Of a stretch of 64,000 bases of DNA, positions 1 through 64,000 are shown one piece after another; positions within the stretch are counted from its first letter, which is position 1, and every line of letters starts with the position of its first letter. Both the position numbers and the translations under genes were made by a program. The DNA lies in NCBI RefSeq assembly GCF_020991365.1, contig NZ_JAJLRA010000006.1, positions 1-64,000 of the forward strand, written 5' to 3'. Under the pieces are notes generated by a model. It was given only the letters and a program-made list of their open reading frames with translations. It had not been told where the DNA came from and made no database searches. The DNA is from Streptacidiphilus sp. ASG 303 (GTDB taxonomy: Bacteria > Actinomycetota > Actinomycetes > Streptomycetales > Streptomycetaceae).

Positions 1-105
1 CAGTTCCGCGCCATCGCCACCCGCTTCGACAAGCTCGCCACCCGCTACCGCACCGGCCTCGTCCTGGCCTCACTCATCCTGTGGCTCCGCGAACCCCAGA
101 CATGA
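1..105 (+). CDS. IS5-family transposase, C-terminal end only
   Basis: The left edge opens inside a reading frame that ends with TGA at 103-105. The visible 34 residues include FRAIATRFDKLATRY and LASLILWLR, which is the usual C-terminus of IS5-family (DDE) transposases of Streptomyces. The rest lies outside the window, so I cannot say whether the transposase is intact. The element abuts the integrative-plasmid genes to its right and may have inserted into that plasmid's transfer region. Confidence 0.8.
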   Translation, partial: QFRAIATRFDKLATRYRTGLVLASLILWLREPQT

Positions 106-126
106 TCATTTGTCAGACACGGCCTA
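1..126 (+). mobile_element. right end of an IS5-like insertion sequence
   Basis: Just after the transposase stop lies GATCATTTGTCAGACACGGC (105-124), whose complement GCCGTGTCTGACAAATGATC is typical of terminal inverted repeats of Streptomyces IS5-type elements. A CTAG follows, so the outer end is about 124-126. The matching left repeat and the target duplication are outside the window, so the boundary is approximate. Confidence 0.6.
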
Positions 127-141
127 GGTCACTCATGTGTC

Positions 142-169
142 TTGACGCTAAGCGTCCTAAGCGTACTAT
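142..169 (+). promoter_or_regulatory. promoter with overlapping operator for the integrative-plasmid genes
   Basis: A -35-like TTGACG (142-147) and a -10-like TACTAT (164-169) are 16 bases apart, near consensus for the housekeeping sigma factor. Between them is the palindrome GACGC-TAA-GCGTC (144-156), and TAAGCGT occurs twice with a 9-base period (149-155, 158-164). The overlap suggests an element-encoded repressor that blocks RNA polymerase, as KorSA does in pSAM2; that repressor is not in the window. The first gene starts about 80 bases downstream. Confidence 0.6.
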
Positions 170-249
170 GACACTCAAGACAGCTCGGGACGGCGCCCTA
201 CCGCCAAGCAAGCCGCCGCCCCGGTCCCTCTCTCAAGGGAGCTTCCATC

Positions 250-567
250 ATGCACGCAATGCTCACGGCTCCGCTCTCCCGGCGGGACGCGGACCTGTGC
301 GAGGACTGCGCCGGGACGCTGCGGTACCCCGACCGGGACGGGTCGGTGTGCGGAACGGCCGGGGCGATGGTCCCGTGCGGCTGCACCGACGCCCTCCTGG
401 GGGTGCGGGGCCTGTGCCCGTGCCACCTGCCGGTGTGGCCGGAGAACGGCGGCTTCACCGGGTGGGTCAGGATTCCGCTGGAGGACTTCGACGACGACAG
501 CCCGTTCCTGCGGCCCTGCCCGATCCACGCCACGGCGGCGCTGCCCGGAACCGGGGTGGCCGCGTGA
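250..567 (+). CDS. hypothetical protein of integrative plasmid, Cys-rich N-terminal half
   Basis: 105 residues with no family I recognise. Several Cys pairs (CEDC, CGC, CPC) spread over residues 17-60 suggest a small zinc-binding fold. An AAGGGAG ribosome site lies about eight bases before the ATG; a second ATG three codons on is possible. It is the first gene after the promoter at 142-169, and its stop overlaps the next gene's GTG, so it belongs to the rep-xis-int transcription unit. Small ORFs at this position are common before repSA in Streptomyces integrative elements; the function is unknown. Confidence 0.7.
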   Translation: MHAMLTAPLSRRDADLCEDCAGTLRYPDRDGSVCGTAGAMVPCGCTDALLGVRGLCPCHLPVWPENGGFTGWVRIPLEDFDDDSPFLRPCPIHATAALPGTGVAA

Positions 568-827
568 GCGCCCCGGCCGCCGTCGACCGCGCCGCCCTCC
601 TGAGCCTGGCCCGCCGCGCCCGGGTGACAGTTCCCGGCCACTGCCCGCGCTGCCTCGCCCCCGCCCCGGGCTGGCGCTGGGTGCGCGGGGGCGGAGTGCG
701 GGTGCTGACCCACGACGGGGACGTGATCTGCCCGGCCGACCCCACCTTCGGACCCCTCACCGGACCCGAGCCCCTCCCCGCCGCGCTCCCCGCTCCGGTG
801 CCGGCCGTCTCGGCGGTGGCCGCGTGA
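564..827 (+). CDS. small hypothetical protein upstream of RepSA
   Basis: 87 residues beginning at a GTG that overlaps the preceding TGA (GTGA), and ending with a TGA that overlaps the repSA GTG the same way. The N-terminal half has a CPRC pair and a WRWVRGGGVRVLTHDG segment; the last 25 residues are Pro/Ala-rich. The close coupling and GC-rich third positions support translation. The family resembles the small proteins that accompany RepSA in actinomycete integrative plasmids. No function can be assigned. Confidence 0.65.
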   Translation: MSAPAAVDRAALLSLARRARVTVPGHCPRCLAPAPGWRWVRGGGVRVLTHDGDVICPADPTFGPLTGPEPLPAALPAPVPAVSAVAA

Positions 828-2248
828 CCGACCCGACCACCCTCCCCGGGGGCACCGACCCCGCCGCCCTGGCCGACCTGGCGCGGCTGTGCTCCCGGGG
901 CGACCTGCCCGCCCTGCACCACCAGATCACCCGCACCGGCGGCTGCGCCCGCCCGATCCACATCCGCGGCTTCCGCAAGCTCGTCCACGCCCCCACCGGC
1001 GCCGTGTGGCACGAGTTCTCCACCCACGACCAGCCCGGCCACCGCCTCAAGCTCGCCTGCGGCAACCGCCGCGCCACCCGCTGCCCCGCCTGCGCCCGCA
1101 CCTACGCCGCCGACACCTACCACCTCATCCGCGCAGGCCTGGTCGGCGACACCGCCAAGGGCGTCCCCGGCACCGTGCGCACCCACCCGCGCGTGTTCGC
1201 CACCCTCACCGCCCCCTCCTTCGGCCCGGTCCACAACCGCCCCGACACCGGAGCCTGCCGCTGCGGCACCCCCCACCCCGAGAGCGACCCCCGCCTGGGC
1301 ACCCCCCTGGACCCGGACCGCTACGACTACGCCCACGCCGTGCTCTGGAACAACCACGCCCCCGACCTGTGGCGCCGCTTCACCGTCTACCTGCGCCGCG
1401 AGATCGCCACCCGCGCCGGCATCCCCCGCACCCGCCTCGGCGAACACGTGCGGGTCTCCTTCGGGAAGGTCGCCGAGTACCAGCGCCGGGGCGCCGTCCA
1501 CTTCCACGCCGTCATCCGCCTCGACGGCCCCGACGGCGCCAACACAACCCCGCCGCCCTGGGCCACCCTCGCCCTGCTGGACGACGCGATCCGCGCCGCC
1601 GCCCGCGCCGCCTGGGTCCCGCTGGCCGCCACCGGGGACCACCCGGCACGCGTGCTGCGCTGGGGCGACCAGGTCGACGTCCGCCCCATCGGCGCCCTGG
1701 CCACCGGCGAGCTGACCGAACAGGCCGTGGCCTCCTACGTCGCCAAGTACGCCACCAAGGCAGCCGAGACCACCGGCATGGCCGACCGCCGCATCATCGA
1801 GCGGCACGACCTGGAGCGCCTGGAGCTGCCCGACCACACCCGCCGCCTCATCGAGACCTGCTGGGACCTCGACCCGGCCTACCCCGACCGGCGGCTGGCC
1901 CACTGGTCGCACATGCTCGGCTTCCGCGGCCACTTCTCCACCAAGTCCCCCCGCTACTCGGTCACCCTCGGCGCCCTCCGGCAGGTCCGCGCCGACTACC
2001 GCGCCGCCCAGGCCCACGACGACCTCCGCGCCCGGCTGCTGGCCGCCGGACTGCCCGACCTGGACGACCTGCCCGAGGCCGAGACCCTCGTCCTGGCCCA
2101 CTGGACCTACGCCGGGTCCGGCAACACCCCCGGCGAATCCCTGCTCGCGGCCTCCGTCGCCCGCGAGCGCCACGAGAACCGCACCACCGCCCGAGAGGAG
2201 ATGGCCGCACTGCTGGCCGAAGAGGAGGAAGCATCCGCATGGCTGTGA
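824..2248 (+). CDS. repSA: RepSA-like replication initiator
   Basis: 474 residues resembling the rolling-circle initiator of pSAM2-type integrative and conjugative elements, which nicks the element's origin so the excised circle can replicate. Visible hallmarks are RATRCPACARTYAADTY near residue 90, a metal-binding HUH-like AVHFHAVIRLDG near residue 225, and VASYVAKYATKAAE near residue 305, which carries the likely catalytic tyrosine. The GTG start overlaps the upstream stop by four bases and its end overlaps xis. It looks full length. The origin was not located. Confidence 0.88.
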   Translation: MTDPTTLPGGTDPAALADLARLCSRGDLPALHHQITRTGGCARPIHIRGFRKLVHAPTGAVWHEFSTHDQPGHRLKLACGNRRATRCPACARTYAADTYHLIRAGLVGDTAKGVPGTVRTHPRVFATLTAPSFGPVHNRPDTGACRCGTPHPESDPRLGTPLDPDRYDYAHAVLWNNHAPDLWRRFTVYLRREIATRAGIPRTRLGEHVRVSFGKVAEYQRRGAVHFHAVIRLDGPDGANTTPPPWATLALLDDAIRAAARAAWVPLAATGDHPARVLRWGDQVDVRPIGALATGELTEQAVASYVAKYATKAAETTGMADRRIIERHDLERLELPDHTRRLIETCWDLDPAYPDRRLAHWSHMLGFRGHFSTKSPRYSVTLGALRQVRADYRAAQAHDDLRARLLAAGLPDLDDLPEAETLVLAHWTYAGSGNTPGESLLAASVARERHENRTTAREEMAALLAEEEEASAWL

Positions 2249-2442
2249 GGGGGGCACTTCCGGACCGGTACCTCACCCCCGAGGACCTGGTCGTCATGTT
2301 CTGTCTGCCGAGCGTGGAGACCGTCTACCAGTGGCGCCGCAAGCGCACCGGCCCGCCCGGCTTCCGCGTCGGCCGGCACCTGCGCTTCGACCCCGCCAAG
2401 GTGCACGCCTGGATCGAGTCGCTGAGTGAGGAGGTGGCCTGA
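2239..2442 (+). CDS. xis: excisionase, winged helix-turn-helix (Xis)
   Basis: 67 residues of the MerR/excisionase-type DNA-binding family: RYLTPEDLVVMFCLPSVETV and YQWRRKRTGPPGFRVGRHLR, then RFDPAKVHAWIES. In pSAM2-like elements Xis binds near the attachment site and directs the integrase toward excision. The ATG lies ten bases inside the end of repSA, and the stop overlaps the integrase ATG (ATGA). The order rep-xis-int with overlaps is the standard arrangement and supports the call despite the small size. Confidence 0.9.
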   Translation: MAVRGALPDRYLTPEDLVVMFCLPSVETVYQWRRKRTGPPGFRVGRHLRFDPAKVHAWIESLSEEVA

Positions 2443-3674
2443 TGGCCGGGCACGTCCAGGACCGCTGGTACAAGACCGAGCCCGGCCCCGACAGCAAGCC
2501 CGTCAAGGTCAAGACCGACCGCCACGGCACCGGGATGCGCTACCGCGCCCGGTACGTCGGTCCCGACGGCACCGAACGCAGCCAGTCCTTCCCCGACCGG
2601 CATAAGCGCCAGGCGGAGGCATGGCTCACTCAGGTCGAGGCCGACATGGCAAGGGGGCAGTACGCCGATCCCCGTGCCGGACGCATCACAGTGAAGCAGT
2701 ACGCCGAGCGCTGGTTGGGCTCGCTCACCATGGACCCGGGTACCTATGTCAGCACCGAGCAGCGCATCCGCCTGCACGTGCTGCCGCACCTCGGCTCGCG
2801 CCCCCTGGGGTCACTCAAGCCGTTGCACGTCCGTGAGTGGCTCCGGCAGCTCCAGGACCAGCGGTTGGCGCCCGCCTATCAGCGCGTCATCTTCGCCAAC
2901 CTGTGCACGATGCTTAACGCGGCCGTGGACGACCGCGTCATCCCGCACAACCCGTGCCGTTCGTCTTCGGTCCGTGCCCCTCGCCTGGATGCCCGACGAG
3001 TGGTCCCATGGCGAGGCAAGCAAGTCCTGGCCGTGCGGGCTGCTCTGCCTGAGAGGTACCGGCCGATCGTGGATCTGGCCGGCGGTTGCGGCATGCGACA
3101 GGGGGAGGTCCTGGGCTTGGCTGTCGAGGACCTCGACTCGATCGAGGGCCTGGTGCACGTGACGCGACAGGTCAAGCTCATCCGGAACCGTCCGGTGTTC
3201 GCCCCGCCGAAGAGTGGCAAAGCTCGTACGGTGCCGCTGCCCGAGTCCATCGCCCGGTCCCTGGAGCAGCACATCACCAGCCATCCGCCGCTCAGCGTCA
3301 CTCTGCCGTGGCGCACTGTGGACGGTCCGCCCGTCACGGCGGCGCTGCTCTTCACAGACCGTGGGCTGGCAGTGAACAGGAACGCCTTCAACCGGTCGGT
3401 GTGGCGTCCCGCACTGACCGCGGCCGACGTACCTCATGGACGTGAGAACGGCATGCATGCCCTTCGCCACTTCTATGCGTCGGTCCTGCTGGACGCGGGG
3501 GAGAGCATCAAGGCTCTCAGCGAGTACCTGGGGCACCATGATCCTGGCTTCACGCTCCGGACCTACACCCACCTCATGCCGAGCAGTGAGAAGCGAACCC
3601 GAGAGGCTGTCGACAGGGCCTTCGGGAATGGCCCCGTATCGGGTGACGGCCCCACGACGGCCCAGGGCGGGTGA
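2442..3674 (+). CDS. int: tyrosine recombinase integrase
   Basis: 410 residues. An N-terminal SAM-like DNA-binding region (about 60-165) precedes the catalytic domain. Catalytic residues are visible: Arg in GGCGMRQGEVLGL, Lys in PPKSGKARTVPLP, HALRHFYASVLLDAG, then the second His in EYLGHH and the Tyr in TLRTYTHL. It recombines the element's attachment site with the chromosomal one. The gene is last in the unit, so the attachment site should lie just downstream (3675-3900). I found no tRNA 3' end there, so the target site remains unidentified. Confidence 0.93.
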   Translation: MAGHVQDRWYKTEPGPDSKPVKVKTDRHGTGMRYRARYVGPDGTERSQSFPDRHKRQAEAWLTQVEADMARGQYADPRAGRITVKQYAERWLGSLTMDPGTYVSTEQRIRLHVLPHLGSRPLGSLKPLHVREWLRQLQDQRLAPAYQRVIFANLCTMLNAAVDDRVIPHNPCRSSSVRAPRLDARRVVPWRGKQVLAVRAALPERYRPIVDLAGGCGMRQGEVLGLAVEDLDSIEGLVHVTRQVKLIRNRPVFAPPKSGKARTVPLPESIARSLEQHITSHPPLSVTLPWRTVDGPPVTAALLFTDRGLAVNRNAFNRSVWRPALTAADVPHGRENGMHALRHFYASVLLDAGESIKALSEYLGHHDPGFTLRTYTHLMPSSEKRTREAVDRAFGNGPVSGDGPTTAQGG

Positions 3675-3974
3675 GCGCACCACAAACACACAGCTCATGC
3701 GCCATGCTGGCTGGCTAGCCCGTCTACTGATCAGCCGGCTCGCCGAACCGCGCCGGCCAACTGGGTGTCCTCCTGTCGACGCCCATGTCGTCGGACGTTG
3801 TCATGGCCGGCCGGTCCTGACCGACGTTCCACGGTTCGGAGACGGCCCCGGGCCTTCCCTGCCCGGGGCCGTCCCGCCTCTGCGCCGCGAATGGCTCCGG
3901 GGGGCCTTGCGAGCGCCGCTCCCCAGGTTGCCCGAGGCCTCCCGCCCCCTCCCGTACCGGACTGTGCCTCGCGG
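3675..3974. other. junction region after int, expected attachment site
   Basis: This stretch holds no gene I can support. It separates int from chromosomal-type genes, so one attachment site is expected here. I scanned both strands for a tRNA T-arm or acceptor end and saw none. The one clear structure is the hairpin at 3841-3873. Confidence 0.35.
3841..3873. terminator. strong hairpin, probable terminator
   Basis: GACGGCCCCGGGC and its perfect complement form a 13-bp stem around the loop CTTCCCT. No T-run follows, as is common for Streptomyces terminators. It lies between the convergent int and Imm53 genes and could stop transcription from both sides. Confidence 0.7.
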
Positions 3975-4295
3975 TCAGGCGGTGCCGCTCGCGCACTCCT
4001 CCGCCCACGTGCGGAAGAGCATGAGCGCCTCCGTGAGGTTCCGCGGCCCGCACGCCGCGTGGAAGGCACCTCTGGCCGACCATGCCTCCACCCAGTCGTC
4101 GTCGCTGCGGTCGATCTCCCGACGGGGGTACGCGCGCCCTTCGAGGGGTGTTCCCCGGAGGTCGACGGAGACCGTCCAGCCGGGGTTGTCCAGGGTGTCG
4201 ATCTGGACACCCCGCTCGTGCTCCCACCGTCCGTCGCAGTGCGAGAGGTACCAGCCCTGCAGCCAGTCGAGCACGTGCTCCGCTTCGTCGTTCAC
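3975..4295 (-). CDS. Imm53-family immunity protein, orphan
   Basis: 106 residues with the pattern of the Imm53 family: VLDWLQGWYLSHCDGRWEHE, GVQIDTLDNPGWTVSVDL and DDWVEAWSARGAFHAACGP. Such proteins are thought to neutralise toxin domains of polymorphic or contact-dependent toxins. No toxin gene is recognisable next to it, so it is an orphan here. It lies at the junction with the integrated element, where accessory cargo often accumulates. The name rests on remembered family motifs; the toxin target is unknown. Confidence 0.75.
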   Translation of the reverse strand: MNDEAEHVLDWLQGWYLSHCDGRWEHERGVQIDTLDNPGWTVSVDLRGTPLEGRAYPRREIDRSDDDWVEAWSARGAFHAACGPRNLTEALMLFRTWAEECASGTA

Positions 4296-4441
4296 GGAAG
4301 GACACGCTAGAGGGCAGCCTCCGCATGGGTGCGCCGGAGGATCCTACCGATACCCGTCCGATCCTCCGGACAGCGCCGCTCCGGGCGTCAGGCGGATGCC
4401 GCCCGGCCCGTCGGCGGTCCCGGGCCTGGATAATCGCTCCG

Positions 4442-5785
4442 GTGAACTCCGCAGCACCCCTCGCCGCCCCGGGCGGCCGCCCGGACCCCGCCGGCGACGG
4501 CCCGCCTCCCGACGGCCAGGTGCCGGCAGGTACCCCGTCGGACACCACCGCCACTGCTGCCCCCGACCGCCCGGTCCCCGGTGCCGCGCCGCCGTCCCGC
4601 GGCCGGGCCGCGCGGGCGGCCGTCCGCCGCGCCGCGCCCGCTCTGCTGGCGTACGCCGCGGTGCGGCTGCTCGGCCTCGACGTCCTCGCCGCGTGGGCCG
4701 GTGCGGAGGGCAGGAGCGCCCACAAGCTCCTCTCGGGCCGCTGGGACTCGATCTGGTACGCCCGCATCGCCGGGCACGGCTACGGCTTCACGCTCCACCT
4801 GCCCGGCGGCCGGATCCACTCCGACCTGGCCTTCTTCCCCCTGCTGCCCTGGCTGGAGCGCGCGCTCTCCGCCGTGACGCCACTCGGCCCGCCCGACGCG
4901 GGGCTCGCCGTGAGCGCCCTCGCCGCGCTCGCCGCCGCCTGGGGGCTCTTCGCCGTCGGCGACCGCCTCCACGGCCGCCGCACGGGCGTCCTGCTCGCCG
5001 TGCTCTGGGGGGTGCTGCCGACCGCCGCCGTGCAGTCGATGGCGTACACCGAGTCGCTCTTCACCGCGCTGGCCGCCTGGTCCCTGTACGCCCTGCTCGC
5101 CCGCCGGTGGGCCGCTGCGGGGGTCCTGGCCGCCCTCGCCGGGCTGACCCGGCCGGTCGGCGTCGCGCTGGTCGCCGCGGTGTGGGCGACGGCCGCCCTC
5201 GACCTGTACCGCGCCCGGACCGGCCGCCCCGGTCCGCCCGGAGGCACCGCCGCCGGGGGCCCCGCCGCCGGCCGCCCCGCCGCGCCCCGCACGGCGGCGG
5301 GCGTGGCGGCGGGCCTGGCGGCGGCCCCGCTCGGCTGGCTCGGGTACGTCGCCTGGGTCGGGTTCCGCACCGGCAGCCCCACTGGCTACCTCGACGTCCA
5401 GGGCGGCTGGGGCAACGGCTTCGACGGCGGCGCGGCCTTCGCCCGCTTCGTCCTCCGCCAGCTCACCGCGCCCCCGTACGCCGGCGGCCTCGGGCTGCTG
5501 GCCGGCGTCGCCCTGCTCGCCTGGCTGTACGCCCGCTGCGTACGGCAGCGCCAGCCGCTGCCGCTGCTGGTGTACACGGGCGTCGTCCTCGCGCTGGCCC
5601 TCACCGGTGCGGGCTACTTCGGCTCCAGGCCCCGCCTGCTCATGCCCGCCTTCCCCCTGCTGCTCCCCGTGTCCCTCGCGCTGGCCCGGCTGCGCCCCCG
5701 CCGTGCGGCCGCCGTCCTGGGCGCCGCCGCGCTGGTCTCGGCCGCCTACGGCGCGTTCTGGCTGCTCGGCCCCGGCCCGCCCTGA
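4442..5785 (+). CDS. PIG-V-like membrane mannosyltransferase
   Basis: About 447 residues: a Pro/Ala-rich N-terminal tail of about 60, then roughly ten hydrophobic segments. The signatures WDSIWYARIAGHGYG, SDLAFFPLLPWLERAL and SMAYTESLFTALAAW match GPI-mannosyltransferase-type (PIG-V/GT-C) proteins of actinomycetes, which use a polyprenyl-phosphate sugar donor on the outer face of the membrane. I chose the GTG at 4442 because a GGATAAT -10-like element ends a few bases before it, suggesting a leaderless message. An in-frame ATG at 4325 is the alternative. The acceptor is unknown. Confidence 0.78.
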   Translation: MNSAAPLAAPGGRPDPAGDGPPPDGQVPAGTPSDTTATAAPDRPVPGAAPPSRGRAARAAVRRAAPALLAYAAVRLLGLDVLAAWAGAEGRSAHKLLSGRWDSIWYARIAGHGYGFTLHLPGGRIHSDLAFFPLLPWLERALSAVTPLGPPDAGLAVSALAALAAAWGLFAVGDRLHGRRTGVLLAVLWGVLPTAAVQSMAYTESLFTALAAWSLYALLARRWAAAGVLAALAGLTRPVGVALVAAVWATAALDLYRARTGRPGPPGGTAAGGPAAGRPAAPRTAAGVAAGLAAAPLGWLGYVAWVGFRTGSPTGYLDVQGGWGNGFDGGAAFARFVLRQLTAPPYAGGLGLLAGVALLAWLYARCVRQRQPLPLLVYTGVVLALALTGAGYFGSRPRLLMPAFPLLLPVSLALARLRPRRAAAVLGAAALVSAAYGAFWLLGPGPP

Positions 5786-5982
5786 GCCCGCCGCGACCGG
5801 GGGGAGCCTCCTGCCCGGACGGGGCCCGGAGGGGGCCCGGCCTGCCGGTCGAGGCGGGGAGGCCCGGGCGGGAACCGATCCTGTCCTTCCCCGGTCCGTG
5901 CGGGTGAGGCGGTCCGTCCGCCGCAGGGGGGCGCCGGCCCGGCCGGCCCCTCCGCGGCGAGGTCGTCCGGGGAGGCACGGGA

Positions 5983-6405
5983 ATGCACGGCACGAGGGCG
6001 GAAGGCAGGCCGCCCGCTCCTGCCCAGGGGTGCGGCTGGTACCTGCTGGCTCCCGTCGTCGCCGCCTTCGGCGTGTACGGCGGCACGGTGTGGACCGTCC
6101 GGTCGTGGGCGGGCTGCCCGCTCGGGAACGACGCCGGCGGCACCGTCGGCCTGCAGATGACGATGTCCGCCGTGTGGCTCTGCACGACCCTGGTGCTGCT
6201 GCTGTTCCAGCTCGCGCTGCGGCGGTGGCCCCCTCGGGGCGGGCGGGCGGTCCTGTGGCTCGCGCCGGTCGCGGCGGGCGTCGGTCTGGCCCTGCTGTAC
6301 CGGTGGGGGATGGGCTGGCCGTACCAGCCGCCCGGAGGGCCGTGCACGGAGGGCTATCCCCTCTTCCCGTTCACGGGCACGACGGGCCCGCACTCCGCCG
6401 GGTAG
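5983..6405 (+). CDS. small hypothetical membrane protein
   Basis: 140 residues with three hydrophobic segments (about 20-38, 58-80, 88-108) joined by short charged loops, ending in a Gly/Pro-rich tail. A GGGGAGG ribosome site lies seven bases before the ATG. No family is recognised. It sits between the mannosyltransferase and a convergent gene and has a 10-bp hairpin at its stop codon. Third-position GC is high throughout, which supports coding. Confidence 0.65.
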   Translation: MHGTRAEGRPPAPAQGCGWYLLAPVVAAFGVYGGTVWTVRSWAGCPLGNDAGGTVGLQMTMSAVWLCTTLVLLLFQLALRRWPPRGGRAVLWLAPVAAGVGLALLYRWGMGWPYQPPGGPCTEGYPLFPFTGTTGPHSAG

Positions 6406-6438
6406 GCACCGGCCTGCCGACCGCGGCGGGCCGGTGCC
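6405..6438. terminator. convergent-gene terminator hairpin
   Basis: GGCACCGGCC pairs perfectly with GGCCGGTGCC across a 14-base loop. It begins at the last base of the small membrane-protein gene and lies between it and the convergent gene ending at 6562, so it may serve both. Confidence 0.55.
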
Positions 6439-6561
6439 GGCCGGTGGGAACGGCCGCAGCCGCCCCCCGCACGGCGTCGGGTGGGCGCCCCGCCCCGCCC
6501 CGCCCTGTGCCCGCACCGGCGACCCGGGCACGGGCCGGTCCCACGGCCGGCCGGACCGTTC

Positions 6562-9279
6562 CTAGAGGGCCTTCTTGCGCTGCAGGTAGGCGAAGCAGCC
6601 CCAGCCGGGCAGGACGGGCAGCCAGAAGGTCAGCAGCCGGAAGAGCAGCACCGCGGAGAACGCCGTGGGGGAGGCGACCCCCGCCGCGGTGAGGCCGCCG
6701 GTGAGCGCGGCCTCGATGGCGCCGATGCCGCCCGGGGTGGGGATGGCGGACCCGACGGCGTTGCCCGCCAGGAACACCACGGCCGTGGCGGCGAAGCTGA
6801 GCTCCCCGCCGAAGGCCCGCAGCGACAGGTTCAGGCAGGTGACGAAGGCGATGGTCAGCAGGATGGTCCCGCCGAAGCCGGTGACCAGCCGCGAGGGCCG
6901 CTGCACCAGGTCGAGCATGCGCGGGATCACACCGGTGAGGAGCGGCCGCAGCCGGGCCATCAGCCAGCGGCGCATCGGCGGGATCGCGGCGACCACCAGG
7001 ATCAGCACCGCGACGGTCAGCAGGCCGGCGATCACGGTGCGGGAGGGCGTCAGGTCCTGGGTCTGCTCGTTGCCGGCGACGTACCCGAAGGCCAGCAGGA
7101 GCAGGATGTGGCAGCCCAGGCCGGCGAGCTGGGAGGCGCCCACGCTGGCCGCCGCCTGGACGGGGCGCACCCCCGCGCGCTGCAGGAAGCGCGCGTTGAG
7201 CGCGACGCCGCCGACCGCGGCGGGCGCCACCAGCTTGACGAACGAGCCCGCCACCTGGGCCAGCACGGCCTTCCCGAACGACAGCCGCTCGGGGACGAAC
7301 CCGGTGAGGCTCATCGCCGCGGCGACGTAGCTGAGCGCGGAGGCGCCCACCGCGCCCAACGCCCAGCCCCAGTCGGCCTCCCCGAGCAGCTCGGCCGGGC
7401 GGACGTGGCCCAGGCTGGAGAAGAGCAGGTAGACCGCCATGGCCCCGGCCACGATGCTGATCAGCGTCCTGGGCCGCAGCCGTTGCAGCCGCACCGGGGC
7501 GATCGGGGCCTCCGGCACCATCTCCAGCACCTGCTCGCGGATGCGGGCCAGCAGGTCGTAGCGGGTGCCGTCCGCCAGCTCCTCGTCGGCCTCCGCCTGC
7601 GTGATCTCCTCGGCGGCGACCCGGGCGTCGGCGGCGGCGCGGGCGGCCGCCCGGCGCGCCCGGTTGGACTGCCGCAGCTCCAGCCGGGTGGACCGGCTCA
7701 GCCCCACCGGCTGCAGCAGCGGCAGCGAGGCCGCCACCCGCCGCGGCCCGAGCACCCCGGCGGCCGCGGCGACCGCCCGCTCGGGCCCGGTGCGCAGGGC
7801 GAAGGTGGTGAGCAGCTGCGCGACGTCCATCCGCAGGGCCAGGTCGCCGGCGGCGATGTCGCCCCCGGAGAGGTTGACCAGGCGGCCCGACCCGTCGTCC
7901 GTCCGCAGCAGCGACTCGCCGGTGAGCCTCCGGTGGGCGATCCGGCGGTCGTGCAGCGCCTTGACGGACTCCCACAGGTCGGTCATCAGCCCGTCGGTGG
8001 CCTCCTCGTCGGGGAGCTGGTCGAGGGTGCGGCCCTCGGTGTGCTCGTAGACGAGGATGGCGGCGTCCGGGCCCAGCTCGGAGGTGGCGACCAGGTGCGG
8101 TGCCCGCGCCCCGGAGGCGGTGGCCGCGTAGGCGATCAGGGCCTCCTGCTCCAGGGCTCCGCGCAGCGACTGCGGGCTGCGCCGCACCGAGACCGACCGC
8201 AGCTGCAGCTGCCGCCACAGGCGGTAGAAGAACCCGGAGGCCTGCTGCTCGCGGTCGATGACGTGCACGTCGAGCGGGACGCCGTCGCCCTGGACCACGT
8301 AGTACCGGCGGGCGCCGCCCGGCGCGTCCGGGGCGCGGTGGGCGCTGACCGGGGCGAAGCCGACCTTGCGCAGGCCGGCGAGCAGGGTGTGCCCGGTGGG
8401 GCGGACGTTCGGGGAGCCGATCGCGTACAGGGTGCCGTAGGCGACGGTCCAGCCGAGGAGGACGGTGAGCACCAGGGACAGGGGGGTGGTGTAGCCGCTG
8501 AGGAGCTCGGTGCCGCCGCTGAGGACGACCACCGCCCACAGGGCGACGCGCCAGCGGGGCCGGCTCGCCATGCCCACCGCGGTCATGTACGCGATGACGG
8601 GGGCGAGGTAGCCGTGCACGGGGTCGGTGAGGCCGCCGCCGGGCTGTGCGATCCGGGTGAGGGCGCTGCGGATGTTGTCGGACGCGGCCTCGGCGACCCA
8701 CAGGTCGATGCCCAGGGACAGGCCGTGGGCCAGCACCGCGGCGAGCACGCCGTCCGCGACCCGCAGGCCGTCGCGCTTGATCAGCCGCTCGACGGCGAAG
8801 GCGACCGGGACCACCAGGACCGCCACGCTGGAGACGAGCCCCACGACGGTGGTGAGGAAGCCCGGGACCTTGGTGGCGCCGACGGTGATGTCGTTCTCGA
8901 TGCCGGTGGTGGTGTTCTGGGCGATGTTCGCGAGGACGAACACCGCGATCACGCCGAGCAGCCCGGCGAGGAAGCGGATCAGGTCCGAGGGGCGGTGCAC
9001 CCGGGCGGCCAGCAGGGGCTCGTCCACGGAGACGTGGGAGCCGGCGGCCGGCACCTCCGGGTGCGGGGCGGCGGGCTCCGCGGGGGCGGGACGGTCCGTC
9101 CTGACCAGGGAGACCCGCTCCGGGGCCGCCTCCTCCCCGGGGCCCTCAACGGTGCTCCGCGCCGGGGGAGCCCCCTCCGGGCCGGGGTGTGCGGGCACGG
9201 CGGTGTCGGGGCCGGCCGCCCCCCGGCCGGCCTCCTCGCCGGTCTTCCCCGTCATCTGCTCGTGTCCTCGTATCACCAT
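6562..9279 (-). CDS. membrane protein: pseudokinase-like domain fused to LPG-synthase-type transmembrane domain
   Basis: 905 residues. After a Pro/Ala tail come about seven membrane segments (about 85-290), then a soluble region resembling a degenerate phosphotransferase (about 320-560), then an eight-segment C-terminal membrane domain of the lysylphosphatidylglycerol synthase/UPF0104 type. In the soluble part AILVYEHTEGRTLDQLP resembles a kinase hinge, but the catalytic-loop position reads IAHRRLTGESLL with no Asp and the metal-loop position reads VNLSGGDIA, so catalysis seems lost. UPF0104 domains are related to the MprF flippase part; no aminoacyl-transferase domain is present. An ATG at 9255 is an alternative start. 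The substrate is unknown. Confidence 0.8.
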   Translation of the reverse strand: MVIRGHEQMTGKTGEEAGRGAAGPDTAVPAHPGPEGAPPARSTVEGPGEEAAPERVSLVRTDRPAPAEPAAPHPEVPAAGSHVSVDEPLLAARVHRPSDLIRFLAGLLGVIAVFVLANIAQNTTTGIENDITVGATKVPGFLTTVVGLVSSVAVLVVPVAFAVERLIKRDGLRVADGVLAAVLAHGLSLGIDLWVAEAASDNIRSALTRIAQPGGGLTDPVHGYLAPVIAYMTAVGMASRPRWRVALWAVVVLSGGTELLSGYTTPLSLVLTVLLGWTVAYGTLYAIGSPNVRPTGHTLLAGLRKVGFAPVSAHRAPDAPGGARRYYVVQGDGVPLDVHVIDREQQASGFFYRLWRQLQLRSVSVRRSPQSLRGALEQEALIAYAATASGARAPHLVATSELGPDAAILVYEHTEGRTLDQLPDEEATDGLMTDLWESVKALHDRRIAHRRLTGESLLRTDDGSGRLVNLSGGDIAAGDLALRMDVAQLLTTFALRTGPERAVAAAAGVLGPRRVAASLPLLQPVGLSRSTRLELRQSNRARRAAARAAADARVAAEEITQAEADEELADGTRYDLLARIREQVLEMVPEAPIAPVRLQRLRPRTLISIVAGAMAVYLLFSSLGHVRPAELLGEADWGWALGAVGASALSYVAAAMSLTGFVPERLSFGKAVLAQVAGSFVKLVAPAAVGGVALNARFLQRAGVRPVQAAASVGASQLAGLGCHILLLLAFGYVAGNEQTQDLTPSRTVIAGLLTVAVLILVVAAIPPMRRWLMARLRPLLTGVIPRMLDLVQRPSRLVTGFGGTILLTIAFVTCLNLSLRAFGGELSFAATAVVFLAGNAVGSAIPTPGGIGAIEAALTGGLTAAGVASPTAFSAVLLFRLLTFWLPVLPGWGCFAYLQRKKAL

Positions 9280-9337
9280 TCACCGCCCCGAAGATGGTGG
9301 CATGCCCGGGCGGTGCGTGCAGGGCAGGGGGCGGCAC

Positions 9338-9370
9338 GGGGCCTGTGACGTGCCTCGCGTCACAGGCCCC
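9338..9370. promoter_or_regulatory. perfect inverted repeat in a divergent promoter region
   Basis: GGGGCCTGTGACG pairs with its exact complement across the loop TGCCTCG (13-bp arms). It lies between the divergent genes starting at 9279 (minus) and 9400 (plus), where a terminator is not expected. The core TGTGACG...CGTCACA may be an operator or an RNA hairpin in the ATL leader. Confidence 0.5.
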
Positions 9371-9399
9371 GGCGCGCCGGGTGCGGCAGAATCCCGGGG

Positions 9400-9837
9400 A
9401 TGGAGCAGCGGGAGACGCGGCAGCAGGGGACAGGGCGGCGGGCGACGGAACCGACGGCGGCCGACGGGCCCGGGGACGGCGGTCTCGGGGACGGCGGTCT
9501 CGGGGACGGCGGCCCGGGGGCCGACGGGGCGCTCCCGCCGTTCGCCGAGCGGGTGCTCGACCTCGCCGAGCGCATCCCGCCCGGCACCGTGATGACGTAC
9601 GGGGACGTCGCGGAGTTCCTGGAGCAGGGCGGCCCCCGCCAGGTCGGCCGGGTGATGGCGCTCTACGGCGGCGCGGTCCCGTGGTGGCGGGTGGTCCGGG
9701 CGGACGGGGCGTTCCTGCCCGGCCACGAGCGGCGCGCGCTCGCCCGCTACCGGGAGGAGGGCACGCCGCTGCGCACCTCCCGGACCGGTGCCCCGCAGCG
9801 CGTGGACATGGCCCGCGCCCGGTGGGACGGGGCCTGA
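9400..9837 (+). CDS. alkyltransferase-like protein (ATL, MGMT family)
   Basis: 145 residues. The MGMT fold is visible from about residue 48: PPGTVMTYGDVAEFLEQGG, RQVGRVMALYGG, then PWWRVVRADGAFLPGHE. Active methyltransferases have PCHRV at this point; here the acceptor Cys is Trp, as in ATL proteins, which bind O6-alkylguanine and recruit nucleotide-excision repair without removing the alkyl group. The first 45 residues are low-complexity with a repeated GDGGL unit coded by a 15-base tandem repeat (9472-9501), an extension usual ATLs lack. A downstream start is possible but none is obvious. Confidence 0.85.
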   Translation: MEQRETRQQGTGRRATEPTAADGPGDGGLGDGGLGDGGPGADGALPPFAERVLDLAERIPPGTVMTYGDVAEFLEQGGPRQVGRVMALYGGAVPWWRVVRADGAFLPGHERRALARYREEGTPLRTSRTGAPQRVDMARARWDGA

Positions 9838-10066
9838 GCCTCCCTCCGCGCCGGAGCGTCCGCCGCCCGCGCACACCTGCCGCACTCGAACGGGTGGGTG
9901 TTTCCGGGAAGCCCGGACGCGGACGGGACCGTCGGGAGAACATCGTAAGCTCGACGGCTGCGGACCCCACGGGGGTCGGACGCGGCACGGGAGGCGCAGC
10001 CCTCCCCGTCCGCCGCACCCGGCCCGGCGGGGTCCGCACCACGCCCGCAGCCCCCAGGAACCGCCC

Positions 10067-13000
10067 GTGACCTCGCCCGCCTCCCCCTTCCGCCTGGTGC
10101 GCGGCCCCCTGCCGCCGTCGGCGCCGCCCGAGCTGGACGCGTACCAGCGGGCCGTCGCCGACCACGCGGGCGGGCCGCTGCTGGTCCTCGCCGGACCCGG
10201 CACGGGCAAGACCACCACGCTGGTGGAGGCGGTGGCGGCCCGGATCGCCCGGGGGGCCGACCCCGAGCGCCTGCTGGTGCTCACCTTCAGCCGCAGGGCC
10301 GCCGCGGAGCTGCGCGACCGGATGGCCGCCCGGCTCGGCTCCGGCGCGGGGGCCGGGACCGGGGCCGGGGCCGGGTTCGGGGCCGTGCCGCAGGCCACCA
10401 CCTTCCACTCCTTCTGCTACGCCCTGGTCCGCGCCCACCAGGACCCCGACCTCTTCGCCGAGCCGGTCCGCCTGCTCTCCGGACCCGAGCAGGACGTCAT
10501 GGTCCGCGAGCTGCTGGCCGGCGACGCGGAGGACGCCCGGCGCGGCGAGGGGCGCATCGCCTGGCCCGACGACCTCCGGGCCTGCCTGACCACCCGCGGC
10601 TTCGCCGACGAGGTGCGCGCGGTGCTGGCCCGCAGCCGCGAGCTGGCGCTGGACCCGGCCGAGCTGCGCCGCTTCGCCGCCCGCGACGGCCGCCCCGACT
10701 GGGCGGCGGCGGCCCACTTCTACGCCGAGTACCTGGACGTCCTCGACCTGCAGGGCGTGCTCGACTACGCGGAGCTGGTCCACCGCGCCGTGCTGCTGGC
10801 GGAGCGGCCGGAGGTCTCCGCGGCGCTGCGCGCCCGCTACGAGGCGGTCTTCGTCGACGAGTACCAGGACACCGACCCCTCGCAGGTGCGGCTGCTGCGG
10901 GCCCTCGCCGGCGACGGCCGGGACCTGGTCGCGGTGGGCGACCCCGACCAGTCGATCTACGCCTTCCGCGGCGCCGACGTCAACGGCATCCTCGACTTCC
11001 CCACGGCCTTCCCGCGGCGGGACGGCCGCCCGGCCGACGTCCGGGTGCTGCGGGTGTCCCGGCGCTCCGGGTCCGTCCTGCTGGCCGCCTCCCGCGAGGT
11101 GGCCCGGCGCATCCCGGTGGGGCGGCTGCCCGCCGCGGCGCTCGCCGCCCACCGCTCGCCCGAGCCGGTCCGCGACGGCGGGCGGGTCGAGGTGCTCACC
11201 TACCCGACGCCCGGTGCGGAGCTGGACGGCGTCGCCGACCTGCTGCGCCGCGCCCACCTGGAGGACGGCGTGCCGTGGGGCTCGATGGCCGTGCTGGTCA
11301 GGGCGGGCGGGCGCACCATACCGGGCGTCCGCCGGGCGCTGACCGCGGCCGGGGTCCCGGTGGAGACCGACGGCGACGACATCCCGCTGCGGGCCGAGCC
11401 CGCCGTCGCGCCGCTGCTGCTCGCCCTGCGGACCGCCGCCGTCGGCGCCGCGCGCGACAACCGCCTCGCGTCGGCACCGGCCGAGGACGCCCCGGACGGG
11501 CCCGGCGACGGGCCGGCCGGCGCCGCGGCGGACCCCCTCGCCGGCCCCGACCCCCTCGCCGGCCCCGACCCCCTCGCCGGCCCCGACCCCCTGACGGCCG
11601 AGGTCGCCCACACCCTGCTCACCGGCCCCCTCTGCGGGATGGACGGCTCCGACCTGCGCCGCCTGGGCCGGGCCCTGCGCGAGGAGGAGCGGGCCGCACT
11701 GCGGGAGCAGGGGTCCGCAGCCGCCGTCCGCCCGGCCGACGAGCTGGTCCGCGAGGCCCTGGCCGAGCCCGAGCGCCTGGTGGCGCTCGACCCGGCGTAC
11801 GCCCGCCGCCCCCGCGAGCTGGGCGTGCTGCTGCGCAAGGTCCGGGAGCTGCTGGCCGGCGGCGCCACGGCGGAGGAGGCGCTCTGGGCGCTGTGGGACG
11901 GCAGCGTCCGCTGGCGGGACCGGCTGGAGCGGGCCGCGCTGCGCGGCGGCCCGGCGGGCCGCAACGCCGACCGCGACCTGGACGCCCTGTGCGCCCTGTT
12001 CGAGACCGCGGCCCGTGCCGAGGAGCGCGTCGGGCACCGGGGGGCGCTCAACTTCCTCGAGGAGCTCGACGCCCAGGACATCGCCGCCGACACCCTCACG
12101 GTGCGGGCGGTCCGCCCCGACGCGGTGCGGCTGATGACCGCGCACCGCTCCAAGGGCCTGGAGTGGCCGCTCGTGGTCGTCGCGGGCGTCCAGGAGGGCC
12201 TCTGGCCGGACCTGCGCCGCCGCGGCTCGCTCCTGGAGGCCGACCGCATCGGCCGGGACGGCCTCTCCGCCCCCATGCCCCCCGGCGCCCTCCTCGCCGA
12301 GGAGCGGCGGCTCTTCTACGTCGCCGTCACCCGGGCCCGGGAGCGGCTGGTGGTGACCGCGGTCAAGGCGCAGTCCGAGGACGGCGACGAGCCGTCCCGC
12401 TTCCTGCGCGAGCTCTACCGCGAGGAGACGGACCGGCACGGCCGTGTGCTGCGGCGGGTCCCCTCCGTCCGGGTCGAGGACGTCGCCCACCGCCCCCGGC
12501 GCCCGCTCTCGACGGCCGCGCTCGTCGCCGAGCTGCGCGCCGTCAGCGTGGACGCCGCCGCCTCCCCGGGGCTGCGCCTGGCCGCGGCCGAGCGGCTGGC
12601 CCGGCTCGCCGCGGCGACGGGGGAGGACGGCGTGCCGCTGGTGCCCGCCGCCCACCCCGACCGCTGGTGGGGCCTGGAGGAGCCGACCGCCGCCGAGACG
12701 CCGCTCCGCGACCCGGCGCGCCCGGTGCAGCTCTCCGGCAGCTCGGTGGAGCAGCTGGACGCCTGCTCGCTGCAGTGGTTCCTGGACCGGGAGGTGCGCG
12801 CCCGCACCGCCTCCTCGGGAGCCCAGGGCTTCGGCAACGTGCTGCACGTCCTCGCCGACGAGGTGGGCTCGGGCCGCACCCCGGCCGACCTCGACGTCCT
12901 GATGGAGCGTCTGGACCGGGTGTGGGACGCCCTCGCCTTCGACGCCCCCTGGAAGTCGGAGCAGGAGCGCCGCGAGGCCCGGGCGGCCCTGGAGCGGTTC

Positions 13001-13516
13001 CTGCACTGGCACACCCTGGAGCGGGGCCGGGTGCCGGTGGCCACCGAGCACGGCTTCGAGGTCACGCTGGAGGCCGGCGGCCGGGCGGTGGAGATCCGCG
13101 GCAGCATGGACCGCGTCGAGCGGGACGCCGCGGGCCTCGCCTACGTCGTGGACTTCAAGACCGGGAAGTCGGTGCCCACCGCCGCCGAGGTGGCCGGCCA
13201 CCCCCAGCTCGCCGTCTACCAGCTGGCCGTGCGCGAGGGCGCCCTCGACGGACTGCCCGGCCTCGACGGCGCCGGCCTGCGGCCCGGCGGCGCCGAACTC
13301 GTCCAGCTGCGCACCCCGGTCAAGGACACCGACCTGCCGAAGGTGCAGGCCCAGGAGGCGCTGCCCGCCGAGCCGTGGGTCGAGGGGCTGCTCGCCGAGG
13401 CCGCCGGCCGGGTGCTGGACGAGCGGTTCACCCCGTCCCCCGGCGCGGGCTGCGACCGCTGCTCCTTCGCGCGCAGCTGCTCGGCCCGGCCCGAGGGACG
13501 CCACGTGGTGGAGTGA
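10067..13516 (+). CDS. AdnA/AdnB-type helicase-nuclease subunit with Fe-S nuclease domain
   Basis: 1149 residues. SF1 helicase motifs: GPGTGKTTTLV (43-52), DEYQDTDPSQVRL, GDPDQSIYAFRGAD, MTAHRSKGLEWPLVVV and FYVAVTRARERL. The C-terminal RecB-type nuclease shows VVDFKTGKS, and an iron-sulfur staple is suggested by LDACSLQWFLDRE plus CDRCSFARSC at the end. Actinobacteria resect double-strand breaks with the heterodimer AdnAB, two subunits each with motor and nuclease. This is one subunit; by gene order probably AdnA, but I leave the symbol blank. An AGGAA ribosome site precedes the GTG. An 18-base tandem repeat encodes DPLAGP three times near residue 490. Confidence 0.88.
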   Translation: MTSPASPFRLVRGPLPPSAPPELDAYQRAVADHAGGPLLVLAGPGTGKTTTLVEAVAARIARGADPERLLVLTFSRRAAAELRDRMAARLGSGAGAGTGAGAGFGAVPQATTFHSFCYALVRAHQDPDLFAEPVRLLSGPEQDVMVRELLAGDAEDARRGEGRIAWPDDLRACLTTRGFADEVRAVLARSRELALDPAELRRFAARDGRPDWAAAAHFYAEYLDVLDLQGVLDYAELVHRAVLLAERPEVSAALRARYEAVFVDEYQDTDPSQVRLLRALAGDGRDLVAVGDPDQSIYAFRGADVNGILDFPTAFPRRDGRPADVRVLRVSRRSGSVLLAASREVARRIPVGRLPAAALAAHRSPEPVRDGGRVEVLTYPTPGAELDGVADLLRRAHLEDGVPWGSMAVLVRAGGRTIPGVRRALTAAGVPVETDGDDIPLRAEPAVAPLLLALRTAAVGAARDNRLASAPAEDAPDGPGDGPAGAAADPLAGPDPLAGPDPLAGPDPLTAEVAHTLLTGPLCGMDGSDLRRLGRALREEERAALREQGSAAAVRPADELVREALAEPERLVALDPAYARRPRELGVLLRKVRELLAGGATAEEALWALWDGSVRWRDRLERAALRGGPAGRNADRDLDALCALFETAARAEERVGHRGALNFLEELDAQDIAADTLTVRAVRPDAVRLMTAHRSKGLEWPLVVVAGVQEGLWPDLRRRGSLLEADRIGRDGLSAPMPPGALLAEERRLFYVAVTRARERLVVTAVKAQSEDGDEPSRFLRELYREETDRHGRVLRRVPSVRVEDVAHRPRRPLSTAALVAELRAVSVDAAASPGLRLAAAERLARLAAATGEDGVPLVPAAHPDRWWGLEEPTAAETPLRDPARPVQLSGSSVEQLDACSLQWFLDREVRARTASSGAQGFGNVLHVLADEVGSGRTPADLDVLMERLDRVWDALAFDAPWKSEQERREARAALERFLHWHTLERGRVPVATEHGFEVTLEAGGRAVEIRGSMDRVERDAAGLAYVVDFKTGKSVPTAAEVAGHPQLAVYQLAVREGALDGLPGLDGAGLRPGGAELVQLRTPVKDTDLPKVQAQEALPAEPWVEGLLAEAAGRVLDERFTPSPGAGCDRCSFARSCSARPEGRHVVE
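11531..11584 (+). repeat. 18-bp in-frame tandem repeat inside the helicase gene
   Basis: Three exact copies of GACCCCCTCGCCGGCCCC encode DPLAGP three times. They sit between helicase motifs in a variable linker (residues about 489-506). Copy number can vary without shifting the frame. Confidence 0.9.
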
Positions 13517-13681
13517 CGGACGCGCGTCGAATATGCGGGGGGTCTGTGAGGGATCCGTGGGGCCGCCGTGCGGTGACGGAAGCGTGACAGGAAATCAACC
13601 CGGCTGGTCCGTGACGGCTGATAGCGTCTCGCGGCACTCACCCTCCCTTGCACCGGCACCCGCCGCAGAATTGAGATTCGT

Positions 13682-14470
13682 ATGCGCATCACCCGTCCCG
13701 CCGCCGTCGTCCTGGCCTGCTCCGCGGCCATAGCCGGGCTCTCCGCCTGCGGCAGCGACGGGGGATCCTCCTCCTCGACCGCGGCCGCCCCCTCCGGCGG
13801 CGCCGGTGCCGCGGCGAGCCCCTCCCCGTCCCCCGCGACCTCCGGCATCGAGGCGCTCCCGGCGGCCCAGATCGCGGAGAAGGCCAAGCAGGCGCTCATG
13901 TCGGCGCCCTCGCTCACCATGACTCTGGACATCAAGGTCGACGGCAAGACGACGGGCGGCAAGGTCTCGCTGGACCGGCAGGGCCACTGCGCGGGGAACA
14001 TGACCGTCCCGGGGATGGGGTCCTTCGAGGTCCTCAAGTCCGGCGCCAGCATGTGGATCAAGCCCGACGCCGCCTTCCTGAAGGTCTTCGGCGGCGGCGG
14101 CGAGGCCGCGAAGCTGATGGCCGGCAAGTACCTCAAGGCCGACGGGCAGATGAAGGACATGGGGTCCTTCTGCGACCTGAAGCAGTTCGCCGACGAGATC
14201 GCCAAGGAGAAGGACACCGGGACGAAGTACACCAAGGAGGGCACCGTCACCGAGGGCGGGGTCACCATGGTCGTCGTCGGCGCGGTCGACCCGAAGGACG
14301 GCAAGAGCCTGCTCTACGTCCCGGTCACGGGCACCCCGTACCCGGTCAAGATCTCGCACCCGTCGGGCAAGGAGACCGGCAGGGTCACCTTCGGCGGCTT
14401 CGGCGAGCCGGTCGTCGTGCAGACCCCTCCGGCCGACCAGGTCATCGACCCCTCCAAGCTGGGACGCTGA
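13682..14470 (+). CDS. secreted lipoprotein, LppX/LprG-like
   Basis: 262 residues. The lipoprotein signal is clear: MRITRPAAVV, a hydrophobic stretch, and lipobox LSAC with Cys at about 23, followed by a Ser/Pro/Ala linker. The mature part is a beta-rich domain with SLTMTLDIKVDGKTTGGKVS and GSFEVLKSGASMWIKPDAAF, reminiscent of LppX/LprG-type lipoproteins that bind lipids at the outer membrane face. It lies between the two helicase-nuclease genes with its own upstream space and a strong downstream palindrome, so it is probably a separate unit. Ligand unknown. Confidence 0.82.
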   Translation: MRITRPAAVVLACSAAIAGLSACGSDGGSSSSTAAAPSGGAGAAASPSPSPATSGIEALPAAQIAEKAKQALMSAPSLTMTLDIKVDGKTTGGKVSLDRQGHCAGNMTVPGMGSFEVLKSGASMWIKPDAAFLKVFGGGGEAAKLMAGKYLKADGQMKDMGSFCDLKQFADEIAKEKDTGTKYTKEGTVTEGGVTMVVVGAVDPKDGKSLLYVPVTGTPYPVKISHPSGKETGRVTFGGFGEPVVVQTPPADQVIDPSKLGR

Positions 14471-14494
14471 CCCCCCGCGGAGCCGCGCCGCCCA

Positions 14495-14530
14495 CCGCTC
14501 GTCCGGCCGTTCGTCCGGCCGCTCGTCCGG
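14495..14530. repeat. 12-bp tandem repeat
   Basis: Three copies of CCGCTCGTCCGG (the middle one with CCGTTC) follow directly after the lipoprotein gene. They lie just before the palindrome at 14539-14562. No function is evident. Confidence 0.8.
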
Positions 14531-14538
14531 GCGACCGT

Positions 14539-14562
14539 CCCGCCGCCCGGCCGGGCGGCGGG
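14539..14562. terminator. 24-bp perfect palindrome after the lipoprotein gene
   Basis: CCCGCCGCCCGG is followed at once by its complement CCGGGCGGCGGG. It lies 70 bases after the lipoprotein stop and 30 bases before the next start, so it would separate the lipoprotein transcript from the second helicase gene. There is no T-run. Confidence 0.5.
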
Positions 14563-14591
14563 CGGCGCTGTCGGCGGCGCCGGTTACCGTA

Positions 14592-17500
14592 GTGCGGGTG
14601 TCCGCCGCCATCACCAGCCCCGAGCAGCTCAAGGAGCTCCTCGGCATCCCCTTCACCGACCAGCAGGTGGCGGCGATCACCGCCCCCACCGCCCCGGCCG
14701 TGGTCGTGGCCGGGGCGGGGTCGGGCAAGACGACGGTGATGGCGGCCCGGGTGGTCTGGCTGGTGGGCCGGGGCCTGGTGCGGCCCGAGCAGGTGCTGGG
14801 CCTCACCTTCACCAACAAGGCCGCGGGCGAGCTGTCCGAGCGCGTGCGGACGGCCCTGGCCCGCGCCGGGGTCTCCACCCCCGAGCCCGCCGACGAGGGG
14901 GACGCCCCCGGCGACCCCGAGATCTCCACCTACCACGCCTTCGCGGGCCGTCTCCTCAAGGAGCACGGCCTGCGGATCGGCATCGAGCCCGACGTGCGGC
15001 TCCTCGCCGACGCCACCCGCTTCCAGCTCGCCGCCCGGGTGCTGGGATCGGCCCGCGGCCCCTACCGGGCGCTCACCGGCACCGTCTCCTCCCTCGTCGC
15101 CGAGCTCCTCGCGCTCGACGGCGAGCTGGCCGAGCACCTCGTCACGCCCGAACGGCTCCGTGACCACGACCGGGACCTGCTCGACGCCCTGGCCGCGGCG
15201 AGGCTCACCAACGAGGAGCTGCGCAGGGTCCCGGAGGCGGCCCGCGGCCGGCTGGAGCTGCTGGGGCTGGTGGAGGAGTACCGGCGCCGCAAGCAGGCCG
15301 CCGGGCTGATGGACTTCGGCGACCAGATCGCCGCCGCGGCGACCCTCGCCCAGACCCGCCCCGAGGTCGGGCGGCTGCTGCGCGACCAGTACCGGGTGGT
15401 GCTGCTGGACGAGTACCAGGACACCTCCGTCGCCCAGCGGCTGCTGCTGGCCGGCCTCTTCGGCCGCGGCCCGGAACACCCGGGCGGGCACCCGGTCACC
15501 GCCGTCGGCGACCCCTGCCAGGCCATCTACGGCTGGCGCGGCGCCTCGGTGGCGAACCTGGACGAGTTCCCCGAGCACTTCCCGCACGCCGACGGGCGGC
15601 CCGCCGCCCGGTACTCGCTCAGCGAGAACCGCCGCAGCGGCGGCCGCCTGCTGGACTTCGCCAACCGCCTCGCCGAGCCGCTGCGCGCCATGCACGAGGG
15701 CGTGGAGGCGCTCCGCCCGGCGCCCGGCGCCGAGCACGACGGCTTCGTGCGGTGCGCGCTGCTGCCCACCCACGCCGAGGAGGTGGAGTGGCTCGCCGAC
15801 TCCATCGCCCACCTGGTCCGCACCGGCACCGCGCCCGGCCGGATCGCGGTGCTCTGCCGCGGCGGCGCCGCCTTCCCCGACGTCCACGCGGCGCTGACGG
15901 CCCGTGACGTGCCCGTGGAGGTCGTGGGCCTCTCCGGGCTGCTGCACCTGCCCGAGGTCGCCGACCTGGTGGCGACCTGCGAGGTGCTGCAGGACCCCAC
16001 GGCCAACGCCGCCCTGGTGCGGCTGCTGGTCGGCCCGCGCTGGCGGATCGGCCCGCGCGACCTGGCGCTCCTCGGCCGCCGCGCCCGCGACCTGGTCCGG
16101 GTGGACCGCGGCGGCGACCCCGCCGACCGGCTGGCGGACGCGGTCGCCGAGGCCGACCCCACCGAGGTGGTCTCGCTCGCCGACGCCCTGGAGACCTTCC
16201 TGCACCCGGGCGGCGTCGACGGGGAGGACGAGCTGCCGTTCTCGCCGGAGGCGCGGGTGCGCTTCGCGCGCCTCGCCCGCGAGATCCGCGACCTGCGCCG
16301 CTCCCTCGCCGAGCCGCTGATGGACGTGCTGCACCGGGTGCTCGCCGCGACCGGCCTCGACGTGGAGCTGGCCGCCTCCCCGCACGCCCTGGCGGCCCGC
16401 CGTCGGGAGACCCTGCACGCCTTCCTCGACGTCGCGGCCTCCTTCGCCGACCTCGACGGGGACCCCTCCCTCGGCGCGTTCCTCGCCTTCCTGCGGGCGG
16501 CGCAGGAGTACGACCGGGGCCTGGACGGCACCCTGCCCGGCGGCGACGACACGGTGAAGGTGCTCACCGCCCACAAGGCCAAGGGCCTGGAGTGGGACGT
16601 GGTGGCCGTCCCGGGCCTGGTGCAGGGCGCGTTCCCCAGCACGAAGGCGCGCGAGCGCTGGACCGCCCGCCGCCACGTGCTCCCGCACGCCCTGCGCGGC
16701 GACGCGGACACCCTGCCGCCCGCGCCGGAGTGGACCGCCCGCGGCATGAAGGGGTTCGCCGCCCTGATGAAGGAGCAGGCCGCGACGGAGGAGCTGCGCC
16801 TGGGCTACGTGGCGTTCACCCGCCCCCGCGGCCTGCTCCTCGCCTCCGGCCACTGGTGGGGGGCGTCCCGCCGCCGGCCCGCCGGCCCCTCGGACTTCCT
16901 GCTGCAGCTGCGCGACCACTGCGAGCGGCCCGGCGGCCTCGGCGAGGTCGAGGCCTGGGCCGAGCCGCCCGGCGAGGACGAGGAGAACCCCGCGCTGGGG
17001 GCCGCGGAGCAGACCCCCTGGCCGCTGCCGCTCGACCCGGCGGCGATGCACGCGCGCCGGCTGGCCGCCCGCACGGTGCTGGCGCGGCTGGACGGGCACC
17101 CGCCCGCGGTGCCGCCCGCCCCGCCCACCCCGGAGGAGCGGCGCCTGGTGGAGTCCTGGGACCGCGACCTGGCGGCCCTCCTCGGCGAGCTGGAGCGGTC
17201 CCGGCGCGCGGTGCGGGACGTCCCCGTGCCGCCGTCGCTCTCCGCCTCCCAGCTGATGCGGCTGGCCGCCGACCCGGACGGCTTCGCCCGCGACCTGGCC
17301 CGTCCGATGCCGCGGCCGCCGCAGCCCGCGGCCCGCCGCGGCACCCGCTTCCACGCCTGGGTGGAGTCGCGCTTCGAGCCGCTGATGCTGGTGGGGCCGG
17401 ACGAGCTCCCCGGCGAGGACGACGACGGCATCGAGGACGAGCGCGACCTGGCCCGCCTCAAGGAGGCCTTCCTGCGCACCCCGTACGCCCACCGCACCCC

Positions 17501-17867
17501 GCACCGGGTGGAGGCGCCGTTCCAGCTGGTGCTGGCGGGGCGGGTGGTGCGCGGCCGGATCGACGCGGTGTACCGGTGCGAGGGCGGCGACGGAACGTCA
17601 CCGGGCGCCCCCCGCTTCGAGGTGGTGGACTGGAAGACCGGCCGGCGGGAGGACGCCGACCCGCTCCAGCTGGCGGTGTACCGGCTCGCCTGGGCCGAGC
17701 AGCAGGGCCTGCCGCCGGAGCAGGTCACGGCCGCCTTCCTGTACGTGCGCAGCGGCCGGGTCGAATACCTGTCAGATCTCCCCGATCGAACAGCATTGGA
17801 ACGCATCCTGACCGGGAACAGTGAGGAATGGGTCACGGAGAGCACCCAAGTCGTCACGGGTACGTGA
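14592..17867 (+). CDS. AdnA/AdnB-type helicase-nuclease, second subunit
   Basis: 1091 residues. Helicase motifs: GAGSGKTTVMAARVVWL (near 40), TFTNKAAGELSERVRTAL, LLDEYQDTSVAQRLLL, GDPCQAIYGWRGAS, LTAHKAKGLEWDVVAVPGL and LGYVAFTRPRGLLLA. The RecB-type nuclease core FEVVDWKTGRREDADPLQLA is near the C-terminus. Unlike its partner it has no terminal Cys cluster, so only one subunit is likely to carry an iron-sulfur staple. TFTRPRG departs from the usual VTRAR motif. By order this is probably AdnB, the main motor in mycobacteria, but that is inference. A GTG six bases downstream (14598) is an alternative start. Confidence 0.88.
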   Translation: MRVSAAITSPEQLKELLGIPFTDQQVAAITAPTAPAVVVAGAGSGKTTVMAARVVWLVGRGLVRPEQVLGLTFTNKAAGELSERVRTALARAGVSTPEPADEGDAPGDPEISTYHAFAGRLLKEHGLRIGIEPDVRLLADATRFQLAARVLGSARGPYRALTGTVSSLVAELLALDGELAEHLVTPERLRDHDRDLLDALAAARLTNEELRRVPEAARGRLELLGLVEEYRRRKQAAGLMDFGDQIAAAATLAQTRPEVGRLLRDQYRVVLLDEYQDTSVAQRLLLAGLFGRGPEHPGGHPVTAVGDPCQAIYGWRGASVANLDEFPEHFPHADGRPAARYSLSENRRSGGRLLDFANRLAEPLRAMHEGVEALRPAPGAEHDGFVRCALLPTHAEEVEWLADSIAHLVRTGTAPGRIAVLCRGGAAFPDVHAALTARDVPVEVVGLSGLLHLPEVADLVATCEVLQDPTANAALVRLLVGPRWRIGPRDLALLGRRARDLVRVDRGGDPADRLADAVAEADPTEVVSLADALETFLHPGGVDGEDELPFSPEARVRFARLAREIRDLRRSLAEPLMDVLHRVLAATGLDVELAASPHALAARRRETLHAFLDVAASFADLDGDPSLGAFLAFLRAAQEYDRGLDGTLPGGDDTVKVLTAHKAKGLEWDVVAVPGLVQGAFPSTKARERWTARRHVLPHALRGDADTLPPAPEWTARGMKGFAALMKEQAATEELRLGYVAFTRPRGLLLASGHWWGASRRRPAGPSDFLLQLRDHCERPGGLGEVEAWAEPPGEDEENPALGAAEQTPWPLPLDPAAMHARRLAARTVLARLDGHPPAVPPAPPTPEERRLVESWDRDLAALLGELERSRRAVRDVPVPPSLSASQLMRLAADPDGFARDLARPMPRPPQPAARRGTRFHAWVESRFEPLMLVGPDELPGEDDDGIEDERDLARLKEAFLRTPYAHRTPHRVEAPFQLVLAGRVVRGRIDAVYRCEGGDGTSPGAPRFEVVDWKTGRREDADPLQLAVYRLAWAEQQGLPPEQVTAAFLYVRSGRVEYLSDLPDRTALERILTGNSEEWVTESTQVVTGT

Positions 17868-17897
17868 AAAACCTGTGCGGCTTGCACTTTTCGCGCC

Positions 17898-17923
17898 TAT
17901 TGTGGGGTCGGTAACCGGTCACC
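17898..17923 (+). promoter_or_regulatory. possible promoter and palindrome before the SpoIIE phosphatase gene
   Basis: TATTGT (17898-17903) looks like a -10 element. Just after it GGTAACCGGTCACC (17910-17923) has the symmetric form GGTNACCGGTNACC, a possible operator. No convincing -35 is seen, so this is tentative. Confidence 0.35.
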
Positions 17924-18004
17924 CCGTTCCCCGGCCGCCTGCCAGGCCCTGCGCTTAACCCTCAGTCACCGCCACAAGGGCGCTTCCCGCTGGAGAATCC
18001 GACG

Positions 18005-19171
18005 TTGAGCGTGACCGGGCGGCTCCGCCGCCTCAAGCAGCTGCTCGCCGGGGGCTGGTCCCGCACAGCCCTGGCGCTGCCCTTCCTCGCCCTGGTGATG
18101 ATCGTCGCCCTCGACCTGACCAGCAAGTCCGAGGTCACCGTCGAGCCCGCCCTCACCTCCGCCCCGGCGCTGGCCGCCGTGGTCTGCCGCCGCACCTGGT
18201 ACCCCCTGCTCGTCGGCGGCGTCACCGTGGTGTGCGCCTTCGGCATGGCCGCCTACAACGGCGTGCTCACCGAGTCCGTCCACACCGCCAGCGTCCTCGC
18301 GGTCGTCCTGGTCACCGTGATCGGCTGGATCAGCGCCGTGCTGCGCATGCGCCAGGAGCGGGCCCTCGCCGACGCCCGGCTGGTCGCCGAGATCGCCCAG
18401 CGGGTGCTGCTGCGCTCCATCCCCGACCGGGTCGGCAGCGTGCGGGCCGCCGTCCACTACGCGGCCGCGGCCGCCCACGCCCGCATCGGCGGCGACCTCT
18501 ACGAGGTGGTCAACACCCGGCACGGCGTGCGGGCCGTCGTCGGCGACGTGCGCGGCAAGGGGCTGGGCGCGGTGGAGACCGCCGCCGCCGTGCTCGGGGC
18601 CTTCCGCGAGGCCGCCCACCAGGAGCAGGCCCTGGACCGGGTGGCCGGGTGGCTGGCCGACAGCCTCGACCGCTCGCTGCGGGAGAACGGCCACGACCGG
18701 CTGGGGGAGGAGTTCGTGACGCTCGTGATGATCGGGGTCCGCCCCGACGGGATCGCCGAGATCGTCAACTGCGGCCACCCCGCGCCGGTGCTGCTCCGCG
18801 CCGGCGAGCCGGTCCGGCTGCTGGAGCCGCTCTCCCCGGTGCCGCCGCTCGGCGTGCTGCCGCCGGAGTCGGTGCGGCCGCCGGTGCGGTGCACCGCGTT
18901 CCTGCCGGGCGACCGGGTGCTGCTCTACACCGACGGCGTGATCGAGGCGCGCGACGGCAGGGGCCGCTTCTACCCGCTGCTGGACCGCCTGCCCGGCTGC
19001 GCCCGGACCGGCGGGCCCGGCGAGGTCCTGGACCGGGTGCACGAGGACGTGGTCCGCCACGTCGGCCGCCAGCTCGGCGACGACGCGGCGATGCTGCTGC
19101 TGCAGTACGAGCCGGTGGTCGTCCCGGAGCAGCTCCCCCGGCCCAACGGGCACGTGCCGCAGCGCGGCTGA
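18005..19171 (+). CDS. membrane-anchored PP2C/SpoIIE-type serine phosphatase
   Basis: 388 residues. Three hydrophobic segments in the first 110 residues anchor a cytoplasmic SpoIIE-like phosphatase. Metal-binding motifs are intact: RIGGDLYEVVNT, VVGDVRGKGLGAV, IVNCGHPAPVLL, LLYTDGVIEARD and LGDDAAMLLLQ. Streptomyces use such phosphatases on anti-sigma-antagonist proteins in partner-switching control. I chose TTG at 18005 because TGGAG lies nine bases upstream; a GTG two codons on is too far from that site. No antagonist or sigma partner is adjacent; an anti-sigma-type ATPase lies 10 kb away. Confidence 0.87.
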   Translation: MSVTGRLRRLKQLLAGGWSRTALALPFLALVMIVALDLTSKSEVTVEPALTSAPALAAVVCRRTWYPLLVGGVTVVCAFGMAAYNGVLTESVHTASVLAVVLVTVIGWISAVLRMRQERALADARLVAEIAQRVLLRSIPDRVGSVRAAVHYAAAAAHARIGGDLYEVVNTRHGVRAVVGDVRGKGLGAVETAAAVLGAFREAAHQEQALDRVAGWLADSLDRSLRENGHDRLGEEFVTLVMIGVRPDGIAEIVNCGHPAPVLLRAGEPVRLLEPLSPVPPLGVLPPESVRPPVRCTAFLPGDRVLLYTDGVIEARDGRGRFYPLLDRLPGCARTGGPGEVLDRVHEDVVRHVGRQLGDDAAMLLLQYEPVVVPEQLPRPNGHVPQRG

Positions 19172-19347
19172 CCCGGCGGCCCGGCCCCGGTCCGCCCGGC
19201 CCCGGTCCGCCCGGCCCCGGGCGGTCGGCTCCCGGGCGGTCGGGGCGGCTGCGGCCGGTGCCGGCCGGACGGCCCCCTTCGGCCGGGCCCGGCCGGTCCC
19301 GGTCGGCCCCGGCCGGCCCGGGAAGAGGGCCCGGCCCGCGCCCCGGC

Positions 19348-20763
19348 TCAGAGGTCGACCTCGACCACCAGCGGCCGGTGGTCGGAGATCGGGGTGCGGG
19401 GGCTCTCCGCCGCGCCCACGGAGGCCGGGAGGACCCCCACCGCCAGCACGTGGTCGAACTGCACGGCCGGCCGGTGCGAGGGGTAGGTCGGCGTCCGGGC
19501 CAGGTCGCGCCACCCCTGCAGCCGCTCCCGGGCCCGGCTGCGCGCCGCCCGGCGGCGGCGGAACCGTTCGCGGGACACCCGCCGCAGTCCGGCCCGGCGG
19601 GCCTCCCGCGGGCCGCCCGGACCCCCCTGCACCGGCACGCCGCCCTGCGCGGGCAGCCCGCGCAGGGCGGCCGGGACGCCCTCCAGGACTGCCCCCGGAC
19701 CGCCGCCCGCGGGGCGCGCCCCGGCCGCGTCCGGCGTCCCGTGCGGGCCGTGCGCGCCCCGCGGTTCGCCCGCGGCCCCTCCGCGCGGCGCGCGCTGCCC
19801 GTACAGGACCCGCAGGCGGCGCAGGCCCCGCTGACCCTCCGGGCCCCCCGCCCCGCGCAGCCGGGCCGTCCGCGGGGAGGCGGCTCCCGGCGCGGGCACC
19901 GGCACGGGCACGGGCAGGGGCGCCGGCACGGGTGCGGGTGCGGGTGCGGTCGTCGGTCCGGGGGCCCCGGCGGACCGCCGTGCCGCCGGGGCCTGCGCCC
20001 CGGCCGGCGCCGGCCGCCGCCTGCGCAGGCGCGGCGCGGCCACGGCCACGCCGTCCACCACGGCCGCCCCGCCCAGGACCGTCCGCGGCACCGCCCCGAC
20101 CAGGTTGAAGTCCCCCAGCAGCAGGTAGGGCGCCGGCAGGTCGGAGATCCAGCGGCGGATGCCCGCGAGCTGGGCGACGTTCCAGCCGGGGACGAACGAC
20201 AGGTGCGCGGCCACGACGGTGAACGGCCCCCGCCGCCCCTCCAGGACCGCCGCCAGCGCCGCCCGCGGCTCGTCGGGCACCCGGGTCAGCCCGCGGCGCC
20301 CGGCCACCCGCAGCGGCAGCCCGAACGGTGCGGGCGGGAAGCGCCGGGCCCGCCAGTGGTGCACGGGGAGCCGGGTCAGCAGCGCCGTCCCGTACGACGG
20401 GAGGTCGCCGCCGCTGCCGGCCTGCCCGGGCCCGTACACCCGGAAGCCCGTCGCCGAGGGGTCCCGCACCCAGCCGGAGACCGGTGCCGGCCGGCCGTGC
20501 AGGGCGGCCGCGAACCGCCAGTCGGCGGCGCCCATCGCCTCCGCCGCGACGGCCGCCTGGTCGACGAGTCCGGACCGGGGCTGGTGGCGGTCGACCTCCT
20601 GCAGGGCGAGGACGTCGGCGTCCAGCGAGGCCACCGCCTCGGCCAGCCCCGCGGCGGCCGCCGCCGGGTCGGCCGGGTCCGGGGGGAAGGGCAGCGGGGC
20701 CCCGTCCCGGGCCAGGGGCTGCCCGTGCAGCAGGTTGAAGGTCGCGATGCGCAGCCGGTCCAC
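19348..20763 (-). CDS. endonuclease/exonuclease/phosphatase-family protein with long low-complexity insertion
   Basis: About 471 residues from the GTG at 20763. EEP-fold motifs are in order: RIATFNLLHG, LALQEVDRHQ, LLGDFNL, FDHVLAV and SDHRPLVVEV with the catalytic Asp-His, so it should cleave a phosphodiester or phosphomonoester. Most family members are near 300 residues. Here about 175 residues of Pro/Ala/Arg/Gly-rich sequence (coded by about 19510-20040) separate DFNL from the terminal motifs. The insertion keeps frame. There is no signal peptide, so it is probably cytoplasmic. It is divergent from the PadR gene; the substrate is unknown. Confidence 0.75.
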   Translation of the reverse strand: MDRLRIATFNLLHGQPLARDGAPLPFPPDPADPAAAAAGLAEAVASLDADVLALQEVDRHQPRSGLVDQAAVAAEAMGAADWRFAAALHGRPAPVSGWVRDPSATGFRVYGPGQAGSGGDLPSYGTALLTRLPVHHWRARRFPPAPFGLPLRVAGRRGLTRVPDEPRAALAAVLEGRRGPFTVVAAHLSFVPGWNVAQLAGIRRWISDLPAPYLLLGDFNLVGAVPRTVLGGAAVVDGVAVAAPRLRRRRPAPAGAQAPAARRSAGAPGPTTAPAPAPVPAPLPVPVPVPAPGAASPRTARLRGAGGPEGQRGLRRLRVLYGQRAPRGGAAGEPRGAHGPHGTPDAAGARPAGGGPGAVLEGVPAALRGLPAQGGVPVQGGPGGPREARRAGLRRVSRERFRRRRAARSRARERLQGWRDLARTPTYPSHRPAVQFDHVLAVGVLPASVGAAESPRTPISDHRPLVVEVDL

Positions 20764-20830
20764 CCCGCGACGGTACCGCGCCGCCGGCGTGCCCCGGCCG
20801 GGTCCCGGCCGGGTCCCGCGCGGACCGCGG

Positions 20831-20869
20831 TTGAACGCGCCCTGCATACCGGGTATACATACTCGGTAT
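20831..20869 (+). promoter_or_regulatory. promoter and operator of the PadR-ABC operon, leaderless
   Basis: TTGAAC (20831-20836) and TATACA (20854-20859) are exactly 17 bases apart, close to consensus. The predicted transcript start is at or next to the ATG at 20868, so the message should be leaderless. A 24-base near-palindrome (20846-20869, 20 of 24 positions symmetric, outer arms ATACCG/CGGTAT) covers the -10 and the start codon. PadR regulators bind such sites, so autorepression of the operon is likely. Confidence 0.75.
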
Positions 20870-21515
20870 GTCAATCCGTCACGGGCTGCTCGCCCTCCTG
20901 GACCAGGGGCCGCGCTACGGCTACCAGCTGCGCAGCGAGTTCGAGGCCCGCACCGGGGCGACCTGGCCGCTGAACGTCGGCCAGGTCTACACCACCCTCG
21001 GCCGGCTGGAGCGCGACGGACTCGTCGAGCCCTCCGGGGAGGACGACGAGGGCCACGTCTTCTACGCCGTCACCGAGAAGGGACGCGCCGAACTGCGCTC
21101 CTGGTTCGGCTCCCCCGTGAGCCGGGACGACCCGCCCCGCGACGAACTGGCCATCAAGCTCGCCATGGCCGTCACCGTCCCCGGCGTGGACGTCCGCGAG
21201 GTGGTGCAGGCCCAGCGCCGGCACAGCATCCGCGCCCTGCAGGACTGCACCCGGCTCAAGGCCCGGGCCATGGCCGAGGGCGCGGCCGACTCCGACGGGG
21301 ACCTCGCCTGGCTGCTGGTCCTCGACCAGATGATCTTCCGCACGGAGGCGGAGGTGCGCTGGCTCGACCACTGCGAGAGCCGGCTCGCCCGCCACCGGCC
21401 CGCCGCCGCTGCCGCGCCCGCCGCGACCGGCCCGCGGGCGGAGCCCGGGCCGGAGCCCGAACCGGAGCCCCACGGCTCCTTCCGACGGCGGGGGACCAGG
21501 CCCCGACGGGCCTGA
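20868..21515 (+). CDS. PadR-family transcriptional regulator
   Basis: 215 residues. The winged helix fills the first 90: HGLLALLDQGPRYGYQLRSE, WPLNVGQVYTTLGRLERDGL and HVFYAVTEKGRAEL. A C-terminal helical PadR dimerisation region follows, then a Pro/Glu-rich tail. It sits directly before an ABC ATPase and a large FtsX-type permease, a common arrangement in which PadR represses a transporter. The palindrome over its own start is the likely binding site. The inducer is unknown. Confidence 0.9.
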   Translation: MSIRHGLLALLDQGPRYGYQLRSEFEARTGATWPLNVGQVYTTLGRLERDGLVEPSGEDDEGHVFYAVTEKGRAELRSWFGSPVSRDDPPRDELAIKLAMAVTVPGVDVREVVQAQRRHSIRALQDCTRLKARAMAEGAADSDGDLAWLLVLDQMIFRTEAEVRWLDHCESRLARHRPAAAAAPAATGPRAEPGPEPEPEPHGSFRRRGTRPRRA

Positions 21516-21557
21516 CGCCGTCGCACCCGATTCCGCGAACGACCCCCAGGGGGGAAC

Positions 21558-22324
<767 letters not shown>

Positions 22325-22328
<4 letters not shown>

Positions 22329-25123
22329 GGCCCGCCGCCTGGCGGGTCGCCCTGCGCATCGCCCGCCGCGACGCCCTCCGTGCCAAGGGCCGCAGCGCCC
22401 TGGTCGCCGCCATGATCGCCCTGCCCGTGCTGGGCGTCGCCGGCGCCGACATCGTCTACCAGAGCGGTCGCCTCGACCCGGCGGAGCGGATCACCCGTCA
22501 GATGGGCTCCGCCGACGCCGAGATCATCCTCTGGCAGCAGGGCCAGGCGATGGTGCAGCTGCCCGACCCGCAGGACGGCACCTACCCCGTGGGCCTCGAC
22601 GCGAAGGAGCACCGGCTCACCCCGGAGGAGCGGACGTCCGCCGCCACCGACCCCGCCGTGCTGGTCCGGCGGCTGGTCCCGGCCGGCAGCACCCTCGTCC
22701 CGAAGCTCGGCGGCCCCCAGGCCGTCGCCTCCACCGCCCACGGCCTGGCCCGCGTCGGCACCGCCGAGATGGACCTGGCGGACCCGGTCTGGCACGGCAT
22801 CGTGAACGTGGTCGGCGGCCGCGTCCCCGCCGCCCCCGGGGAGGTCGCCGCCACCCGCAGGTTCCTGGACGACTCCGGACTGCACCTGGGCGACACCACC
22901 ACCGTCCGCGGCCTCCCCCGCCCCCTGACGATCACCGCCGCCGTGGAGTACCCCGGCGCGCTCGGTGACTCCGAGCTGATCGGCCGTCCCGGCGCCCTGG
23001 CCGCCCCGCTCGCCCGGGCCGACGGCGGCCCGCAGGGGGGCGCCCTGTCCGACGCGGGCAGCTGGCTGGTCAAGGTCCCCGGCGGCGCCGGGTTCCCCTG
23101 GGAGAAGGTCGTGGAGGCCAACCGGTACGGCTTCCAGGTCACCTCCCGGCAGGCCGTCCTGAACCCGCCGCCGCGCTCCGCGGTGCCCTACCACCGCCTG
23201 GTGCGGCAGCACGAGGAGGGGACCGACCCCGTCACGCTGGCCTCCGCCGTCACCGTCGCCGGCATGGCCCTGCTGGAGGTCGTCCTGCTCGCCGGGCCCG
23301 CCTTCGCCGTCGGCGCCCGCCGCTCCCGCCGCCAGCTCGGCCTGCTGGCCGCGGGCGGCGGCGACCGCTCCCACGTCCGCGGCGTCGTCCTCGGCGGCGG
23401 CGTGGTGCTGGGCGCCGCGGGCGCGGTCGCGGGCACGGCCCTGGCCGTCGCGGCCGTGGCCGCCGCCCGCCCCTGGCTGGAGGAGACCGCCGGGCAGCGC
23501 TTCGGCCACGTCGACCTGCACCCGCTCGACCTCCTCGCCGTCGCCGCCCTCGGCCTGGCCACCGGCGTGCTCGCGGCGGTCGTCCCCGCCGTCCAGGCGT
23601 CCCGGCAGGACGTCGTCGCGGCGCTCACCGGACGCGGCACCGTCAAGCCCCCGTCCCGGCGGCTCGCGGCCGTGGGGCTCCTCGCCGTGGCCGGCGGCTC
23701 CGCCCTCGCCGTCCTCGGCGCCGCCGCGGGACGGGGCGCCCCCGCCGTGGTCGGCGGCTCCGCCCTGGCCGAACTGGGCATGGTCGCCTGCACCCCCTTC
23801 CTCGTCGGCCTCTTCGGCAGGCTGGGCCGCCACCTGCCGCTCACGCCCCGCCTCGCCCTGCGCGACGCGGTCCGCCACCGCGGACGCACCGCCCCCGCCG
23901 TCGCCGCGGTGATGGCCGCCGTGGCCGGCTCCGTCGCGGTCGGCGTCTACACCACCAGCCAGGACGCGGACGCCCGCCGCCACTACGAGGCCTCCGCCCC
24001 GGCCGGGGCGCTCACCCTCACCGGCATCCCCGCCCGTGCCGACCACGGGGCGGCCCTGCACCGGGCCCGCGCCGCCGTGGAGCGGGCCGTCGCCGGCCTC
24101 GGACCGCGCGCCGACGTGTACGGCGCCTTCCCCGCGGACTGCCCGCCCACGGGTGGCTGCATCGCCCCCTCCCTCGCCCTGCCGCCCGAGCGCGAGTGCC
24201 CGCTGCACGGGCCGGGGCGGTTCTCGGAGGCCGAGTCCGCCCGCCTCCAGCGCGACGACCCGCGCTGCCGGCCGGACCGCTCCTCCTGGGCCAGCCGCTT
24301 CGAGGGCGTCCCCGTCGGGGACGCGGCGGTGCTCCGCACCCTCTTCGGCGTCCACGACCCCGCCGCGGAGCGGGCGCTCGCCGCCGGCAGCGCCGTCGTC
24401 TTCGACGCCCGCTACGTCAAGGACGGCCACGTCACCCTCCACATCACCACCGAGTCCGCCCCGGCCCCGGCCGACGGGCAGGAGGCGCCGCCCAAGGAGC
24501 GCGACGTGCGGCTCCCGGCGATCGTGCGGACCCCGTCCGCGTACACGGCCGAGGCCATGCTCCCGCCCGCCGCCGCACGCCGGGCCGGTCTGCGCCTCAC
24601 CGAGGCGGGCTCCGTGTGGCAGCCTGCCGCCGCCCCCTCGGAGGCGGACGTGCAGCGGGCCTACGCCGCGGTGGCGCCGATCACGCCCGACGCCTCGCTC
24701 GACGTCGAGCGGGGGTACCGCTCCAGCGGCACCCTCACCACCCTCGGCCTGACGCTCTTCGCGGCGCTGGTCGCCCTGGGCGCCGCCGGCATCGCCACCG
24801 GCCTCGCCGCGGCCGACTCCCAGCAGGACCTGGCGACCCTGGCCGCCGTCGGCGCCGCCCCCCGCATCCGCCGGAGCCTCTCCGGCCTCCAGTGCGGGGT
24901 GGTCGCCGCGATGGGCGCGCTGCTGGGGACGGTCTGCGGCGTGGTGCCCGCCGTGGCGCTGCGCGAGGTGGAGCAGGCGACGATGGGCTCCCTGGACACG
25001 GTCTCGATCGTCTTCCCCTGGTGGCAGCTGGCCGCCACGGTGGCCGTCCTGCCCGCCGTCGCGGCCCTGCTCGCCGCGCTGCTCTCCCGCTCCCGGATCG
25101 CCCTGGTCAGGCGCGCCGGCTGA
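22325..25123 (+). CDS. FtsX-like ABC permease, two-module
   Basis: 932 residues. An N-terminal membrane segment (about 20-40) is followed by a large extracytoplasmic domain, three membrane segments (about 300-430), another cluster near 450-550, a second periplasmic-type domain and three final segments (about 800-920). This is the duplicated FtsX/MacB layout used with the ATPase just upstream. GTGA overlap couples translation. Such systems with PadR control often export antimicrobial peptides or respond to envelope stress; the substrate here is not shown by the sequence. A hairpin follows the stop. Confidence 0.88.
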
Positions 25124-25139
25124 GCACCGCCGCACCGCC

Positions 25140-25179
25140 GCCGGCCCCGGGCGTGACGCATCACACGTCCGGGGCCGGC
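25140..25179 (+). terminator. terminator after the ABC operon
   Basis: GCCGGCCCCGG pairs perfectly with CCGGGGCCGGC across an 18-base loop. It lies 17 bases after the permease stop and before the leaderless promoter of the peptidase gene. Confidence 0.6.
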
Positions 25180-25223
25180 CCCCGCGGGCCGGCGGCCGGC
25201 GGCACGCCCCGCCCCGGGCGAAC

Positions 25224-25236
25224 TAAAGTCGTCTCC
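25224..25236 (+). promoter_or_regulatory. -10 element of a leaderless M20 peptidase transcript
   Basis: TAAAGT (25224-25229) lies seven bases before the ATG at 25237, placing the transcript start at the start codon. There is no Shine-Dalgarno sequence. A -35 is not clear. Confidence 0.5.
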
Positions 25237-26682
25237 ATGACGAAAACCCCGGACAGCGCCGTCCGCGCCCACATCGACCAGCACCGCGCCGCCTTCCTCG
25301 ACGACCTCGCCGCCTGGCTGCGCATCCCCTCGGTCTCCGCCGACCCCGCCCGGGCCGGCGAGGTGCGCCGGTCCGCCGAGTGGCTGGCGGAGCGGCTGCG
25401 CGCGACCGGCTTCCCGGTCGCGGAGGTCTGGGAGACCGGCGCCGGGGCCGAGGAGCCGGGCGCCGCGGGCGGGGGCCTGCCGGCGGTGTACGCGGAGTGG
25501 CCCTCCGGGGACCCGGACGCCCCGACCGTGCTGGTCTACGGCCACCACGACGTCCAGCCCGCCGCCCGCGAGGACGGCTGGGCCACCGACCCGTTCGAGC
25601 CGGTCGTCGCCGACGGCCGGATGTACGCCCGCGGCGCCGCCGACGACAAGGGCCAGGTCTTCTTCCACACCCTGGGCGTGCGCGCCCACCTGGCCGCGAC
25701 CGGCCGCACCGCCCCCGCGGTCAACCTCAAGCTGCTGATCGAGGGCGAGGAGGAGTCCGGCTCCCCGAACTTCGCCGACCTGGTGCGCTGCCGCGCCGAC
25801 CGGCTGGCCTGCGACGCGGTGATCGTCTCCGACACCGGGATGTGGGCCGAGGACACCCCCACCGTCTGCACCGGCATGCGCGGCCTCGCGGACTGCCAGG
25901 TCGACCTGTACGGGCCGGACCAGGACATCCACTCCGGGTCCTTCGGCGGCGCCGTGCCCAACCCGGCCACCGAGGCCGCCCGGCTGGCCGCCGCCCTGCA
26001 CGACGCCGACCGGCGGGTGGCCGTCCCCGGCTTCTACGACGGCGTGGTGGAGCTGACCGACCGGGAGCGCGAGCTCTTCGCCGAGCTGCCCTTCGACGAG
26101 GAGCGGTGGCTGGGCACGGCCCGCTCCCACGGCGTGCTCGGCGAGGCCGGGTACACCACCCTGGAGCGCATCTGGGCCCGGCCGACGGCCGAGGTCAACG
26201 GCATCTGGGGCGGGTACACCGGCCCCGGCGGCAAGACCATCGTCCCGTCCTCCGCGCACCTCAAGCTCTCCTTCCGGCTGGTGGCCGGGCAGGAGGTGGA
26301 GAAGGTCCGCGAGGCGGTCCGCGCCTGGGCCGCCGCGCAGCTGCCCGACGGCATCCGGCACGAGATCACCTTCCCCGGCGCGACCCGCCCCTGCCTCACC
26401 CCGCTGGACCACCCCGCCCTGCAGTCCGTGGTGCGGTCGATGGGCCGGTCCTTCGGCAAGGAGGTCAGGTTCACCCGCGAGGGCGGCTCCGGACCCGCCG
26501 CCGACCTGCAGGACGTCCTCGGCGCCCCCGTCCTCTTCCTCGGCATCTCGGTGCCGTCCGACGGCTGGCACTCGGTGAACGAGAAGGTCGAGCTGGACCT
26601 GCTCCTCAAGGGCGTGGAGACCTCCGCCTACCTCTGGGGCGACCTGGCCGAGACCTGGACCCCGGGGGAGGACGCCCGATGA
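25237..26682 (+). CDS. M20-family dipeptidase
   Basis: 481 residues. Zinc-ligand and catalytic motifs of M20 peptidases are present: VLVYGHHDVQPA near 105, GAADDKGQVFFH, IEGEEESGSPNF with the catalytic Glu pair, VSDTGMWAEDTP and terminal GWHSVNEKVEL. A lid/dimerisation domain lies between. It hydrolyses dipeptides or similar amides in the cytoplasm. The ATG was chosen because the -10 at 25224 predicts a leaderless start. The stop overlaps the nudC ATG, so the two are cotranslated. Confidence 0.9.
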   Translation: MTKTPDSAVRAHIDQHRAAFLDDLAAWLRIPSVSADPARAGEVRRSAEWLAERLRATGFPVAEVWETGAGAEEPGAAGGGLPAVYAEWPSGDPDAPTVLVYGHHDVQPAAREDGWATDPFEPVVADGRMYARGAADDKGQVFFHTLGVRAHLAATGRTAPAVNLKLLIEGEEESGSPNFADLVRCRADRLACDAVIVSDTGMWAEDTPTVCTGMRGLADCQVDLYGPDQDIHSGSFGGAVPNPATEAARLAAALHDADRRVAVPGFYDGVVELTDRERELFAELPFDEERWLGTARSHGVLGEAGYTTLERIWARPTAEVNGIWGGYTGPGGKTIVPSSAHLKLSFRLVAGQEVEKVREAVRAWAAAQLPDGIRHEITFPGATRPCLTPLDHPALQSVVRSMGRSFGKEVRFTREGGSGPAADLQDVLGAPVLFLGISVPSDGWHSVNEKVELDLLLKGVETSAYLWGDLAETWTPGEDAR

Positions 26683-27638
26683 GCACCGCGGCGCCCGGCC
26701 CCGGGGAGCAGGCGGTACCGGCCCCCCTCGCGCTCGCCCTCTCCCGGGCCGGCGTGGACCGGGCCGCGCACCGCCGCTTCGACGAGCCCTGGCTCGCCGC
26801 CGCCTGGAGCCACCCCAGCACCCGGGTGCTGCCGATCTCGGGCGGCGAGGCGTTCGTCGTCGACACCGAGCGCGGCACCGAACTGGTCCTGGTCCCCTCC
26901 TTCGAGGCGCCGGACGAGGGCGACCGCTACTTCCTCGGCACCGACGAGGACGGGGTCTCGTACTTCTCCCTGGCGGGCGAGTCGCTGCCCGGCCGGCTGG
27001 ACGGCGACGCCCGGCCGGCGGGCCTGCGCGAGGTGGGCGGCCTGCTCTCCGACCGCGACGCGGGGCTGCTGGTCCACGCGGTGGCGCTGGAGAACTGGCA
27101 CCGGCTGCACTCCTTCTGCTCGCGGTGCGGGCACCCGACCCGCAAGGCGGGCGCGGGGCACGTCCGCCGCTGCACCTCCTGCGCGGCCGAGCACTACCCG
27201 CGCACCGACCCCGCGGTGATCATGCTGGTCACCGACGACCAGGACCGCTGCCTGCTGGGGCGCCAGACGCTCTGGCCCGAGGGGCGCTGGTCGACGCTGG
27301 CCGGCTTCGTCGAGCCGGGGGAGTCGCTGGAGCAGGCCGTGGTGCGGGAGGTCGCCGAGGAGGCGGGCGTGCGGGTGGCGGAGGTCGAGTACGTCGCCAG
27401 CCAGCCGTGGCCGTTCCCGTCCAGCCTGATGCTCGGCTTCACCGCCCGGGCGCACCCCGACGGCACCGCGATCACCGTGGACGGCGAGGAGCTCTCCGAG
27501 GCCCGGTGGGTCAGCCGGGAGGAGCTGCGGGCGGGGTGGGAGTCCGGCGAGATGCTGCCGCCGTCCGGTATCTCGATCGCACGGCACCTGATCGAGCGCT
27601 GGTACGGCGAGCCGATCCCGGCGGCGGCGCGCTGGTAG
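26679..27638 (+). CDS. nudC: NAD+ diphosphatase NudC
   Basis: 319 residues. A zinc ribbon (CSRCG...CTSC, about 148-170) precedes the Nudix box GFVEPGESLEQAVVREVAEE, and SQPWPFPSSLMLGF follows, which is the motif that separates NADH/NAD+ pyrophosphatases from other Nudix enzymes. NudC splits NAD(H) to NMN and AMP and removes NAD caps from RNA. It overlaps the M20 gene by four bases. The stop region is duplicated: a 14-base unit containing the last codons and TAG occurs twice in tandem (27629-27656). Confidence 0.93.
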   Translation: MSTAAPGPGEQAVPAPLALALSRAGVDRAAHRRFDEPWLAAAWSHPSTRVLPISGGEAFVVDTERGTELVLVPSFEAPDEGDRYFLGTDEDGVSYFSLAGESLPGRLDGDARPAGLREVGGLLSDRDAGLLVHAVALENWHRLHSFCSRCGHPTRKAGAGHVRRCTSCAAEHYPRTDPAVIMLVTDDQDRCLLGRQTLWPEGRWSTLAGFVEPGESLEQAVVREVAEEAGVRVAEVEYVASQPWPFPSSLMLGFTARAHPDGTAITVDGEELSEARWVSREELRAGWESGEMLPPSGISIARHLIERWYGEPIPAAARW

Positions 27639-27656
27639 CGGTGCGCTGGTAGCGGT
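27629..27656 (+). repeat. 14-bp tandem duplication across the nudC stop codon
   Basis: Two exact adjacent copies of GCGCTGGTAGCGGT. The first holds the nudC stop; the second repeats it downstream and has no coding effect. Confidence 0.9.
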
Positions 27657-27838
27657 GCTCCGGGCACCGGCGGACCGGCGCGCGGCGCCCGGGACGCCGG
27701 TGTCCCGGGCACCGGGGCCGGCGGCCGTCCCGCGCCGGCCCGTCCCGCACTGGCCCGTCCCGCACTCGGCACGCTCCACGCCCCGCGTGCACCCCGGGCG
27801 CCGGTTCCGCGCCCCCGGCGCCGGGCGCACGCCCCCAG

Positions 27839-27870
27839 CGCCGGGTGCACCCGATCGGGTGCACCCGGCG
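27839..27870. terminator. 32-bp perfect palindrome between convergent genes
   Basis: Arms CGCCGGGTGCACCC and its complement flank a central GATC, so all 32 bases are symmetric. It lies between nudC and the convergent ATPase gene. It may be a bidirectional terminator, although it lacks a T-run and has essentially no loop. The rest of 27657-27922 is GC-rich with no gene I can support. Confidence 0.5.
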
Positions 27871-27922
27871 TCCTGCGGGGCGGCCCGGTCCGGCCGCGTC
27901 CGCTCCCGCGGGCCCCGGACGG

Positions 27923-28357
27923 CTACGGCCGCCGGTGCCGTCCGGCCGGTCCGGGGCGCGGCTCGGCGGCGCGGTCGCCGCCGAGCCAGCAGGTGACGGT
28001 CTTGCCCGTCAGCCGGGAGGTCACCTGCCAGCCGTCGCAGAGGGTCTCCACGATCTGCAGGCCCCGGCCGCCCGGCTCGTCGGCACGGGCGTCCCTGGGC
28101 GCGGGCAGCGCCGGGCCGCCGTCCGACACCGAGATCTGCAGCGCCTCCGCGGTGAGGACCAGGGCCAGCGACACCGGGCCGCAGCCGTAGCGCACGGCGT
28201 TGGTGACCAGCTCGGAGACCACCATCTCGGCGCTGTCGGACAGCTGCTGCGCGCCCCAGGCGGCCAGGGCGGTCCTGGTCAGCAGCCTGCTGCGGGCGAC
28301 GTTCCGTGGGTGGGGCGGGAAAGTGGCCGTCGTGGCCCATGCACCCCGATCGTTCAT
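27923..28357 (-). CDS. anti-sigma-factor-type ATP-binding protein (RsbW/HATPase family)
   Basis: 144 residues from the ATG at 28357, which has GGAG five bases upstream; an earlier in-frame ATG at 28438 lacks one. The GHKL ATP-binding fold shows EMVVSELVTNAVRYG (N-box), LQISVSDGGPALP (G1) and EPGGRGLQIVETLCDGW (G2). In Streptomyces such small stand-alone ATPases act as anti-sigma kinases or switch proteins, usually opposed by an STAS antagonist and a SpoIIE-type phosphatase. No antagonist gene is adjacent. It is divergent from a GntR gene across an AT-rich gap. Confidence 0.85.
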   Translation of the reverse strand: MNDRGAWATTATFPPHPRNVARSRLLTRTALAAWGAQQLSDSAEMVVSELVTNAVRYGCGPVSLALVLTAEALQISVSDGGPALPAPRDARADEPGGRGLQIVETLCDGWQVTSRLTGKTVTCWLGGDRAAEPRPGPAGRHRRP

Positions 28358-28527
28358 GGCTGCTCCAAGGCAGGCCCGTTGCCTTCCGGCTCCGTGCGCG
28401 TTGATGTGTACGGGCATGAATTCCGCCCCCGATGGCAAGTCATTGGAATCAATCTAATGGTTCCAGTCTTGACTTATGTTGGCTGATTTCCTGGAATGGG
28501 TGCAACCGGAATCGCTACATTCATCGG
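28358..28527. promoter_or_regulatory. AT-rich divergent promoter region
   Basis: The part from about 28400 to 28527 is much richer in A/T than the rest of the window. It contains a TGGAA...TTCCA inverted repeat (about 28444-28465) and a possible promoter for the GntR gene: TTGACT (28469-28474) and TGGAAT (28492-28497), 17 bases apart. The GntR protein may bind here; that is inference. Confidence 0.45.
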
Positions 28528-29346
28528 GTGAACATCTCCCGAGGCCCAGGACAAGCGCCCAAATACCAGCGCCTCGCCGCGGACCTGCGCCGCCGGATCG
28601 CCGCCGGCGAGTGGCAGGGCGGGGCGGCGCTGCCCGTCGAGGCCGATCTCGAGACGCAGTACGGAGTCGCCCGCAACACCGTCCGGCTGGCCGTGGACGT
28701 GCTGGTCAACGAGGGTCTGCTCATCCGCGTGCAGGGCAAGGGCACATTCCTGAAGGACCACTCGGTCCTGGACCACCACGCATACCGCTCCCCGTCCGAA
28801 CCGCAGCCCCGTGACATCCTGGCGGCGCCCTCCGAGGTGTACACGGAAGAGGCGCGGGCCGCGGGCCGCATGTTGACGGCGGACTTCGAGATGCTGATCG
28901 TACGGGCCCGCACCGACATCGCCGACCGGCTCGGGCTGCGGCCCGGCGAGGCCGTCGTCCTCCGCCGCGTGCTCCGCTTCATGGACAGCGAGCCGTGGTC
29001 CATCGAGGAGAGCCACTTCCCGGCCGGGCTCGCCGCGGGCACCCCGCTGATGGACCCCGACCCGGTCGACGGCGGGGACGAGAAGGTGCTCGCCGGCATC
29101 GGCCGCACCGAGATCGGCGCCGTGGACCACGTCACCGCCCGGATGCCGGGGCCGGAGGAGTCGCAGTGGTTCCAGGCCGGGCCGGGCGTGCCGCTCATGG
29201 TGCAGACCCGGGCGACCTACGACGTGCGCGGACCGGTGCGGGTGATCGAGACCCGCTACTCGGCCGACCGCAGCCGGCTGCGGTACGGCCTCGGCGACCT
29301 CGCCGCCCGGGACGCCCGTCCGGTCCGGGCCTCCGCGCAGCGCTGA
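28528..29346 (+). CDS. GntR/UTRA (HutC-type) transcriptional regulator
   Basis: 272 residues. The N-terminal winged helix reads YQRLAADLRRRIAAGEWQGG, LPVEADLETQYGVARNTVRL and GLLIRVQGKGTFL. The rest has a UTRA-type effector fold: RADIADRLGLRPGEAVVLRR-like segments, the SIEESHFPAGL motif, and PLMVQTRATYDVRGPVRVIE. UTRA regulators bind small sugars, amines or acids. The GTG at 28528 begins NISRGPGQAPKYQ, the usual start before this domain. No metabolic operon is adjacent, so targets are unclear. Confidence 0.88.
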   Translation: MNISRGPGQAPKYQRLAADLRRRIAAGEWQGGAALPVEADLETQYGVARNTVRLAVDVLVNEGLLIRVQGKGTFLKDHSVLDHHAYRSPSEPQPRDILAAPSEVYTEEARAAGRMLTADFEMLIVRARTDIADRLGLRPGEAVVLRRVLRFMDSEPWSIEESHFPAGLAAGTPLMDPDPVDGGDEKVLAGIGRTEIGAVDHVTARMPGPEESQWFQAGPGVPLMVQTRATYDVRGPVRVIETRYSADRSRLRYGLGDLAARDARPVRASAQR

Positions 29347-29436
29347 GGGCCGCCCGCCGCGGGGGTGCGCCCGTCGGCCGGTCCGGTCCGGTCCGGGTGC
29401 GCCCGTGGGCGTGCGGGCGTGTGCGGCCGTGCGAAA

Positions 29437-29477
29437 GCCGCCGGCCCGCGACCGGTGGACGGTCGCGGGCCGGCGGC
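29437..29477. terminator. 17-bp stem terminator between gntR and mycoredoxin genes
   Basis: GCCGCCGGCCCGCGACC and its perfect complement flank the loop GGTGGAC. It lies between two convergent genes and can serve both strands. Confidence 0.8.
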
Positions 29478-29491
29478 CCGGGCGTGCGGGG

Positions 29492-29728
29492 TCAGACGCC
29501 CAGCTTGGCCTTCACCTGGGCCAGCGAGGGGTTGGTCAGCGCGGTGCCGTCCGCGAAGAGCACGGTCGGCACGGTCTGGTTGCCGTTGTTGACGGACTCC
29601 ACGAACTGGGCCGACGCCGGGTCCTGCTCGATGTTGACCTCGGTGTACGCGATGCCCTCGCGGTCCATCTGGCCCTTGAGTCGGCGGCAGTAGCCGCACC
29701 AGGTGGTGCTGTACATGGTGACGGACAT
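29492..29728 (-). CDS. mrx1: mycoredoxin-1-like glutaredoxin
   Basis: 78 residues, a complete small thioredoxin fold: TMYSTTWCGYCRRLKGQ with the CGYC active site at 11-14, the cis-Pro segment QTVPTVLF and the C-terminal helix ending KAKLGV. In actinobacteria mycoredoxin uses mycothiol to reduce protein-mycothiol mixed disulfides. GGAG lies nine bases before the ATG. A SigR-type promoter is positioned about 65 bases upstream, which links it to the thiol stress response governed by SigR/RsrA at the right end of the window. Confidence 0.9.
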   Translation of the reverse strand: MSVTMYSTTWCGYCRRLKGQMDREGIAYTEVNIEQDPASAQFVESVNNGNQTVPTVLFADGTALTNPSLAQVKAKLGV

Positions 29729-29793
29729 CGCGGTGGACTCCTTCGCTCGTGGGGTGTGCGCGGCGCACTCGGGAGCGCGCTGCCGGCGGGTGC

Positions 29794-29820
29794 AACGACC
29801 CGCCCGCCCGGAACATTCCG
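29794..29820 (-). promoter_or_regulatory. SigR-type promoter of the mycoredoxin gene
   Basis: Read on the minus strand: CGGAAT, exactly 18 bases, then GTT. This fits the SigR consensus GGAAT-N18-GTT. The predicted leader to the mycoredoxin ATG is about 60 bases. Confidence 0.8.
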
Positions 29821-29947
29821 CCCGCCCCGCGGGCGCCCCCCTCCGGTCGCCCCCGCACCCGCCGCCCGCCGCCCGCCGCACGGGTTCCGGTCGTACGAAC
29901 ACACCGCGCCTGTGGACAACCCGGAGCGGGCTGTCCGCCGGACTTGA

Positions 29948-29953
29948 GAGGAT
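29948..29953 (+). promoter_or_regulatory. -10-like element before uvrD2
   Basis: GAGGAT lies six bases before the ATG at 29960, so the message is probably leaderless. The upstream CTGTCCGCCGG only partly resembles the RecA-independent DNA-damage promoter motif of actinobacteria. Confidence 0.35.
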
Positions 29954-29959
29954 GGGGCC

Positions 29960-32242
29960 ATGCAGGCACAGCTCCCGGTCCCGGACGACTCCCGCGCACC
30001 GCACGGCGCCGCCCCCGGCGCCCCGGCCGACGCCGACGCGGTCCTCGCCGGCCTCGACCCCGAGCAGCGCGCGGTCGCCACGGCGCTGCACGGGCCCGTC
30101 TGCGTGCTCGCGGGCGCGGGCACCGGCAAGACCCGCGCCATCACCCACCGCATCGCCTACGGCGTGCGCAGCGGCGTCTACCGGCCGCAGCAGGTGCTCG
30201 CCGTCACCTTCACCGCCCGCGCCGCCGGCGAGATGCGCGGCCGCCTGCGCCAGCTGGGCGCCGACGGCGTGCAGGCCCGCACCTTCCACTCCGCGGCGCT
30301 GCGCCAGCTCCAGTACTTCTGGCCGCGCGCCGTGGGCGGCGAGGTGCCCCGGCTCATGGAGCGCAAGGTCCAGCTCGTCGCCGAGGCCGCCGGCCGCTGC
30401 GGGCTGCGGGTGCAGCGCACCGAGCTGCGCGACCTCACCGGCGAGATCGAGTGGTGCAAGGTCACCCAGATCGTCCCGGAGGACTACGCGGCCGCCGTCG
30501 CCAAGGCGGGCCGCGACGCGCCCCGCGACCCGGCCGAGGTCTCCCGGGTGTACGGCCTCTACGAGCAGCTCAAGCGCGACCGCGGCGTCATCGACTTCGA
30601 GGACGTGCTGCTGCTCACCGCCGCCGTCCTGGAGGACCGGCCGGAGATCGCCGAGCAGGTCAGGGCCCAGTACCAGCACTTCACCGTGGACGAGTACCAG
30701 GACGTCTCCCCGCTCCAGCAGCGGCTGCTCGACCAGTGGGTCGGCCCCGGCTCCAGCCTCTGCGTGGTCGGCGACGCCAGCCAGACCATCTACTCCTTCA
30801 CCGGCGCCACCCCCGACTACCTCCTGGGCTTCCGCACCCGGCACCCGGACGCCACCGTGGTGAAGCTGGTGCGCGACTACCGGTCCACCCCCCAGGTCGT
30901 CCACCTCGCCAACGGCCTCCTCGCCCAGGCCCGCGGCGAGGCGGCCCGCCACCGGCTGGAGCTCGTGTCCCAGCGCGACGCCGGGCCCGAGCCGGTCTAC
31001 GCCGAGTACGCCGACGAGCCCGCGGAGGCCGAGGGCACCGCGCACCGCATCCGGGAGCTGCTGGCGCGCGGCGTGCGGGCCAGCGAGATCGCGGTGCTCT
31101 TCCGCACCAACGGCCAGTCGGAGGTCTACGAGCAGGCGCTGGCCGACCTCGGCCTGCCCTACCAGCTCAAGGGGGCCGAGCGGTTCTTCGAGCGGCCCGA
31201 GATCCGCGAGGCGGGCATGCTGCTGCGCGGCGCCGCCCGGGCCGGTGCCGACACCCTCGCGGTGGACGGGCCGGACCTCGCCGCCCAGGTGCGCGCGGTC
31301 CTGGCCACCCGCGGGTTCACCCCCGAGCCGCCGGGCGGCTCGGGCGCGGTCCGCGAGCGCTGGGAGTCGCTGGCCGCCCTGGTGCGGCTGGCGGAGGAGT
31401 TCGAGGCGGCGCAGCGCGGCGCGGGGCTGCCCGCGGACCTGGGCGCGTACGTCGCGGAGCTCGACGCCCGGGCCAACGCCCAGCACGCGCCCGCCGTGGA
31501 GGGCGTCACCCTCGCCTCGCTGCACGCCGCCAAGGGCCTGGAGTGGGACGCCGTCTTCCTCGTCGGCCTCACCGAGGGCATGATGCCGATCACCTACGCC
31601 AAGACCGACGAGCAGATCGAGGAGGAGCGGCGGCTCCTCTACGTCGGCGTCACCCGGGCCCGCGAACACCTCTCCCTCTCCTGGGCCCTCGCCCGCTCCC
31701 CGGGCGGCCGGGCCGGCCGCATCCCCACCCGCTTCCTGGACGGCCTGCGGCCCGGGTCCGGTTCCCGCGCCGGCGGGCGCGGCGGCCGGGGCGGCCCGGG
31801 GGGCGCGGAGGCCGGCGAGCGCGCCGCGCGCCGCAACCGCGGGCCGGTGAAGTGCCGGGTCTGCGGCCGGACGCTGACCGAGGCGGTGGAGCGCAAGCTG
31901 CGCCGCTGCGAGGACTGCCCCTCCTCGATGGACGAGGCGCTCTTCGAGCGGCTGCGGGAGTGGCGCAGCGTGCAGGCCCGCAGCCAGGGGGTCCCCGCCT
32001 ACGTGGTCTTCACCGACGCCACCCTGACGGCCATCGCGGAGGACCCCCCGGGCAGCGAGCGCGCGCTCGCCGGGATCCCGGGGGTGGGCCCCTCCAAGCT
32101 GGAGAAGTACGGCGCCGACGTGCTGGCGCTCTGCGCGGGGGAGGAGCCGGGCGGCGCCCCGGACGGACGGCTGCCGGACGACCCCCCGGAGGCCCCGGGG
32201 GACGGCGCCGGCGACCTTCCCGAGGACTCGCCCGAAAAATAG
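29960..32242 (+). CDS. uvrD2: ATP-dependent DNA helicase UvrD2
   Basis: 760 residues. SF1 motifs in order: AGAGTGKTRAITHRIAYG, TFTARAAGEMRGRL, FTVDEYQDVSPLQQRLLDQW, GDASQTIYSFTGA, LHAAKGLEWDAVFLVGL and LLYVGVTRAREHL. The end carries a four-Cys zinc motif (CRVCGRT...RRCEDC, about 632-652) and an HRDC domain (about 660-730) with LAGIPGVGPSKLEKYG. This helicase-tetracysteine-HRDC order defines actinobacterial UvrD2, a 3'-5' repair helicase. A divergent mycoredoxin gene lies upstream and the wblC leader follows at once. Confidence 0.93.
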   Translation: MQAQLPVPDDSRAPHGAAPGAPADADAVLAGLDPEQRAVATALHGPVCVLAGAGTGKTRAITHRIAYGVRSGVYRPQQVLAVTFTARAAGEMRGRLRQLGADGVQARTFHSAALRQLQYFWPRAVGGEVPRLMERKVQLVAEAAGRCGLRVQRTELRDLTGEIEWCKVTQIVPEDYAAAVAKAGRDAPRDPAEVSRVYGLYEQLKRDRGVIDFEDVLLLTAAVLEDRPEIAEQVRAQYQHFTVDEYQDVSPLQQRLLDQWVGPGSSLCVVGDASQTIYSFTGATPDYLLGFRTRHPDATVVKLVRDYRSTPQVVHLANGLLAQARGEAARHRLELVSQRDAGPEPVYAEYADEPAEAEGTAHRIRELLARGVRASEIAVLFRTNGQSEVYEQALADLGLPYQLKGAERFFERPEIREAGMLLRGAARAGADTLAVDGPDLAAQVRAVLATRGFTPEPPGGSGAVRERWESLAALVRLAEEFEAAQRGAGLPADLGAYVAELDARANAQHAPAVEGVTLASLHAAKGLEWDAVFLVGLTEGMMPITYAKTDEQIEEERRLLYVGVTRAREHLSLSWALARSPGGRAGRIPTRFLDGLRPGSGSRAGGRGGRGGPGGAEAGERAARRNRGPVKCRVCGRTLTEAVERKLRRCEDCPSSMDEALFERLREWRSVQARSQGVPAYVVFTDATLTAIAEDPPGSERALAGIPGVGPSKLEKYGADVLALCAGEEPGGAPDGRLPDDPPEAPGDGAGDLPEDSPEK

Positions 32243-32273
32243 TTTGCGCGTCCCGACCCGGGCGCAATAGCCT
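32235..32273 (+). promoter_or_regulatory. WblC-type promoter of the wblC leader
   Basis: An A-rich block GAAAAATAG lies directly upstream of a -35-like TTGCGC (32244-32249), followed after 18 bases by TAGCCT (32268-32273). WhiB7/WblC target promoters have an AT-rich block just upstream of -35, contacted by the protein's AT-hook, so this fits autoregulation. It overlaps the last codons of uvrD2. Confidence 0.6.
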
Positions 32274-32305
32274 GCCGAGGCAGCCGGGGGGCGTAGCCGC
32301 ACACC

Positions 32306-32404
32306 ATGCGGAACCCGCCTCTCACGCCTGCACACGCACAACGCGCACCACACGCACGACCGACCATGCCAGCCAGTCGGGAGCCGGGGGACCGGAGCCC
32401 GTGA
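32306..32404 (+). CDS. short upstream ORF in the wblC leader
   Basis: 32 codons, ATG to TGA, about 25 bases after the predicted transcript start, with a GGGGGG tract upstream. The peptide is rich in Pro, Ala, His and Arg (MRNPPLTPAHAQRAPHARPT and on). WhiB7/WblC genes are known to have uORFs whose translation controls read-through of a leader terminator. The sequence fits that role but does not show translation. The next ORF begins 24 bases later. Confidence 0.45.
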   Translation: MRNPPLTPAHAQRAPHARPTMPASREPGDRSP

Positions 32405-32427
32405 GACGCCGAGAGGAGGCGGAGACC

Positions 32428-32850
32428 GTGGAGACCACGAAGACGATCACGACGATCAAACTGACGGGCGAGACCGTCCTCGCCGCCAAGGGCGTCTCCG
32501 CCGCCGCGCGTCTGCGCGGCTGCGTCGTCCTGGCTGCAGGCGTTCCCGCTCTCGGCGGGACCGGACTGTCCGGCACCGGCATGTACGGCACCGGTCTGTC
32601 CGGTGCGGGCATGCCTGCCGCCACCGGTCTCACCCGTGGCTGGACCCCCGTCGTCGTGGAGCGCAGCGAGCGACCGGTCCAGGCACCGAAGGCAGTGGCA
32701 GCGGCCGACCTGTACGGCCACGTCCACACCCTCGGTGCCGACAACCAGCAGGACTACCGGATCCACCAGGCAGCGGCCGATTTTGCGGCCGATGCCGCCC
32801 GTTCGGCGAAGGCCTTCCGCGGCCGAGCACCCTGGAGAGAGCGAACCTGA
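32428..32850 (+). CDS. hypothetical protein in the wblC leader region
   Basis: 140 residues from a GTG with GAGGAGG about eight bases upstream. Third-position GC is high, so it is probably translated. Features: TTKTITTIKLTGETVLAAKG, a Gly/Thr-rich middle with repeated GTGLSG/GTGMYG, and a charged C-terminus. I recognise no family. Its 3' end lies in the wblC leader: it stops 24 bases before the terminator hairpin, and bases 32816-32824, inside its last codons, could pair with that hairpin's 5' arm. It may serve as a leader cistron as well as encoding a protein. Confidence 0.6.
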   Translation: METTKTITTIKLTGETVLAAKGVSAAARLRGCVVLAAGVPALGGTGLSGTGMYGTGLSGAGMPAATGLTRGWTPVVVERSERPVQAPKAVAAADLYGHVHTLGADNQQDYRIHQAAADFAADAARSAKAFRGRAPWRERT

Positions 32851-32917
32851 TCCAGCATCAGGTCGGCGCCTCCAGGGCCGCGGAACCCGTCACCGGGATC
32901 CGCGGCCCTTCTGTTTG
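32816..32917 (+). promoter_or_regulatory. transcription attenuator before wblC: terminator and candidate antiterminator
   Basis: The terminator stem is AGGGCCGCGGA (32874-32884) with its complement (32899-32909), plus an inner CCCG/CGGG pair and loop TCAC, followed by TTCTGTTT. The segment TCCGCGGCC at 32816-32824 repeats the 3' arm exactly and could pair with 32876-32884 instead, preventing the terminator. Slowed translation of the upstream ORF could favour this alternative. Antitermination of wblC leaders is published for Streptomyces and Mycobacterium; these pairings are my reading. Confidence 0.7.
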
Positions 32918-32983
32918 TCCGGTACCACCGCCCCACCGGCCCACAAGGCCGGCACGACAACACCAGACGAGGAAGACGCACAC

Positions 32984-33352
32984 GTGTCCACGGTCACCAC
33001 ACCGCACCCCCCGTCCGTACCGACGACAGAGCCGATCACCCCGGCCGACAAGGCCGGCCCCCCGGAGGTTTCCCTGATGCAGATCACCGCCCTCGCCGAG
33101 GCCGACGCCCTCGGTGAGACGATCCCCTGCCGCTCCTACGACCCCGAGGTCTTCTTCGCCGAGACCCCGGCGGACGTGGAGTACGCGAAGACCCTCTGCG
33201 CCACCTGCCCGGTGAAGGCGGCCTGCCTCCAGGGCGCGCTGGAGCGCCGTGAGCCCTGGGGCGTCTGGGGCGGGGAGCTCTTCGTCCAGGGTGTGGTCGT
33301 GGCCCGCAAGCGGCCGCGGGGCCGTCCGCGCAAGACCGAGGTCGCCGCGTGA
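32984..33352 (+). CDS. wblC: WblC/WhiB7 transcriptional regulator of antibiotic resistance
   Basis: 122 residues. The WhiB fold shows four iron-sulfur Cys (IPCRSYD, LCATCPVKAACLQG), the GVWGGEL turn and a C-terminal AT-hook RGRPRKT, which marks WhiB7/WblC among Wbl proteins. It binds SigA and activates intrinsic resistance genes when ribosomes are inhibited. GGAAG lies before the GTG. No separate promoter is visible in the 66 bases between the leader terminator and the start, so expression likely depends on read-through. The stop overlaps the next gene. Confidence 0.93.
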   Translation: MSTVTTPHPPSVPTTEPITPADKAGPPEVSLMQITALAEADALGETIPCRSYDPEVFFAETPADVEYAKTLCATCPVKAACLQGALERREPWGVWGGELFVQGVVVARKRPRGRPRKTEVAA

Positions 33353-33723
33353 CCGCCACCGCCGTCCGCCCGGCCGACGTCAGCCCCGCCGACGTCCTGC
33401 GGATCTCCGTCCGCATCGCCGCCGCCAAGGCCGATCCCCAACTCCCCGACTCCCCGTACCGCGAGCAGGACCCCACGATGACCCCGATCGCCGACCCCGC
33501 CGTCCGCCCCGAGCAGACCTCCGAACTGACACTCCAGAACAGGACCCGAGACATGCATCTCATGCACGAAGCCATGGCCCGTGCCCATATGCAACACATG
33601 CACCGGGAGGCGGAGCACGAACGCCTCGTCCGGCAGTTCGTCGACGCCCGCCGGATGAAGCGGCGTGCCGAGCGCGCCGGCCTGCGCGCCCGCCGGGCCC
33701 TCGCCGTCGCCCTCATGCAGTAG
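33349..33723 (+). CDS. Met/His-rich hypothetical protein coupled to wblC
   Basis: 124 residues beginning at a GTG that overlaps the wblC stop (GTGA), so it is translationally coupled. The middle is unusually rich in Met and His (MHLMHEAMARAHMQHMHREA), followed by a strongly basic helix RRMKRRAERAGLRARRAL. This could bind metal or nucleic acid, but no family is recognised. Its position ties its expression to ribosome-targeting antibiotic stress. A repeat-rich spacer and a terminator follow. Confidence 0.65.
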   Translation: MTATAVRPADVSPADVLRISVRIAAAKADPQLPDSPYREQDPTMTPIADPAVRPEQTSELTLQNRTRDMHLMHEAMARAHMQHMHREAEHERLVRQFVDARRMKRRAERAGLRARRALAVALMQ

Positions 33724-33764
33724 GAGGCCGAGGGGGCGCATCCGGCGGACCGCACGATCGACGT

Positions 33765-33837
33765 GCACCGCACCGCGCCACCGCACCGCACTCCACCGCA
33801 CTGCACCGCACGACCGACATGCACCGCACCGCACCAC
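33765..33837. repeat. irregular CACCGCA-type repeats
   Basis: Many near copies of CACCGCAC and CACCGCAC-like units fill the gap after the Met/His-rich gene. No coding function is supported. Confidence 0.6.
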
Positions 33838-33870
33838 GGCCCGCCAGGCACCCCAGCCGCCTGGCGGGCC
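33838..33870. terminator. terminator between convergent genes
   Basis: GGCCCGCCAGGC and its perfect complement form a 12-bp stem around ACCCCAGCC. It ends 15 bases before the stop of the convergent kinase gene. Confidence 0.75.
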
Positions 33871-33885
33871 GCACGGCGTCCGGGC

Positions 33886-35229
33886 TCAGCCCAGGCCCTC
33901 GTCCCCGGCGAAACCGGGCAGCCACTCCATCAGCTCCTCCCGGAACGGAGCCTCCGCACCCAGCTGGCACAGGACGCCGACCGTGGACAGCGTCACCCGG
34001 TGGATCAGCAGGTACGACGGCGGCAGGTTGAGCTGCTTGCCGAGGTCGTACGCCGGCGAGCGCGGGTCCGCGATCCGCGCCGCCTGGGTCCGCATCCAGC
34101 TCCGGGTGAAGGTGAAGCGGTCCGTGGCGGCCGGCTCGATCATCGGCCGCAGGTAGTCCAGCACGGCCTCCGGGTCGAGCTCGATCGTCGGCCGGACGAA
34201 GCCCTCCCGGCGCAGCATCTCCAGCACCGCGCCCGCCTCGTCGGCCAGCGCCAGCCGCAGCGCCGTGCCGATGGGCAGGGGCAGCCCGTCGGGCAGCCGG
34301 TCCACCGTGCCGAAGTCCATGACGCCCAGCCGCCAGGTCCCGGCCGGGCCGTCGCCCTTCACCAGCCGGAAGTTGCCGGGGTGGGTGTCGGCGTGCAGGA
34401 GCCCGGTGCGGGCCGGCCCGGCGAACAGGAACCGCACCAGCAGCTCCCCTGCCCGGTCGCGCTCCTCCTGGCTGCCGCGGGCGATGACCTCCGCCAGCGG
34501 CACGCCGTCCATCCACTCCGTCACCAGCACCTGGTCCGCCTGGGAGACCACGTCCGGCACCAGTATGTCCGGGTCGTCGGCGAACTCCCGCGCGTGCGCC
34601 CGCTGCGCCTCCGCCTCCAAGGCGTAGTCCAGCTCCTCCGCCACCCGCTCGCGCAGCGCCGTGATCAGGGGCTTGATGTCCAGCCCCGGGACCAGCGGTC
34701 CGACCAGCCGCGCCACCCGGGCCAGCTGGTTGAGGTCGGCGAGCAGCGCCTCCCCGGCCCCCGGGTACTGCACCTTCACGGCCACCTGCCGGCCGTCCCG
34801 CCACACGCCCCGGTGCACCTGGCCGATCGATGCGGCCGCCGCGGGGCGGTCGTCGAACTCCAGGAAGTCGTCGCGCCAGCCCGGTCCCAGCCGCTCCGCC
34901 AGCACCGCGTGCACGGTGGCCGAGGGCATCGGCGGGGCCGCGTCCTGCAGTCTGGTCAGCGCCGCCCGGTAGGGGCCCGCCACCTCCTCCGGCAGGGCCG
35001 CCTCGAACACCGACAGCACCTGCCCGAACTTCATCGCGCCGCCCTTGAGCTCGCCCAGCACCTTGAAGAGTTGCTCGGCGGTGCGCTGCTGGAGCTCGGC
35101 AGCGACGACGTCGGCGGGCCGGCCGCCGATCCGCTTCCCCAGGCCTAGCGTGGCGCGACCCGCTATCCCCAGCGGCAGTGCCGCGAGCTTCGCGGTCCGG
35201 GTCACTGCCTTGCGTGGAAGATCGCTCAC
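33886..35229 (-). CDS. ABC1/UbiB (AarF)-family atypical kinase
   Basis: 447 residues. UbiB hallmarks: GGAMKFGQVLS (KxGQ motif), AAAASIGQVHRGVW (Ala-rich nucleotide loop), VAVKVQYPGA, LLHADTHPGNF (catalytic loop) and VMDFGTVD. The family are atypical ATPases/kinases linked to quinone or lipid metabolism; in Streptomyces the substrate is unknown. GGGAGG lies five bases before the GTG. It is a single-gene unit, convergent with the wblC region and separated from the ThiF-like gene by about 150 bases. Confidence 0.9.
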   Translation of the reverse strand: MSDLPRKAVTRTAKLAALPLGIAGRATLGLGKRIGGRPADVVAAELQQRTAEQLFKVLGELKGGAMKFGQVLSVFEAALPEEVAGPYRAALTRLQDAAPPMPSATVHAVLAERLGPGWRDDFLEFDDRPAAAASIGQVHRGVWRDGRQVAVKVQYPGAGEALLADLNQLARVARLVGPLVPGLDIKPLITALRERVAEELDYALEAEAQRAHAREFADDPDILVPDVVSQADQVLVTEWMDGVPLAEVIARGSQEERDRAGELLVRFLFAGPARTGLLHADTHPGNFRLVKGDGPAGTWRLGVMDFGTVDRLPDGLPLPIGTALRLALADEAGAVLEMLRREGFVRPTIELDPEAVLDYLRPMIEPAATDRFTFTRSWMRTQAARIADPRSPAYDLGKQLNLPPSYLLIHRVTLSTVGVLCQLGAEAPFREELMEWLPGFAGDEGLG

Positions 35230-35381
35230 ACTGGCCTCCCTGGCACACGTCCGCCCTGCTCCCACGCGGTCGCGGGGGGCGGTCCCCCCGCCATTGTGCC
35301 CGCTGCCCCCCGGGTCCCCGCCCGACCCCGCCCGCCGCGCCGTCCTCCCCGGCCCGCCGCGCAGCCCGCCCCCGCCCGCCG

Positions 35382-36614
35382 CTAACCGCCGTACCACGAG
35401 CACCCGCACGCGGGATGGAGGTCCGTCCGCAGGCGCCGCGCCATGCCGTCCGCCGCCGACAGCTCCATCACCCCGTCCACGCTGGGCGGCCGCAGTCCGT
35501 CCAGCAGCATCAGCACGTGCAGCGCCGCGAGCCCGGCGACGGCGGCCGCCAGGGCGGTGTCGCAGGCCGGCGTGCGGGCCCGGGCGGGACCGTCCGAGCA
35601 GAGCTGGGCCACCAGCCGGGCCCAGGCGGGGTCCCGGTCGCCCCGGTGCAGGGCGGCGCACCCGGCGCACGCGGACGCCCCCGGCAGCACCAGCGGCCCC
35701 ACCAGGCCCAGGTGCTCCGTCACGCCCGTCCACAGGTGGGGGACCCCCGCCCGCATCAGCTCACGGCCCTGCACCGGGTCCGTCGCGAGTCCGGCGGCGC
35801 AGTCGCGGGGCGCCAGCACCACCAGGTCCGGCCGCGAGCCGTCCGAGGGCGCCGCCCGGACGCCCCGCCCCACCGCGCGGTGCAGCGCCTCCCGGGCCGC
35901 GGTGGTGCGCAGCCGGCCGACGTCCTCCGGCGGCACCCCCGCAGGAGAGCAGTCGCCGGCGGACACCCGCCCGCCGTCCACCACGTCGACCCTGCCGACG
36001 CCCGCGGCCGCCAGCAGCGCCGCCGCGGCGGCGCCCACCCGGCCCGCGCCCCGCACCTGCACGAAGGCCCGGCTCCGGGCGGCCAGCAGCGCGGGCGCCG
36101 CCCCGGGCTCCGGGTGCACCAGGGAGAGGGAGGCCATGTCCGGGGCGAGCCGGCCGCGCTGCGCGGCGGGCAGCGGGGTGAGGGGCTGCTGCGCCCCCGC
36201 GTCGTCCAGCAGGCCCGCGCCGGCCAGCGACGCCAGGAACTCCCGGGCCGGCCCCGCGCCGACGCCCAGCCGCTCGCCCTCCGCAGCCAGCTCCTCGGTC
36301 CCCCTGCTGCCGTCGACCAGGTCCAGGAAGGCGCTCACGGCCGGCCCGACGCCGTCGAGCACGACCGCCCGCTCGGCCACGGCTCCGAACTGCAGTACGT
36401 CGCGGTCCCGCCAGACGCGGGGCAGCGCCCCCTTGAGCGCGGGCCTGGCCGCGGGCTCGGCCGCGCGTCCGGCCACGGGCTCGGCCGCGCGTCCGGCCAG
36501 GGGCCCGGCCGCAGGTCCGGCGGCGGGCTCTGCCGCAGGTCCGGCTGCGGGTCCGGCCGCGGTCACGGGCCTGCGCACGCGCTCGGTCAGGGTCTCGGTC
36601 ACGGGTCGGGACAT
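35382..36614 (-). CDS. ThiF/E1-like protein
   Basis: 410 residues from the ATG at 36614, which has GGAGG five bases upstream. The first 60 residues are PAAGPAAG-type repeats. A middle winged region (VDGSRGTEELAAEGERLGV) precedes a Rossmann-like domain VRGAGRVGAAAAALLAAAGV, then CAGCAALHRGDRDPAWARL and a terminal CGCSW, which together can bind zinc as in ThiF/MoeB. The N-terminal organisation resembles RiPP cyclodehydratase-type ThiF proteins, but no precursor peptide or YcaO gene is nearby. The classical adenylation Arg is not obvious. Function uncertain. Confidence 0.7.
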   Translation of the reverse strand: MSRPVTETLTERVRRPVTAAGPAAGPAAEPAAGPAAGPLAGRAAEPVAGRAAEPAARPALKGALPRVWRDRDVLQFGAVAERAVVLDGVGPAVSAFLDLVDGSRGTEELAAEGERLGVGAGPAREFLASLAGAGLLDDAGAQQPLTPLPAAQRGRLAPDMASLSLVHPEPGAAPALLAARSRAFVQVRGAGRVGAAAAALLAAAGVGRVDVVDGGRVSAGDCSPAGVPPEDVGRLRTTAAREALHRAVGRGVRAAPSDGSRPDLVVLAPRDCAAGLATDPVQGRELMRAGVPHLWTGVTEHLGLVGPLVLPGASACAGCAALHRGDRDPAWARLVAQLCSDGPARARTPACDTALAAAVAGLAALHVLMLLDGLRPPSVDGVMELSAADGMARRLRTDLHPACGCSWYGG

Positions 36615-36801
36615 CCGCCCCTCCTTTCGGCCACCCCCGCAGCATGCTGCGGGGGCGGTCCGGAGCGGAAGCCGGTCGTCCACAGGCCCCGGAGATCATC
36701 CGATCGTCTTCGCGCAGCCGGGGGACACCCTGTGGACAACCTCCGCCCGCCTCCGGCACGGAATCCGGCCGGGGCGGGGGACTTCTGTCATACCCACCGG
36801 G

Positions 36802-36814
36802 TAACGTCGTCGCC
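36802..36814 (+). promoter_or_regulatory. -10 element, leaderless metallopeptidase transcript
   Basis: TAACGT (36802-36807) lies seven bases before the GTG at 36815. No ribosome site is present, so the message is probably leaderless. Confidence 0.45.
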
Positions 36815-37507
36815 GTGGCAGCCGAAAGGGACCTCTCTTCCGCGGTGCCGCGTCGGCCTGCCCCCGACGGACCGGCGCGGCCCTCCGACCCCGGCGCGCA
36901 GGGCACGGCCCGGCGCGAGGCCGACGGGCGGGACGTCGAGGTGCGCCGCAGCGCCCGCCGCCGTCGCACCGTCTCCGCCTACCGCGAGGGCGACCGGACG
37001 GTCGTGCTCATCCCGGCCCGGATGTCCGCGGCCGAGGAGAAGCGCTGGGTCGCCCTGATGCTGGACAAGCTCGCCGCCCAGGAGAGCCGCCGCACCCTCG
37101 GCGACGAGGCCCTGGCCGCCCGCGCCCGCGAGCTGTCCGACCGGTACCTCGGCGGGCGGGCCGTGCCCGCCCGGGTCCGCTGGGTCACCAACCAGAACAC
37201 CCGCTGGGGGTCGTGCACCCCGGCCGAGCGGTCCATCCGGCTCTCCCACCGGCTGCAGGGCATGCCCGAGTACGTCGTCGACTACGTCCTGCTGCACGAG
37301 CTGGCCCACCTGCTGGTGTCCGACCACGGCCCCCGCTTCTGGGCCCTGCTGGAGGCGTACCCGCGCACCGAGCGGGCCCGCGGCTACCTGGAGGGGGTGG
37401 TCGCCGCCGCACGGCTCCCGCACCCGCCGGGAGGCGGCGCCGGGACCGGTCCCGCCGCCCCCGGCGCGGGGGAGCCGGCCGCCGTCCCGCACGAGGAGTG
37501 CGTCTGA
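36815..37507 (+). CDS. YgjP-like M48/SprT-type metallopeptidase
   Basis: 230 residues. The zinc site is HELAHLLVSDHGPRFW (HExxH plus a downstream His), preceded by the family segments WVTNQNTRWGSC and IRLSHRLQGMPEYVVDYVLL. This is the YgjP/DUF45 group of cytoplasmic metalloproteins with largely unknown substrates. The start follows the -10 at 36802. Divergent from the ThiF-like gene across about 200 bases. The tail after residue 195 is Pro/Gly/Ala-rich. Confidence 0.88.
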   Translation: MAAERDLSSAVPRRPAPDGPARPSDPGAQGTARREADGRDVEVRRSARRRRTVSAYREGDRTVVLIPARMSAAEEKRWVALMLDKLAAQESRRTLGDEALAARARELSDRYLGGRAVPARVRWVTNQNTRWGSCTPAERSIRLSHRLQGMPEYVVDYVLLHELAHLLVSDHGPRFWALLEAYPRTERARGYLEGVVAAARLPHPPGGGAGTGPAAPGAGEPAAVPHEECV

Positions 37508-37528
37508 CCGGACCGGGCCGCAGCCTCA

Positions 37529-37548
37529 CACCGCCCGACGGGGCGGTG
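37529..37548 (+). terminator. short hairpin between metallopeptidase and terD genes
   Basis: CACCGCCC pairs with GGGCGGTG around GACG. It follows the metallopeptidase stop by 21 bases and precedes TAGGGT (37550-37555), a -10 candidate for the TerD operon, so it might also influence that promoter. Confidence 0.45.
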
Positions 37549-37600
37549 CTAGGGTCGCCGGATCCGTGCCGGACCGCAGGGAGGGGAAGCACCGCCAGCC

Positions 37601-38986
37601 ATGACCAGGGAACTCGTCAAGGCAGCCAGGGTCCGCATCGGCGACCTCACCCCGGGCACCGACCTCTACATCGGCGTGCAGATCTCCGCCCCCGGACTGA
37701 GCTTCGACATCAGCTGCTTCGGCCTCGACGCCGCCGAGCGGCTGAGCGACGACCGCTACTTCGTCTTCTTCAACCAGCCCGCCTCGCCCGAGGGGTCGGT
37801 CCGGCTCCTCGGAGCCCAGTCCGGTGACACCGAGTCGTTCCGCCTGCTGCTGGACCAGGTGCCGGAGGCGGTCCACAAGCTGAGCCTCACCGCGACCGTC
37901 GACGGCGACGGGCGGATGTCCCAGGTCTCCGCCGGCTGCGTGCGCATCGTCGCCGGCGGCGAGGAGGTCGGCCGGTACTCCTTCACCGGGGCCGAGTTCA
38001 GCACCGAGCGCGCCGTGATGCTCGCCGACGTCTACCGCAAGGGCGGCGAGTGGCGGTTCGCCGCGGTCGGGCAGGGCTTCGACGGCGGGCTCCGCGCCCT
38101 GCTGGAGAACTTCGGCGGCGAGGTGCTGGAGGACGACGCGCCCCAGGCCCCCGCCCCGACCGTTCCCGCCCCGACCGTTCCCGCCCAGGCCGACCCTGCG
38201 GGGCCCGCCCGGGCCTCCGTGCCCGCGCCGGCCCCCGCACCCGCTCCGGCGGGCACGCCGGCCGGCGTCCCGGCGGGGTCCCCCGTGCCGCCGCACGCCC
38301 CCGCCCCAGCCCCCGCGCAGCAGCCGGGCGTCAAGGTGTCGCTGGTCAAGTACGCCGAGGTCCCCGAGCAGTCCGGCTGGGTGCAGCAGAACCCGAACCT
38401 GGTCCGGGTGACCGTCACCCAGGGCCGGGACGTCCTCGCCCTGCACGGCAGCATGGTCGCCTACCAGGGCAAGGCGGACTTCGCCCACGAGAGCTCCGGC
38501 ATGCTGCGCAGGCTCACCGCCAACCTCACCGGCCAGCAGCTCAGGCTCATGCGGGTCAGCGGCGAGGGCCAGGTCTTCCTCGCCGACGAGGCGTCCCAGC
38601 TGCACGTGGTGCGGCTGGAGGGCGACGCGCTCTGCGTCAGTGCCGACCGGGTGCTGGCCTTCGACGCCGGCATCGAGCACGAGGTGCGCCGGATCGAGGG
38701 CGAGGGACTGCCGAACGGCGGCCTCCACACCCTGATGTTCGGCGGCCACGGCACCGTCGTCATCAAGACGAACGGCACCCCCGTGGTGCTGCCCGTCACC
38801 CCGGCGCCCGAGACCCACGCCGACGCCCACGCCCTGGTCGCCTGGACCAGGGGCGCCCAGGTGATCACCACCGCCCCGGTCCGCATCCGCCGCTCCGCGT
38901 ACGCCGGCCACGCCGCCGAGTCGTACAGCCTGCAGTTCCGCGGCGCACCGGGGAACTTCATCGTCGTCCAGCCCTTCGAGGTCTGA
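37601..38986 (+). CDS. TerD-AIM24 fusion protein
   Basis: 461 residues. Residues 1-180 are a TerD domain (FDISCFGLDAAERLSDDRYF, FFNQPASPEGSV, SFTGAEFSTERAVMLADVYR) of the calcium-binding tellurite-resistance/stress family. A Pro/Ala linker with repeats (APTVP twice; about 185-245) joins it to a C-terminal AIM24 domain (HGSMVAYQGKADF, SGEGQVFLAD, HALVAWTRGAQV, NFIVVQPFEV). AIM24 is a beta-rich family of unknown biochemistry, named for a mitochondrial protein. First gene of a three-gene operon with two further AIM24 proteins; likely promoter -10 TAGGGT at 37550. Confidence 0.9.
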   Translation: MTRELVKAARVRIGDLTPGTDLYIGVQISAPGLSFDISCFGLDAAERLSDDRYFVFFNQPASPEGSVRLLGAQSGDTESFRLLLDQVPEAVHKLSLTATVDGDGRMSQVSAGCVRIVAGGEEVGRYSFTGAEFSTERAVMLADVYRKGGEWRFAAVGQGFDGGLRALLENFGGEVLEDDAPQAPAPTVPAPTVPAQADPAGPARASVPAPAPAPAPAGTPAGVPAGSPVPPHAPAPAPAQQPGVKVSLVKYAEVPEQSGWVQQNPNLVRVTVTQGRDVLALHGSMVAYQGKADFAHESSGMLRRLTANLTGQQLRLMRVSGEGQVFLADEASQLHVVRLEGDALCVSADRVLAFDAGIEHEVRRIEGEGLPNGGLHTLMFGGHGTVVIKTNGTPVVLPVTPAPETHADAHALVAWTRGAQVITTAPVRIRRSAYAGHAAESYSLQFRGAPGNFIVVQPFEV

Positions 38987-38999
38987 GAGGCCGCCGCCC

Positions 39000-39692
39000 A
39001 TGGACACGCAGCCGCTGCCCGGCCAGGGCATCGGGCACTTCGCCCCCGCCCCCACCGGCGCCCGGATGGCCAACCACGGGGCGGCCATGTGCCGGGTCGC
39101 CGTCACGGCGGGCCGCGACGTCTACGCCAAGCCCGGCGCCATGGTCGCCTACGAGGGCTTCCTGCAGTACGAGCCGCTCTCCCAGTCGTTCCGCAGCGCG
39201 CTGGGGGAGTGGGCGTCGGGGGAGCGCACCCCGCTGATGTCCTGGTCGGGCGACGGCACCCTCTACCTCGCCGATTACGGCGCCGACGTGCTGGTCCTCC
39301 AGCTCGACGACGAGTCCCTGTCGGTGAACGGCTCGCACCTCCTCGCGCTCGACGCCGGACTCGCCTGCCGGGTGGAGAAGGTCAAGGGGCCCGCCCTGCT
39401 GGCCGGCACCGGCCTGTACAACGTGACCGTCTCGGGCAGCGGCTGGATCGCCGTCACCTCCCGGGGCGTGCCGGTGGTGCTGGACTGCGCCGAGGCGGAG
39501 ACCTTCGTCGACCCGGACGCGCTGGTCGCCTGGACCACCGGGCTGAAGGTCAAGGCCCGCTCCACGCTGAAGGTCGGCGCCCTGATCGGCCGGGGCAGCG
39601 GCGAGGCGGTGCAGCTGGGCTTCGGCGGCTCCGGCTTCGTCGTGGTGCAGCCCAGCGAGGACACCTCCGACCGACTCAAGATCCGCGGCTGA
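39000..39692 (+). CDS. AIM24-family protein
   Basis: 230 residues, a single AIM24 domain with GAMVAYEGFLQYEPL, SGDGTLYLADYG, DALVAWTTGLKVK and GFVVVQPSED. It is a paralogue of the C-terminal half of the TerD fusion 13 bases upstream and of the next gene 17 bases downstream. GAGAGG lies before the ATG. The close spacing shows a shared transcript. The family has no catalytic motif that I can see; it may assemble as a beta-prism scaffold. Function unknown. Confidence 0.88.
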   Translation: MDTQPLPGQGIGHFAPAPTGARMANHGAAMCRVAVTAGRDVYAKPGAMVAYEGFLQYEPLSQSFRSALGEWASGERTPLMSWSGDGTLYLADYGADVLVLQLDDESLSVNGSHLLALDAGLACRVEKVKGPALLAGTGLYNVTVSGSGWIAVTSRGVPVVLDCAEAETFVDPDALVAWTTGLKVKARSTLKVGALIGRGSGEAVQLGFGGSGFVVVQPSEDTSDRLKIRG

Positions 39693-39709
39693 GCCAGGAG
39701 ACCGTCACC

Positions 39710-40414
39710 GTGCAGAGCCCCCTCTTCGGCCACACCGAGAACCGGACCGACGACCGCTACGCCCTGCAGAACCCGCAGATGCTGCGGGTCCGGCTGGACG
39801 GGCGCTCCGACGTGCTGGCCCGCAGCGGCGCCATGGTCGCCCACACCGGCCGGGTCGCCTTCACCGGCTGGACCCCGCCCGGCCAGGGCCGCCGCAGCGG
39901 CAACCCGCTGGTCCTGGAGCTGATGCGCTGCAGCGGCGAGGGGACGGTCTACCTGGCCAACCTCGCCCAGCACCTGCACATCCTCGACCTGCAGCGCGAG
40001 AAGCTGACCGTCACCAGCCCCTACGTCCTCGCGCTGGACTCCGCCGTCCGCTGGCAGGTCGTCAACATCCAGGGCGGCGAGCACATCGCGGGCGTCGGCG
40101 CGTACAGCCTGGAGCTGTCGGGCAGCGGCCGGGTGGTGCTGATGACCTCCGGGCAGCCGCTGGTGATGCGCGTCGAGCCCGGCGCGTACTGCTACGCGGA
40201 CGCCGACGCCGTGGTCGCCTGGTCCTCGCAGCTGGACGTCCAGCTCCAGGCCCAGAGCCGCAACACCGAGGTGTGGCGGCGCCGCGGGACCGCCACCGAG
40301 GGCTGGGAGATGGCGTTCTCCGGTTCGGGCTACGTCGTCGTCCAGCCCAGCGAGCTGCTGCCCCCGCAGCGCGTCCCGCTGCGCGTGCCGGCGGCCCGGC
40401 CCGGCCCCCGCTGA
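39710..40414 (+). CDS. AIM24-family protein, third member of the operon
   Basis: 234 residues from a GTG with GGAG nine bases upstream. AIM24 signatures: SGAMVAHTGRVAFTGW, SGEGTVYLANLAQ, ADAVVAWSSQLDVQ and YVVVQPSELLP. The N-terminus FGHTENRTDDRYALQNPQML differs from the paralogues. The three AIM24 domains have clearly diverged, so this is an old duplication likely making a hetero-oligomer. A hairpin at its stop separates it from the convergent NUDIX gene. Confidence 0.87.
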   Translation: MQSPLFGHTENRTDDRYALQNPQMLRVRLDGRSDVLARSGAMVAHTGRVAFTGWTPPGQGRRSGNPLVLELMRCSGEGTVYLANLAQHLHILDLQREKLTVTSPYVLALDSAVRWQVVNIQGGEHIAGVGAYSLELSGSGRVVLMTSGQPLVMRVEPGAYCYADADAVVAWSSQLDVQLQAQSRNTEVWRRRGTATEGWEMAFSGSGYVVVQPSELLPPQRVPLRVPAARPGPR

Positions 40415-40425
40415 CGGGGGGCCGG
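40401..40425. terminator. hairpin at the end of the AIM24 operon
   Basis: CCGGCCCCC pairs with GGGGGCCGG around a short loop that contains the stop codon. It lies between convergent genes. Confidence 0.5.
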
Positions 40426-40457
40426 GGCCGGGCGCGGCCTTCTCCGCGGCGGCGGCG

Positions 40458-41030
40458 TCAGCCGGTGAGCAGGCGGGCCCGCTCCACCAGTGCGCGCACC
40501 GAGCGGTCCGCGAGCTCGGGCAGCGCGCCGTAGTCGAACCAGCGCAGGTCCAGGGACTCCTCGCTGATCGCGGCCTCCGCCCCGGCCGGGGCGACGGCGA
40601 CGTACTGGACGTCCAGGTGGACGTTCTCCGGCCGGTCGCGCCCGGCGCAGCGCACCCGGTGCCGGTCCAGCCGCACCGGGGCGACGCCGTCGCCGGCGTC
40701 CAGCAGCACCAGGCCCGGGATGCCGGACTCCTCCGTCGCCTCCCGCAGGGCGGCGCCGGCCAGCGTGGCGTCCTCCGGCTCGCAGTGGCCGCCCATCTGC
40801 AGCCAGCGGCCCACCTTGGGGTGCAGCGTGAGGAGCACCCGACCGTGACCGGGGTCCACGACCACGGCGCTGGCGGTGACGTGCGCGGGGGTGCAGGACC
40901 GCCAGAGGCCGTCCCGGTGGGACGCGAGGTGCTCGATGTAGTCCAGCCGCAGCTGCTCCTGGCCGCCCTCGGGCGTGTCCGGTGCGGTCCAGTCCTTCAG
41001 TGCCCGGAGGGCGTCGTCGTGCAGCGTCAT
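40458..41030 (-). CDS. NUDIX hydrolase
   Basis: 190 residues. The Nudix box is GGHCEPEDATLAGAALREAT followed by EESGI; the usual GE before the box is replaced by CEPED. Upstream is HVTASAVVVDPGHGRVLLTLHPKVGRW, typical of standalone Nudix proteins of this size in actinomycetes. The substrate is unknown. The ATG overlaps the stop of the metalloprotease gene (ATGA), so they form an operon. Confidence 0.88.
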   Translation of the reverse strand: MTLHDDALRALKDWTAPDTPEGGQEQLRLDYIEHLASHRDGLWRSCTPAHVTASAVVVDPGHGRVLLTLHPKVGRWLQMGGHCEPEDATLAGAALREATEESGIPGLVLLDAGDGVAPVRLDRHRVRCAGRDRPENVHLDVQYVAVAPAGAEAAISEESLDLRWFDYGALPELADRSVRALVERARLLTG

Positions 41031-42637
41031 GCGGTGGGGTCGTCCTTCCCGTCGCCGGTCCCGCCGTCCGGGTCCTCCCCCGGGGGGGTCGGGCCGGTGC
41101 CCTTCTCCGGGCCGGGGCCATTCTCCCGCCCGGAGCCGCCCTCCTGCGCCTGCCCCGCGGTGCCGGGCTTCTCCAGGTCGGAGAAGTCGAAGCCGCTCAG
41201 GTCCAGCTCCTCACGGTGGACGAAGCCGTCCGGGTCGTCCAGGTCGTCCGCCGTGGGCAGCATGTCGGGGTGCCCCCAGAGGGCGTCGCGGCCCTCCAGG
41301 CCCCGCGCGTCGGCCAGCGACGCCCACAGCCGGGAGGCGTCCCGCAGCCGCCGCGGCCGCAGCTCCAGGCCGACCAGGGTGGCGAAGGTCTGCTCGGCGG
41401 GGCCGCCCGTCGCCCGGCGCCGCCGCAGCGTCTCGCGCAGTCCGGCGGCGTGCGGCAGGTGCGGGGACGCCGCGGCGTGGACCACCGCGTCGACCCAGCC
41501 CTCGACGAGCGCCAGCGCGGTCTCCAGCCGGGCCAGCGCCGCCTTCTGCTCCGGGGTGTCCTCCGGCTGGAAGACGCCGCCCTGCAGCGCCTCCTGCAGC
41601 GCCTCGGGGTTGGACGGGTCCAGCTCCCCGACCATGTCCTCCAGTCGCGCGGTGTCGACCCTGATGCCGCGGGCGTAGGCCTCCACGGCGCCGAACAGGT
41701 GCTGCCGCAGCCACGGCACGTGGGCGAAGAGCCGCTGGTGGGCGGCCTCGCGCAGGGCGAGGTACAGCCGGACCTCCTCGGCGGGGATGTCCAGCCCCTC
41801 CCCGAGCTTCTCGATGTTCTGCGGCAGCAGCGCCGCCTGGCGGGGCGGGCCCAGCGGCAGGCCGACGTCGGCCGAGCCGACCACCTCGCCCGCCAGGGCG
41901 CCCAGCGCCTGTCCGATCTGGGTGCCGAACATGGCGCCGCCCATGCTGCGCATCACGCCCAGCAGCGGGCCGGCCATGGCCTGCATCTCCTCGGGGACCA
42001 CGCCGCCCATGGCGCCGGCCACCTGCTCGGCGACCGGGTCGACGAGGTCCTTCCACACCGGGATGGTGGCCTCGATCCACTCCGCCCGGCTCCAGGCGAC
42101 GGCGGTGCCGGCGCCGGAGGGGAAGTCGGTCACCGAGTCCAGCCACAGGTCGGCGAGGCGCACGGCCTCGGCGACCGCGGCCCGCTCCGCGTCGCGCACC
42201 GAGCGGTCCTTGCCGCCGCCCTCGGCGTCGCCGGCGACCACGGTCTGCCGGGCGATGCCGGTGGCCAGGTCCCAGTTGACCGGGCCGCCCTCGAAGGAGA
42301 GCATCTGGCCGAGCTGCTGGAAGGCCGCCCCCAGGTCCGCCGGGTTGAAGGCGCCGCCCATCATGGCCGCGAACGGGTTGTCCGCCGGGCCGCCGGAGCC
42401 CGGGGCGCCGCCCATGCCGAACATCCCGGCGAGCGGGTTGCCGCCGAAGCCGAAGGGGTTCGGCGTGCCGCCGGGGCCCTGCCCCGGTCCGCCCTTCCCG
42501 CCGCCGGGACCCTCGCCGCCCGCGTTCTGGCCGCCGCCGGAGTTCTGGCCGGAGCCGGACCCCTCACCGCCCCTGCCGGGCTTTCCGTCCTCGGGCTCCT
42601 CAGGGGGGACACCGAATCCGAAGGGGATGTCGCTCAC
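41027..42637 (-). CDS. zinc-dependent metalloprotease family (DUF2342)
   Basis: 536 residues. The first 90 are Gly/Pro/Asn-rich (GSGSGQNSGGGQNAGGEG). The conserved core includes PVNWDLATGIARQTVVAGD, MFGTQIGQALGALAGEVVGS, the segment YLALREAAHQRLFAHVPWL and a Glu-rich C-terminal part. This is the actinobacterial DUF2342 family labelled zinc-dependent metalloprotease; its motif REAAHQRLF keeps E and H but is not a strict HExxH, so activity is uncertain. A GTG nine codons upstream (42664) is an alternative start. Divergent from the SDR gene. Confidence 0.82.
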   Translation of the reverse strand: MSDIPFGFGVPPEEPEDGKPGRGGEGSGSGQNSGGGQNAGGEGPGGGKGGPGQGPGGTPNPFGFGGNPLAGMFGMGGAPGSGGPADNPFAAMMGGAFNPADLGAAFQQLGQMLSFEGGPVNWDLATGIARQTVVAGDAEGGGKDRSVRDAERAAVAEAVRLADLWLDSVTDFPSGAGTAVAWSRAEWIEATIPVWKDLVDPVAEQVAGAMGGVVPEEMQAMAGPLLGVMRSMGGAMFGTQIGQALGALAGEVVGSADVGLPLGPPRQAALLPQNIEKLGEGLDIPAEEVRLYLALREAAHQRLFAHVPWLRQHLFGAVEAYARGIRVDTARLEDMVGELDPSNPEALQEALQGGVFQPEDTPEQKAALARLETALALVEGWVDAVVHAAASPHLPHAAGLRETLRRRRATGGPAEQTFATLVGLELRPRRLRDASRLWASLADARGLEGRDALWGHPDMLPTADDLDDPDGFVHREELDLSGFDFSDLEKPGTAGQAQEGGSGRENGPGPEKGTGPTPPGEDPDGGTGDGKDDPTA

Positions 42638-42790
42638 GAGTTCCTCGATCTCGTCGGCCGTCACTGCATGCTGTGGCGGGTATGGCCCGTCCGAGGTTCC
42701 GTGCGGCTCCGCCGCGGCGCGGGCGGCCTTGTCGGCGGCCTGCCCGTGCCGGGTGCACCGCCATGCCCTCGCCTCGGGCAGGATGGTCGG

Positions 42791-42805
42791 TACGTGACAC
42801 ACGTA
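42791..42805. promoter_or_regulatory. inverted repeat in a divergent promoter region
   Basis: TACGTG-ACA-CACGTA is a perfect 6-3-6 inverted repeat 35 bases before the SDR start and about 150 bases before the divergent metalloprotease start. A further GTACGTAC overlaps its right end. It may be an operator; no regulator is adjacent. Confidence 0.45.
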
Positions 42806-42839
42806 CGTACGCAACAAAACTAACCGTGGAGGATGGCCG

Positions 42840-44102
42840 GTGAGTTCCCCGCCTTCGGACGTTCGCTCTGGGCTGACCGGGGATGCCGGGCCGACCGGGG
42901 ACGGCGGCCCGGCGGAGGGCGCGGGCCCGGCCGGCGACGGCGGTCCGGTCGGCGACGGTCCCGCAGGCCGCGGGGCCGGGGAGCACGCGGACGCCTCGCC
43001 CGGCGCCGCCGCCCGCCCGGCCGCCGCCCCCGTGCCGTACGACGGCAGGCCCCTGGTGGTCGCCGTCACCGGCGCGGCCTCCGGCCTCGGCCGGCTGCTG
43101 GCCGCCCGCCTGGTCGAGTCGCCCGGCGTGCGCCGGGTCCTCGGCGTCGACGAGCGCCGCGGCGACGTCCCCGGCGTGCACTGGCGCGTGCTGGACGTCC
43201 GGGACCCCGCCGTCGCCGAGCGGCTGCGGGGCGCCGACGTCGTGGTCCACCTCGCCCTGGACCTCGGCATGGAGTCCGACCCCAAGGTCCGCTCCGCCTA
43301 CAACGTGCGCGGCACCCAGACCGTGCTCACCGCCGCCGCGGCCGCCGGGGTGCACCGGGTGGTCCTCTGCACCTCCGCCATGGTCTACGGCGCGCTGCCC
43401 GACAACGAGGTGCCGCTCGCGGAGGACGCCGAACTGCGCGCCACGGAGGAGGCATCCCTCGTCGGCGACCTGCTGGAGGTCGAGCGGCTCGGCCGGCGCG
43501 CCCCCCGCGCCCACCCCGGGCTCAACGTCACCGTGCTGCGCCCGGCCGTGGTGGTCGGGCCCGGCGTCGACACCGTCCTCACCCGGCACTTCGAGGCGCC
43601 CCGGCTGCTGGTGGTTGCCGGCTCCCGGCCGTGCTGGCAGTTCTGCCACGTCGACGACCTGGCCTCCGCCCTGGAGTACGCCGTGCTCGGCCGCGTCGAG
43701 GGCGAGGTCACGGTGGGCTGCGACGGCTGGCTGGAGCAGGAGGAGGTGGAGCAGCTCTCCGGCATCCGGCGGATGGAGCTGCCCGCCTCGCTGGCGCTCG
43801 GCACCGCGGCCCGGCTCCACCGGCTGGGCCTCACCCCGGCCCCCGCCGGGGACCTGGCGTACACCATGTACCCGTGGGTGGTCTCCGGCAGCCGGCTCCA
43901 CGAGGCCGGCTGGCGCCCGGTCCACACCAACGAGGAGGTGCTGGCCGAGCTGCTCGCCCAGGTGGAGGGCAACCACGCGGTGGCCGGGCGCCGCCTCGGC
44001 GGCAAGGACGCCGCCACCACGCTGGGCGCGGCGGGCGCCACGGTGGCGCTGGTGGGCACGGCCGCGCTGGTCCGCCGGGCGCGCCGCCGCCGCCGCGCCT
44101 GA
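42840..44102 (+). CDS. NAD-dependent epimerase/SDR-type oxidoreductase
   Basis: 420 residues. A disordered Gly/Pro/Asp tail (about 1-70, repeats of GDGGP) precedes an extended-SDR Rossmann domain with VTGAASGLGRLLAARLV, VLDVRDPAV, VVVHLALDLG, LCTSAMVYGALPDNE and LRPAVVVGPG. The catalytic pair appears as Tyr in VYGA and a following basic region rather than a strict YxxxK, so dehydrogenase activity is uncertain. A C-terminal hydrophobic segment GAAGATVALVGTAALV with Arg stop-transfer residues suggests a membrane anchor. GGAGG precedes the GTG. Confidence 0.82.
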   Translation: MSSPPSDVRSGLTGDAGPTGDGGPAEGAGPAGDGGPVGDGPAGRGAGEHADASPGAAARPAAAPVPYDGRPLVVAVTGAASGLGRLLAARLVESPGVRRVLGVDERRGDVPGVHWRVLDVRDPAVAERLRGADVVVHLALDLGMESDPKVRSAYNVRGTQTVLTAAAAAGVHRVVLCTSAMVYGALPDNEVPLAEDAELRATEEASLVGDLLEVERLGRRAPRAHPGLNVTVLRPAVVVGPGVDTVLTRHFEAPRLLVVAGSRPCWQFCHVDDLASALEYAVLGRVEGEVTVGCDGWLEQEEVEQLSGIRRMELPASLALGTAARLHRLGLTPAPAGDLAYTMYPWVVSGSRLHEAGWRPVHTNEEVLAELLAQVEGNHAVAGRRLGGKDAATTLGAAGATVALVGTAALVRRARRRRRA

Positions 44103-44361
44103 CCGGCGCCCGCAGCGCCGGGCCCGCCCGTGCGCGGCCGCGCTCCGGCCCCGCCCCCGGTCCCGCCCGGTACCGGCCCCGCCCCCACGCCCCGCGCCCT
44201 GTCCGGCGCCGCTCCCGCGCCCTCTCCGGCCCCGGCCCCGCGCCCTGTCCGGCCCCCGTCCGGCCGTGCGCATGGCCCGACCCGGTGACATCCCTGGCCC
44301 GACCCGGTGACGCGCCGGACCCGACGGGGTTGATCTTGCGGGGGCTGTCGGGGGGAGGCCG
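44103..44361. other. intergenic region without a gene
   Basis: GC-rich sequence with repeated CCGGCCCCGCCCC-like units (44140-44270) and two copies of TGGCCCGACCCGGTGAC near 44274-44311. I see no coding region or RNA gene. Confidence 0.5.
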
Positions 44362-44374
44362 TATCGTAGGGGCC
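44362..44374 (+). promoter_or_regulatory. -10 element, leaderless moaE transcript
   Basis: TATCGT (44362-44367) lies seven bases before the moaE ATG. There is no ribosome site. Confidence 0.5.
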
Positions 44375-44809
44375 ATGCCGGAGATCCCCGACCCCGTCCG
44401 CCTGCTCGCGCTGCGCGACACGCCGCTCTCCCTCGACGAGGTGTACGCGGCCGTCGGCGACACCGCGGCCGGCGGCACCGCCGTCTTCGTGGGCACCGTC
44501 CGCGACCACGACGGCGGCCGGCCGGTGACCTCCCTGGCGTACAGCGCCCACCCCACCGCCGAGCGCGAGCTGCGCCGGGTCGCGGAGAAGGTCGCGGCGG
44601 ACTTCCCGGTCCGCGCGCTCGCCGCCGTGCACCGGGTGGGCGACCTGGAGGTGACGGACACCGCGGTGATCGTCGCCGTCTCCTGCCCGCACCGGGCGGA
44701 GGCGTTCGAGGCGTGCCGCCGCCTGATCGACGACCTCAAGCACGAGGTCCCGATCTGGAAGCACCAGGTGTTCGCGGACGGCGGGGAGGAGTGGGTCGGC
44801 GCCTGCTGA
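44375..44809 (+). CDS. moaE: molybdopterin synthase catalytic subunit MoaE
   Basis: 144 residues, full length for MoaE. Conserved segments: GGTAVFVGTVRDHDGGR, LAAVHRVGDLEVTDTAVIVA, CPHRAEAFEACRRLIDDLKH with the active-site Lys region, and VPIWKHQVFADGGEEW. With MoaD it converts cPMP to molybdopterin in molybdenum cofactor synthesis. No moaD or other moa gene is adjacent, so it is an isolated unit, as is common in Streptomyces. Confidence 0.93.
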   Translation: MPEIPDPVRLLALRDTPLSLDEVYAAVGDTAAGGTAVFVGTVRDHDGGRPVTSLAYSAHPTAERELRRVAEKVAADFPVRALAAVHRVGDLEVTDTAVIVAVSCPHRAEAFEACRRLIDDLKHEVPIWKHQVFADGGEEWVGAC

Positions 44810-44942
44810 CCCCGGCCCGCCGCCGTCTCCGGCCCCGCCCGGGGCCGTCACCCGTCCGGGCGAATACGGGGCCGGGGCGCCGTCTGCGTCCCCCGGTCCG
44901 GTGGATAATCTGCTCATAGGCATCTGAGCTGGGAGTACGGGT

Positions 44943-45125
44943 ATGGGCGCGCTCGCCTGGTTGGTCATTCCGGTCGTCGCGGTGGTCGCCGCCGCGCTGT
45001 GGGCCGCCTGGGCCGCCAGGCCGCCGAAGGCGACCGGCGACGGCGCCTCGCTGGCCGACTACGAGCGCTTCCGGGCCGCCATGGAGCGCAGCACCGCCGC
45101 GCCAGTACCCGCCGAGCGGGGCTGA
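44943..45125 (+). CDS. small single-pass membrane protein
   Basis: 60 residues: one N-terminal hydrophobic helix (WLVIPVVAVVAAALWAAWAA) then a charged tail with ADYERFRAAMER. GGGAG lies before the ATG and a GATAAT -10-like element (44904-44909) upstream. Small proteins of this type precede PDZ-domain Lon-like proteases in Streptomyces; its gene is 60 bases from one here. A role with that protease is inference. Confidence 0.7.
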   Translation: MGALAWLVIPVVAVVAAALWAAWAARPPKATGDGASLADYERFRAAMERSTAAPVPAERG

Positions 45126-45173
45126 TCCCTGCCGGGTGCGAGGGCCGGGACGCGCAGGCCCGTTCCCGTCCCG

Positions 45174-45185
45174 TACTGTCGTGGC
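45174..45185 (+). promoter_or_regulatory. -10 element, leaderless protease transcript
   Basis: TACTGT (45174-45179) lies six bases before the ATG at 45186. No ribosome site is present. Confidence 0.5.
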
Positions 45186-46250
45186 ATGCCACGCCGCTCT
45201 GCGACGATGCTCGCCGCGACCCTGCTGCTCATAGCGATGCTGTGCGCCTCCGTGCTGCCGGCCATGAAGGTCCCGTACTCGGAGATGAGCCCGGGCCCCA
45301 CCTACAACACGCTGGGGCAGCAGAACGGCAAGCCGGTGATCAGCATCACCGGGCAGCGGACCTACCCGACCAGCGGGCACCTCAACATGACCACGGTCCA
45401 GGTCACCAGCGCCGACTACCAGCCGAGCCTGGTCTCCGCCGTCATCGGCTGGCTGCGCAACGACGTCGCCGTCGTCCCGCACGACAACCTCTACCCGGAC
45501 CACCAGACCGAGCAGGAGGCCGAGCAGCAGAACGCGGAGGAGTTCGCCTCCTCGCAGGACAGTGCCAAGGCCGCCGCCCTCCGCGAGCTCGGCTACAAGG
45601 TGGGGACCGACGTGATCGTCGGCTCGGTCGTCGCCGGCTCGCCCTCCCAGGGCCGGCTGCACGCGGGCGACACCGTCAAGGCCGTGGACGGCACCGCCGT
45701 CACCGCGCCGGAGCAGGTCGCCAAGCTCGTCACCCGCCACCGCCCCGGCCAGCCGGTCGTCTTCACCGTGGTCCCGAACGGGAAGGCCGCCTCCGCGGCC
45801 CGCAAGGTGACCGTCACCACCGTCAAGGCCCCCGACGGCGACCGCGCCATGGTGGGCATCCAGCCCGGCACCAAGCACACCTTCCCGTTCAGCATCGACA
45901 TCGGCCTGCAGGACGTCGGGGGGCCGAGCGCGGGGCTGATGTTCTCCCTCGGCATCGTCGACAAGCTGAAGCCGTCCGACATCACCGGCGGGAAGTTCGT
46001 CGCCGGCACGGGCACCATCACCGACGCGGGCAGGGTCGGCCCGATCGGCGGCATCTCCATGAAGACCATCGCCGCCCGCAACGCGGGGGCGCAGTACTTC
46101 CTCACCCCGGCCGAGAACTGCGCCGAGGCCGCCAGGGACACCCCGGCGGGACTCACCCTGGTGAAGGTGGAGACCCTGCACGGCGCGCTCGAGGCGCTGG
46201 ACGCCATCCGCACCGGCGACACCGCCGCGCTGCCGTCCTGCTCCCGCTGA
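45186..46250 (+). CDS. PDZ-domain Lon-like (S16) membrane-anchored serine protease
   Basis: 354 residues. An N-terminal membrane anchor (about 8-27) is followed by the family segment VPYSEMSPGPTYNTLG, a PDZ domain (about 140-215) and a Lon-type proteolytic domain. The Ser-Lys dyad is visible as DVGGPSAGLMFSL (Ser) and GGISMKTIAARNAGA (Lys). It probably acts on the outer face of the membrane in envelope quality control. The substrate is unknown. Terminator and convergent PPA1309 gene follow. Confidence 0.9.
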   Translation: MPRRSATMLAATLLLIAMLCASVLPAMKVPYSEMSPGPTYNTLGQQNGKPVISITGQRTYPTSGHLNMTTVQVTSADYQPSLVSAVIGWLRNDVAVVPHDNLYPDHQTEQEAEQQNAEEFASSQDSAKAAALRELGYKVGTDVIVGSVVAGSPSQGRLHAGDTVKAVDGTAVTAPEQVAKLVTRHRPGQPVVFTVVPNGKAASAARKVTVTTVKAPDGDRAMVGIQPGTKHTFPFSIDIGLQDVGGPSAGLMFSLGIVDKLKPSDITGGKFVAGTGTITDAGRVGPIGGISMKTIAARNAGAQYFLTPAENCAEAARDTPAGLTLVKVETLHGALEALDAIRTGDTAALPSCSR

Positions 46251-46287
46251 CGGCGGCCCGCTCCCGCCGGTGCCCGGAGGCCCGCTG

Positions 46288-46311
46288 ACGGCCCGGCGCC
46301 CGCCGGGCCGT
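46288..46311. terminator. terminator between convergent genes
   Basis: ACGGCCCGGCG pairs perfectly with CGCCGGGCCGT with almost no loop. It lies between the Lon-like protease and PPA1309 genes. Confidence 0.6.
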
Positions 46312-46337
46312 CCGGAGGGTGCGCCGGCCGCGCAGGA

Positions 46338-46898
46338 TCAGGCGAAGGTCGCCAGCAGCGCCTCGGAGAGGCCCGGGACCAGGCTCTCGCCGGTCAGCAC
46401 CTCGCGGGCCGAGTCCTTCGACCGCAGCCGCAGCGCCGTCTCCCGGGAGCCGTCGCGCAGCACCGCCGCCGTGATCCGCACCTCCTGGCGCTCGGGGTGC
46501 TCGGCCACCCACGCGGCGAGCTGCTGCTCGTCCGCCCCCTCGGGCAGCTTCGCCTCGGCGTCCGGCGGCAGCATCAGCCGCTCCACCACCAGCGCGCAGC
46601 CGGACACCACGTCCGGCCAGGCGATGGTGCCGAGGAAGTCGTCGAGCGCCGCGCCCTCGGGCAGCTCGTCCTGTTCCACGGGCGTCAGGCCGCCGGGCTC
46701 GGCGCCCTCCAGCCCCAGCTGCTCGGCCAGGGCGGGCTCGCTGCTCAGCAGGCGGCCGGTGTCCACCAGGGCGAAGAGCCGCGCGGGCAGGTCCCAGCCC
46801 AGGGTGGCCGCGTAGCCGTCGATCTCCAGCACGGCGCGGGTCAGCGGGGTCGCGGCGGGGGGCAGGGCCGCGTCGGGGGTCTCGGGGTGCTCGGACAT
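46338..46898 (-). CDS. PPA1309-family protein
   Basis: 186 residues matching the actinobacterial PPA1309 family: LTRAVLEIDGYAATLGWDLP, ARLFALVDTGRLL, EFLGTIAWPD-like DDFLGTIAWPDVVSGCALVV, and DGSRETALRLRSKD. The family is conserved near the UPF0182 gene and has no known function. I chose the ATG at 46898 because it begins SEHPETPDAALPPAA, directly before the conserved region. Divergent from UPF0182 across a repeat-rich gap. Confidence 0.85.
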   Translation of the reverse strand: MSEHPETPDAALPPAATPLTRAVLEIDGYAATLGWDLPARLFALVDTGRLLSSEPALAEQLGLEGAEPGGLTPVEQDELPEGAALDDFLGTIAWPDVVSGCALVVERLMLPPDAEAKLPEGADEQQLAAWVAEHPERQEVRITAAVLRDGSRETALRLRSKDSAREVLTGESLVPGLSEALLATFA

Positions 46899-46953
46899 GG
46901 CCCTATCCTCACACGCCCGGCGGCCCCCGCCCCCCTCCAGGAGGCCCCCGGTC

Positions 46954-47019
46954 CGCGCCCCGCCCGGCCCGCCCCCGCGCCCCGCCCGGCCCGCCCCCGC
47001 GCCCCGCCCGCCCCGTCCC
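46954..47019. repeat. 22-bp GC-rich tandem repeats
   Basis: Two full copies of a 22-base unit beginning CGCGCCCCGCCCGGCC (46954-46975, 46976-46997) and a decayed third. They lie upstream of PPA1309 and of the UPF0182 promoter region. Confidence 0.7.
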
Positions 47020-47120
47020 CGCGCCCCGCTCCCGCCGGGCGCCGCGGAGTCCGGGGGCCGGTAATCCGGGAGCCCCGGGAACTCGGCCGAATGCCGGGTA
47101 AGTTGCCTATCTGACGCTGA

Positions 47121-47160
47121 CCGACCCACCGACCCACCGACCCACCGACCCACCGACCCA
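47121..47160. repeat. 8-bp microsatellite before the UPF0182 gene
   Basis: Five perfect tandem copies of CCGACCCA end 21 bases before the chosen TTG start. They fall between a possible -10 (TAAGTT, 47099-47104) and the gene, so likely in its 5' leader. Confidence 0.9.
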
Positions 47161-47181
47161 CTGACGACAGAGGTGTGCACC

Positions 47182-50178
47182 TTGGTATTCCAGATGCCGG
47201 ACCGCGGAGGGGCGGGGCCCTCCGGACCCCGGTTCAGAGTCGGCGCGTCCTCCCGGCGCTCCCGCGCCCTGCTGCTGACCGCCGGCGTGCTCGCGGTGCT
47301 GGCACTCCTCTTCGCCGTCTTCGCCGGGTTCTGGACCGACTGGCTCTGGTACCGCTCGCTGCACTACTCCTCGGTGTTCACCACCCGGCTGTGGACCAAG
47401 ACCGGGCTCTTCGCGGTTTTCGGCCTGCTGATGGCCCTGACCGTCGGGCTGAACATCTGGCTCGCCCACCGCCTGCGCCCGCCGCTGAGCGCGATGTCCC
47501 CGGAGCAGCAGGGCCTCGACCGCTACCGCATGGGCGTCGCCCCCTACCGCCGCTGGGTGCTGCTGGGCGCCTCCGTGGTCACCGGCCTCATCGCCGGCGC
47601 CGCGGCGACCGGCCGCTGGCGTACCTGGCTCCAGTGGGTCAACGGCACCTCCTTCGGCACCCGGGACCCCCAGTTCCACAAGGACGTCTCCTTCTACGCC
47701 TTCGACCTGCCCTGGTACCGCTTCCTGCTCGACTTCGGCTTCAGCGCCGTGGTCGTCGCGCTGCTCGCCGCCGTGCTGGTGCACTACCTGTACGGGGGGC
47801 TGCGGCTGCAGGGCCCGGGGCGGCGGGTCTCCACCGCCGCGCAGGGCCACCTCGCGGTGCTGCTGGGCGTCTTCGTGGCGCTCAAGGCGGTCGCGTACTG
47901 GCTGGACCGGTACGGGCTGGCGCTCAAGTCCGGCGCCATCCGCGGCACCGACAGCTGGACCGGCCTGCGCTACGTCGACGCCAACGCCTACCTGCCGGCC
48001 AAGACCATCCTCTGCTGCGTCGCCGTCATCTGCGCGCTGCTCTTCCTCGTCACGCCGCTGCGCCGCACCTGGACGCTCCCGCTGGTCGGCTTCGGCCTGA
48101 TGGTGCTCTCCGCGCTGCTGATCGGCGGGCTGTACCCGGCGATCGTGCAGCAGTTCCAGGTCAAGCCCAACGAGGCGAGCAAGGAGGCGCCGTACATCCG
48201 GAAGAACATCGACGCCACCAGGGCCGCCTACGGCATCGACGGGACGAGGGTCCAGCAGTACAGGGCCGCCGTCGACCCGGACCGCGCGGCGCTCGACAAG
48301 GACACCGCCACGCTCGGGAACATCCGCGTGCTGGACCCCAACATCGTGTCGCCCACCTTCACCCAGCGCGAGCAGCAGCGGTCCTACTACTCCTTCGCCT
48401 CGCCGCTGGACATCGACCGCTACGGCTCCGGCGCCGGCGTCCAGGACACCGTGATCGGCCTGCGCGAGCTCAACCTCGCTGGCGTCCCCAGCCGCAACTG
48501 GGTCAACGACCACTTCAAGTACACCCACGGCTACGCGGCCGTGACCGCCAAGGGCAACACCGTCGGCCCGGACGGCGACCCGGTCTTCACCGAGTCCGGC
48601 CTGCCGCCCCGGGGGCAGTTCCCCGCGGACACCAGGTGGCGCGTCTACTTCGGCGAGCGGACCACCGCGTACTCCGTCGTCGGCGGCTCCAACAAGGAGC
48701 TCGACTACTACGACCGTGACGCGGGCAAGGAGGTCACCTACACCTACGACGGCGGCGGCGGCGTCTCCCTGGACAACCCGCTCACCCGGGCCGCCTACGC
48801 GGTGAAGTTCTCCGAGCCGCAGCTGCTGTACTCCGGGGCGATCACCCCCGGCGCCAGGATCCTGTACGACCGCACCCCCAAGGAGCGCGTCGAGGCCGTG
48901 GCCCCCTGGCTGTCCATCGACGGCGACCCGTACCCCGTCGTGGTCGGCGGCAAGGTGAAGTGGGTGGTGGACGGCTACACCACCAGCAACGGCTACCCCT
49001 ACGCCTCCCGCACCACCCTGGGCGACGTCACCGCCGACTCCCTCACCGCCGACGGGCGGCAGGTCCTGGCCCAGGCCGACCGGGTCAACTACATCCGCAA
49101 CTCGGTCAAGGCCACCGTCGACGCCTTCACCGGCGAGGTCACCCTCTACCAGTGGGACGAGCGCGACCCGGTGCTGAGGACCTGGATGAAGTCCTTCCCC
49201 GGCACGGTGAAGCCCCGGTCCGCCATCGACCCGGCCCTGATGCAGCACCTGCGCTACCCGCAGGACCTCTTCAAGGTGCAGCGCGACCTGCTGACCCGCT
49301 ACCACGTCACCGACCCGGCCGCGTTCTACGCCGGCAGCGACGTGTGGAAGGTGCCGACCGACCCGACCCGCGAGAACCGCGCCGACCAGCCCCCGTACTA
49401 CCTGACGGTGCGGATGCCGGGCGAGCAGGCGGCGTTCTCGCTCACCACCAGCTTCGTGCCGTCCAGCAGGCAGAACCTGGCGGCCTTCATGGCGGTGAAC
49501 GCCAACCCCGGGCCGGACTACGGCAGGATGCACATCCTGACCATGCCGGAGCGCAGCGGGGACCAGGCGGTCCGCGGTCCGCAGCAGGTGCAGGCGAAGT
49601 TCAACTCCGACCCGCGCATCGCCTACGACATCAACCTGCTCAAGCAGGGCGACTCCTCGCTGGAGTACGGCAACCTGCTGACCCTCCCGGTCGGCGACGG
49701 CCTGCTCTACGTGGAGCCGGTCTACGTGCGCGGCAAGAACATCAACTACCCGCAGCTGAAGAAGGTGCTCGCCGTCTACGGCGGCAGCGACAACGTCGCC
49801 TACGCGGACACCCTCAAGGAGGCGCTGCAGCAGGTGCTCAAGGTGGACGCCGGCACCGTGCCGGAGCCCGGCGGCACCGCGCCGCCGTCCGGCGGGACGC
49901 CGACCGCGCCGGGTTCGCCCACCGGCCCGGCGGGCCCCGCGAACCCCGCGGTGCAGAAGGCGCTGGACGACGCGCAGGCGGCCTTCCAGGCCGGCCAGGA
50001 GGCGCTCCGGAAGGGCGACTGGGCCGCGTACGGCGAGCAGCAGAAGAAGCTCCGGGACGCGCTCGACGCGGCGGTGAAGGCCCAGCGGCCGTCCGGTTCG
50101 CCGTCCCCCGCGCCGTCCGGTTCGCCGTCCCCCGCGCCCTCGGGGGCGCCCTCGCCCGCACCGAGCCCCACGCCGTGA
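47182..50178 (+). CDS. UPF0182-family large membrane protein
   Basis: About 998 residues. Seven hydrophobic segments in the first 330 residues (first near 30-55, with [15 protein letters not shown] after it) precede a long extracytoplasmic region with [36 protein letters not shown] and [19 protein letters not shown]. These are signatures of UPF0182, a conserved actinobacterial family with no known function. The tail is Pro/Ser/Gly-rich. Start is uncertain: TTG at 47182 has AGAGG eight bases upstream; GTG 47173 and ATG 47194 are alternatives. An 8-base microsatellite lies just upstream. Confidence 0.88.
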
Positions 50179-50226
50179 CGGCGGGGCGGGGGGCGTCCGG
50201 CGTGACGCCCCCCGCCCGGGACGTGC

Positions 50227-50232
50227 TACGGT
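50227..50232 (+). promoter_or_regulatory. promoter -10 of the first initiator tRNA gene
   Basis: TACGGT lies 13 bases before the tRNA, in GTGCTACGGTTGAGACACAA. The same block, GTGCTACGGTTGGGACACAA, precedes copies two and three. Confidence 0.6.
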
Positions 50233-50245
50233 TGAGACACAACGA

Positions 50246-50319
50246 CGCGGGGTGGAGCAGCTCGGTAGCTCGCTGGGCTCATAACCCAGAGGTCGCAGGT
50301 TCAAATCCTGTCCCCGCTA
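50246..50319 (+). tRNA. initiator tRNA-fMet (CAT), copy 1
   Basis: 74 bases without encoded CCA. The CAT anticodon sits in CTGGG-CTCATAA-CCCAG, whose three G-C pairs are an initiator hallmark. The acceptor begins C1 and ends with T at position 72, so the first pair is mismatched, the second hallmark. D-arm GAGCAGCTCGGTAGCTC and T-arm CAGGTTCAAATCCTG are complete. This tRNA carries formyl-Met to start translation. Confidence 0.97.
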
Positions 50320-50325
50320 CTCCGT

Positions 50326-50364
50326 CGGAAGGCCCGGTGCGCCAGCACCGGGCCTTCCGCTTTT
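50326..50364 (+). terminator. terminator of initiator tRNA copy 1
   Basis: CGGAAGGCCCGGTGC and its perfect complement form a 15-bp stem around GCCA, followed by CTTTT. It begins seven bases after the tRNA. Confidence 0.9.
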
Positions 50365-50592
50365 CCCGGTTGCGGTTGCGGTCCGGGCTGCGGTTCCGGC
50401 TCCTGCCTCCTTTCCCGGCGGCCCGGGCCTTCCCCTCCCCGGATCCCCGGCCGCCGCCGCGGCGGCTTTCCGCGGCCCCTTCCCGCCGGTTCCCCGGAAC
50501 TCCGGCAGTCCGCGCGAAGGGGGTGCGGAGCGGTGCGGCGGAAAGCGATTCGTGATCACGGCGGAACGCGTGCTACGGTTGGGACACAACGA

Positions 50593-50666
50593 CGCGGGGT
50601 GGAGCAGCTCGGTAGCTCGCTGGGCTCATAACCCAGAGGTCGCAGGTTCAAATCCTGTCCCCGCTA
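50593..50666 (+). tRNA. initiator tRNA-fMet (CAT), copy 2
   Basis: Identical in all 74 bases to copy 1, 347 bases downstream. It has the same CTACGGTTGGGACACAAC promoter block and the same type of terminator, so it is an independent transcription unit made by tandem duplication. Confidence 0.97.
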
Positions 50667-50672
50667 CTCCGT

Positions 50673-50710
50673 CGGAAGGCCCGGTGCGCCAGCACCGGGC
50701 CTTCCGCTTT
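50673..50710 (+). terminator. terminator of initiator tRNA copy 2
   Basis: Same 15-bp stem and GCCA loop as the first terminator, followed by CTTTG. Confidence 0.85.
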
Positions 50711-50909
50711 GCCCGGCCCCTGCGCGATCCCGGACCGCCGCCCCGGCGGCTTTCCGCGGTCTTCCCGGGGATTGCGGCCCGTGACGGTTCGTGTCCGGAC
50801 GGGAACGCGTCCACGGGGGTTCGCCGTCCCGGATGCGGGCAGCAGAACGACGGGTCGGAAAGCGATTCGTGGTCGCGGCGGAACGCGTGCTACGGTTGGG
50901 ACACAACGA

Positions 50910-50983
50910 CGCGGGGTGGAGCAGCTCGGTAGCTCGCTGGGCTCATAACCCAGAGGTCGCAGGTTCAAATCCTGTCCCCGCTA
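50910..50983 (+). tRNA. initiator tRNA-fMet (CAT), copy 3
   Basis: Identical to the other two copies, 317 bases after copy 2. Its upstream block (GGAAAGCGATTCGTG and GCGGCGGAACGCGTGCTACG) matches that of copy 2 closely, pointing to a later duplication of that unit. Its terminator differs from the first two. Confidence 0.97.
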
Positions 50984-50989
50984 CTGCGT

Positions 50990-51033
50990 CAGAAGGGCCC
51001 GCAGCCGATCAGGCTGCGGGCCCTTCTGCTTTC
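50990..51033 (+). terminator. terminator of initiator tRNA copy 3
   Basis: CAGAAGGGCCCGCAGCC and its perfect complement form a 17-bp stem around GATCA, followed by CTTTCC. It is unlike the terminators of copies 1 and 2. Confidence 0.9.
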
Positions 51034-51249
51034 CGCCGGAGGCGTCCCCCCGTCTCCGGGCCGCGCCCCGGTGCTCCGCCGACGGGGCGCCGACGCGGCG
51101 CCGGCGGGGCCCGCGCGGGCCGCCCCGTCGGACCCGGCGACACGCCGACGGGGTTTGTGGAGTTGATCTGTCGGGAAGTCGATAAAACGCTGAAGTAACA
51201 TCAGGTCCTGCGGTATACCAGGTGTACGCGGCTTCCGGGTGGTGCGACG

Positions 51250-53331
51250 ATGAGCGGCATGGGGGAGGGTGCAGAGGTTTTGAAGGGTCAGGTGCGTACG
51301 CCTGCAGGCGGATCGGGCTCACTGCTCCACCGCCTCGCGGACACGCTCGCCGCCGTCTTCGCCGACCACGCCGACGACAGCCCCTCGGGGGCGCTGCCCG
51401 CCCAGCGCTCCGGCGTGCACTCCCTGGTCGACCTCCAGGTCCCGCAGGCCGTCGCCCTCCTGGCCCCGCCCCGCAGCCCCCTGTCCGGCCGCGCCGCCGC
51501 CCTCCCGGCGGCGGACCCCGCTGGCGCGGACCTCCCGGCGGACCGCGCCGCAGGCCCGGCCGCCGACCCCGCAGACCTTCCGGACGGCCCCGCGGAGGAC
51601 GACGGCGGCCCGCTGCCGGGGCCCGGCACCGCCGACCGGTCCGCGTCCGCCGCCGGCTTCGAGGCCGCCCTCGCCGCCCGGGAGGAGGCGGCCCTGGAGG
51701 CCCGCTACCGCGGTGCCGCGGCGGCGGGCGACCCCGGCGCCGCCAGCCTGCTCGGCGCCCTGCTGCTGCGCCGCGGCGACCTGGAGGAGGCCGAGCCCCA
51801 CCTGAGGCGCGCCGCCGCCGCGGGCCTGCGGCCCGCCGCCAACAACCTCGGCGTCCTGCTCCACCGGCGCGGCCTGCGCGAGGAGGCCGCCCAGTGGTGG
51901 CGGCAGGCGGCCGTCGCCGGGAGCGCGCCCGCCGCGCACGCCCTCGGCCTGCACCTGCGCGACCACGGCGACGAGTCGGGCGCCGAGTACTGGCTGCACT
52001 CCGCCGCCGACCAGGGGCACCCGCTGGGCGCCTACGCGCTCGCCGACCTGCTGGAGCACCGCCGCGACGTCCGCGCCGAGCGCTGGTTCCGCGCCGCCGC
52101 CGAGGCGGGGCACCGCGAGGCGTCGTACCGGCTCGCCCGGATGCGGGAGGCGGCGGGGGACAAGGAGACCGCCGGGACCTGGTACCGCACCGCCGCCGCC
52201 CGCGGCCACGCCCGCGCCGCCCTGCGGCTGGGTGTGCTGCTGGAGGAGCGTGGCGAGCGGGACGAGGCGGCCCGCTGGTACCGGCAGTCGGCCGGCGGCG
52301 GCGAGCCCCGGGCCGCCTGCGCCCTCGGCTTCCTGCTGCGCGACTCCGGCGACACCGCCGCCGCGGCCGACTGGTGGCGGCAGGCGGCCGAGGGCGGGGA
52401 CGGCAACGCCGCCAACGCGCTCGGGGCCCTGCACGCCGAACGGGGTGAGACGGCCCTCGCCGAGCGCTGGTACCGCGCCGCACTGGACGCGGGCGACCAC
52501 AACGGCGCCTTCAACCTCGGCCTGCTGTGCGCCGCGGCCGGCCGCGGGGCGCAGGCCGAGCAGTGGTACCGGCGGGCGGCCTACGCCGGCCACCGTGAGG
52601 CGTGCAACGCCCTCGCCGTGCTGCTCCTCCAGCGCGACGACCCCTCCGGCGCCCTGCCCTGGTTCTCCAAGGCCGCCGAGGCGGGCAGCGTCGACGCGGC
52701 CTTCAACCTGGGCATCCTGCACGCCGCCCGCGGCGACCAGCACGAGGCCCAGGAGTGGTACGCCCGGGCGGCGGCCGAGGGCCACGGCGAGGCCGCCCTG
52801 CAGCTCGCCGTCGCCAGGGAGCGGCGCGGCGACCTGGACGCCGCGGAGCACCGCTACCGGCAGGCCGCCGGGGCGGGCTCGGCCGAGGCGGCCTTCCGGC
52901 TGGCCTCGCTGCTGGAGCGGCAGGGCGGCGACGACGACGAGGCGGCCCGCTGGTACGAGGCCGCCGCCGAGGGCGGCCACAGCCGCGCGCAGGTGCGGAT
53001 GGGCGTGCGGGCGGCGGCGCAGGGCGACGTGGACGCCGCGGAGGGCTGGTACCGGAGGGCGGCGGAGGCCGGGAGCCGCAGCGCGGCGTTCAACCTCGGC
53101 CTGCTGCTCGCCCGCGAGGGCGCGGAGGCGGCGGCGGCGCTCTGGTACACCCGGGCCGCCGACGCGGGCCACGGCCGGGCCGCACTGCGGCTGGCGCTGG
53201 CGGCCGTGCGGCGCGGGGACCTCGCGCAGGCCCGGAACTGGTGCCGGAGGGCGGCGGAGGCCGGGCCGGCCGAGGTGGCGGAGCGGGCTGGGCGCCTGCT
53301 GGAGGCGCTGGACGCCGAGCTGACCGCCTGA
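51250..53331 (+). CDS. Sel1/TPR-repeat protein
   Basis: 693 residues. After a Pro/Ala-rich region of about 150, roughly 14 units of 34-36 residues follow, each with the pattern A..WYR.AA.AG...A...LG.LL, for example AARWYRQSAGGGEPRAACAL and AEQWYRRAAYAGHREACNAL. This solenoid binds partner proteins and has no catalytic motif. There is no signal peptide, so it is cytoplasmic. The ATG at 51250 lacks a good ribosome site; later starts such as the TTG near 51283 are possible. Partner unknown. Confidence 0.88.
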   Translation: MSGMGEGAEVLKGQVRTPAGGSGSLLHRLADTLAAVFADHADDSPSGALPAQRSGVHSLVDLQVPQAVALLAPPRSPLSGRAAALPAADPAGADLPADRAAGPAADPADLPDGPAEDDGGPLPGPGTADRSASAAGFEAALAAREEAALEARYRGAAAAGDPGAASLLGALLLRRGDLEEAEPHLRRAAAAGLRPAANNLGVLLHRRGLREEAAQWWRQAAVAGSAPAAHALGLHLRDHGDESGAEYWLHSAADQGHPLGAYALADLLEHRRDVRAERWFRAAAEAGHREASYRLARMREAAGDKETAGTWYRTAAARGHARAALRLGVLLEERGERDEAARWYRQSAGGGEPRAACALGFLLRDSGDTAAAADWWRQAAEGGDGNAANALGALHAERGETALAERWYRAALDAGDHNGAFNLGLLCAAAGRGAQAEQWYRRAAYAGHREACNALAVLLLQRDDPSGALPWFSKAAEAGSVDAAFNLGILHAARGDQHEAQEWYARAAAEGHGEAALQLAVARERRGDLDAAEHRYRQAAGAGSAEAAFRLASLLERQGGDDDEAARWYEAAAEGGHSRAQVRMGVRAAAQGDVDAAEGWYRRAAEAGSRSAAFNLGLLLAREGAEAAAALWYTRAADAGHGRAALRLALAAVRRGDLAQARNWCRRAAEAGPAEVAERAGRLLEALDAELTA

Positions 53332-53437
53332 CCCGCGGACGGGCACGGGCCCTCCGGGTCCCGCCCCGGGAGGGGTGGGCGTCCGGCCCCGGTGGGCCGG
53401 CGGACCGGTGCCGTCCCGGCGGTCTCCCGGGCCGTGC

Positions 53438-53860
53438 TCAGGCGGCGGTGGCGCTGCAGTCGGGGCAGGTGCCCCGGTAGGTCACCTCGACGTCGGAGAC
53501 GGTGAAGCCGAACCGCTCGCCGGCCGGCAGGGCGGCCAGCGGGTCGCCGACCGGGTGCACGTCGCGGATCGTCCCGCAGTGCGAGCAGACCAGGTGCTGG
53601 TGTGCGTGGTGGGCGTTGGGGTCGTAGCGCCGGGCCCGGCCGTCGGTGCTGACCTCCAGCACCTCGCCCAGGGTCACCAGCTCGCCGAGGGTGTTGTAGA
53701 CGGTGGCCCGGCTGATCTCCGGCAGCAGCCGCGCGGCCCGCGCGTGGACCTCGTCCGCGGTCAGGTGGACGTGGTCGCCGTCGAGCACCTCGGCGACGAC
53801 CCTCCGCTGGGCGGTGAGCCGCCAGCCGCGGGTGCGCAGTCGTTCCAGGAGGTCGCTCAT
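53438..53860 (-). CDS. Fur-family metal/peroxide-responsive regulator
   Basis: 140 residues. Winged helix: RLRTRGWRLTAQRRVVAEVL and EISRATVYNTLGELVTLGEV. The regulatory metal site includes DPNAHHAHQHLVCSHCGTIRDV, and a structural zinc is held by CSHC plus CPDC near the end. Whether it senses iron, zinc or peroxide cannot be told from this. A -10 TATCCT six bases before the ATG predicts a leaderless message. A 9-base direct repeat lies just upstream, possibly its operator. Confidence 0.9.
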   Translation of the reverse strand: MSDLLERLRTRGWRLTAQRRVVAEVLDGDHVHLTADEVHARAARLLPEISRATVYNTLGELVTLGEVLEVSTDGRARRYDPNAHHAHQHLVCSHCGTIRDVHPVGDPLAALPAGERFGFTVSDVEVTYRGTCPDCSATAA

Positions 53861-53866
53861 TCCGTC

Positions 53867-53872
53867 AGGATA
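53867..53872 (-). promoter_or_regulatory. -10 element of the fur-type gene
   Basis: On the minus strand TATCCT lies six bases before the ATG at 53860; TTACGG 17 bases further up could be the -35. The message would be leaderless. Confidence 0.5.
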
Positions 53873-53901
53873 CCAGGGGATGTCCGAACCCGTAATATGT
53901 C

Positions 53902-53927
53902 GTGAATTGGTCATGATAGTGAATTGG
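53902..53927 (-). promoter_or_regulatory. direct repeat upstream of the fur-type gene
   Basis: CCAATTCAC (minus strand) occurs twice with a 17-base period, in an AT-rich patch unlike its surroundings. It lies 40-67 bases upstream of the start. It may bind the Fur protein or an activator. Confidence 0.45.
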
Positions 53928-53929
53928 AC

Positions 53930-54210
53930 TTTGTCCATGTCGTGGTCCGGGGGCCCGATCGCGATGGTGATCGGGATCGCGCGCCGTGGCGGCCCGACCC
54001 CGCGGAACCGCTCCGGTGGCGGCCCGGGACGGACCCGGGCCGCCCTCGCCGCCGGGGCGGACGCTTCCGCCGCGCACGGCCGGAACCCCGGGCGGCGGGT
54101 CCGGCTCGGAGGGTTCGGGCCGGCGGCGGGTTCGGGCCGGACGCCGATCGCGCGGGACGGGGATCGGGCCGGCGGGGGATCGGGCCGGCGGGGGATCGGG
54201 CCGGAGGGGT
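53930..54210. other. intergenic region, no gene supported
   Basis: GC-rich sequence between the fur-type and CBS genes. Its right end is the 16-base triplicate repeat at 54162-54209. Open frames exist on both strands but none has codon-position bias or a family match I trust. Confidence 0.5.
54162..54209. repeat. 16-bp tandem repeat, three copies
   Basis: GATCGGGCCGGCGGGG twice exactly, then once with one change (GGAGGGG). It abuts the stop codon of the CBS gene. Confidence 0.9.
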
Positions 54211-54627
54211 TCAGGCCGGGACGGCTGCGGCGGACCCGGGGGCCGCCGTGCGGCCCGCCCCGACCCAGCAGCGCAGGACGTCCCGCACCGAGATGATGCC
54301 GGCGACCCCTCCGCCGTCGAGCACCACCAGGTGGCGGAAGCCGCCCCGCACCATGGCGGCGGCGGCTTGGTCGAGGGTCCACTCGGGGCCGGCGAAGACG
54401 ACGTCGGTGGTCACGTGGGCGTGGGCGGTCTCCAGGTCGGGGTCCTGGCCGCGGCCGAGGGCGTTGAGGACGTCCCGCTCGGTGAGGATGCCGATCCCGC
54501 AGGTGTCGGGGTCGAGGACGACGGCGGCGCCGATGCGGCGCCCCGACATCAGGCGTGCGGCGTGGCGGAGGGTGTGGGCGGGGCCGATGGTGAGCACCAC
54601 CGGACTCATGGCGTCGCGGACGAGCAC
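54211..54627 (-). CDS. CBS-domain pair protein
   Basis: 138 residues, two CBS domains and little else: LVRDAMSPVVLTIGPAHTLR, AAVVLDPDTCGIGILTERDV, then AHVTTDVVFAGPEWTLDQAA and GFRHLVVLDGGGVAGIISVRDV. CBS pairs bind adenine nucleotides and regulate partners. AGGAGG lies upstream of the GTG. Such stand-alone pairs are often dormancy/stress proteins in actinobacteria; the partner is unknown. An inverted repeat lies about 40 bases upstream. Confidence 0.92.
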   Translation of the reverse strand: MLVRDAMSPVVLTIGPAHTLRHAARLMSGRRIGAAVVLDPDTCGIGILTERDVLNALGRGQDPDLETAHAHVTTDVVFAGPEWTLDQAAAAMVRGGFRHLVVLDGGGVAGIISVRDVLRCWVGAGRTAAPGSAAAVPA

Positions 54628-54665
54628 GTGCGGACCACCTCCTGGGCAGGGGGGCGGGCGAGCTC

Positions 54666-54703
54666 GGGAATCCCTTCACACATTCACAAGCTCCGGGATT
54701 CCC
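54666..54703. promoter_or_regulatory. inverted repeat upstream of the CBS gene
   Basis: GGGAATCCC and its exact complement GGGATTCCC are 20 bases apart, with TTCACA repeats between and after them. It lies 39-76 bases before the CBS start. The arms resemble a SigR -35 (GGGAAT), but no GTT is 18 bases away, so I treat it as an operator candidate. Confidence 0.5.
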
Positions 54704-54921
54704 ATGTTCACATGCCCGTACCGCCCTGACCAGAGGGCCGGACGGAACCGGGGGAATCCGGCACCCCGGACGGTGCGCGGTGCCGTCCGCGGTCCGCCCG
54801 GCGGCGTCCGTGCCCGGCGTGCGCGCCGGCCGCGCCCGCACGGACGAGCCGTCACGCGCCGGTGTTCACGCGCCCGTGCCCGTGCGCCCGTTTCCGCGCG
54901 CCCGTTTCCGCGCGCCCGCCG

Positions 54922-55716
54922 TCAGACGCTCAGCCGGGACAGCAGCTCCCCGTGCAGGATCCCGTTGGAGGCCGCCGCGTCCGCGCCCCCGGGCCCGTCC
55001 ACCCCGTCCAGGCCGGTGAAGCGGCCGCCCGCCTCCTGCACCACGATGCAGGGCGCCGCCATGTCCCACAGCGACAGCTCCGGCTCCGCCGCGATGTCCA
55101 CCGCCCCCTCGGCCACCATCATGTAGGACCAGAAGTCGCCGTAGGCGCGGGTCCGCCAGCAGGACCGGGTGAGGTCGAGGAAGGGCTCCAGCCGTCCGCG
55201 CTCCTCCCAGCCCGACAGCGAGGAGTACGAGAACGAGGCGTCCTCCAGCCGCGACACCCCGGAGACGTGGATCCGGCTCGCCCGGGTCAGGTCCCGCCCG
55301 GTGTAGGCGCCCGCCCCCCGGGCCGCCCACCAGCGGCGGCCCAGCGCCGGTGCGGAGACGATGCCGACCACCGGCTGCTCGCCGTCCGGCCCCAGCTCCA
55401 GCAGGGCGATCAGGGTGGCCCAGACCGGCACGCCGCGCACGTAGTTCTTGGTGCCGTCGATCGGGTCGATCACCCAGCGGCGGGGCCCGGTGCCCCGCCG
55501 CCCGAACTCCTCGCCCATCACGGCGTCGCGCGGCCGGGCGCGCTGCAGGACGCCGGCCACCAGTTCCTCGGCCGCCTTGTCGGCGTCGCTGACCGGCGTG
55601 AGGTCCGGCTTGGTCTCCACCTCCAGGTCGAGGGCCCGGAAGCGCTCCAGGGTGACGGAGTCGGCCGAGTCGGCGAGGACGTGGGCGAGGCGGAGGTCGT
55701 CGTGGTAGTCCGGCAT
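54922..55716 (-). CDS. hisN: histidinol-phosphatase, inositol monophosphatase family (HisN)
   Basis: 264 residues. Metal-binding motifs of the IMPase fold: [43 protein letters not shown] and [16 protein letters not shown]. The NYVRG after the DGTK motif is typical of actinobacterial HisN, which removes phosphate from histidinol phosphate in histidine synthesis. I chose the ATG at 55716 because TACGGT lies six bases upstream, implying a leaderless message. It is divergent from a MarR gene. Confidence 0.85.
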
Positions 55717-55722
55717 GGCCTC

Positions 55723-55728
55723 ACCGTA
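55723..55728 (-). promoter_or_regulatory. -10 element, leaderless hisN transcript
   Basis: On the minus strand TACGGT lies six bases before the hisN ATG. Confidence 0.5.
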
Positions 55729-55840
55729 GCCACCCGCGCGCCCGCGGGTCACCTCGGCTCGCGCGCGGTGCGCCCCGGCTCGTGCGCCCGGCGGATGCGG
55801 ACCCGTCCGATCGGGGGGTCCGGACGGGGCCCCGCATGGC

Positions 55841-55852
55841 TACTGTGGCCCC
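55841..55852 (+). promoter_or_regulatory. -10 element, leaderless marR-type transcript
   Basis: TACTGT (55841-55846) lies six bases before the ATG at 55853. No ribosome site is present. Confidence 0.5.
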
Positions 55853-56356
55853 ATGGGACAGCGGGCAGCGGGACCGGCCGCCGGCGGCGCGGCCGCCACG
55901 GACATCTCCGACCACGAGCTGGTGACCCTCTACGGGCTGCTGCTGGAGGGGTGCGTCCGCACCGAGCGCCGGGTGCGCGTCGAGCGGGTGGCGGGGGTGG
56001 ACCTGCCCGGTCCCTGGTTCGAGGTGCTGGTCAGACTGCTGCGCACCCCCGGCCGCCGGCTGCCGATGACGCGGCTGGCCCACGACGTCTCCCTCACCAG
56101 CGGCGGCTTCACCAAGCTTGCCGACCGGATGGCTGCGGCGGGCCTGATCGACCGTCAGCCCTGCCCCGGCGACCGCCGGGTCACCTACACGGTGCTCACC
56201 CCGCGCGGCGCGCGGCTCGCCGAGGAGGGGCACCGCCGCCACGCGGCCCTGCTGCGGCGGCACTTCCTGGCCCCGCTGGGGGCGGACCGCGCCGACCAGC
56301 TGGCCGCGCTCATGCAGGTGCTGAGGGACGCCAACAGCGACCCCGGCGAGGAGTGA
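55853..56356 (+). CDS. MarR-family transcriptional regulator
   Basis: 167 residues. The winged-helix core reads VLVRLLRTPGRRLPMTRLAH, DVSLTSGGFTKLADRMAAAG, LIDRQPCPGDRRVTYTVLTP and GARLAEEGHRRHAALLRRHF. MarR proteins usually repress a nearby gene in response to phenolics or oxidants. The neighbours are hisN (divergent) and an SMR exporter (convergent), so the target may be elsewhere. A 17-base tandem repeat fills the gap after it. Confidence 0.9.
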   Translation: MGQRAAGPAAGGAAATDISDHELVTLYGLLLEGCVRTERRVRVERVAGVDLPGPWFEVLVRLLRTPGRRLPMTRLAHDVSLTSGGFTKLADRMAAAGLIDRQPCPGDRRVTYTVLTPRGARLAEEGHRRHAALLRRHFLAPLGADRADQLAALMQVLRDANSDPGEE

Positions 56357-56415
56357 GCCGCCCGGCCGGTCCGCCGGACCCGCGGCGCCGGCCCGCCGGG
56401 CCGGTCCGCCCGGTG

Positions 56416-56498
56416 CCCCGGCCCTCTCCGCGCCCCGGCCCTCTCCGCCCCCCGGCCCTCTCCGTGCCCCGGCCCCCTCCGCGCCCCGGCCCCCTCCG
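56416..56498. repeat. 17-bp tandem repeat, five copies
   Basis: Five copies of CCCCGGCCCTCTCCG plus two spacer bases; the last two copies have CCCCC in place of CCTCT. It lies between the convergent MarR and SMR genes. Confidence 0.85.
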
Positions 56499-56511
56499 CG
56501 CTCCCGCCCGC

Positions 56512-56835
56512 TCAGTGCGCGGTGCCGCTGAGCTGCAGGCCGACCGCCCCGGCCACGACCAGGGCGATCGAGACCAGCTTCAGCGTGTTCGTGCTCTCGC
56601 CGAGCCAGATCATGCCGTACGTGGCGCTGCCCGCCGCGCCGATCCCGGTCCAGACCGCGTACGCGGGACCGACCGGCAGGTGCTTGAGGGAGAGCGTGAG
56701 CAGGCCGAAGCTCGCCAGCGCGAAGCAGCAGAAGGCGACGGTGGGCCAGAGGCGGGAGAACCCGTCGCTGAGCTTGAGGCAGACCGCGAAGCCCGTCTCG
56801 AACAGGCCCGCGCAGACCACCAGCAGCCATGCCAT
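56512..56835 (-). CDS. SMR-family exporter, SugE/Gdx-like
   Basis: 107 residues with four membrane helices. MAWLLVVCAGLFETGFAVCL carries the essential Glu (residue 13) of small multidrug resistance pumps; LKLSDGFSRLWPT and AYAVWTGIGAAGSATYGMIW follow. The SDGF segment fits the SugE/Gdx subgroup, which exports guanidinium, better than broad EmrE pumps. It acts as a dual-topology dimer driven by protons. GGGGGA precedes the ATG. I looked for a guanidine riboswitch upstream and found none. Confidence 0.87.
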   Translation of the reverse strand: MAWLLVVCAGLFETGFAVCLKLSDGFSRLWPTVAFCCFALASFGLLTLSLKHLPVGPAYAVWTGIGAAGSATYGMIWLGESTNTLKLVSIALVVAGAVGLQLSGTAH

Positions 56836-57080
56836 GGACACATCCCCCAAGGTTCGGTTCCGGCCGACGTGCCGACGTGCGCGCCGCCGCACCCGCGGTT
56901 CCCATCCGTCCGGTGGCCGGTCTCCCCGCGGGCGCGGCGGCGGCCGACCGCCCGGAGGCGGCCGGCCGCGCGTCCGCTTACGGAGAGTATGCACGCCGGG
57001 GCGCCCCCGCGGCCGCCCGGCGTACGCGGCTCGTCCGCGGCCGGCCCGGCGGTGCCCGGCCGCGCGGGGGGAGGGGCGGG

Positions 57081-58136
57081 TCAGTCGTCCTCGCGGGTGT
57101 CGCGGGTGGCCAGCAGCCGCCGCAGCGAGTACAGCCGCGCCGGGTCGGCCTTGCCGGCCTCCACCCAGGCGTCCAGCGCGCAGTCCGGCTCGTCGTGGCT
57201 GCAGGCGCGCGGGCAGTCCGCGGTCCCCGGGTCCAGGTCGGGGAAGGCGTGGATCACCCGGGAGGGGTCCACGTGGGAGAGGCCGAAGGACCGGAAGCCG
57301 GGGGTGTCGATGACCCAGCCCGGCGCCAGGGCCCGCTTCGAGCCGGGCTTCGCCCCCGGCGGCGCGGGGAGCCGCAGCGCGAGCGCCGAGGTGGTGGTGT
57401 GCCGGCCGCGGCCGGTGACGGCGTTGACCTGCCCGGTGGCCCGCTGCCGGTCCGGGACCAGGCCGTTGACCAGGGTCGTCTTGCCGACGCCGGAGTGGCC
57501 GACGAAGACGGTGGCGCGGTCGCGCAGCAGCTCCCGGACCGTCTCGGCGTTCTCCTCGTCCAGGTCGTCGCGGCGGGTCACGACGTGGCGGATCCCCAGC
57601 GGCGCGTACACCTCCAGCAGCGGGTCGGCGGGCGCCAGGTCGGACTTGGTGAGGATGAGCAGCGGTTCCATCCCCGCGTCGTACGCCGCCACCAGGCAGC
57701 GGTCGATCAGCCGGGGCCGCGGCTCGGGGTCGGCGAGGGCGGTGACGATGGCGAGCTGGTCGGCGTTGGCCACCACCACCCGCTCGTACGGGTCGTCGTC
57801 GTCCGCGGTGCGCCGCAGCACCGACGTGCGGTCCTCGACCCGGACGATCCGGGCCAGGCTGTCGGGCTCGCCCGACAGGTCCCCGACGAGGGCCACCCGG
57901 TCGCCGACCACCACGCCCTTGCGGCCCAGCTCGCGGGCCTTCATCGCGGTGACCGACCGCTCCTGCCGGGTCCCGGCGTCCACCAGGCAGGTGAGCCGGC
58001 CCCGGTCCACGGTGAGGACCATCGCCTCGGCGGCGTCCTCGTGCTTGGGGCGGGTGCGGGTGCGGGGGCGCGAGCCCCGCCGTGCGGGGCGGGCCCGGAT
58101 GTCGTCCTCGTCGGAGTCCTTGCCGTAGCGGCGCAT
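57081..58136 (-). CDS. rsgA: ribosome small-subunit-dependent GTPase RsgA
   Basis: 351 residues. The G motifs are circularly permuted, as in RsgA: LTKSDLA (G4) precedes VFVGHSGVGKTTLVNGL (G1) and IDTPGFRSFG (G3). An OB-fold precedes them and a zinc site CPRACSHDEPDC follows. It checks maturation of the 30S subunit. The N-terminus is basic (RPARRGSRPRTRTRPKHED). It lies 75 bases after aroA on the same strand, so they may be cotranscribed. Confidence 0.93.
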   Translation of the reverse strand: MRRYGKDSDEDDIRARPARRGSRPRTRTRPKHEDAAEAMVLTVDRGRLTCLVDAGTRQERSVTAMKARELGRKGVVVGDRVALVGDLSGEPDSLARIVRVEDRTSVLRRTADDDDPYERVVVANADQLAIVTALADPEPRPRLIDRCLVAAYDAGMEPLLILTKSDLAPADPLLEVYAPLGIRHVVTRRDDLDEENAETVRELLRDRATVFVGHSGVGKTTLVNGLVPDRQRATGQVNAVTGRGRHTTTSALALRLPAPPGAKPGSKRALAPGWVIDTPGFRSFGLSHVDPSRVIHAFPDLDPGTADCPRACSHDEPDCALDAWVEAGKADPARLYSLRRLLATRDTREDD

Positions 58137-58211
58137 GCGGGGTGTCAGGCCTTCGGGTCGTGCGGGTTCGGGCGGTTCGTCACGGGGGGTCCTCTGCCGG
58201 TGGGCGGGCGG

Positions 58212-59546
58212 TCAGGCGGTGGCCGGCGCGGCGGAACCGGCCAGCATGGCGGTCCACAGGCCGGGGAAGTCGGGGAGGGTCTTGCCGGTGGTGGCGACGT
58301 CCTCCACCTGCACGCCGGGCACGGCCAGGCCGAGCACGGCGGCGGCGGTGGCCAGCCGGTGGTCCTCGTAGGTGCGGAAGACGCCGCCGTGCAGCGGGCG
58401 GGGGCGGATCCGCAGGCCGTCCGCGGTCTCGGTGACGTCGCCGCCCAGCCCGTTCAGCTCCTTGGCGAGCGCCGCCAGGCGGTCGGTCTCGTGCAGCCGC
58501 AGGTGGGCGATGCCGTACAGGTGGGACTCGGAGTCGGCCAGCGCCGCCACCGCCGCGACCACGGGGGTGAGCTCGCCGACCTCGTGCAGGTCGGCCTCGA
58601 TGCCGAGGATCCGGCCGCCGCCGGTCATGGTCAGGCCCTCGTCGCCGATCCCGCAGGAGCCGCCCATGGCGGTGAGGATCTCCCGCAGGCGGTCGCCGGG
58701 CTGCGTGGTGCGCCGCGGCCAGTCGCGGACGGTGACCCGGCCGCCGGTGACCAGCGCCGCGGCCAGGAACGGCGCCGCGTTGGACAGATCGGGCTCGACG
58801 ACCAGGTCGCAGCCGAGCAGGGCGCCGGGGGTGACCCGCCAGACGTCGGCCTCGCCGCCGTCCTCGGGCGCGTCCACCTGCGCGCCGGCCGCCCGCAGCA
58901 TCTCCACCGTCATCCGGATGTGCGGCAGGGACGGCAGCGGCCCGCCGACGTGCCGCACCTCCAGGCCCTGGTTGTACCGGGCGCCGGAGAGCAGCAGCGC
59001 GCTGACGAACTGCGACGAGGAGGAGGCGTCCACGGTGACCGTGCCGCCGTCCAGGGCACCGGTGCCGTGCACGGTGAGCGGCAGGGCGCCGCGGCCCTCG
59101 TCGTCGATCCGCGCACCGAGGGCGCGCAGCGCGTCGATCACGCCGTGCAGCGGCCGCTCGTGGGAGCGGGGGTCCCCGTCGAAGTGGACCGGGCCGTCGG
59201 CCAGCACGGCGACCGGCGGCAGGAACCGCATCACGGTGCCCGCGTTGCCCACGTCCACCGAGGCCGGGCCGCGCAGGCCGGCCGGGATGACCCGCCAGGC
59301 GTCGCCGCCGCCGGTGCCGCCGGTGGCGTTGTTGACGGTGTCCTCGATGCCCACGCCCAGCGACCGCAGCGCGGACGCCATCAGCAGGGTGTCCCGGCTG
59401 CGCAGCGGGCGCCGGATCCAGCCGGGCTCCGAGGCGAGGGCGGCCAGCACCAGCGCGCGGTTGGTGACCGACTTGGAGCCGGGCACGGTGACGGTGGCGT
59501 CCACGGCGGAGGACGCGGTCGGGGCGGGCCAGAGGTCATCGGTCAT
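58212..59546 (-). CDS. aroA: 3-phosphoshikimate 1-carboxyvinyltransferase (EPSP synthase)
   Basis: 444 residues. Signatures: [75 protein letters not shown] and [14 protein letters not shown]. It joins phosphoenolpyruvate to shikimate-3-phosphate in the shikimate pathway. The ATG was chosen because TACGCT lies six bases upstream (leaderless). It precedes rsgA in the same direction, an arrangement seen in other Streptomyces. Confidence 0.95.
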
Positions 59547-59552
59547 GCCGCA

Positions 59553-59558
59553 AGCGTA
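59553..59558 (-). promoter_or_regulatory. -10 element, leaderless aroA transcript
   Basis: On the minus strand TACGCT lies six bases before the aroA ATG. Confidence 0.5.
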
Positions 59559-59629
59559 GAGGGTCCGGGCCCCGCGGCCCCCGAGCCGTCCGTCCGCCGG
59601 ACGGCGGGTCCGCGTCCCGGCGCCGCCCC

Positions 59630-60373
59630 TCAGCGGGCGGTCAGCCAGCCGGCCCCCGCGAGCAGGCCGGCCAGCGCGGTGACCAGGAAGAGCCCCACCC
59701 AGAGCACCGGGGCCACCCCGGTCAGCCGGCCGAGCTGGTCGGCGTCCGAGTCGGGCGCCCCGCCGTGCCGCCGCTTGCGCTGCAGCTCCACCACCGGGCG
59801 CACCCCCGACAGCAGCAGGAACCACACGCCCAGGTAGGCGAAGGCGGCCTGCACCCGGTCGCCCGCGTACCAGGAGACCAGCAGGAAGGCCGCGCCGGTG
59901 GCCACGACCGTCAGCACCCCGAAGGCGTTGCGGACCATCACCAGCAGCCCGGCCAGCAGCGCCGTCGCCGTCCACAGCAGGGCCGTGACGTGCCCCGAGG
60001 CCAGCAGCGCCGCCCCGCCCAGGCCGAGCAGCGGCGGGGCGAGGTAGCCGGCCGCGGCGGTCAGCACCATGCCCGCGCCGGTGGGCCGGCCCGAGGAGAC
60101 GGTGAGGCCGGAGGTGTCCGAGTGGAGCCGGATGCCGGAGAGGCGGCGCCCGGTGAGCAGGGCCGTCAGGCCGTGGCCGCCCTCGTGGGCGATGGTGACG
60201 ACGGCGCGGCTCACCCGCCACAGCGGCGGTGCGAGCACGGCGGCGAGCGCGACCGCGCCGGTGGCGAGCACCAGCCAGGCGGGCGGGTCTGGCTGGGTGC
60301 CGGTGACGCGGCTCCAGGCGTCGCCGATGCCGCGCCCGACCGTCGCAGCCGTCCCCGCCGCCGTCTCCACCAC
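59630..60373 (-). CDS. M50-family membrane metallopeptidase
   Basis: About 247 residues with six hydrophobic segments. The zinc site [18 protein letters not shown] lies in the second segment, and [10 protein letters not shown] near residue 165 may supply the third ligand region. This is the M50B group of intramembrane or near-membrane peptidases of actinomycetes. GGAGG lies five bases before the GTG at 60373, with another GTG one codon on. Substrate unknown. Divergent from the SRAP gene. Confidence 0.85.
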
Positions 60374-60632
60374 CGCGTCCTCCGTATCGCCGACCTCCCG
60401 GGGCACCGGCCCGGGGCGCCCGTCCGGGGCGCCCTGCCGGGGGGTCCGCCCCGGACGCGGCTCCGGGACGCCCGTCCGGACGCCCCTGCGGCGCGCCCGT
60501 CCCCGACGTCCCTCCGGTGCCCGGCCGCCCGAGGGGAACGGGCAGCTTCGCACGGGAGGACGAGCGGAGGCCAGTCCCCGGTTCGCCCCGGGTCCGCCCC
60601 GCGGTGGGGCCCGCGCGTGGCAGGGTGGACGC

Positions 60633-61433
60633 ATGTGCGGTCGCTATGCGTCGGGCCGGAGGCCCGAGGACCTGGTCGAGCTGTTCGGGGTGGAGCGGTG
60701 GGACCCCACCGAGACCATCGCGCCGGACTGGAACGTGGCCCCCACCAAACCCGTGTGGGCGGTCATGGACCGGCCGCCGAAGGACGCCCCTCCCGAGGGC
60801 GCCCCGCCGGAGGGGGCGGACCGGCCGGTCCGCCAGCTCCACGTGCTGCGCTGGGGCCTGGTCCCCTCCTGGTCGAAGACGCCCGAGGCGGGCGTCAAGA
60901 TGATCAACGCCCGTGCGGAGACCGTCCACGAGAAGCCCGCCTACCGCCGCGCCTTCGCCTCCCGCCGCTGCCTGCTGCCCGCCGACGGCTACTACGAGTG
61001 GCACACCCCGGAGACCGCCCCGGACGGGCCGAAGGGGCGCGCCCGCAAGCAGCCGTACTACATCACCCCCGCCGACGGCTCGGTCATGGCGATGGCCGGC
61101 CTGTACGAGTGGTGGCGCGACCGCTCCCGCCCCGCCGACGACCCGGGGGCGTGGCTGTGCACCTGCACCGTGCTCACCACCGACGCCGAGGACGCCCTCG
61201 GCCGCATCCACCCCCGGATGCCGCTGCTGGTGGAGCCCGGCGGGTACGACGCCTGGCTCGACCCGGACCGCAGCGACCCCGACGAGCTGCGCTCGCTCCT
61301 GGTGCCCCCGGCCGCCGGGAGGCTCGCCGCGCGCCCGGTCTCCCCGGCGGTGAACAATGTGCGCAACAACGGCCCGCAGCTGACCGAGCCGATCCCCGCC
61401 GACCAGGTGCTGGGCGACGCCACGCTGTTCTGA
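60633..61433 (+). CDS. SRAP-domain protein (YedK/HMCES family)
   Basis: 266 residues. The family's catalytic Cys is residue 2 (MCGRYAS), exposed after Met removal. Conserved segments: [61 protein letters not shown] and [11 protein letters not shown] with the active-site His. SRAP proteins crosslink covalently to abasic sites in single-stranded DNA to protect them. The upstream CAGGGT six bases before the ATG suggests a leaderless start. A hydrolase gene follows. Confidence 0.92.
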
Positions 61434-61488
61434 CGCCCCGGACCGCCCCCGGGCCCGGCCGTGGCCGCCGCAGCAGGAGGAGCAGCAC

Positions 61489-62136
61489 GTGGAGCGCAGG
61501 ACCGTCGCCACCCCGGCCGGGGACGCCCGGGTGTCGCTGGCCCGGGCCGAGGGGCGCCCCCGGGCGCTGCTGGCGCTCGGGCACGGCGCCGGCGGCGGCG
61601 TGGAGGCCCGCGACCTGCAGGCGGTCGCCGCCGCCCTGCCGCCCCTCGGCGTCACGGTCGCCCTGGTCGAGCAGCCCTGGCGGGTCGCGGGCCGGAGGGT
61701 CGCCCCCGCCCCGGCGGCGCTGGACACCGGCTGGCTGCCCGTCGCGGAGGCGCTGGCCGCCGATGCGGACGGGGTCCCGCTGCTCGTCGGCGGCCGCAGC
61801 GCGGGCGCCCGCGTCGCCTGCCGCACCGCGCTGCGCAGCGGCGCCGCGGGGGTCGTGGCGCTGGCGTTCCCGCTCCACCCGCCGGGGAGGCCGGAGCGCA
61901 GCCGGGCCGGGGAGCTGACCGGGGCCGGCGTGCCGGTCCTGGTGGTGCAGGGCCTGCGGGACCCCTTCGGACGGCCCGGGGAGTTCCCGGCGCCGCCGCC
62001 CGGCGGCGCCCTGGTCGCGGTGCCCGGCGCGGACCACGGCTTCGCCGTGCCGAGGCGCGGCGCGCCGACGCAGGAGGAGGCGCTCGCCGCGGTCGCCGGG
62101 GCCGTGGCCGACTGGGTGCTGCGCCTCGCCGGGTGA
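61489..62136 (+). CDS. alpha/beta-hydrolase, dienelactone-hydrolase-like
   Basis: 215 residues. The nucleophile elbow [14 protein letters not shown] (Ser), a likely Asp in [14 protein letters not shown] and His in [11 protein letters not shown] form the triad. [10 protein letters not shown] forms the oxyanion-hole region. The small size and layout match KANL3/Tex30-type hydrolases. AGGAGGAG lies upstream of the GTG; it is 55 bases after the SRAP gene and probably cotranscribed. The substrate is unknown. Confidence 0.85.
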
Positions 62137-62196
62137 CGCCTCGCGCGGCCGCACGGACCCCTCGCGGGGCCCGTTCCCGGCCGGTGCCCGCCTCCC

Positions 62197-62223
62197 GGGA
62201 ATGTCCGGGACGCCGCCGCGGTT
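62197..62223 (+). promoter_or_regulatory. SigR-dependent promoter sigRp2
   Basis: GGGAAT, exactly 18 bases, then GTT: a perfect match to the SigR consensus. It lies upstream of the extended start of sigR, so SigR activates its own gene. Transcript start about 62228-62232. Confidence 0.92.
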
Positions 62224-62260
62224 GAGCACCGGTGTAGGTACACACGTCGGTGGAAAGGCA

Positions 62261-62422
62261 GTGCCCATGGGCTCGATCGCTTGCCCCGAGCGCCGCGGGG
62301 AGAAGGCGGGCAACCCCGCCGTCCTCTGGTCGGAGTGGCTTGTCGCGGGCGAGAAGACCCCCGGCCCGATATCCTCCCTTTCTAGCCGGACCATCACGGG
62401 CCGGCCACGCGTCACCGAGGAG
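62261..62422 (+). other. N-terminal extension of the long SigR isoform
   Basis: In-frame codons from GTG 62261 (or ATG 62267) add about 52-54 residues to SigR. GGAAAGG lies just upstream. S. coelicolor makes an unstable longer form (about 55 extra residues) from the stress-induced transcript, which is degraded and shuts off the response. The length and the position after sigRp2 match that model. TATCCT (62370-62375) inside it could be the constitutive promoter for the short form. Confidence 0.7.
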
Positions 62423-63150
<728 letters not shown>

Positions 63151-63154
<4 letters not shown>

Positions 63155-63456
63155 GCTGCGGTAACCCGCACGAGACGGACTGCGGAGAGGTGCTCGACCA
63201 CCTCTACGAGTACCTCGACAACGAGATGGACGAGGGCGACTGCGCCAAGCTCCGCCAGCACTTCGAGGAGTGCTCCCCCTGCCTGGAGAAGTACGGGCTG
63301 GAGCAGGCCATCAAGGCGCTGATCAAGCGGTCCTGCGGCTGCGACACGGCCCCCAGCGACCTGCGCAGCAAGGTGCTGGCGCGGATCGACTCCATCCGGA
63401 CGGCCCAGCGCGCCGACACCGCCTACGCCGCGGCGGAGGCCCTCCCGCAGGAGTGA
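63151..63456 (+). CDS. rsrA: redox-sensing anti-sigma factor RsrA
   Basis: 101 residues of the zinc-binding anti-sigma family: [13 protein letters not shown] gives H37, C41 and C44, and C11 is present, exactly at the positions of S. coelicolor RsrA. Disulfide stress forms a bond between C11 and one of the other Cys, expels zinc and frees SigR. Additional Cys are at 3, 31, 62 and 64. It is translated together with sigR through a four-base overlap. A very large hairpin follows. Confidence 0.96.
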
Positions 63457-63461
63457 GCGGC

Positions 63462-63537
63462 GCGGCCGGTCCGCACGCCGGCCCGGCCCGCCGCCCCGGG
63501 GTGTGACGGGACCGGGCCGGCCGTGCGGACCGGCCGC
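63462..63537 (+). terminator. large hairpin terminator of sigR-rsrA
   Basis: GCGGCCGGTCCGCACG (63462-63477) plus nine further bases pair with 63512-63537 with one bulged base, giving about 25 pairs around a 25-base loop. It begins six bases after the rsrA stop. Confidence 0.8.
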
Positions 63538-63743
63538 ACCCGCACCCCTCGGCGGCCGCGCCGGGTCCCGTCCCGGCACCAGGCGAGCCGCCGCCCGCGC
63601 CCGGTGTCACCCGAACGTGGGAATCAGGCTCCGCCGACCCGGCCAATCCGGCGAGCGGCCCGTCCGAGGCCCGTCCGCGGCCTATCCTCCGTGGCGGGCG
63701 GTCCGCACCACCGGGGCCGCCGTACCCGACCGGTACGGAGGCC

Positions 63744-64000
63744 GTCATCGCTGCCGATCCCGCGGAGCCCGGCCCGGGCGCCGCGCTCCCTCCCGCCGCC
63801 CGGATCTGCCTGACCGCGGCCGCCGCAGCCGCCTTGCCCTGCCTGCTGCCGCTGCTCCCGCCCCTCCGGGAGGCCCTGCCGGCGGCCCGCTGGGCGGGCG
63901 AGCCCGTGCCCTGGTCCCGGCTCGCCGTCCTCACCCTCCTGTACGCCGGCTGCGACCTGGTCGCCCGCGGCCTCCCCGCCCGTCCCGGCCCGCGGGACCG
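63744..64000 (+). CDS. partial hydrophobic protein at the right edge
   Basis: A frame with strong GC bias at third positions runs to the window edge: ADPAEPGPGAALPPAARICL, then a hydrophobic segment rich in Ala/Leu and WSRLAVLTLLYAGCDLVARG. It looks like the start of a membrane protein. No ATG, GTG or TTG in this frame lies between the rsrA hairpin and the coding part. GGAGG (63737-63741) is five bases before an ATC at 63747, a possible rare start. Family not recognised. Start uncertain, end outside the window. Confidence 0.4.

Follow-up and report, generated by a model that had tools for sequence, protein, structure and literature searches.

The closest described systems lie in two protein families. 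The first, AIM24 (PF01987), is represented by 1pg6, 1yox and yeast Aim24, an interaction partner of the MICOS membrane complex that MICOS requires to stay intact, according to the part of PMC3975624 available to us. The second, TerD, includes calcium-binding members (2kxt and 2kxv of K. pneumoniae, 3ibz of S. coelicolor) and also forms one half of TerF, in which it is combined with a vWA domain (PF10138). An AIM24–TerD gene neighbourhood is mentioned as frequent in the accessible sections of a 2018 PeerJ article (PMC5822837, citing Anantharaman et al. 2012).

The locus studied here lies in a stretch of 64,000 nucleotides from Streptacidiphilus sp. ASG 303 (the window), and consists of a TerD-AIM24 fusion gene followed by two AIM24 genes (Table 1). 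It shares the AIM24 domain and its predicted fold with the known members of that family but, unlike them, forms a module of three co-inherited paralogues (A1 to A3), one of which is fused to TerD. The TerD half is similar to that of TerF, AIM24 replacing the vWA half. It belongs to the same Pfam family and has the same fold as calcium-binding TerD, but the module copies (n = 91) are devoid of the calcium-binding loop. The same two domains are found joined or adjacent in ter clusters with AIM24 neighbours (as far as covered by the accessible text of PMC5822837) and in three lone fusions (L108, L109 and L136), but the AIM24 trio was absent within the stretches fetched around these fusions. The tree indicated an origin separate from the module for L108 and L109, while the AIM24 domain of L136, which is outside the tree, received its highest score from the model built for AIM24 genes that occur singly. 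The genome also contains another AIM24 triplet (module B), which resembles the first (module A) in having three tandem AIM24 genes, each with its own clade, but it has no TerD fusion, has other neighbours and results from a separate triplication. The initial annotation had proposed a TerD-AIM24 fusion and two AIM24 genes in tandem, which the coordinates and Pfam bear out, and had suggested an undescribed system. We found no description of the three-gene module itself among the AIM24 papers listed, including those on TerD and on Streptomyces and, in part, those under the older name DUF124, but the association of AIM24 with TerD is already published, as the available part of PMC5822837 indicates.

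Table 1. Features of the three-gene module and its immediate neighbours (positions in the window)
Feature	Position	Strand	Basis and remarks
Gene 1, TerD-AIM24 fusion, 461 aa	37601-38986	+	ATG start; Pfam, orthologues
TerF-like TerD domain of gene 1, residues 1-171	37601..38113	+	PF02342 128 bits
Pro/Ala-rich linker of gene 1, residues 175-243	38123..38329	+	composition, low model confidence
AIM24 domain A1 of gene 1, residues 264-458	38390..38974	+	PF01987 88 bits
Gene 2, AIM24 paralogue A2, 230 aa	39000-39692	+	ATG start; PF01987 111 bits
Gene 3, AIM24 paralogue A3, 234 aa	39710-40414	+	GTG start; PF01987 94 bits
Left neighbour, YgjP/SprT-like metallopeptidase gene	36644..37507	+	Pfam; ORF start uncertain; left edge of site
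Right neighbour, NUDIX hydrolase gene	40458..41030	-	Pfam; right edge of site

All three proteins passed the curated Pfam cut-off for AIM24 (25.7 bits) over nearly the full domain, and gene 1 also passed that for TerD (25.3 bits). With TIGR00266, an NCBIfam model within AIM24 (cut-off 96.6 bits), genes 1-3 remained below the cut-off at 19, 39 and 32 bits, respectively. The linker of gene 1 contains 22 Pro and 20 Ala in 69 residues, and no membrane segment was apparent in the three proteins (best 19-residue hydropathy mean ≤1.21). The genes are on the same strand, separated by 13 bp (genes 1 and 2) and 17 bp (genes 2 and 3), and a GGAG-like stretch precedes both of the starts at these gaps; they therefore likely form a single operon, as judged from the sequence. 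This array is not due to chance, because the identical order recurs in many other genomes.

The predicted structure of gene 1 (mean pLDDT 76, pTM 0.46) contains two domains with values mostly above 70, joined by a linker with values mostly below 50. Its domains matched TerD 3ibz (Foldseek E 4e-12) and AIM24 1pg6 and 1yox, while the model taken as a whole matched 9a6r_B best. The gene 2 model (P0002; mean pLDDT 82) matched 1yox_F with a Z of 17.8 (168 residues, 3.6 Å) and 1pg6 with a Z of 17.6 (196 residues, 4.5 Å). Genes 1 and 2 are both predicted by these models to adopt the AIM24 fold.

Upstream of the operon in Streptomyces, we found a direct repeat, TGTACCG-N4-TGTACCG, which was exact in 34 of 74 extracted upstream regions and present with one mismatch in 47 of 74, the pattern having been picked after the sequences were seen. 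The exact repeat occurs nowhere else in the 1.08 Mb of loci. With one mismatch allowed, it mostly lies 44 bp (30 cases) or 54 bp (12 cases) before a TTAGCCT element. The repeat was absent, with up to 3 mismatches, upstream of the operon in the window and in L001-L005. MtrA was considered as its regulator and rejected: the 11-bp period is shared, but the bases do not fit the consensus exactly, as given in the available parts of PMC5650626 and PMC13189361. No sigma-70-like promoter was detected in 36700-41200, which is a poor test in this organism, and Rfam at gathering scores gave only tRNAs in 36500-51200.

To the left of the operon, Pfam identified ABC1 kinase-like, ThiF-like and YgjP/SprT-like metallopeptidase genes, and to the right NUDIX, zincin-like, NAD-dependent epimerase-like and PDZ-Lon genes. 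WhiB-like and UvrD-like genes were read from the sequence further left. None of the seven neighbouring proteins matched a Ter family in Pfam, and gene 1 is the sole TerD match on its contig. By these seven neighbours, the operon is thus not part of a terZABCDEF cluster, in which TerB/TerC and further TerD genes would be expected alongside.

The three genes are inherited together. Among 61 Streptomycetaceae genomes, orthologues of all three (gene 1, E of 1e-50 or better; gene 2, at least 327 bits, the next match being at 179; gene 3, at least 337 bits) were found side by side, in unchanged order, in one common set of 32 genomes, while the other 29 had none of the three at these thresholds. In the 32 carriers, one of which (G167) is truncated in the TerD part by a contig end, the genes lie on one contig and one strand, with gaps of 15-50 and 30-40 bp by match. 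A survey of co-occurrence had been suggested as a check of the initial annotation, and it left no genome with only one or two of the three genes (0 of 61). That genes 1-3 are one evolutionary unit is well supported. Many of the 29 non-carriers have weaker AIM24 matches, for instance to module B. By genus, the module was present in 9 of 9 genomes of g2 (taken as Streptomyces), 3 of 9 of g83, 1 of 3 of the window's genus and none of g73. Eight extra A3-like copies (275-324 bits) were found in seven of the 61 genomes, from two genera; all seven also carry the full module, and the three extra copies examined had no other module genes alongside.

Empty sites were seen in all 15 genomes tested, of which 12 belong to the 29 non-carriers and three have the module elsewhere (G199-G201, corresponding to loci L002-L004): the left and right neighbours of the module were adjacent, 17-489 bp apart. 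In Frankiaceae, the module is accompanied by aldo-keto reductase-like and Ntn-hydrolase-like genes, both read from the sequence, the latter having no Pfam match.

Of 394 relatives of gene 1, we took the best 80 as locus set. In this set, 68 loci had three AIM24 domains in identical order, including two (L041 and L054) in which the TerD part and the first AIM24 domain are in different frames. In seven, the contig ended shortly past the TerD domain; in L033, it stopped 0.6 kb past the second AIM24 domain; and in L012 the third AIM24 domain was split into two pieces. Two loci, L036 and L038, contain the fusion alone; they come from Virgisporangium genomes outside the 61, both of which carry a complete module, including all three types, at another place. 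In L062, the sequence after the TerD half, starting in the linker, is unrelated; our guess is a misjoined assembly in the repetitive linker. Locus counts are not counts of independent genomes, as there are apparent duplicates (L044/L178, L040/L153, L005/L184, L039/L185 and L037/L095). The nearest named relative of gene 1 among the best 80 of 394 is from Kitasatospora indigofera (78% identity).

A sample across the class yielded matches at 1e-60 in 62 of 296 genomes: 28 from the family (the genome studied here plus 27 of g2), 24 from f16, which we infer to be Frankiaceae, and 10 others, comprising two genomes (f4 g28) with a separate lone fusion and eight with partial matches, mostly over one domain. 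A phylum-wide sample gave 11 matches among 246 genomes at 1e-70 (eight from the family, the same two of f4 g28, and one match confined to the TerD part). In these surveys, the module is thus seen in Streptomycetaceae, Frankiaceae and Virgisporangium. Elsewhere in the class, one AIM24 match per genome is common. Spread by plasmids was not apparent: 143 plasmid records matched gene 1 at 1e-20, none covering 80% of it. An AIM24 protein with 39% identity was present in one unannotated phage-like record.

A tree of 121 of the 293 labelled AIM24 domains, which left aside the fragments of gene 3 from L012, placed A2 in a single clade (support 79) and A3 in another (support 99); A1 formed one clade when the extra fusions of Virgisporangium were counted in (support 99). 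The members of module B, which are arranged in tandem at C167:211103-213197, fell into three clades, indicating a duplication separate from that of module A. Because triplets A and B arose separately and were both long kept, they suggest that the AIM24 fold works as an oligomer.

Within Streptomyces, the trio exists in two forms. When AIM24 domains were typed against two reference loci (L013 for type I, L018 for type II), 79 of 122 loci were I-I-I, 13 were II-II-II and none mixed I and II. Eighteen had neither type for all three domains (the window, its relatives from Frankia and from Kitasatospora-like and Embleya-like genomes, the g2 genome L169 and loci of some other genera), while the rest comprised eight loci without AIM24 domain in the stretch, three with partial data and neither type, and L183, with I, I and a third domain just under the cut-off. 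Loci with typed domains thus number 93 (79, 13 and L183). Among the 27 g2 genomes of the class sample, 23 were of type I, three of type II and one of neither.

The AIM24 domains of the two references are only 60% (A1), 57% (A2) and 55% (A3) identical, against 89% for TerD, 84% for YgjP, 86% for ABC1, 78% for NUDIX and 87% for SDR. The ThiF gene, second to the left of the module, shows 59% identity in this pair, but it varies widely within each type and does not split by type. Sliding identity fell within the linker of gene 1 and recovered at the NUDIX gene, after A3; the exchanged block in Streptomyces therefore starts inside this linker. One change of type was needed on each of the AIM24 trees, three on the TerD tree (77 and 12 loci) and five on the flank tree (88 of the 92 loci typed I-I-I or II-II-II), three of these five being imposed by branches with good support.

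In a tree of 57 trios that included other genera, type II trios joined the Kitasatospora-like trios to which that of the window belongs (support 98). Constraining the type II trios to group with the 14 type I Streptomyces closest in their flanks was rejected (p-AU 0.00014), as was grouping them with all type I Streptomyces sampled (p-AU 0.0016), the groups in both tests having been named once the flank tree had been seen. For the flank tree, one common origin of the type II loci was not rejected (p-AU 0.119), and a test that kept the other genera as one group in the AIM24 tree was uninformative (p-AU 0.325). Because of these trio groupings and the rejected type I placements, we conclude that the whole trio has been replaced at least once, the TerD half being largely left in place. 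Horizontal transfer is the simplest account of this replacement; type II might instead descend from an ancient second copy that was lost differentially. More than one exchange event is suggested. Co-adaptation of the three AIM24 domains is the likely reading of the block exchange, although homologous recombination would also favour joins in conserved flanks.

We consider the chances about even that the operon encodes one machine, an AIM24 hetero-oligomer with a TerF-like domain on a flexible tether. Three non-interchangeable AIM24 subunits would assemble together, most simply one of each, and one of them would bear the TerF-like TerD domain on its flexible Pro/Ala-rich tether, AIM24 taking the place that vWA holds in TerF. 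The AIM24 core would be the co-adapted part and would probably bind, on the cytoplasmic side, to the surface of a membrane or protein, while the tethered TerD domain would probably dock this core to the Ter-type stress machinery of the cell. A role as a scaffold linking such a surface to Ter-type stress functions is proposed by analogy, because of relatives: yeast Aim24 with MICOS, and the TerD-AIM24 neighbourhoods.

Physical assembly of the three products appears likely from several lines of evidence, namely their co-occurrence, the empty sites, the distinct clades, the unmixed forms, the two triplets and the link of Aim24 with MICOS. The evolutionary pattern in the sequences fits an obligate AIM24 hetero-oligomer with a flexibly tethered TerD. 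On the other side, linkage alone can move neighbours together, and independent exchanges are few. A core with about 65% DNA identity is also a less likely place for recombination joins than its conserved flanks. The out-of-frame TerD and AIM24 parts of L041 and L054, the TerD half without AIM24 in L062 and the lack of Ter genes among the seven neighbours also speak against one machine.

The block exchange would also be met by three diverged paralogues that form separate homo-oligomers with separate jobs and are kept together only by co-regulation and short-range linkage, since adjacency alone can yield it. The eight extra A3-like copies and the two lone fusions of Virgisporangium, which suggest that some subunits can work apart, fall on this side, as does the single AIM24 match per genome common elsewhere in the class. 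We nevertheless hold this explanation to be rather unlikely, in view of the absence of genomes with only one or two of the three genes (0 of 61), of the absence of a mixed I/II trio among the 93 typed loci, and of the gene order kept in Frankiaceae and Virgisporangium despite other surroundings.

The hetero-AIM24 core might also be an exchangeable allelic module, selected for variety in recognition or competition and tethered to a constant TerF-like adaptor, much as a head on a handle; we regard this proposal as speculative and unlikely. More doubtful still is an anti-phage or inter-strain recognition system with the AIM24 trio under diversifying selection. It would account for two deeply split forms swapped as a block at one site, for the patchy presence in the family and for the genes that lie about 2-3 kb from the module in two Frankiaceae loci and give weak TIR-type matches in PADLOC, but none of the three proteins had a PADLOC match. 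The presence in g2 is moreover nearer to that of a core gene, with all nine genomes of the family survey carrying the module and 27 g2 genomes among the matches listed in the class survey.

The initial annotation had also described the TerD domain as calcium-binding, a claim that did not survive comparison with its relatives. The TerD half shares 46% and 45% identity with TerF-type proteins of Allochromatium tepidum and Deinococcus taeanensis, respectively, which were picked from the best plasmid matches and both carry a vWA-TerF-like domain, and 30-38% with the canonical TerD copies compared. By sequence, it is thus closest to TerF among these relatives. Gene 1 gave no vWA match in Pfam and is thus not itself a TerF. 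Several of the best plasmid matches are annotated as 'VWA domain-containing' and others as 'TerD family'. According to the accessible part of PMC8779313, K. pneumoniae TerD binds two calcium ions, through positions 40-42, 78, 79 and 89 and positions 29, 82, 84 and 88. We compared nine ligand positions in the 91 module copies, position 29 being outside the fragment used. Positions 78, 79 and 82, in the calcium loop, were deleted in 91 of 91; position 84 was Q or R, and position 88 was T, S, A or H. All 91 copies kept one Asp of the FDLD motif (pair 40/42, aligned to 42), and position 89 was Glu in 78. All nine positions are intact in four canonical TerD copies, of which three come from the own genome. 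Calcium sensing by this domain appears unlikely, because the loop is deleted, ligands are replaced and the canonical copies keep all nine. We accordingly give hardly any weight to a calcium-responsive scaffold of the kind suggested by the initial annotation, in which TerD would bind calcium and switch AIM24 assembly: the two ions of K. pneumoniae TerD and the conserved Asp and Glu would favour it, but the domain is TerF-like and has lost the loop that the three canonical copies of its own genome retain. Annotation as 'TerD' does not by itself imply that calcium is bound.

The operon offers a compact, genetically tractable case in Streptomyces of three AIM24 subunits inherited as a unit. The empty sites provide natural controls, and the two natural forms may reveal which parts must match.

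The genome of the window contains a second AIM24 triplet, module B, which is devoid of a TerD domain. In the tree of AIM24 domains, each of its subunits (B1, B2, and B3) formed one clade across families. Module B is adjoined by a gene for a DUF2127 membrane protein and by a gene that we read from its sequence as MarR-like. In the third AIM24 protein of module B and in those of the group that we take to be Frankiaceae, the N-terminus is extended by a long stretch rich in Gly and Pro and often also in Tyr; the third protein of the window has no such extension.

Coordinates of module B, related genes, and tRNA genes
Feature	Position	Remark
Module B, AIM24 triplet	G000:C167:211103-213197 = L081 6930-9282	Same genome as the window's module
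Third AIM24 proteins with extension	L035 8415-9449; L095 5497-6693; L098 4985-6121; L081 6930-7922	Frankiaceae and module B
Genes with weak TIR-type PADLOC matches	L035 11561-12838; L095 12361-13001	
TerD-AIM24 fusion	L136 4610-5989	Deinococcus taeanensis plasmid
TerD-CAP (cysteine-rich secretory family) fusion	L121 4419-5753	Genome taken to be Streptomyces
Three tandem tRNA-Met (CAT) genes	Window 50246-50984	

TerD-AIM24 fusions were also found outside the module. The one on the Deinococcus plasmid has TerD and TerF-type genes nearby, and two more (L108 and L109) belong to genus g28 of family f4. The TerD-CAP fusion is directly followed by a single AIM24 gene. Extra A3-like AIM24 copies (L131, L132, and L133) were present on top of the full module in genera g72 and g75. 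An AIM24 protein sharing 39% identity with P0002, the product of gene 2, is encoded at MT835541.1 9806-10414; this record is unannotated and phage-like, and its source is human faecal samples.

In the Streptomyces loci among L006-L080, a direct repeat with an 11-bp period, TGTACCG-N4-TGTACCG, is conserved before gene 1, the TerD-AIM24 fusion gene, and precedes a TTAGCCT element. The repeat resembles response-regulator sites but did not exactly fit the MtrA consensus. Several carriers of the type II form of the Streptomyces AIM24 trio, among L007, L014, L018, and L071, belong to species known as plant-associated scab or soil-rot streptomycetes (S. ipomoeae, S. caniscabiei, S. scabiei, and S. 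acidiscabies). Other type II carriers do not bear names of this kind.

In Frankiaceae, the module and the genes with weak TIR-type PADLOC matches are separated by about 2-3 kb. The best Foldseek match of the gene 1 model was 9a6r_B; by its title, this entry is an integrative model of GLPD-SCP2 based on crosslinking mass spectrometry. It may hint at a partner for TerD-type domains.
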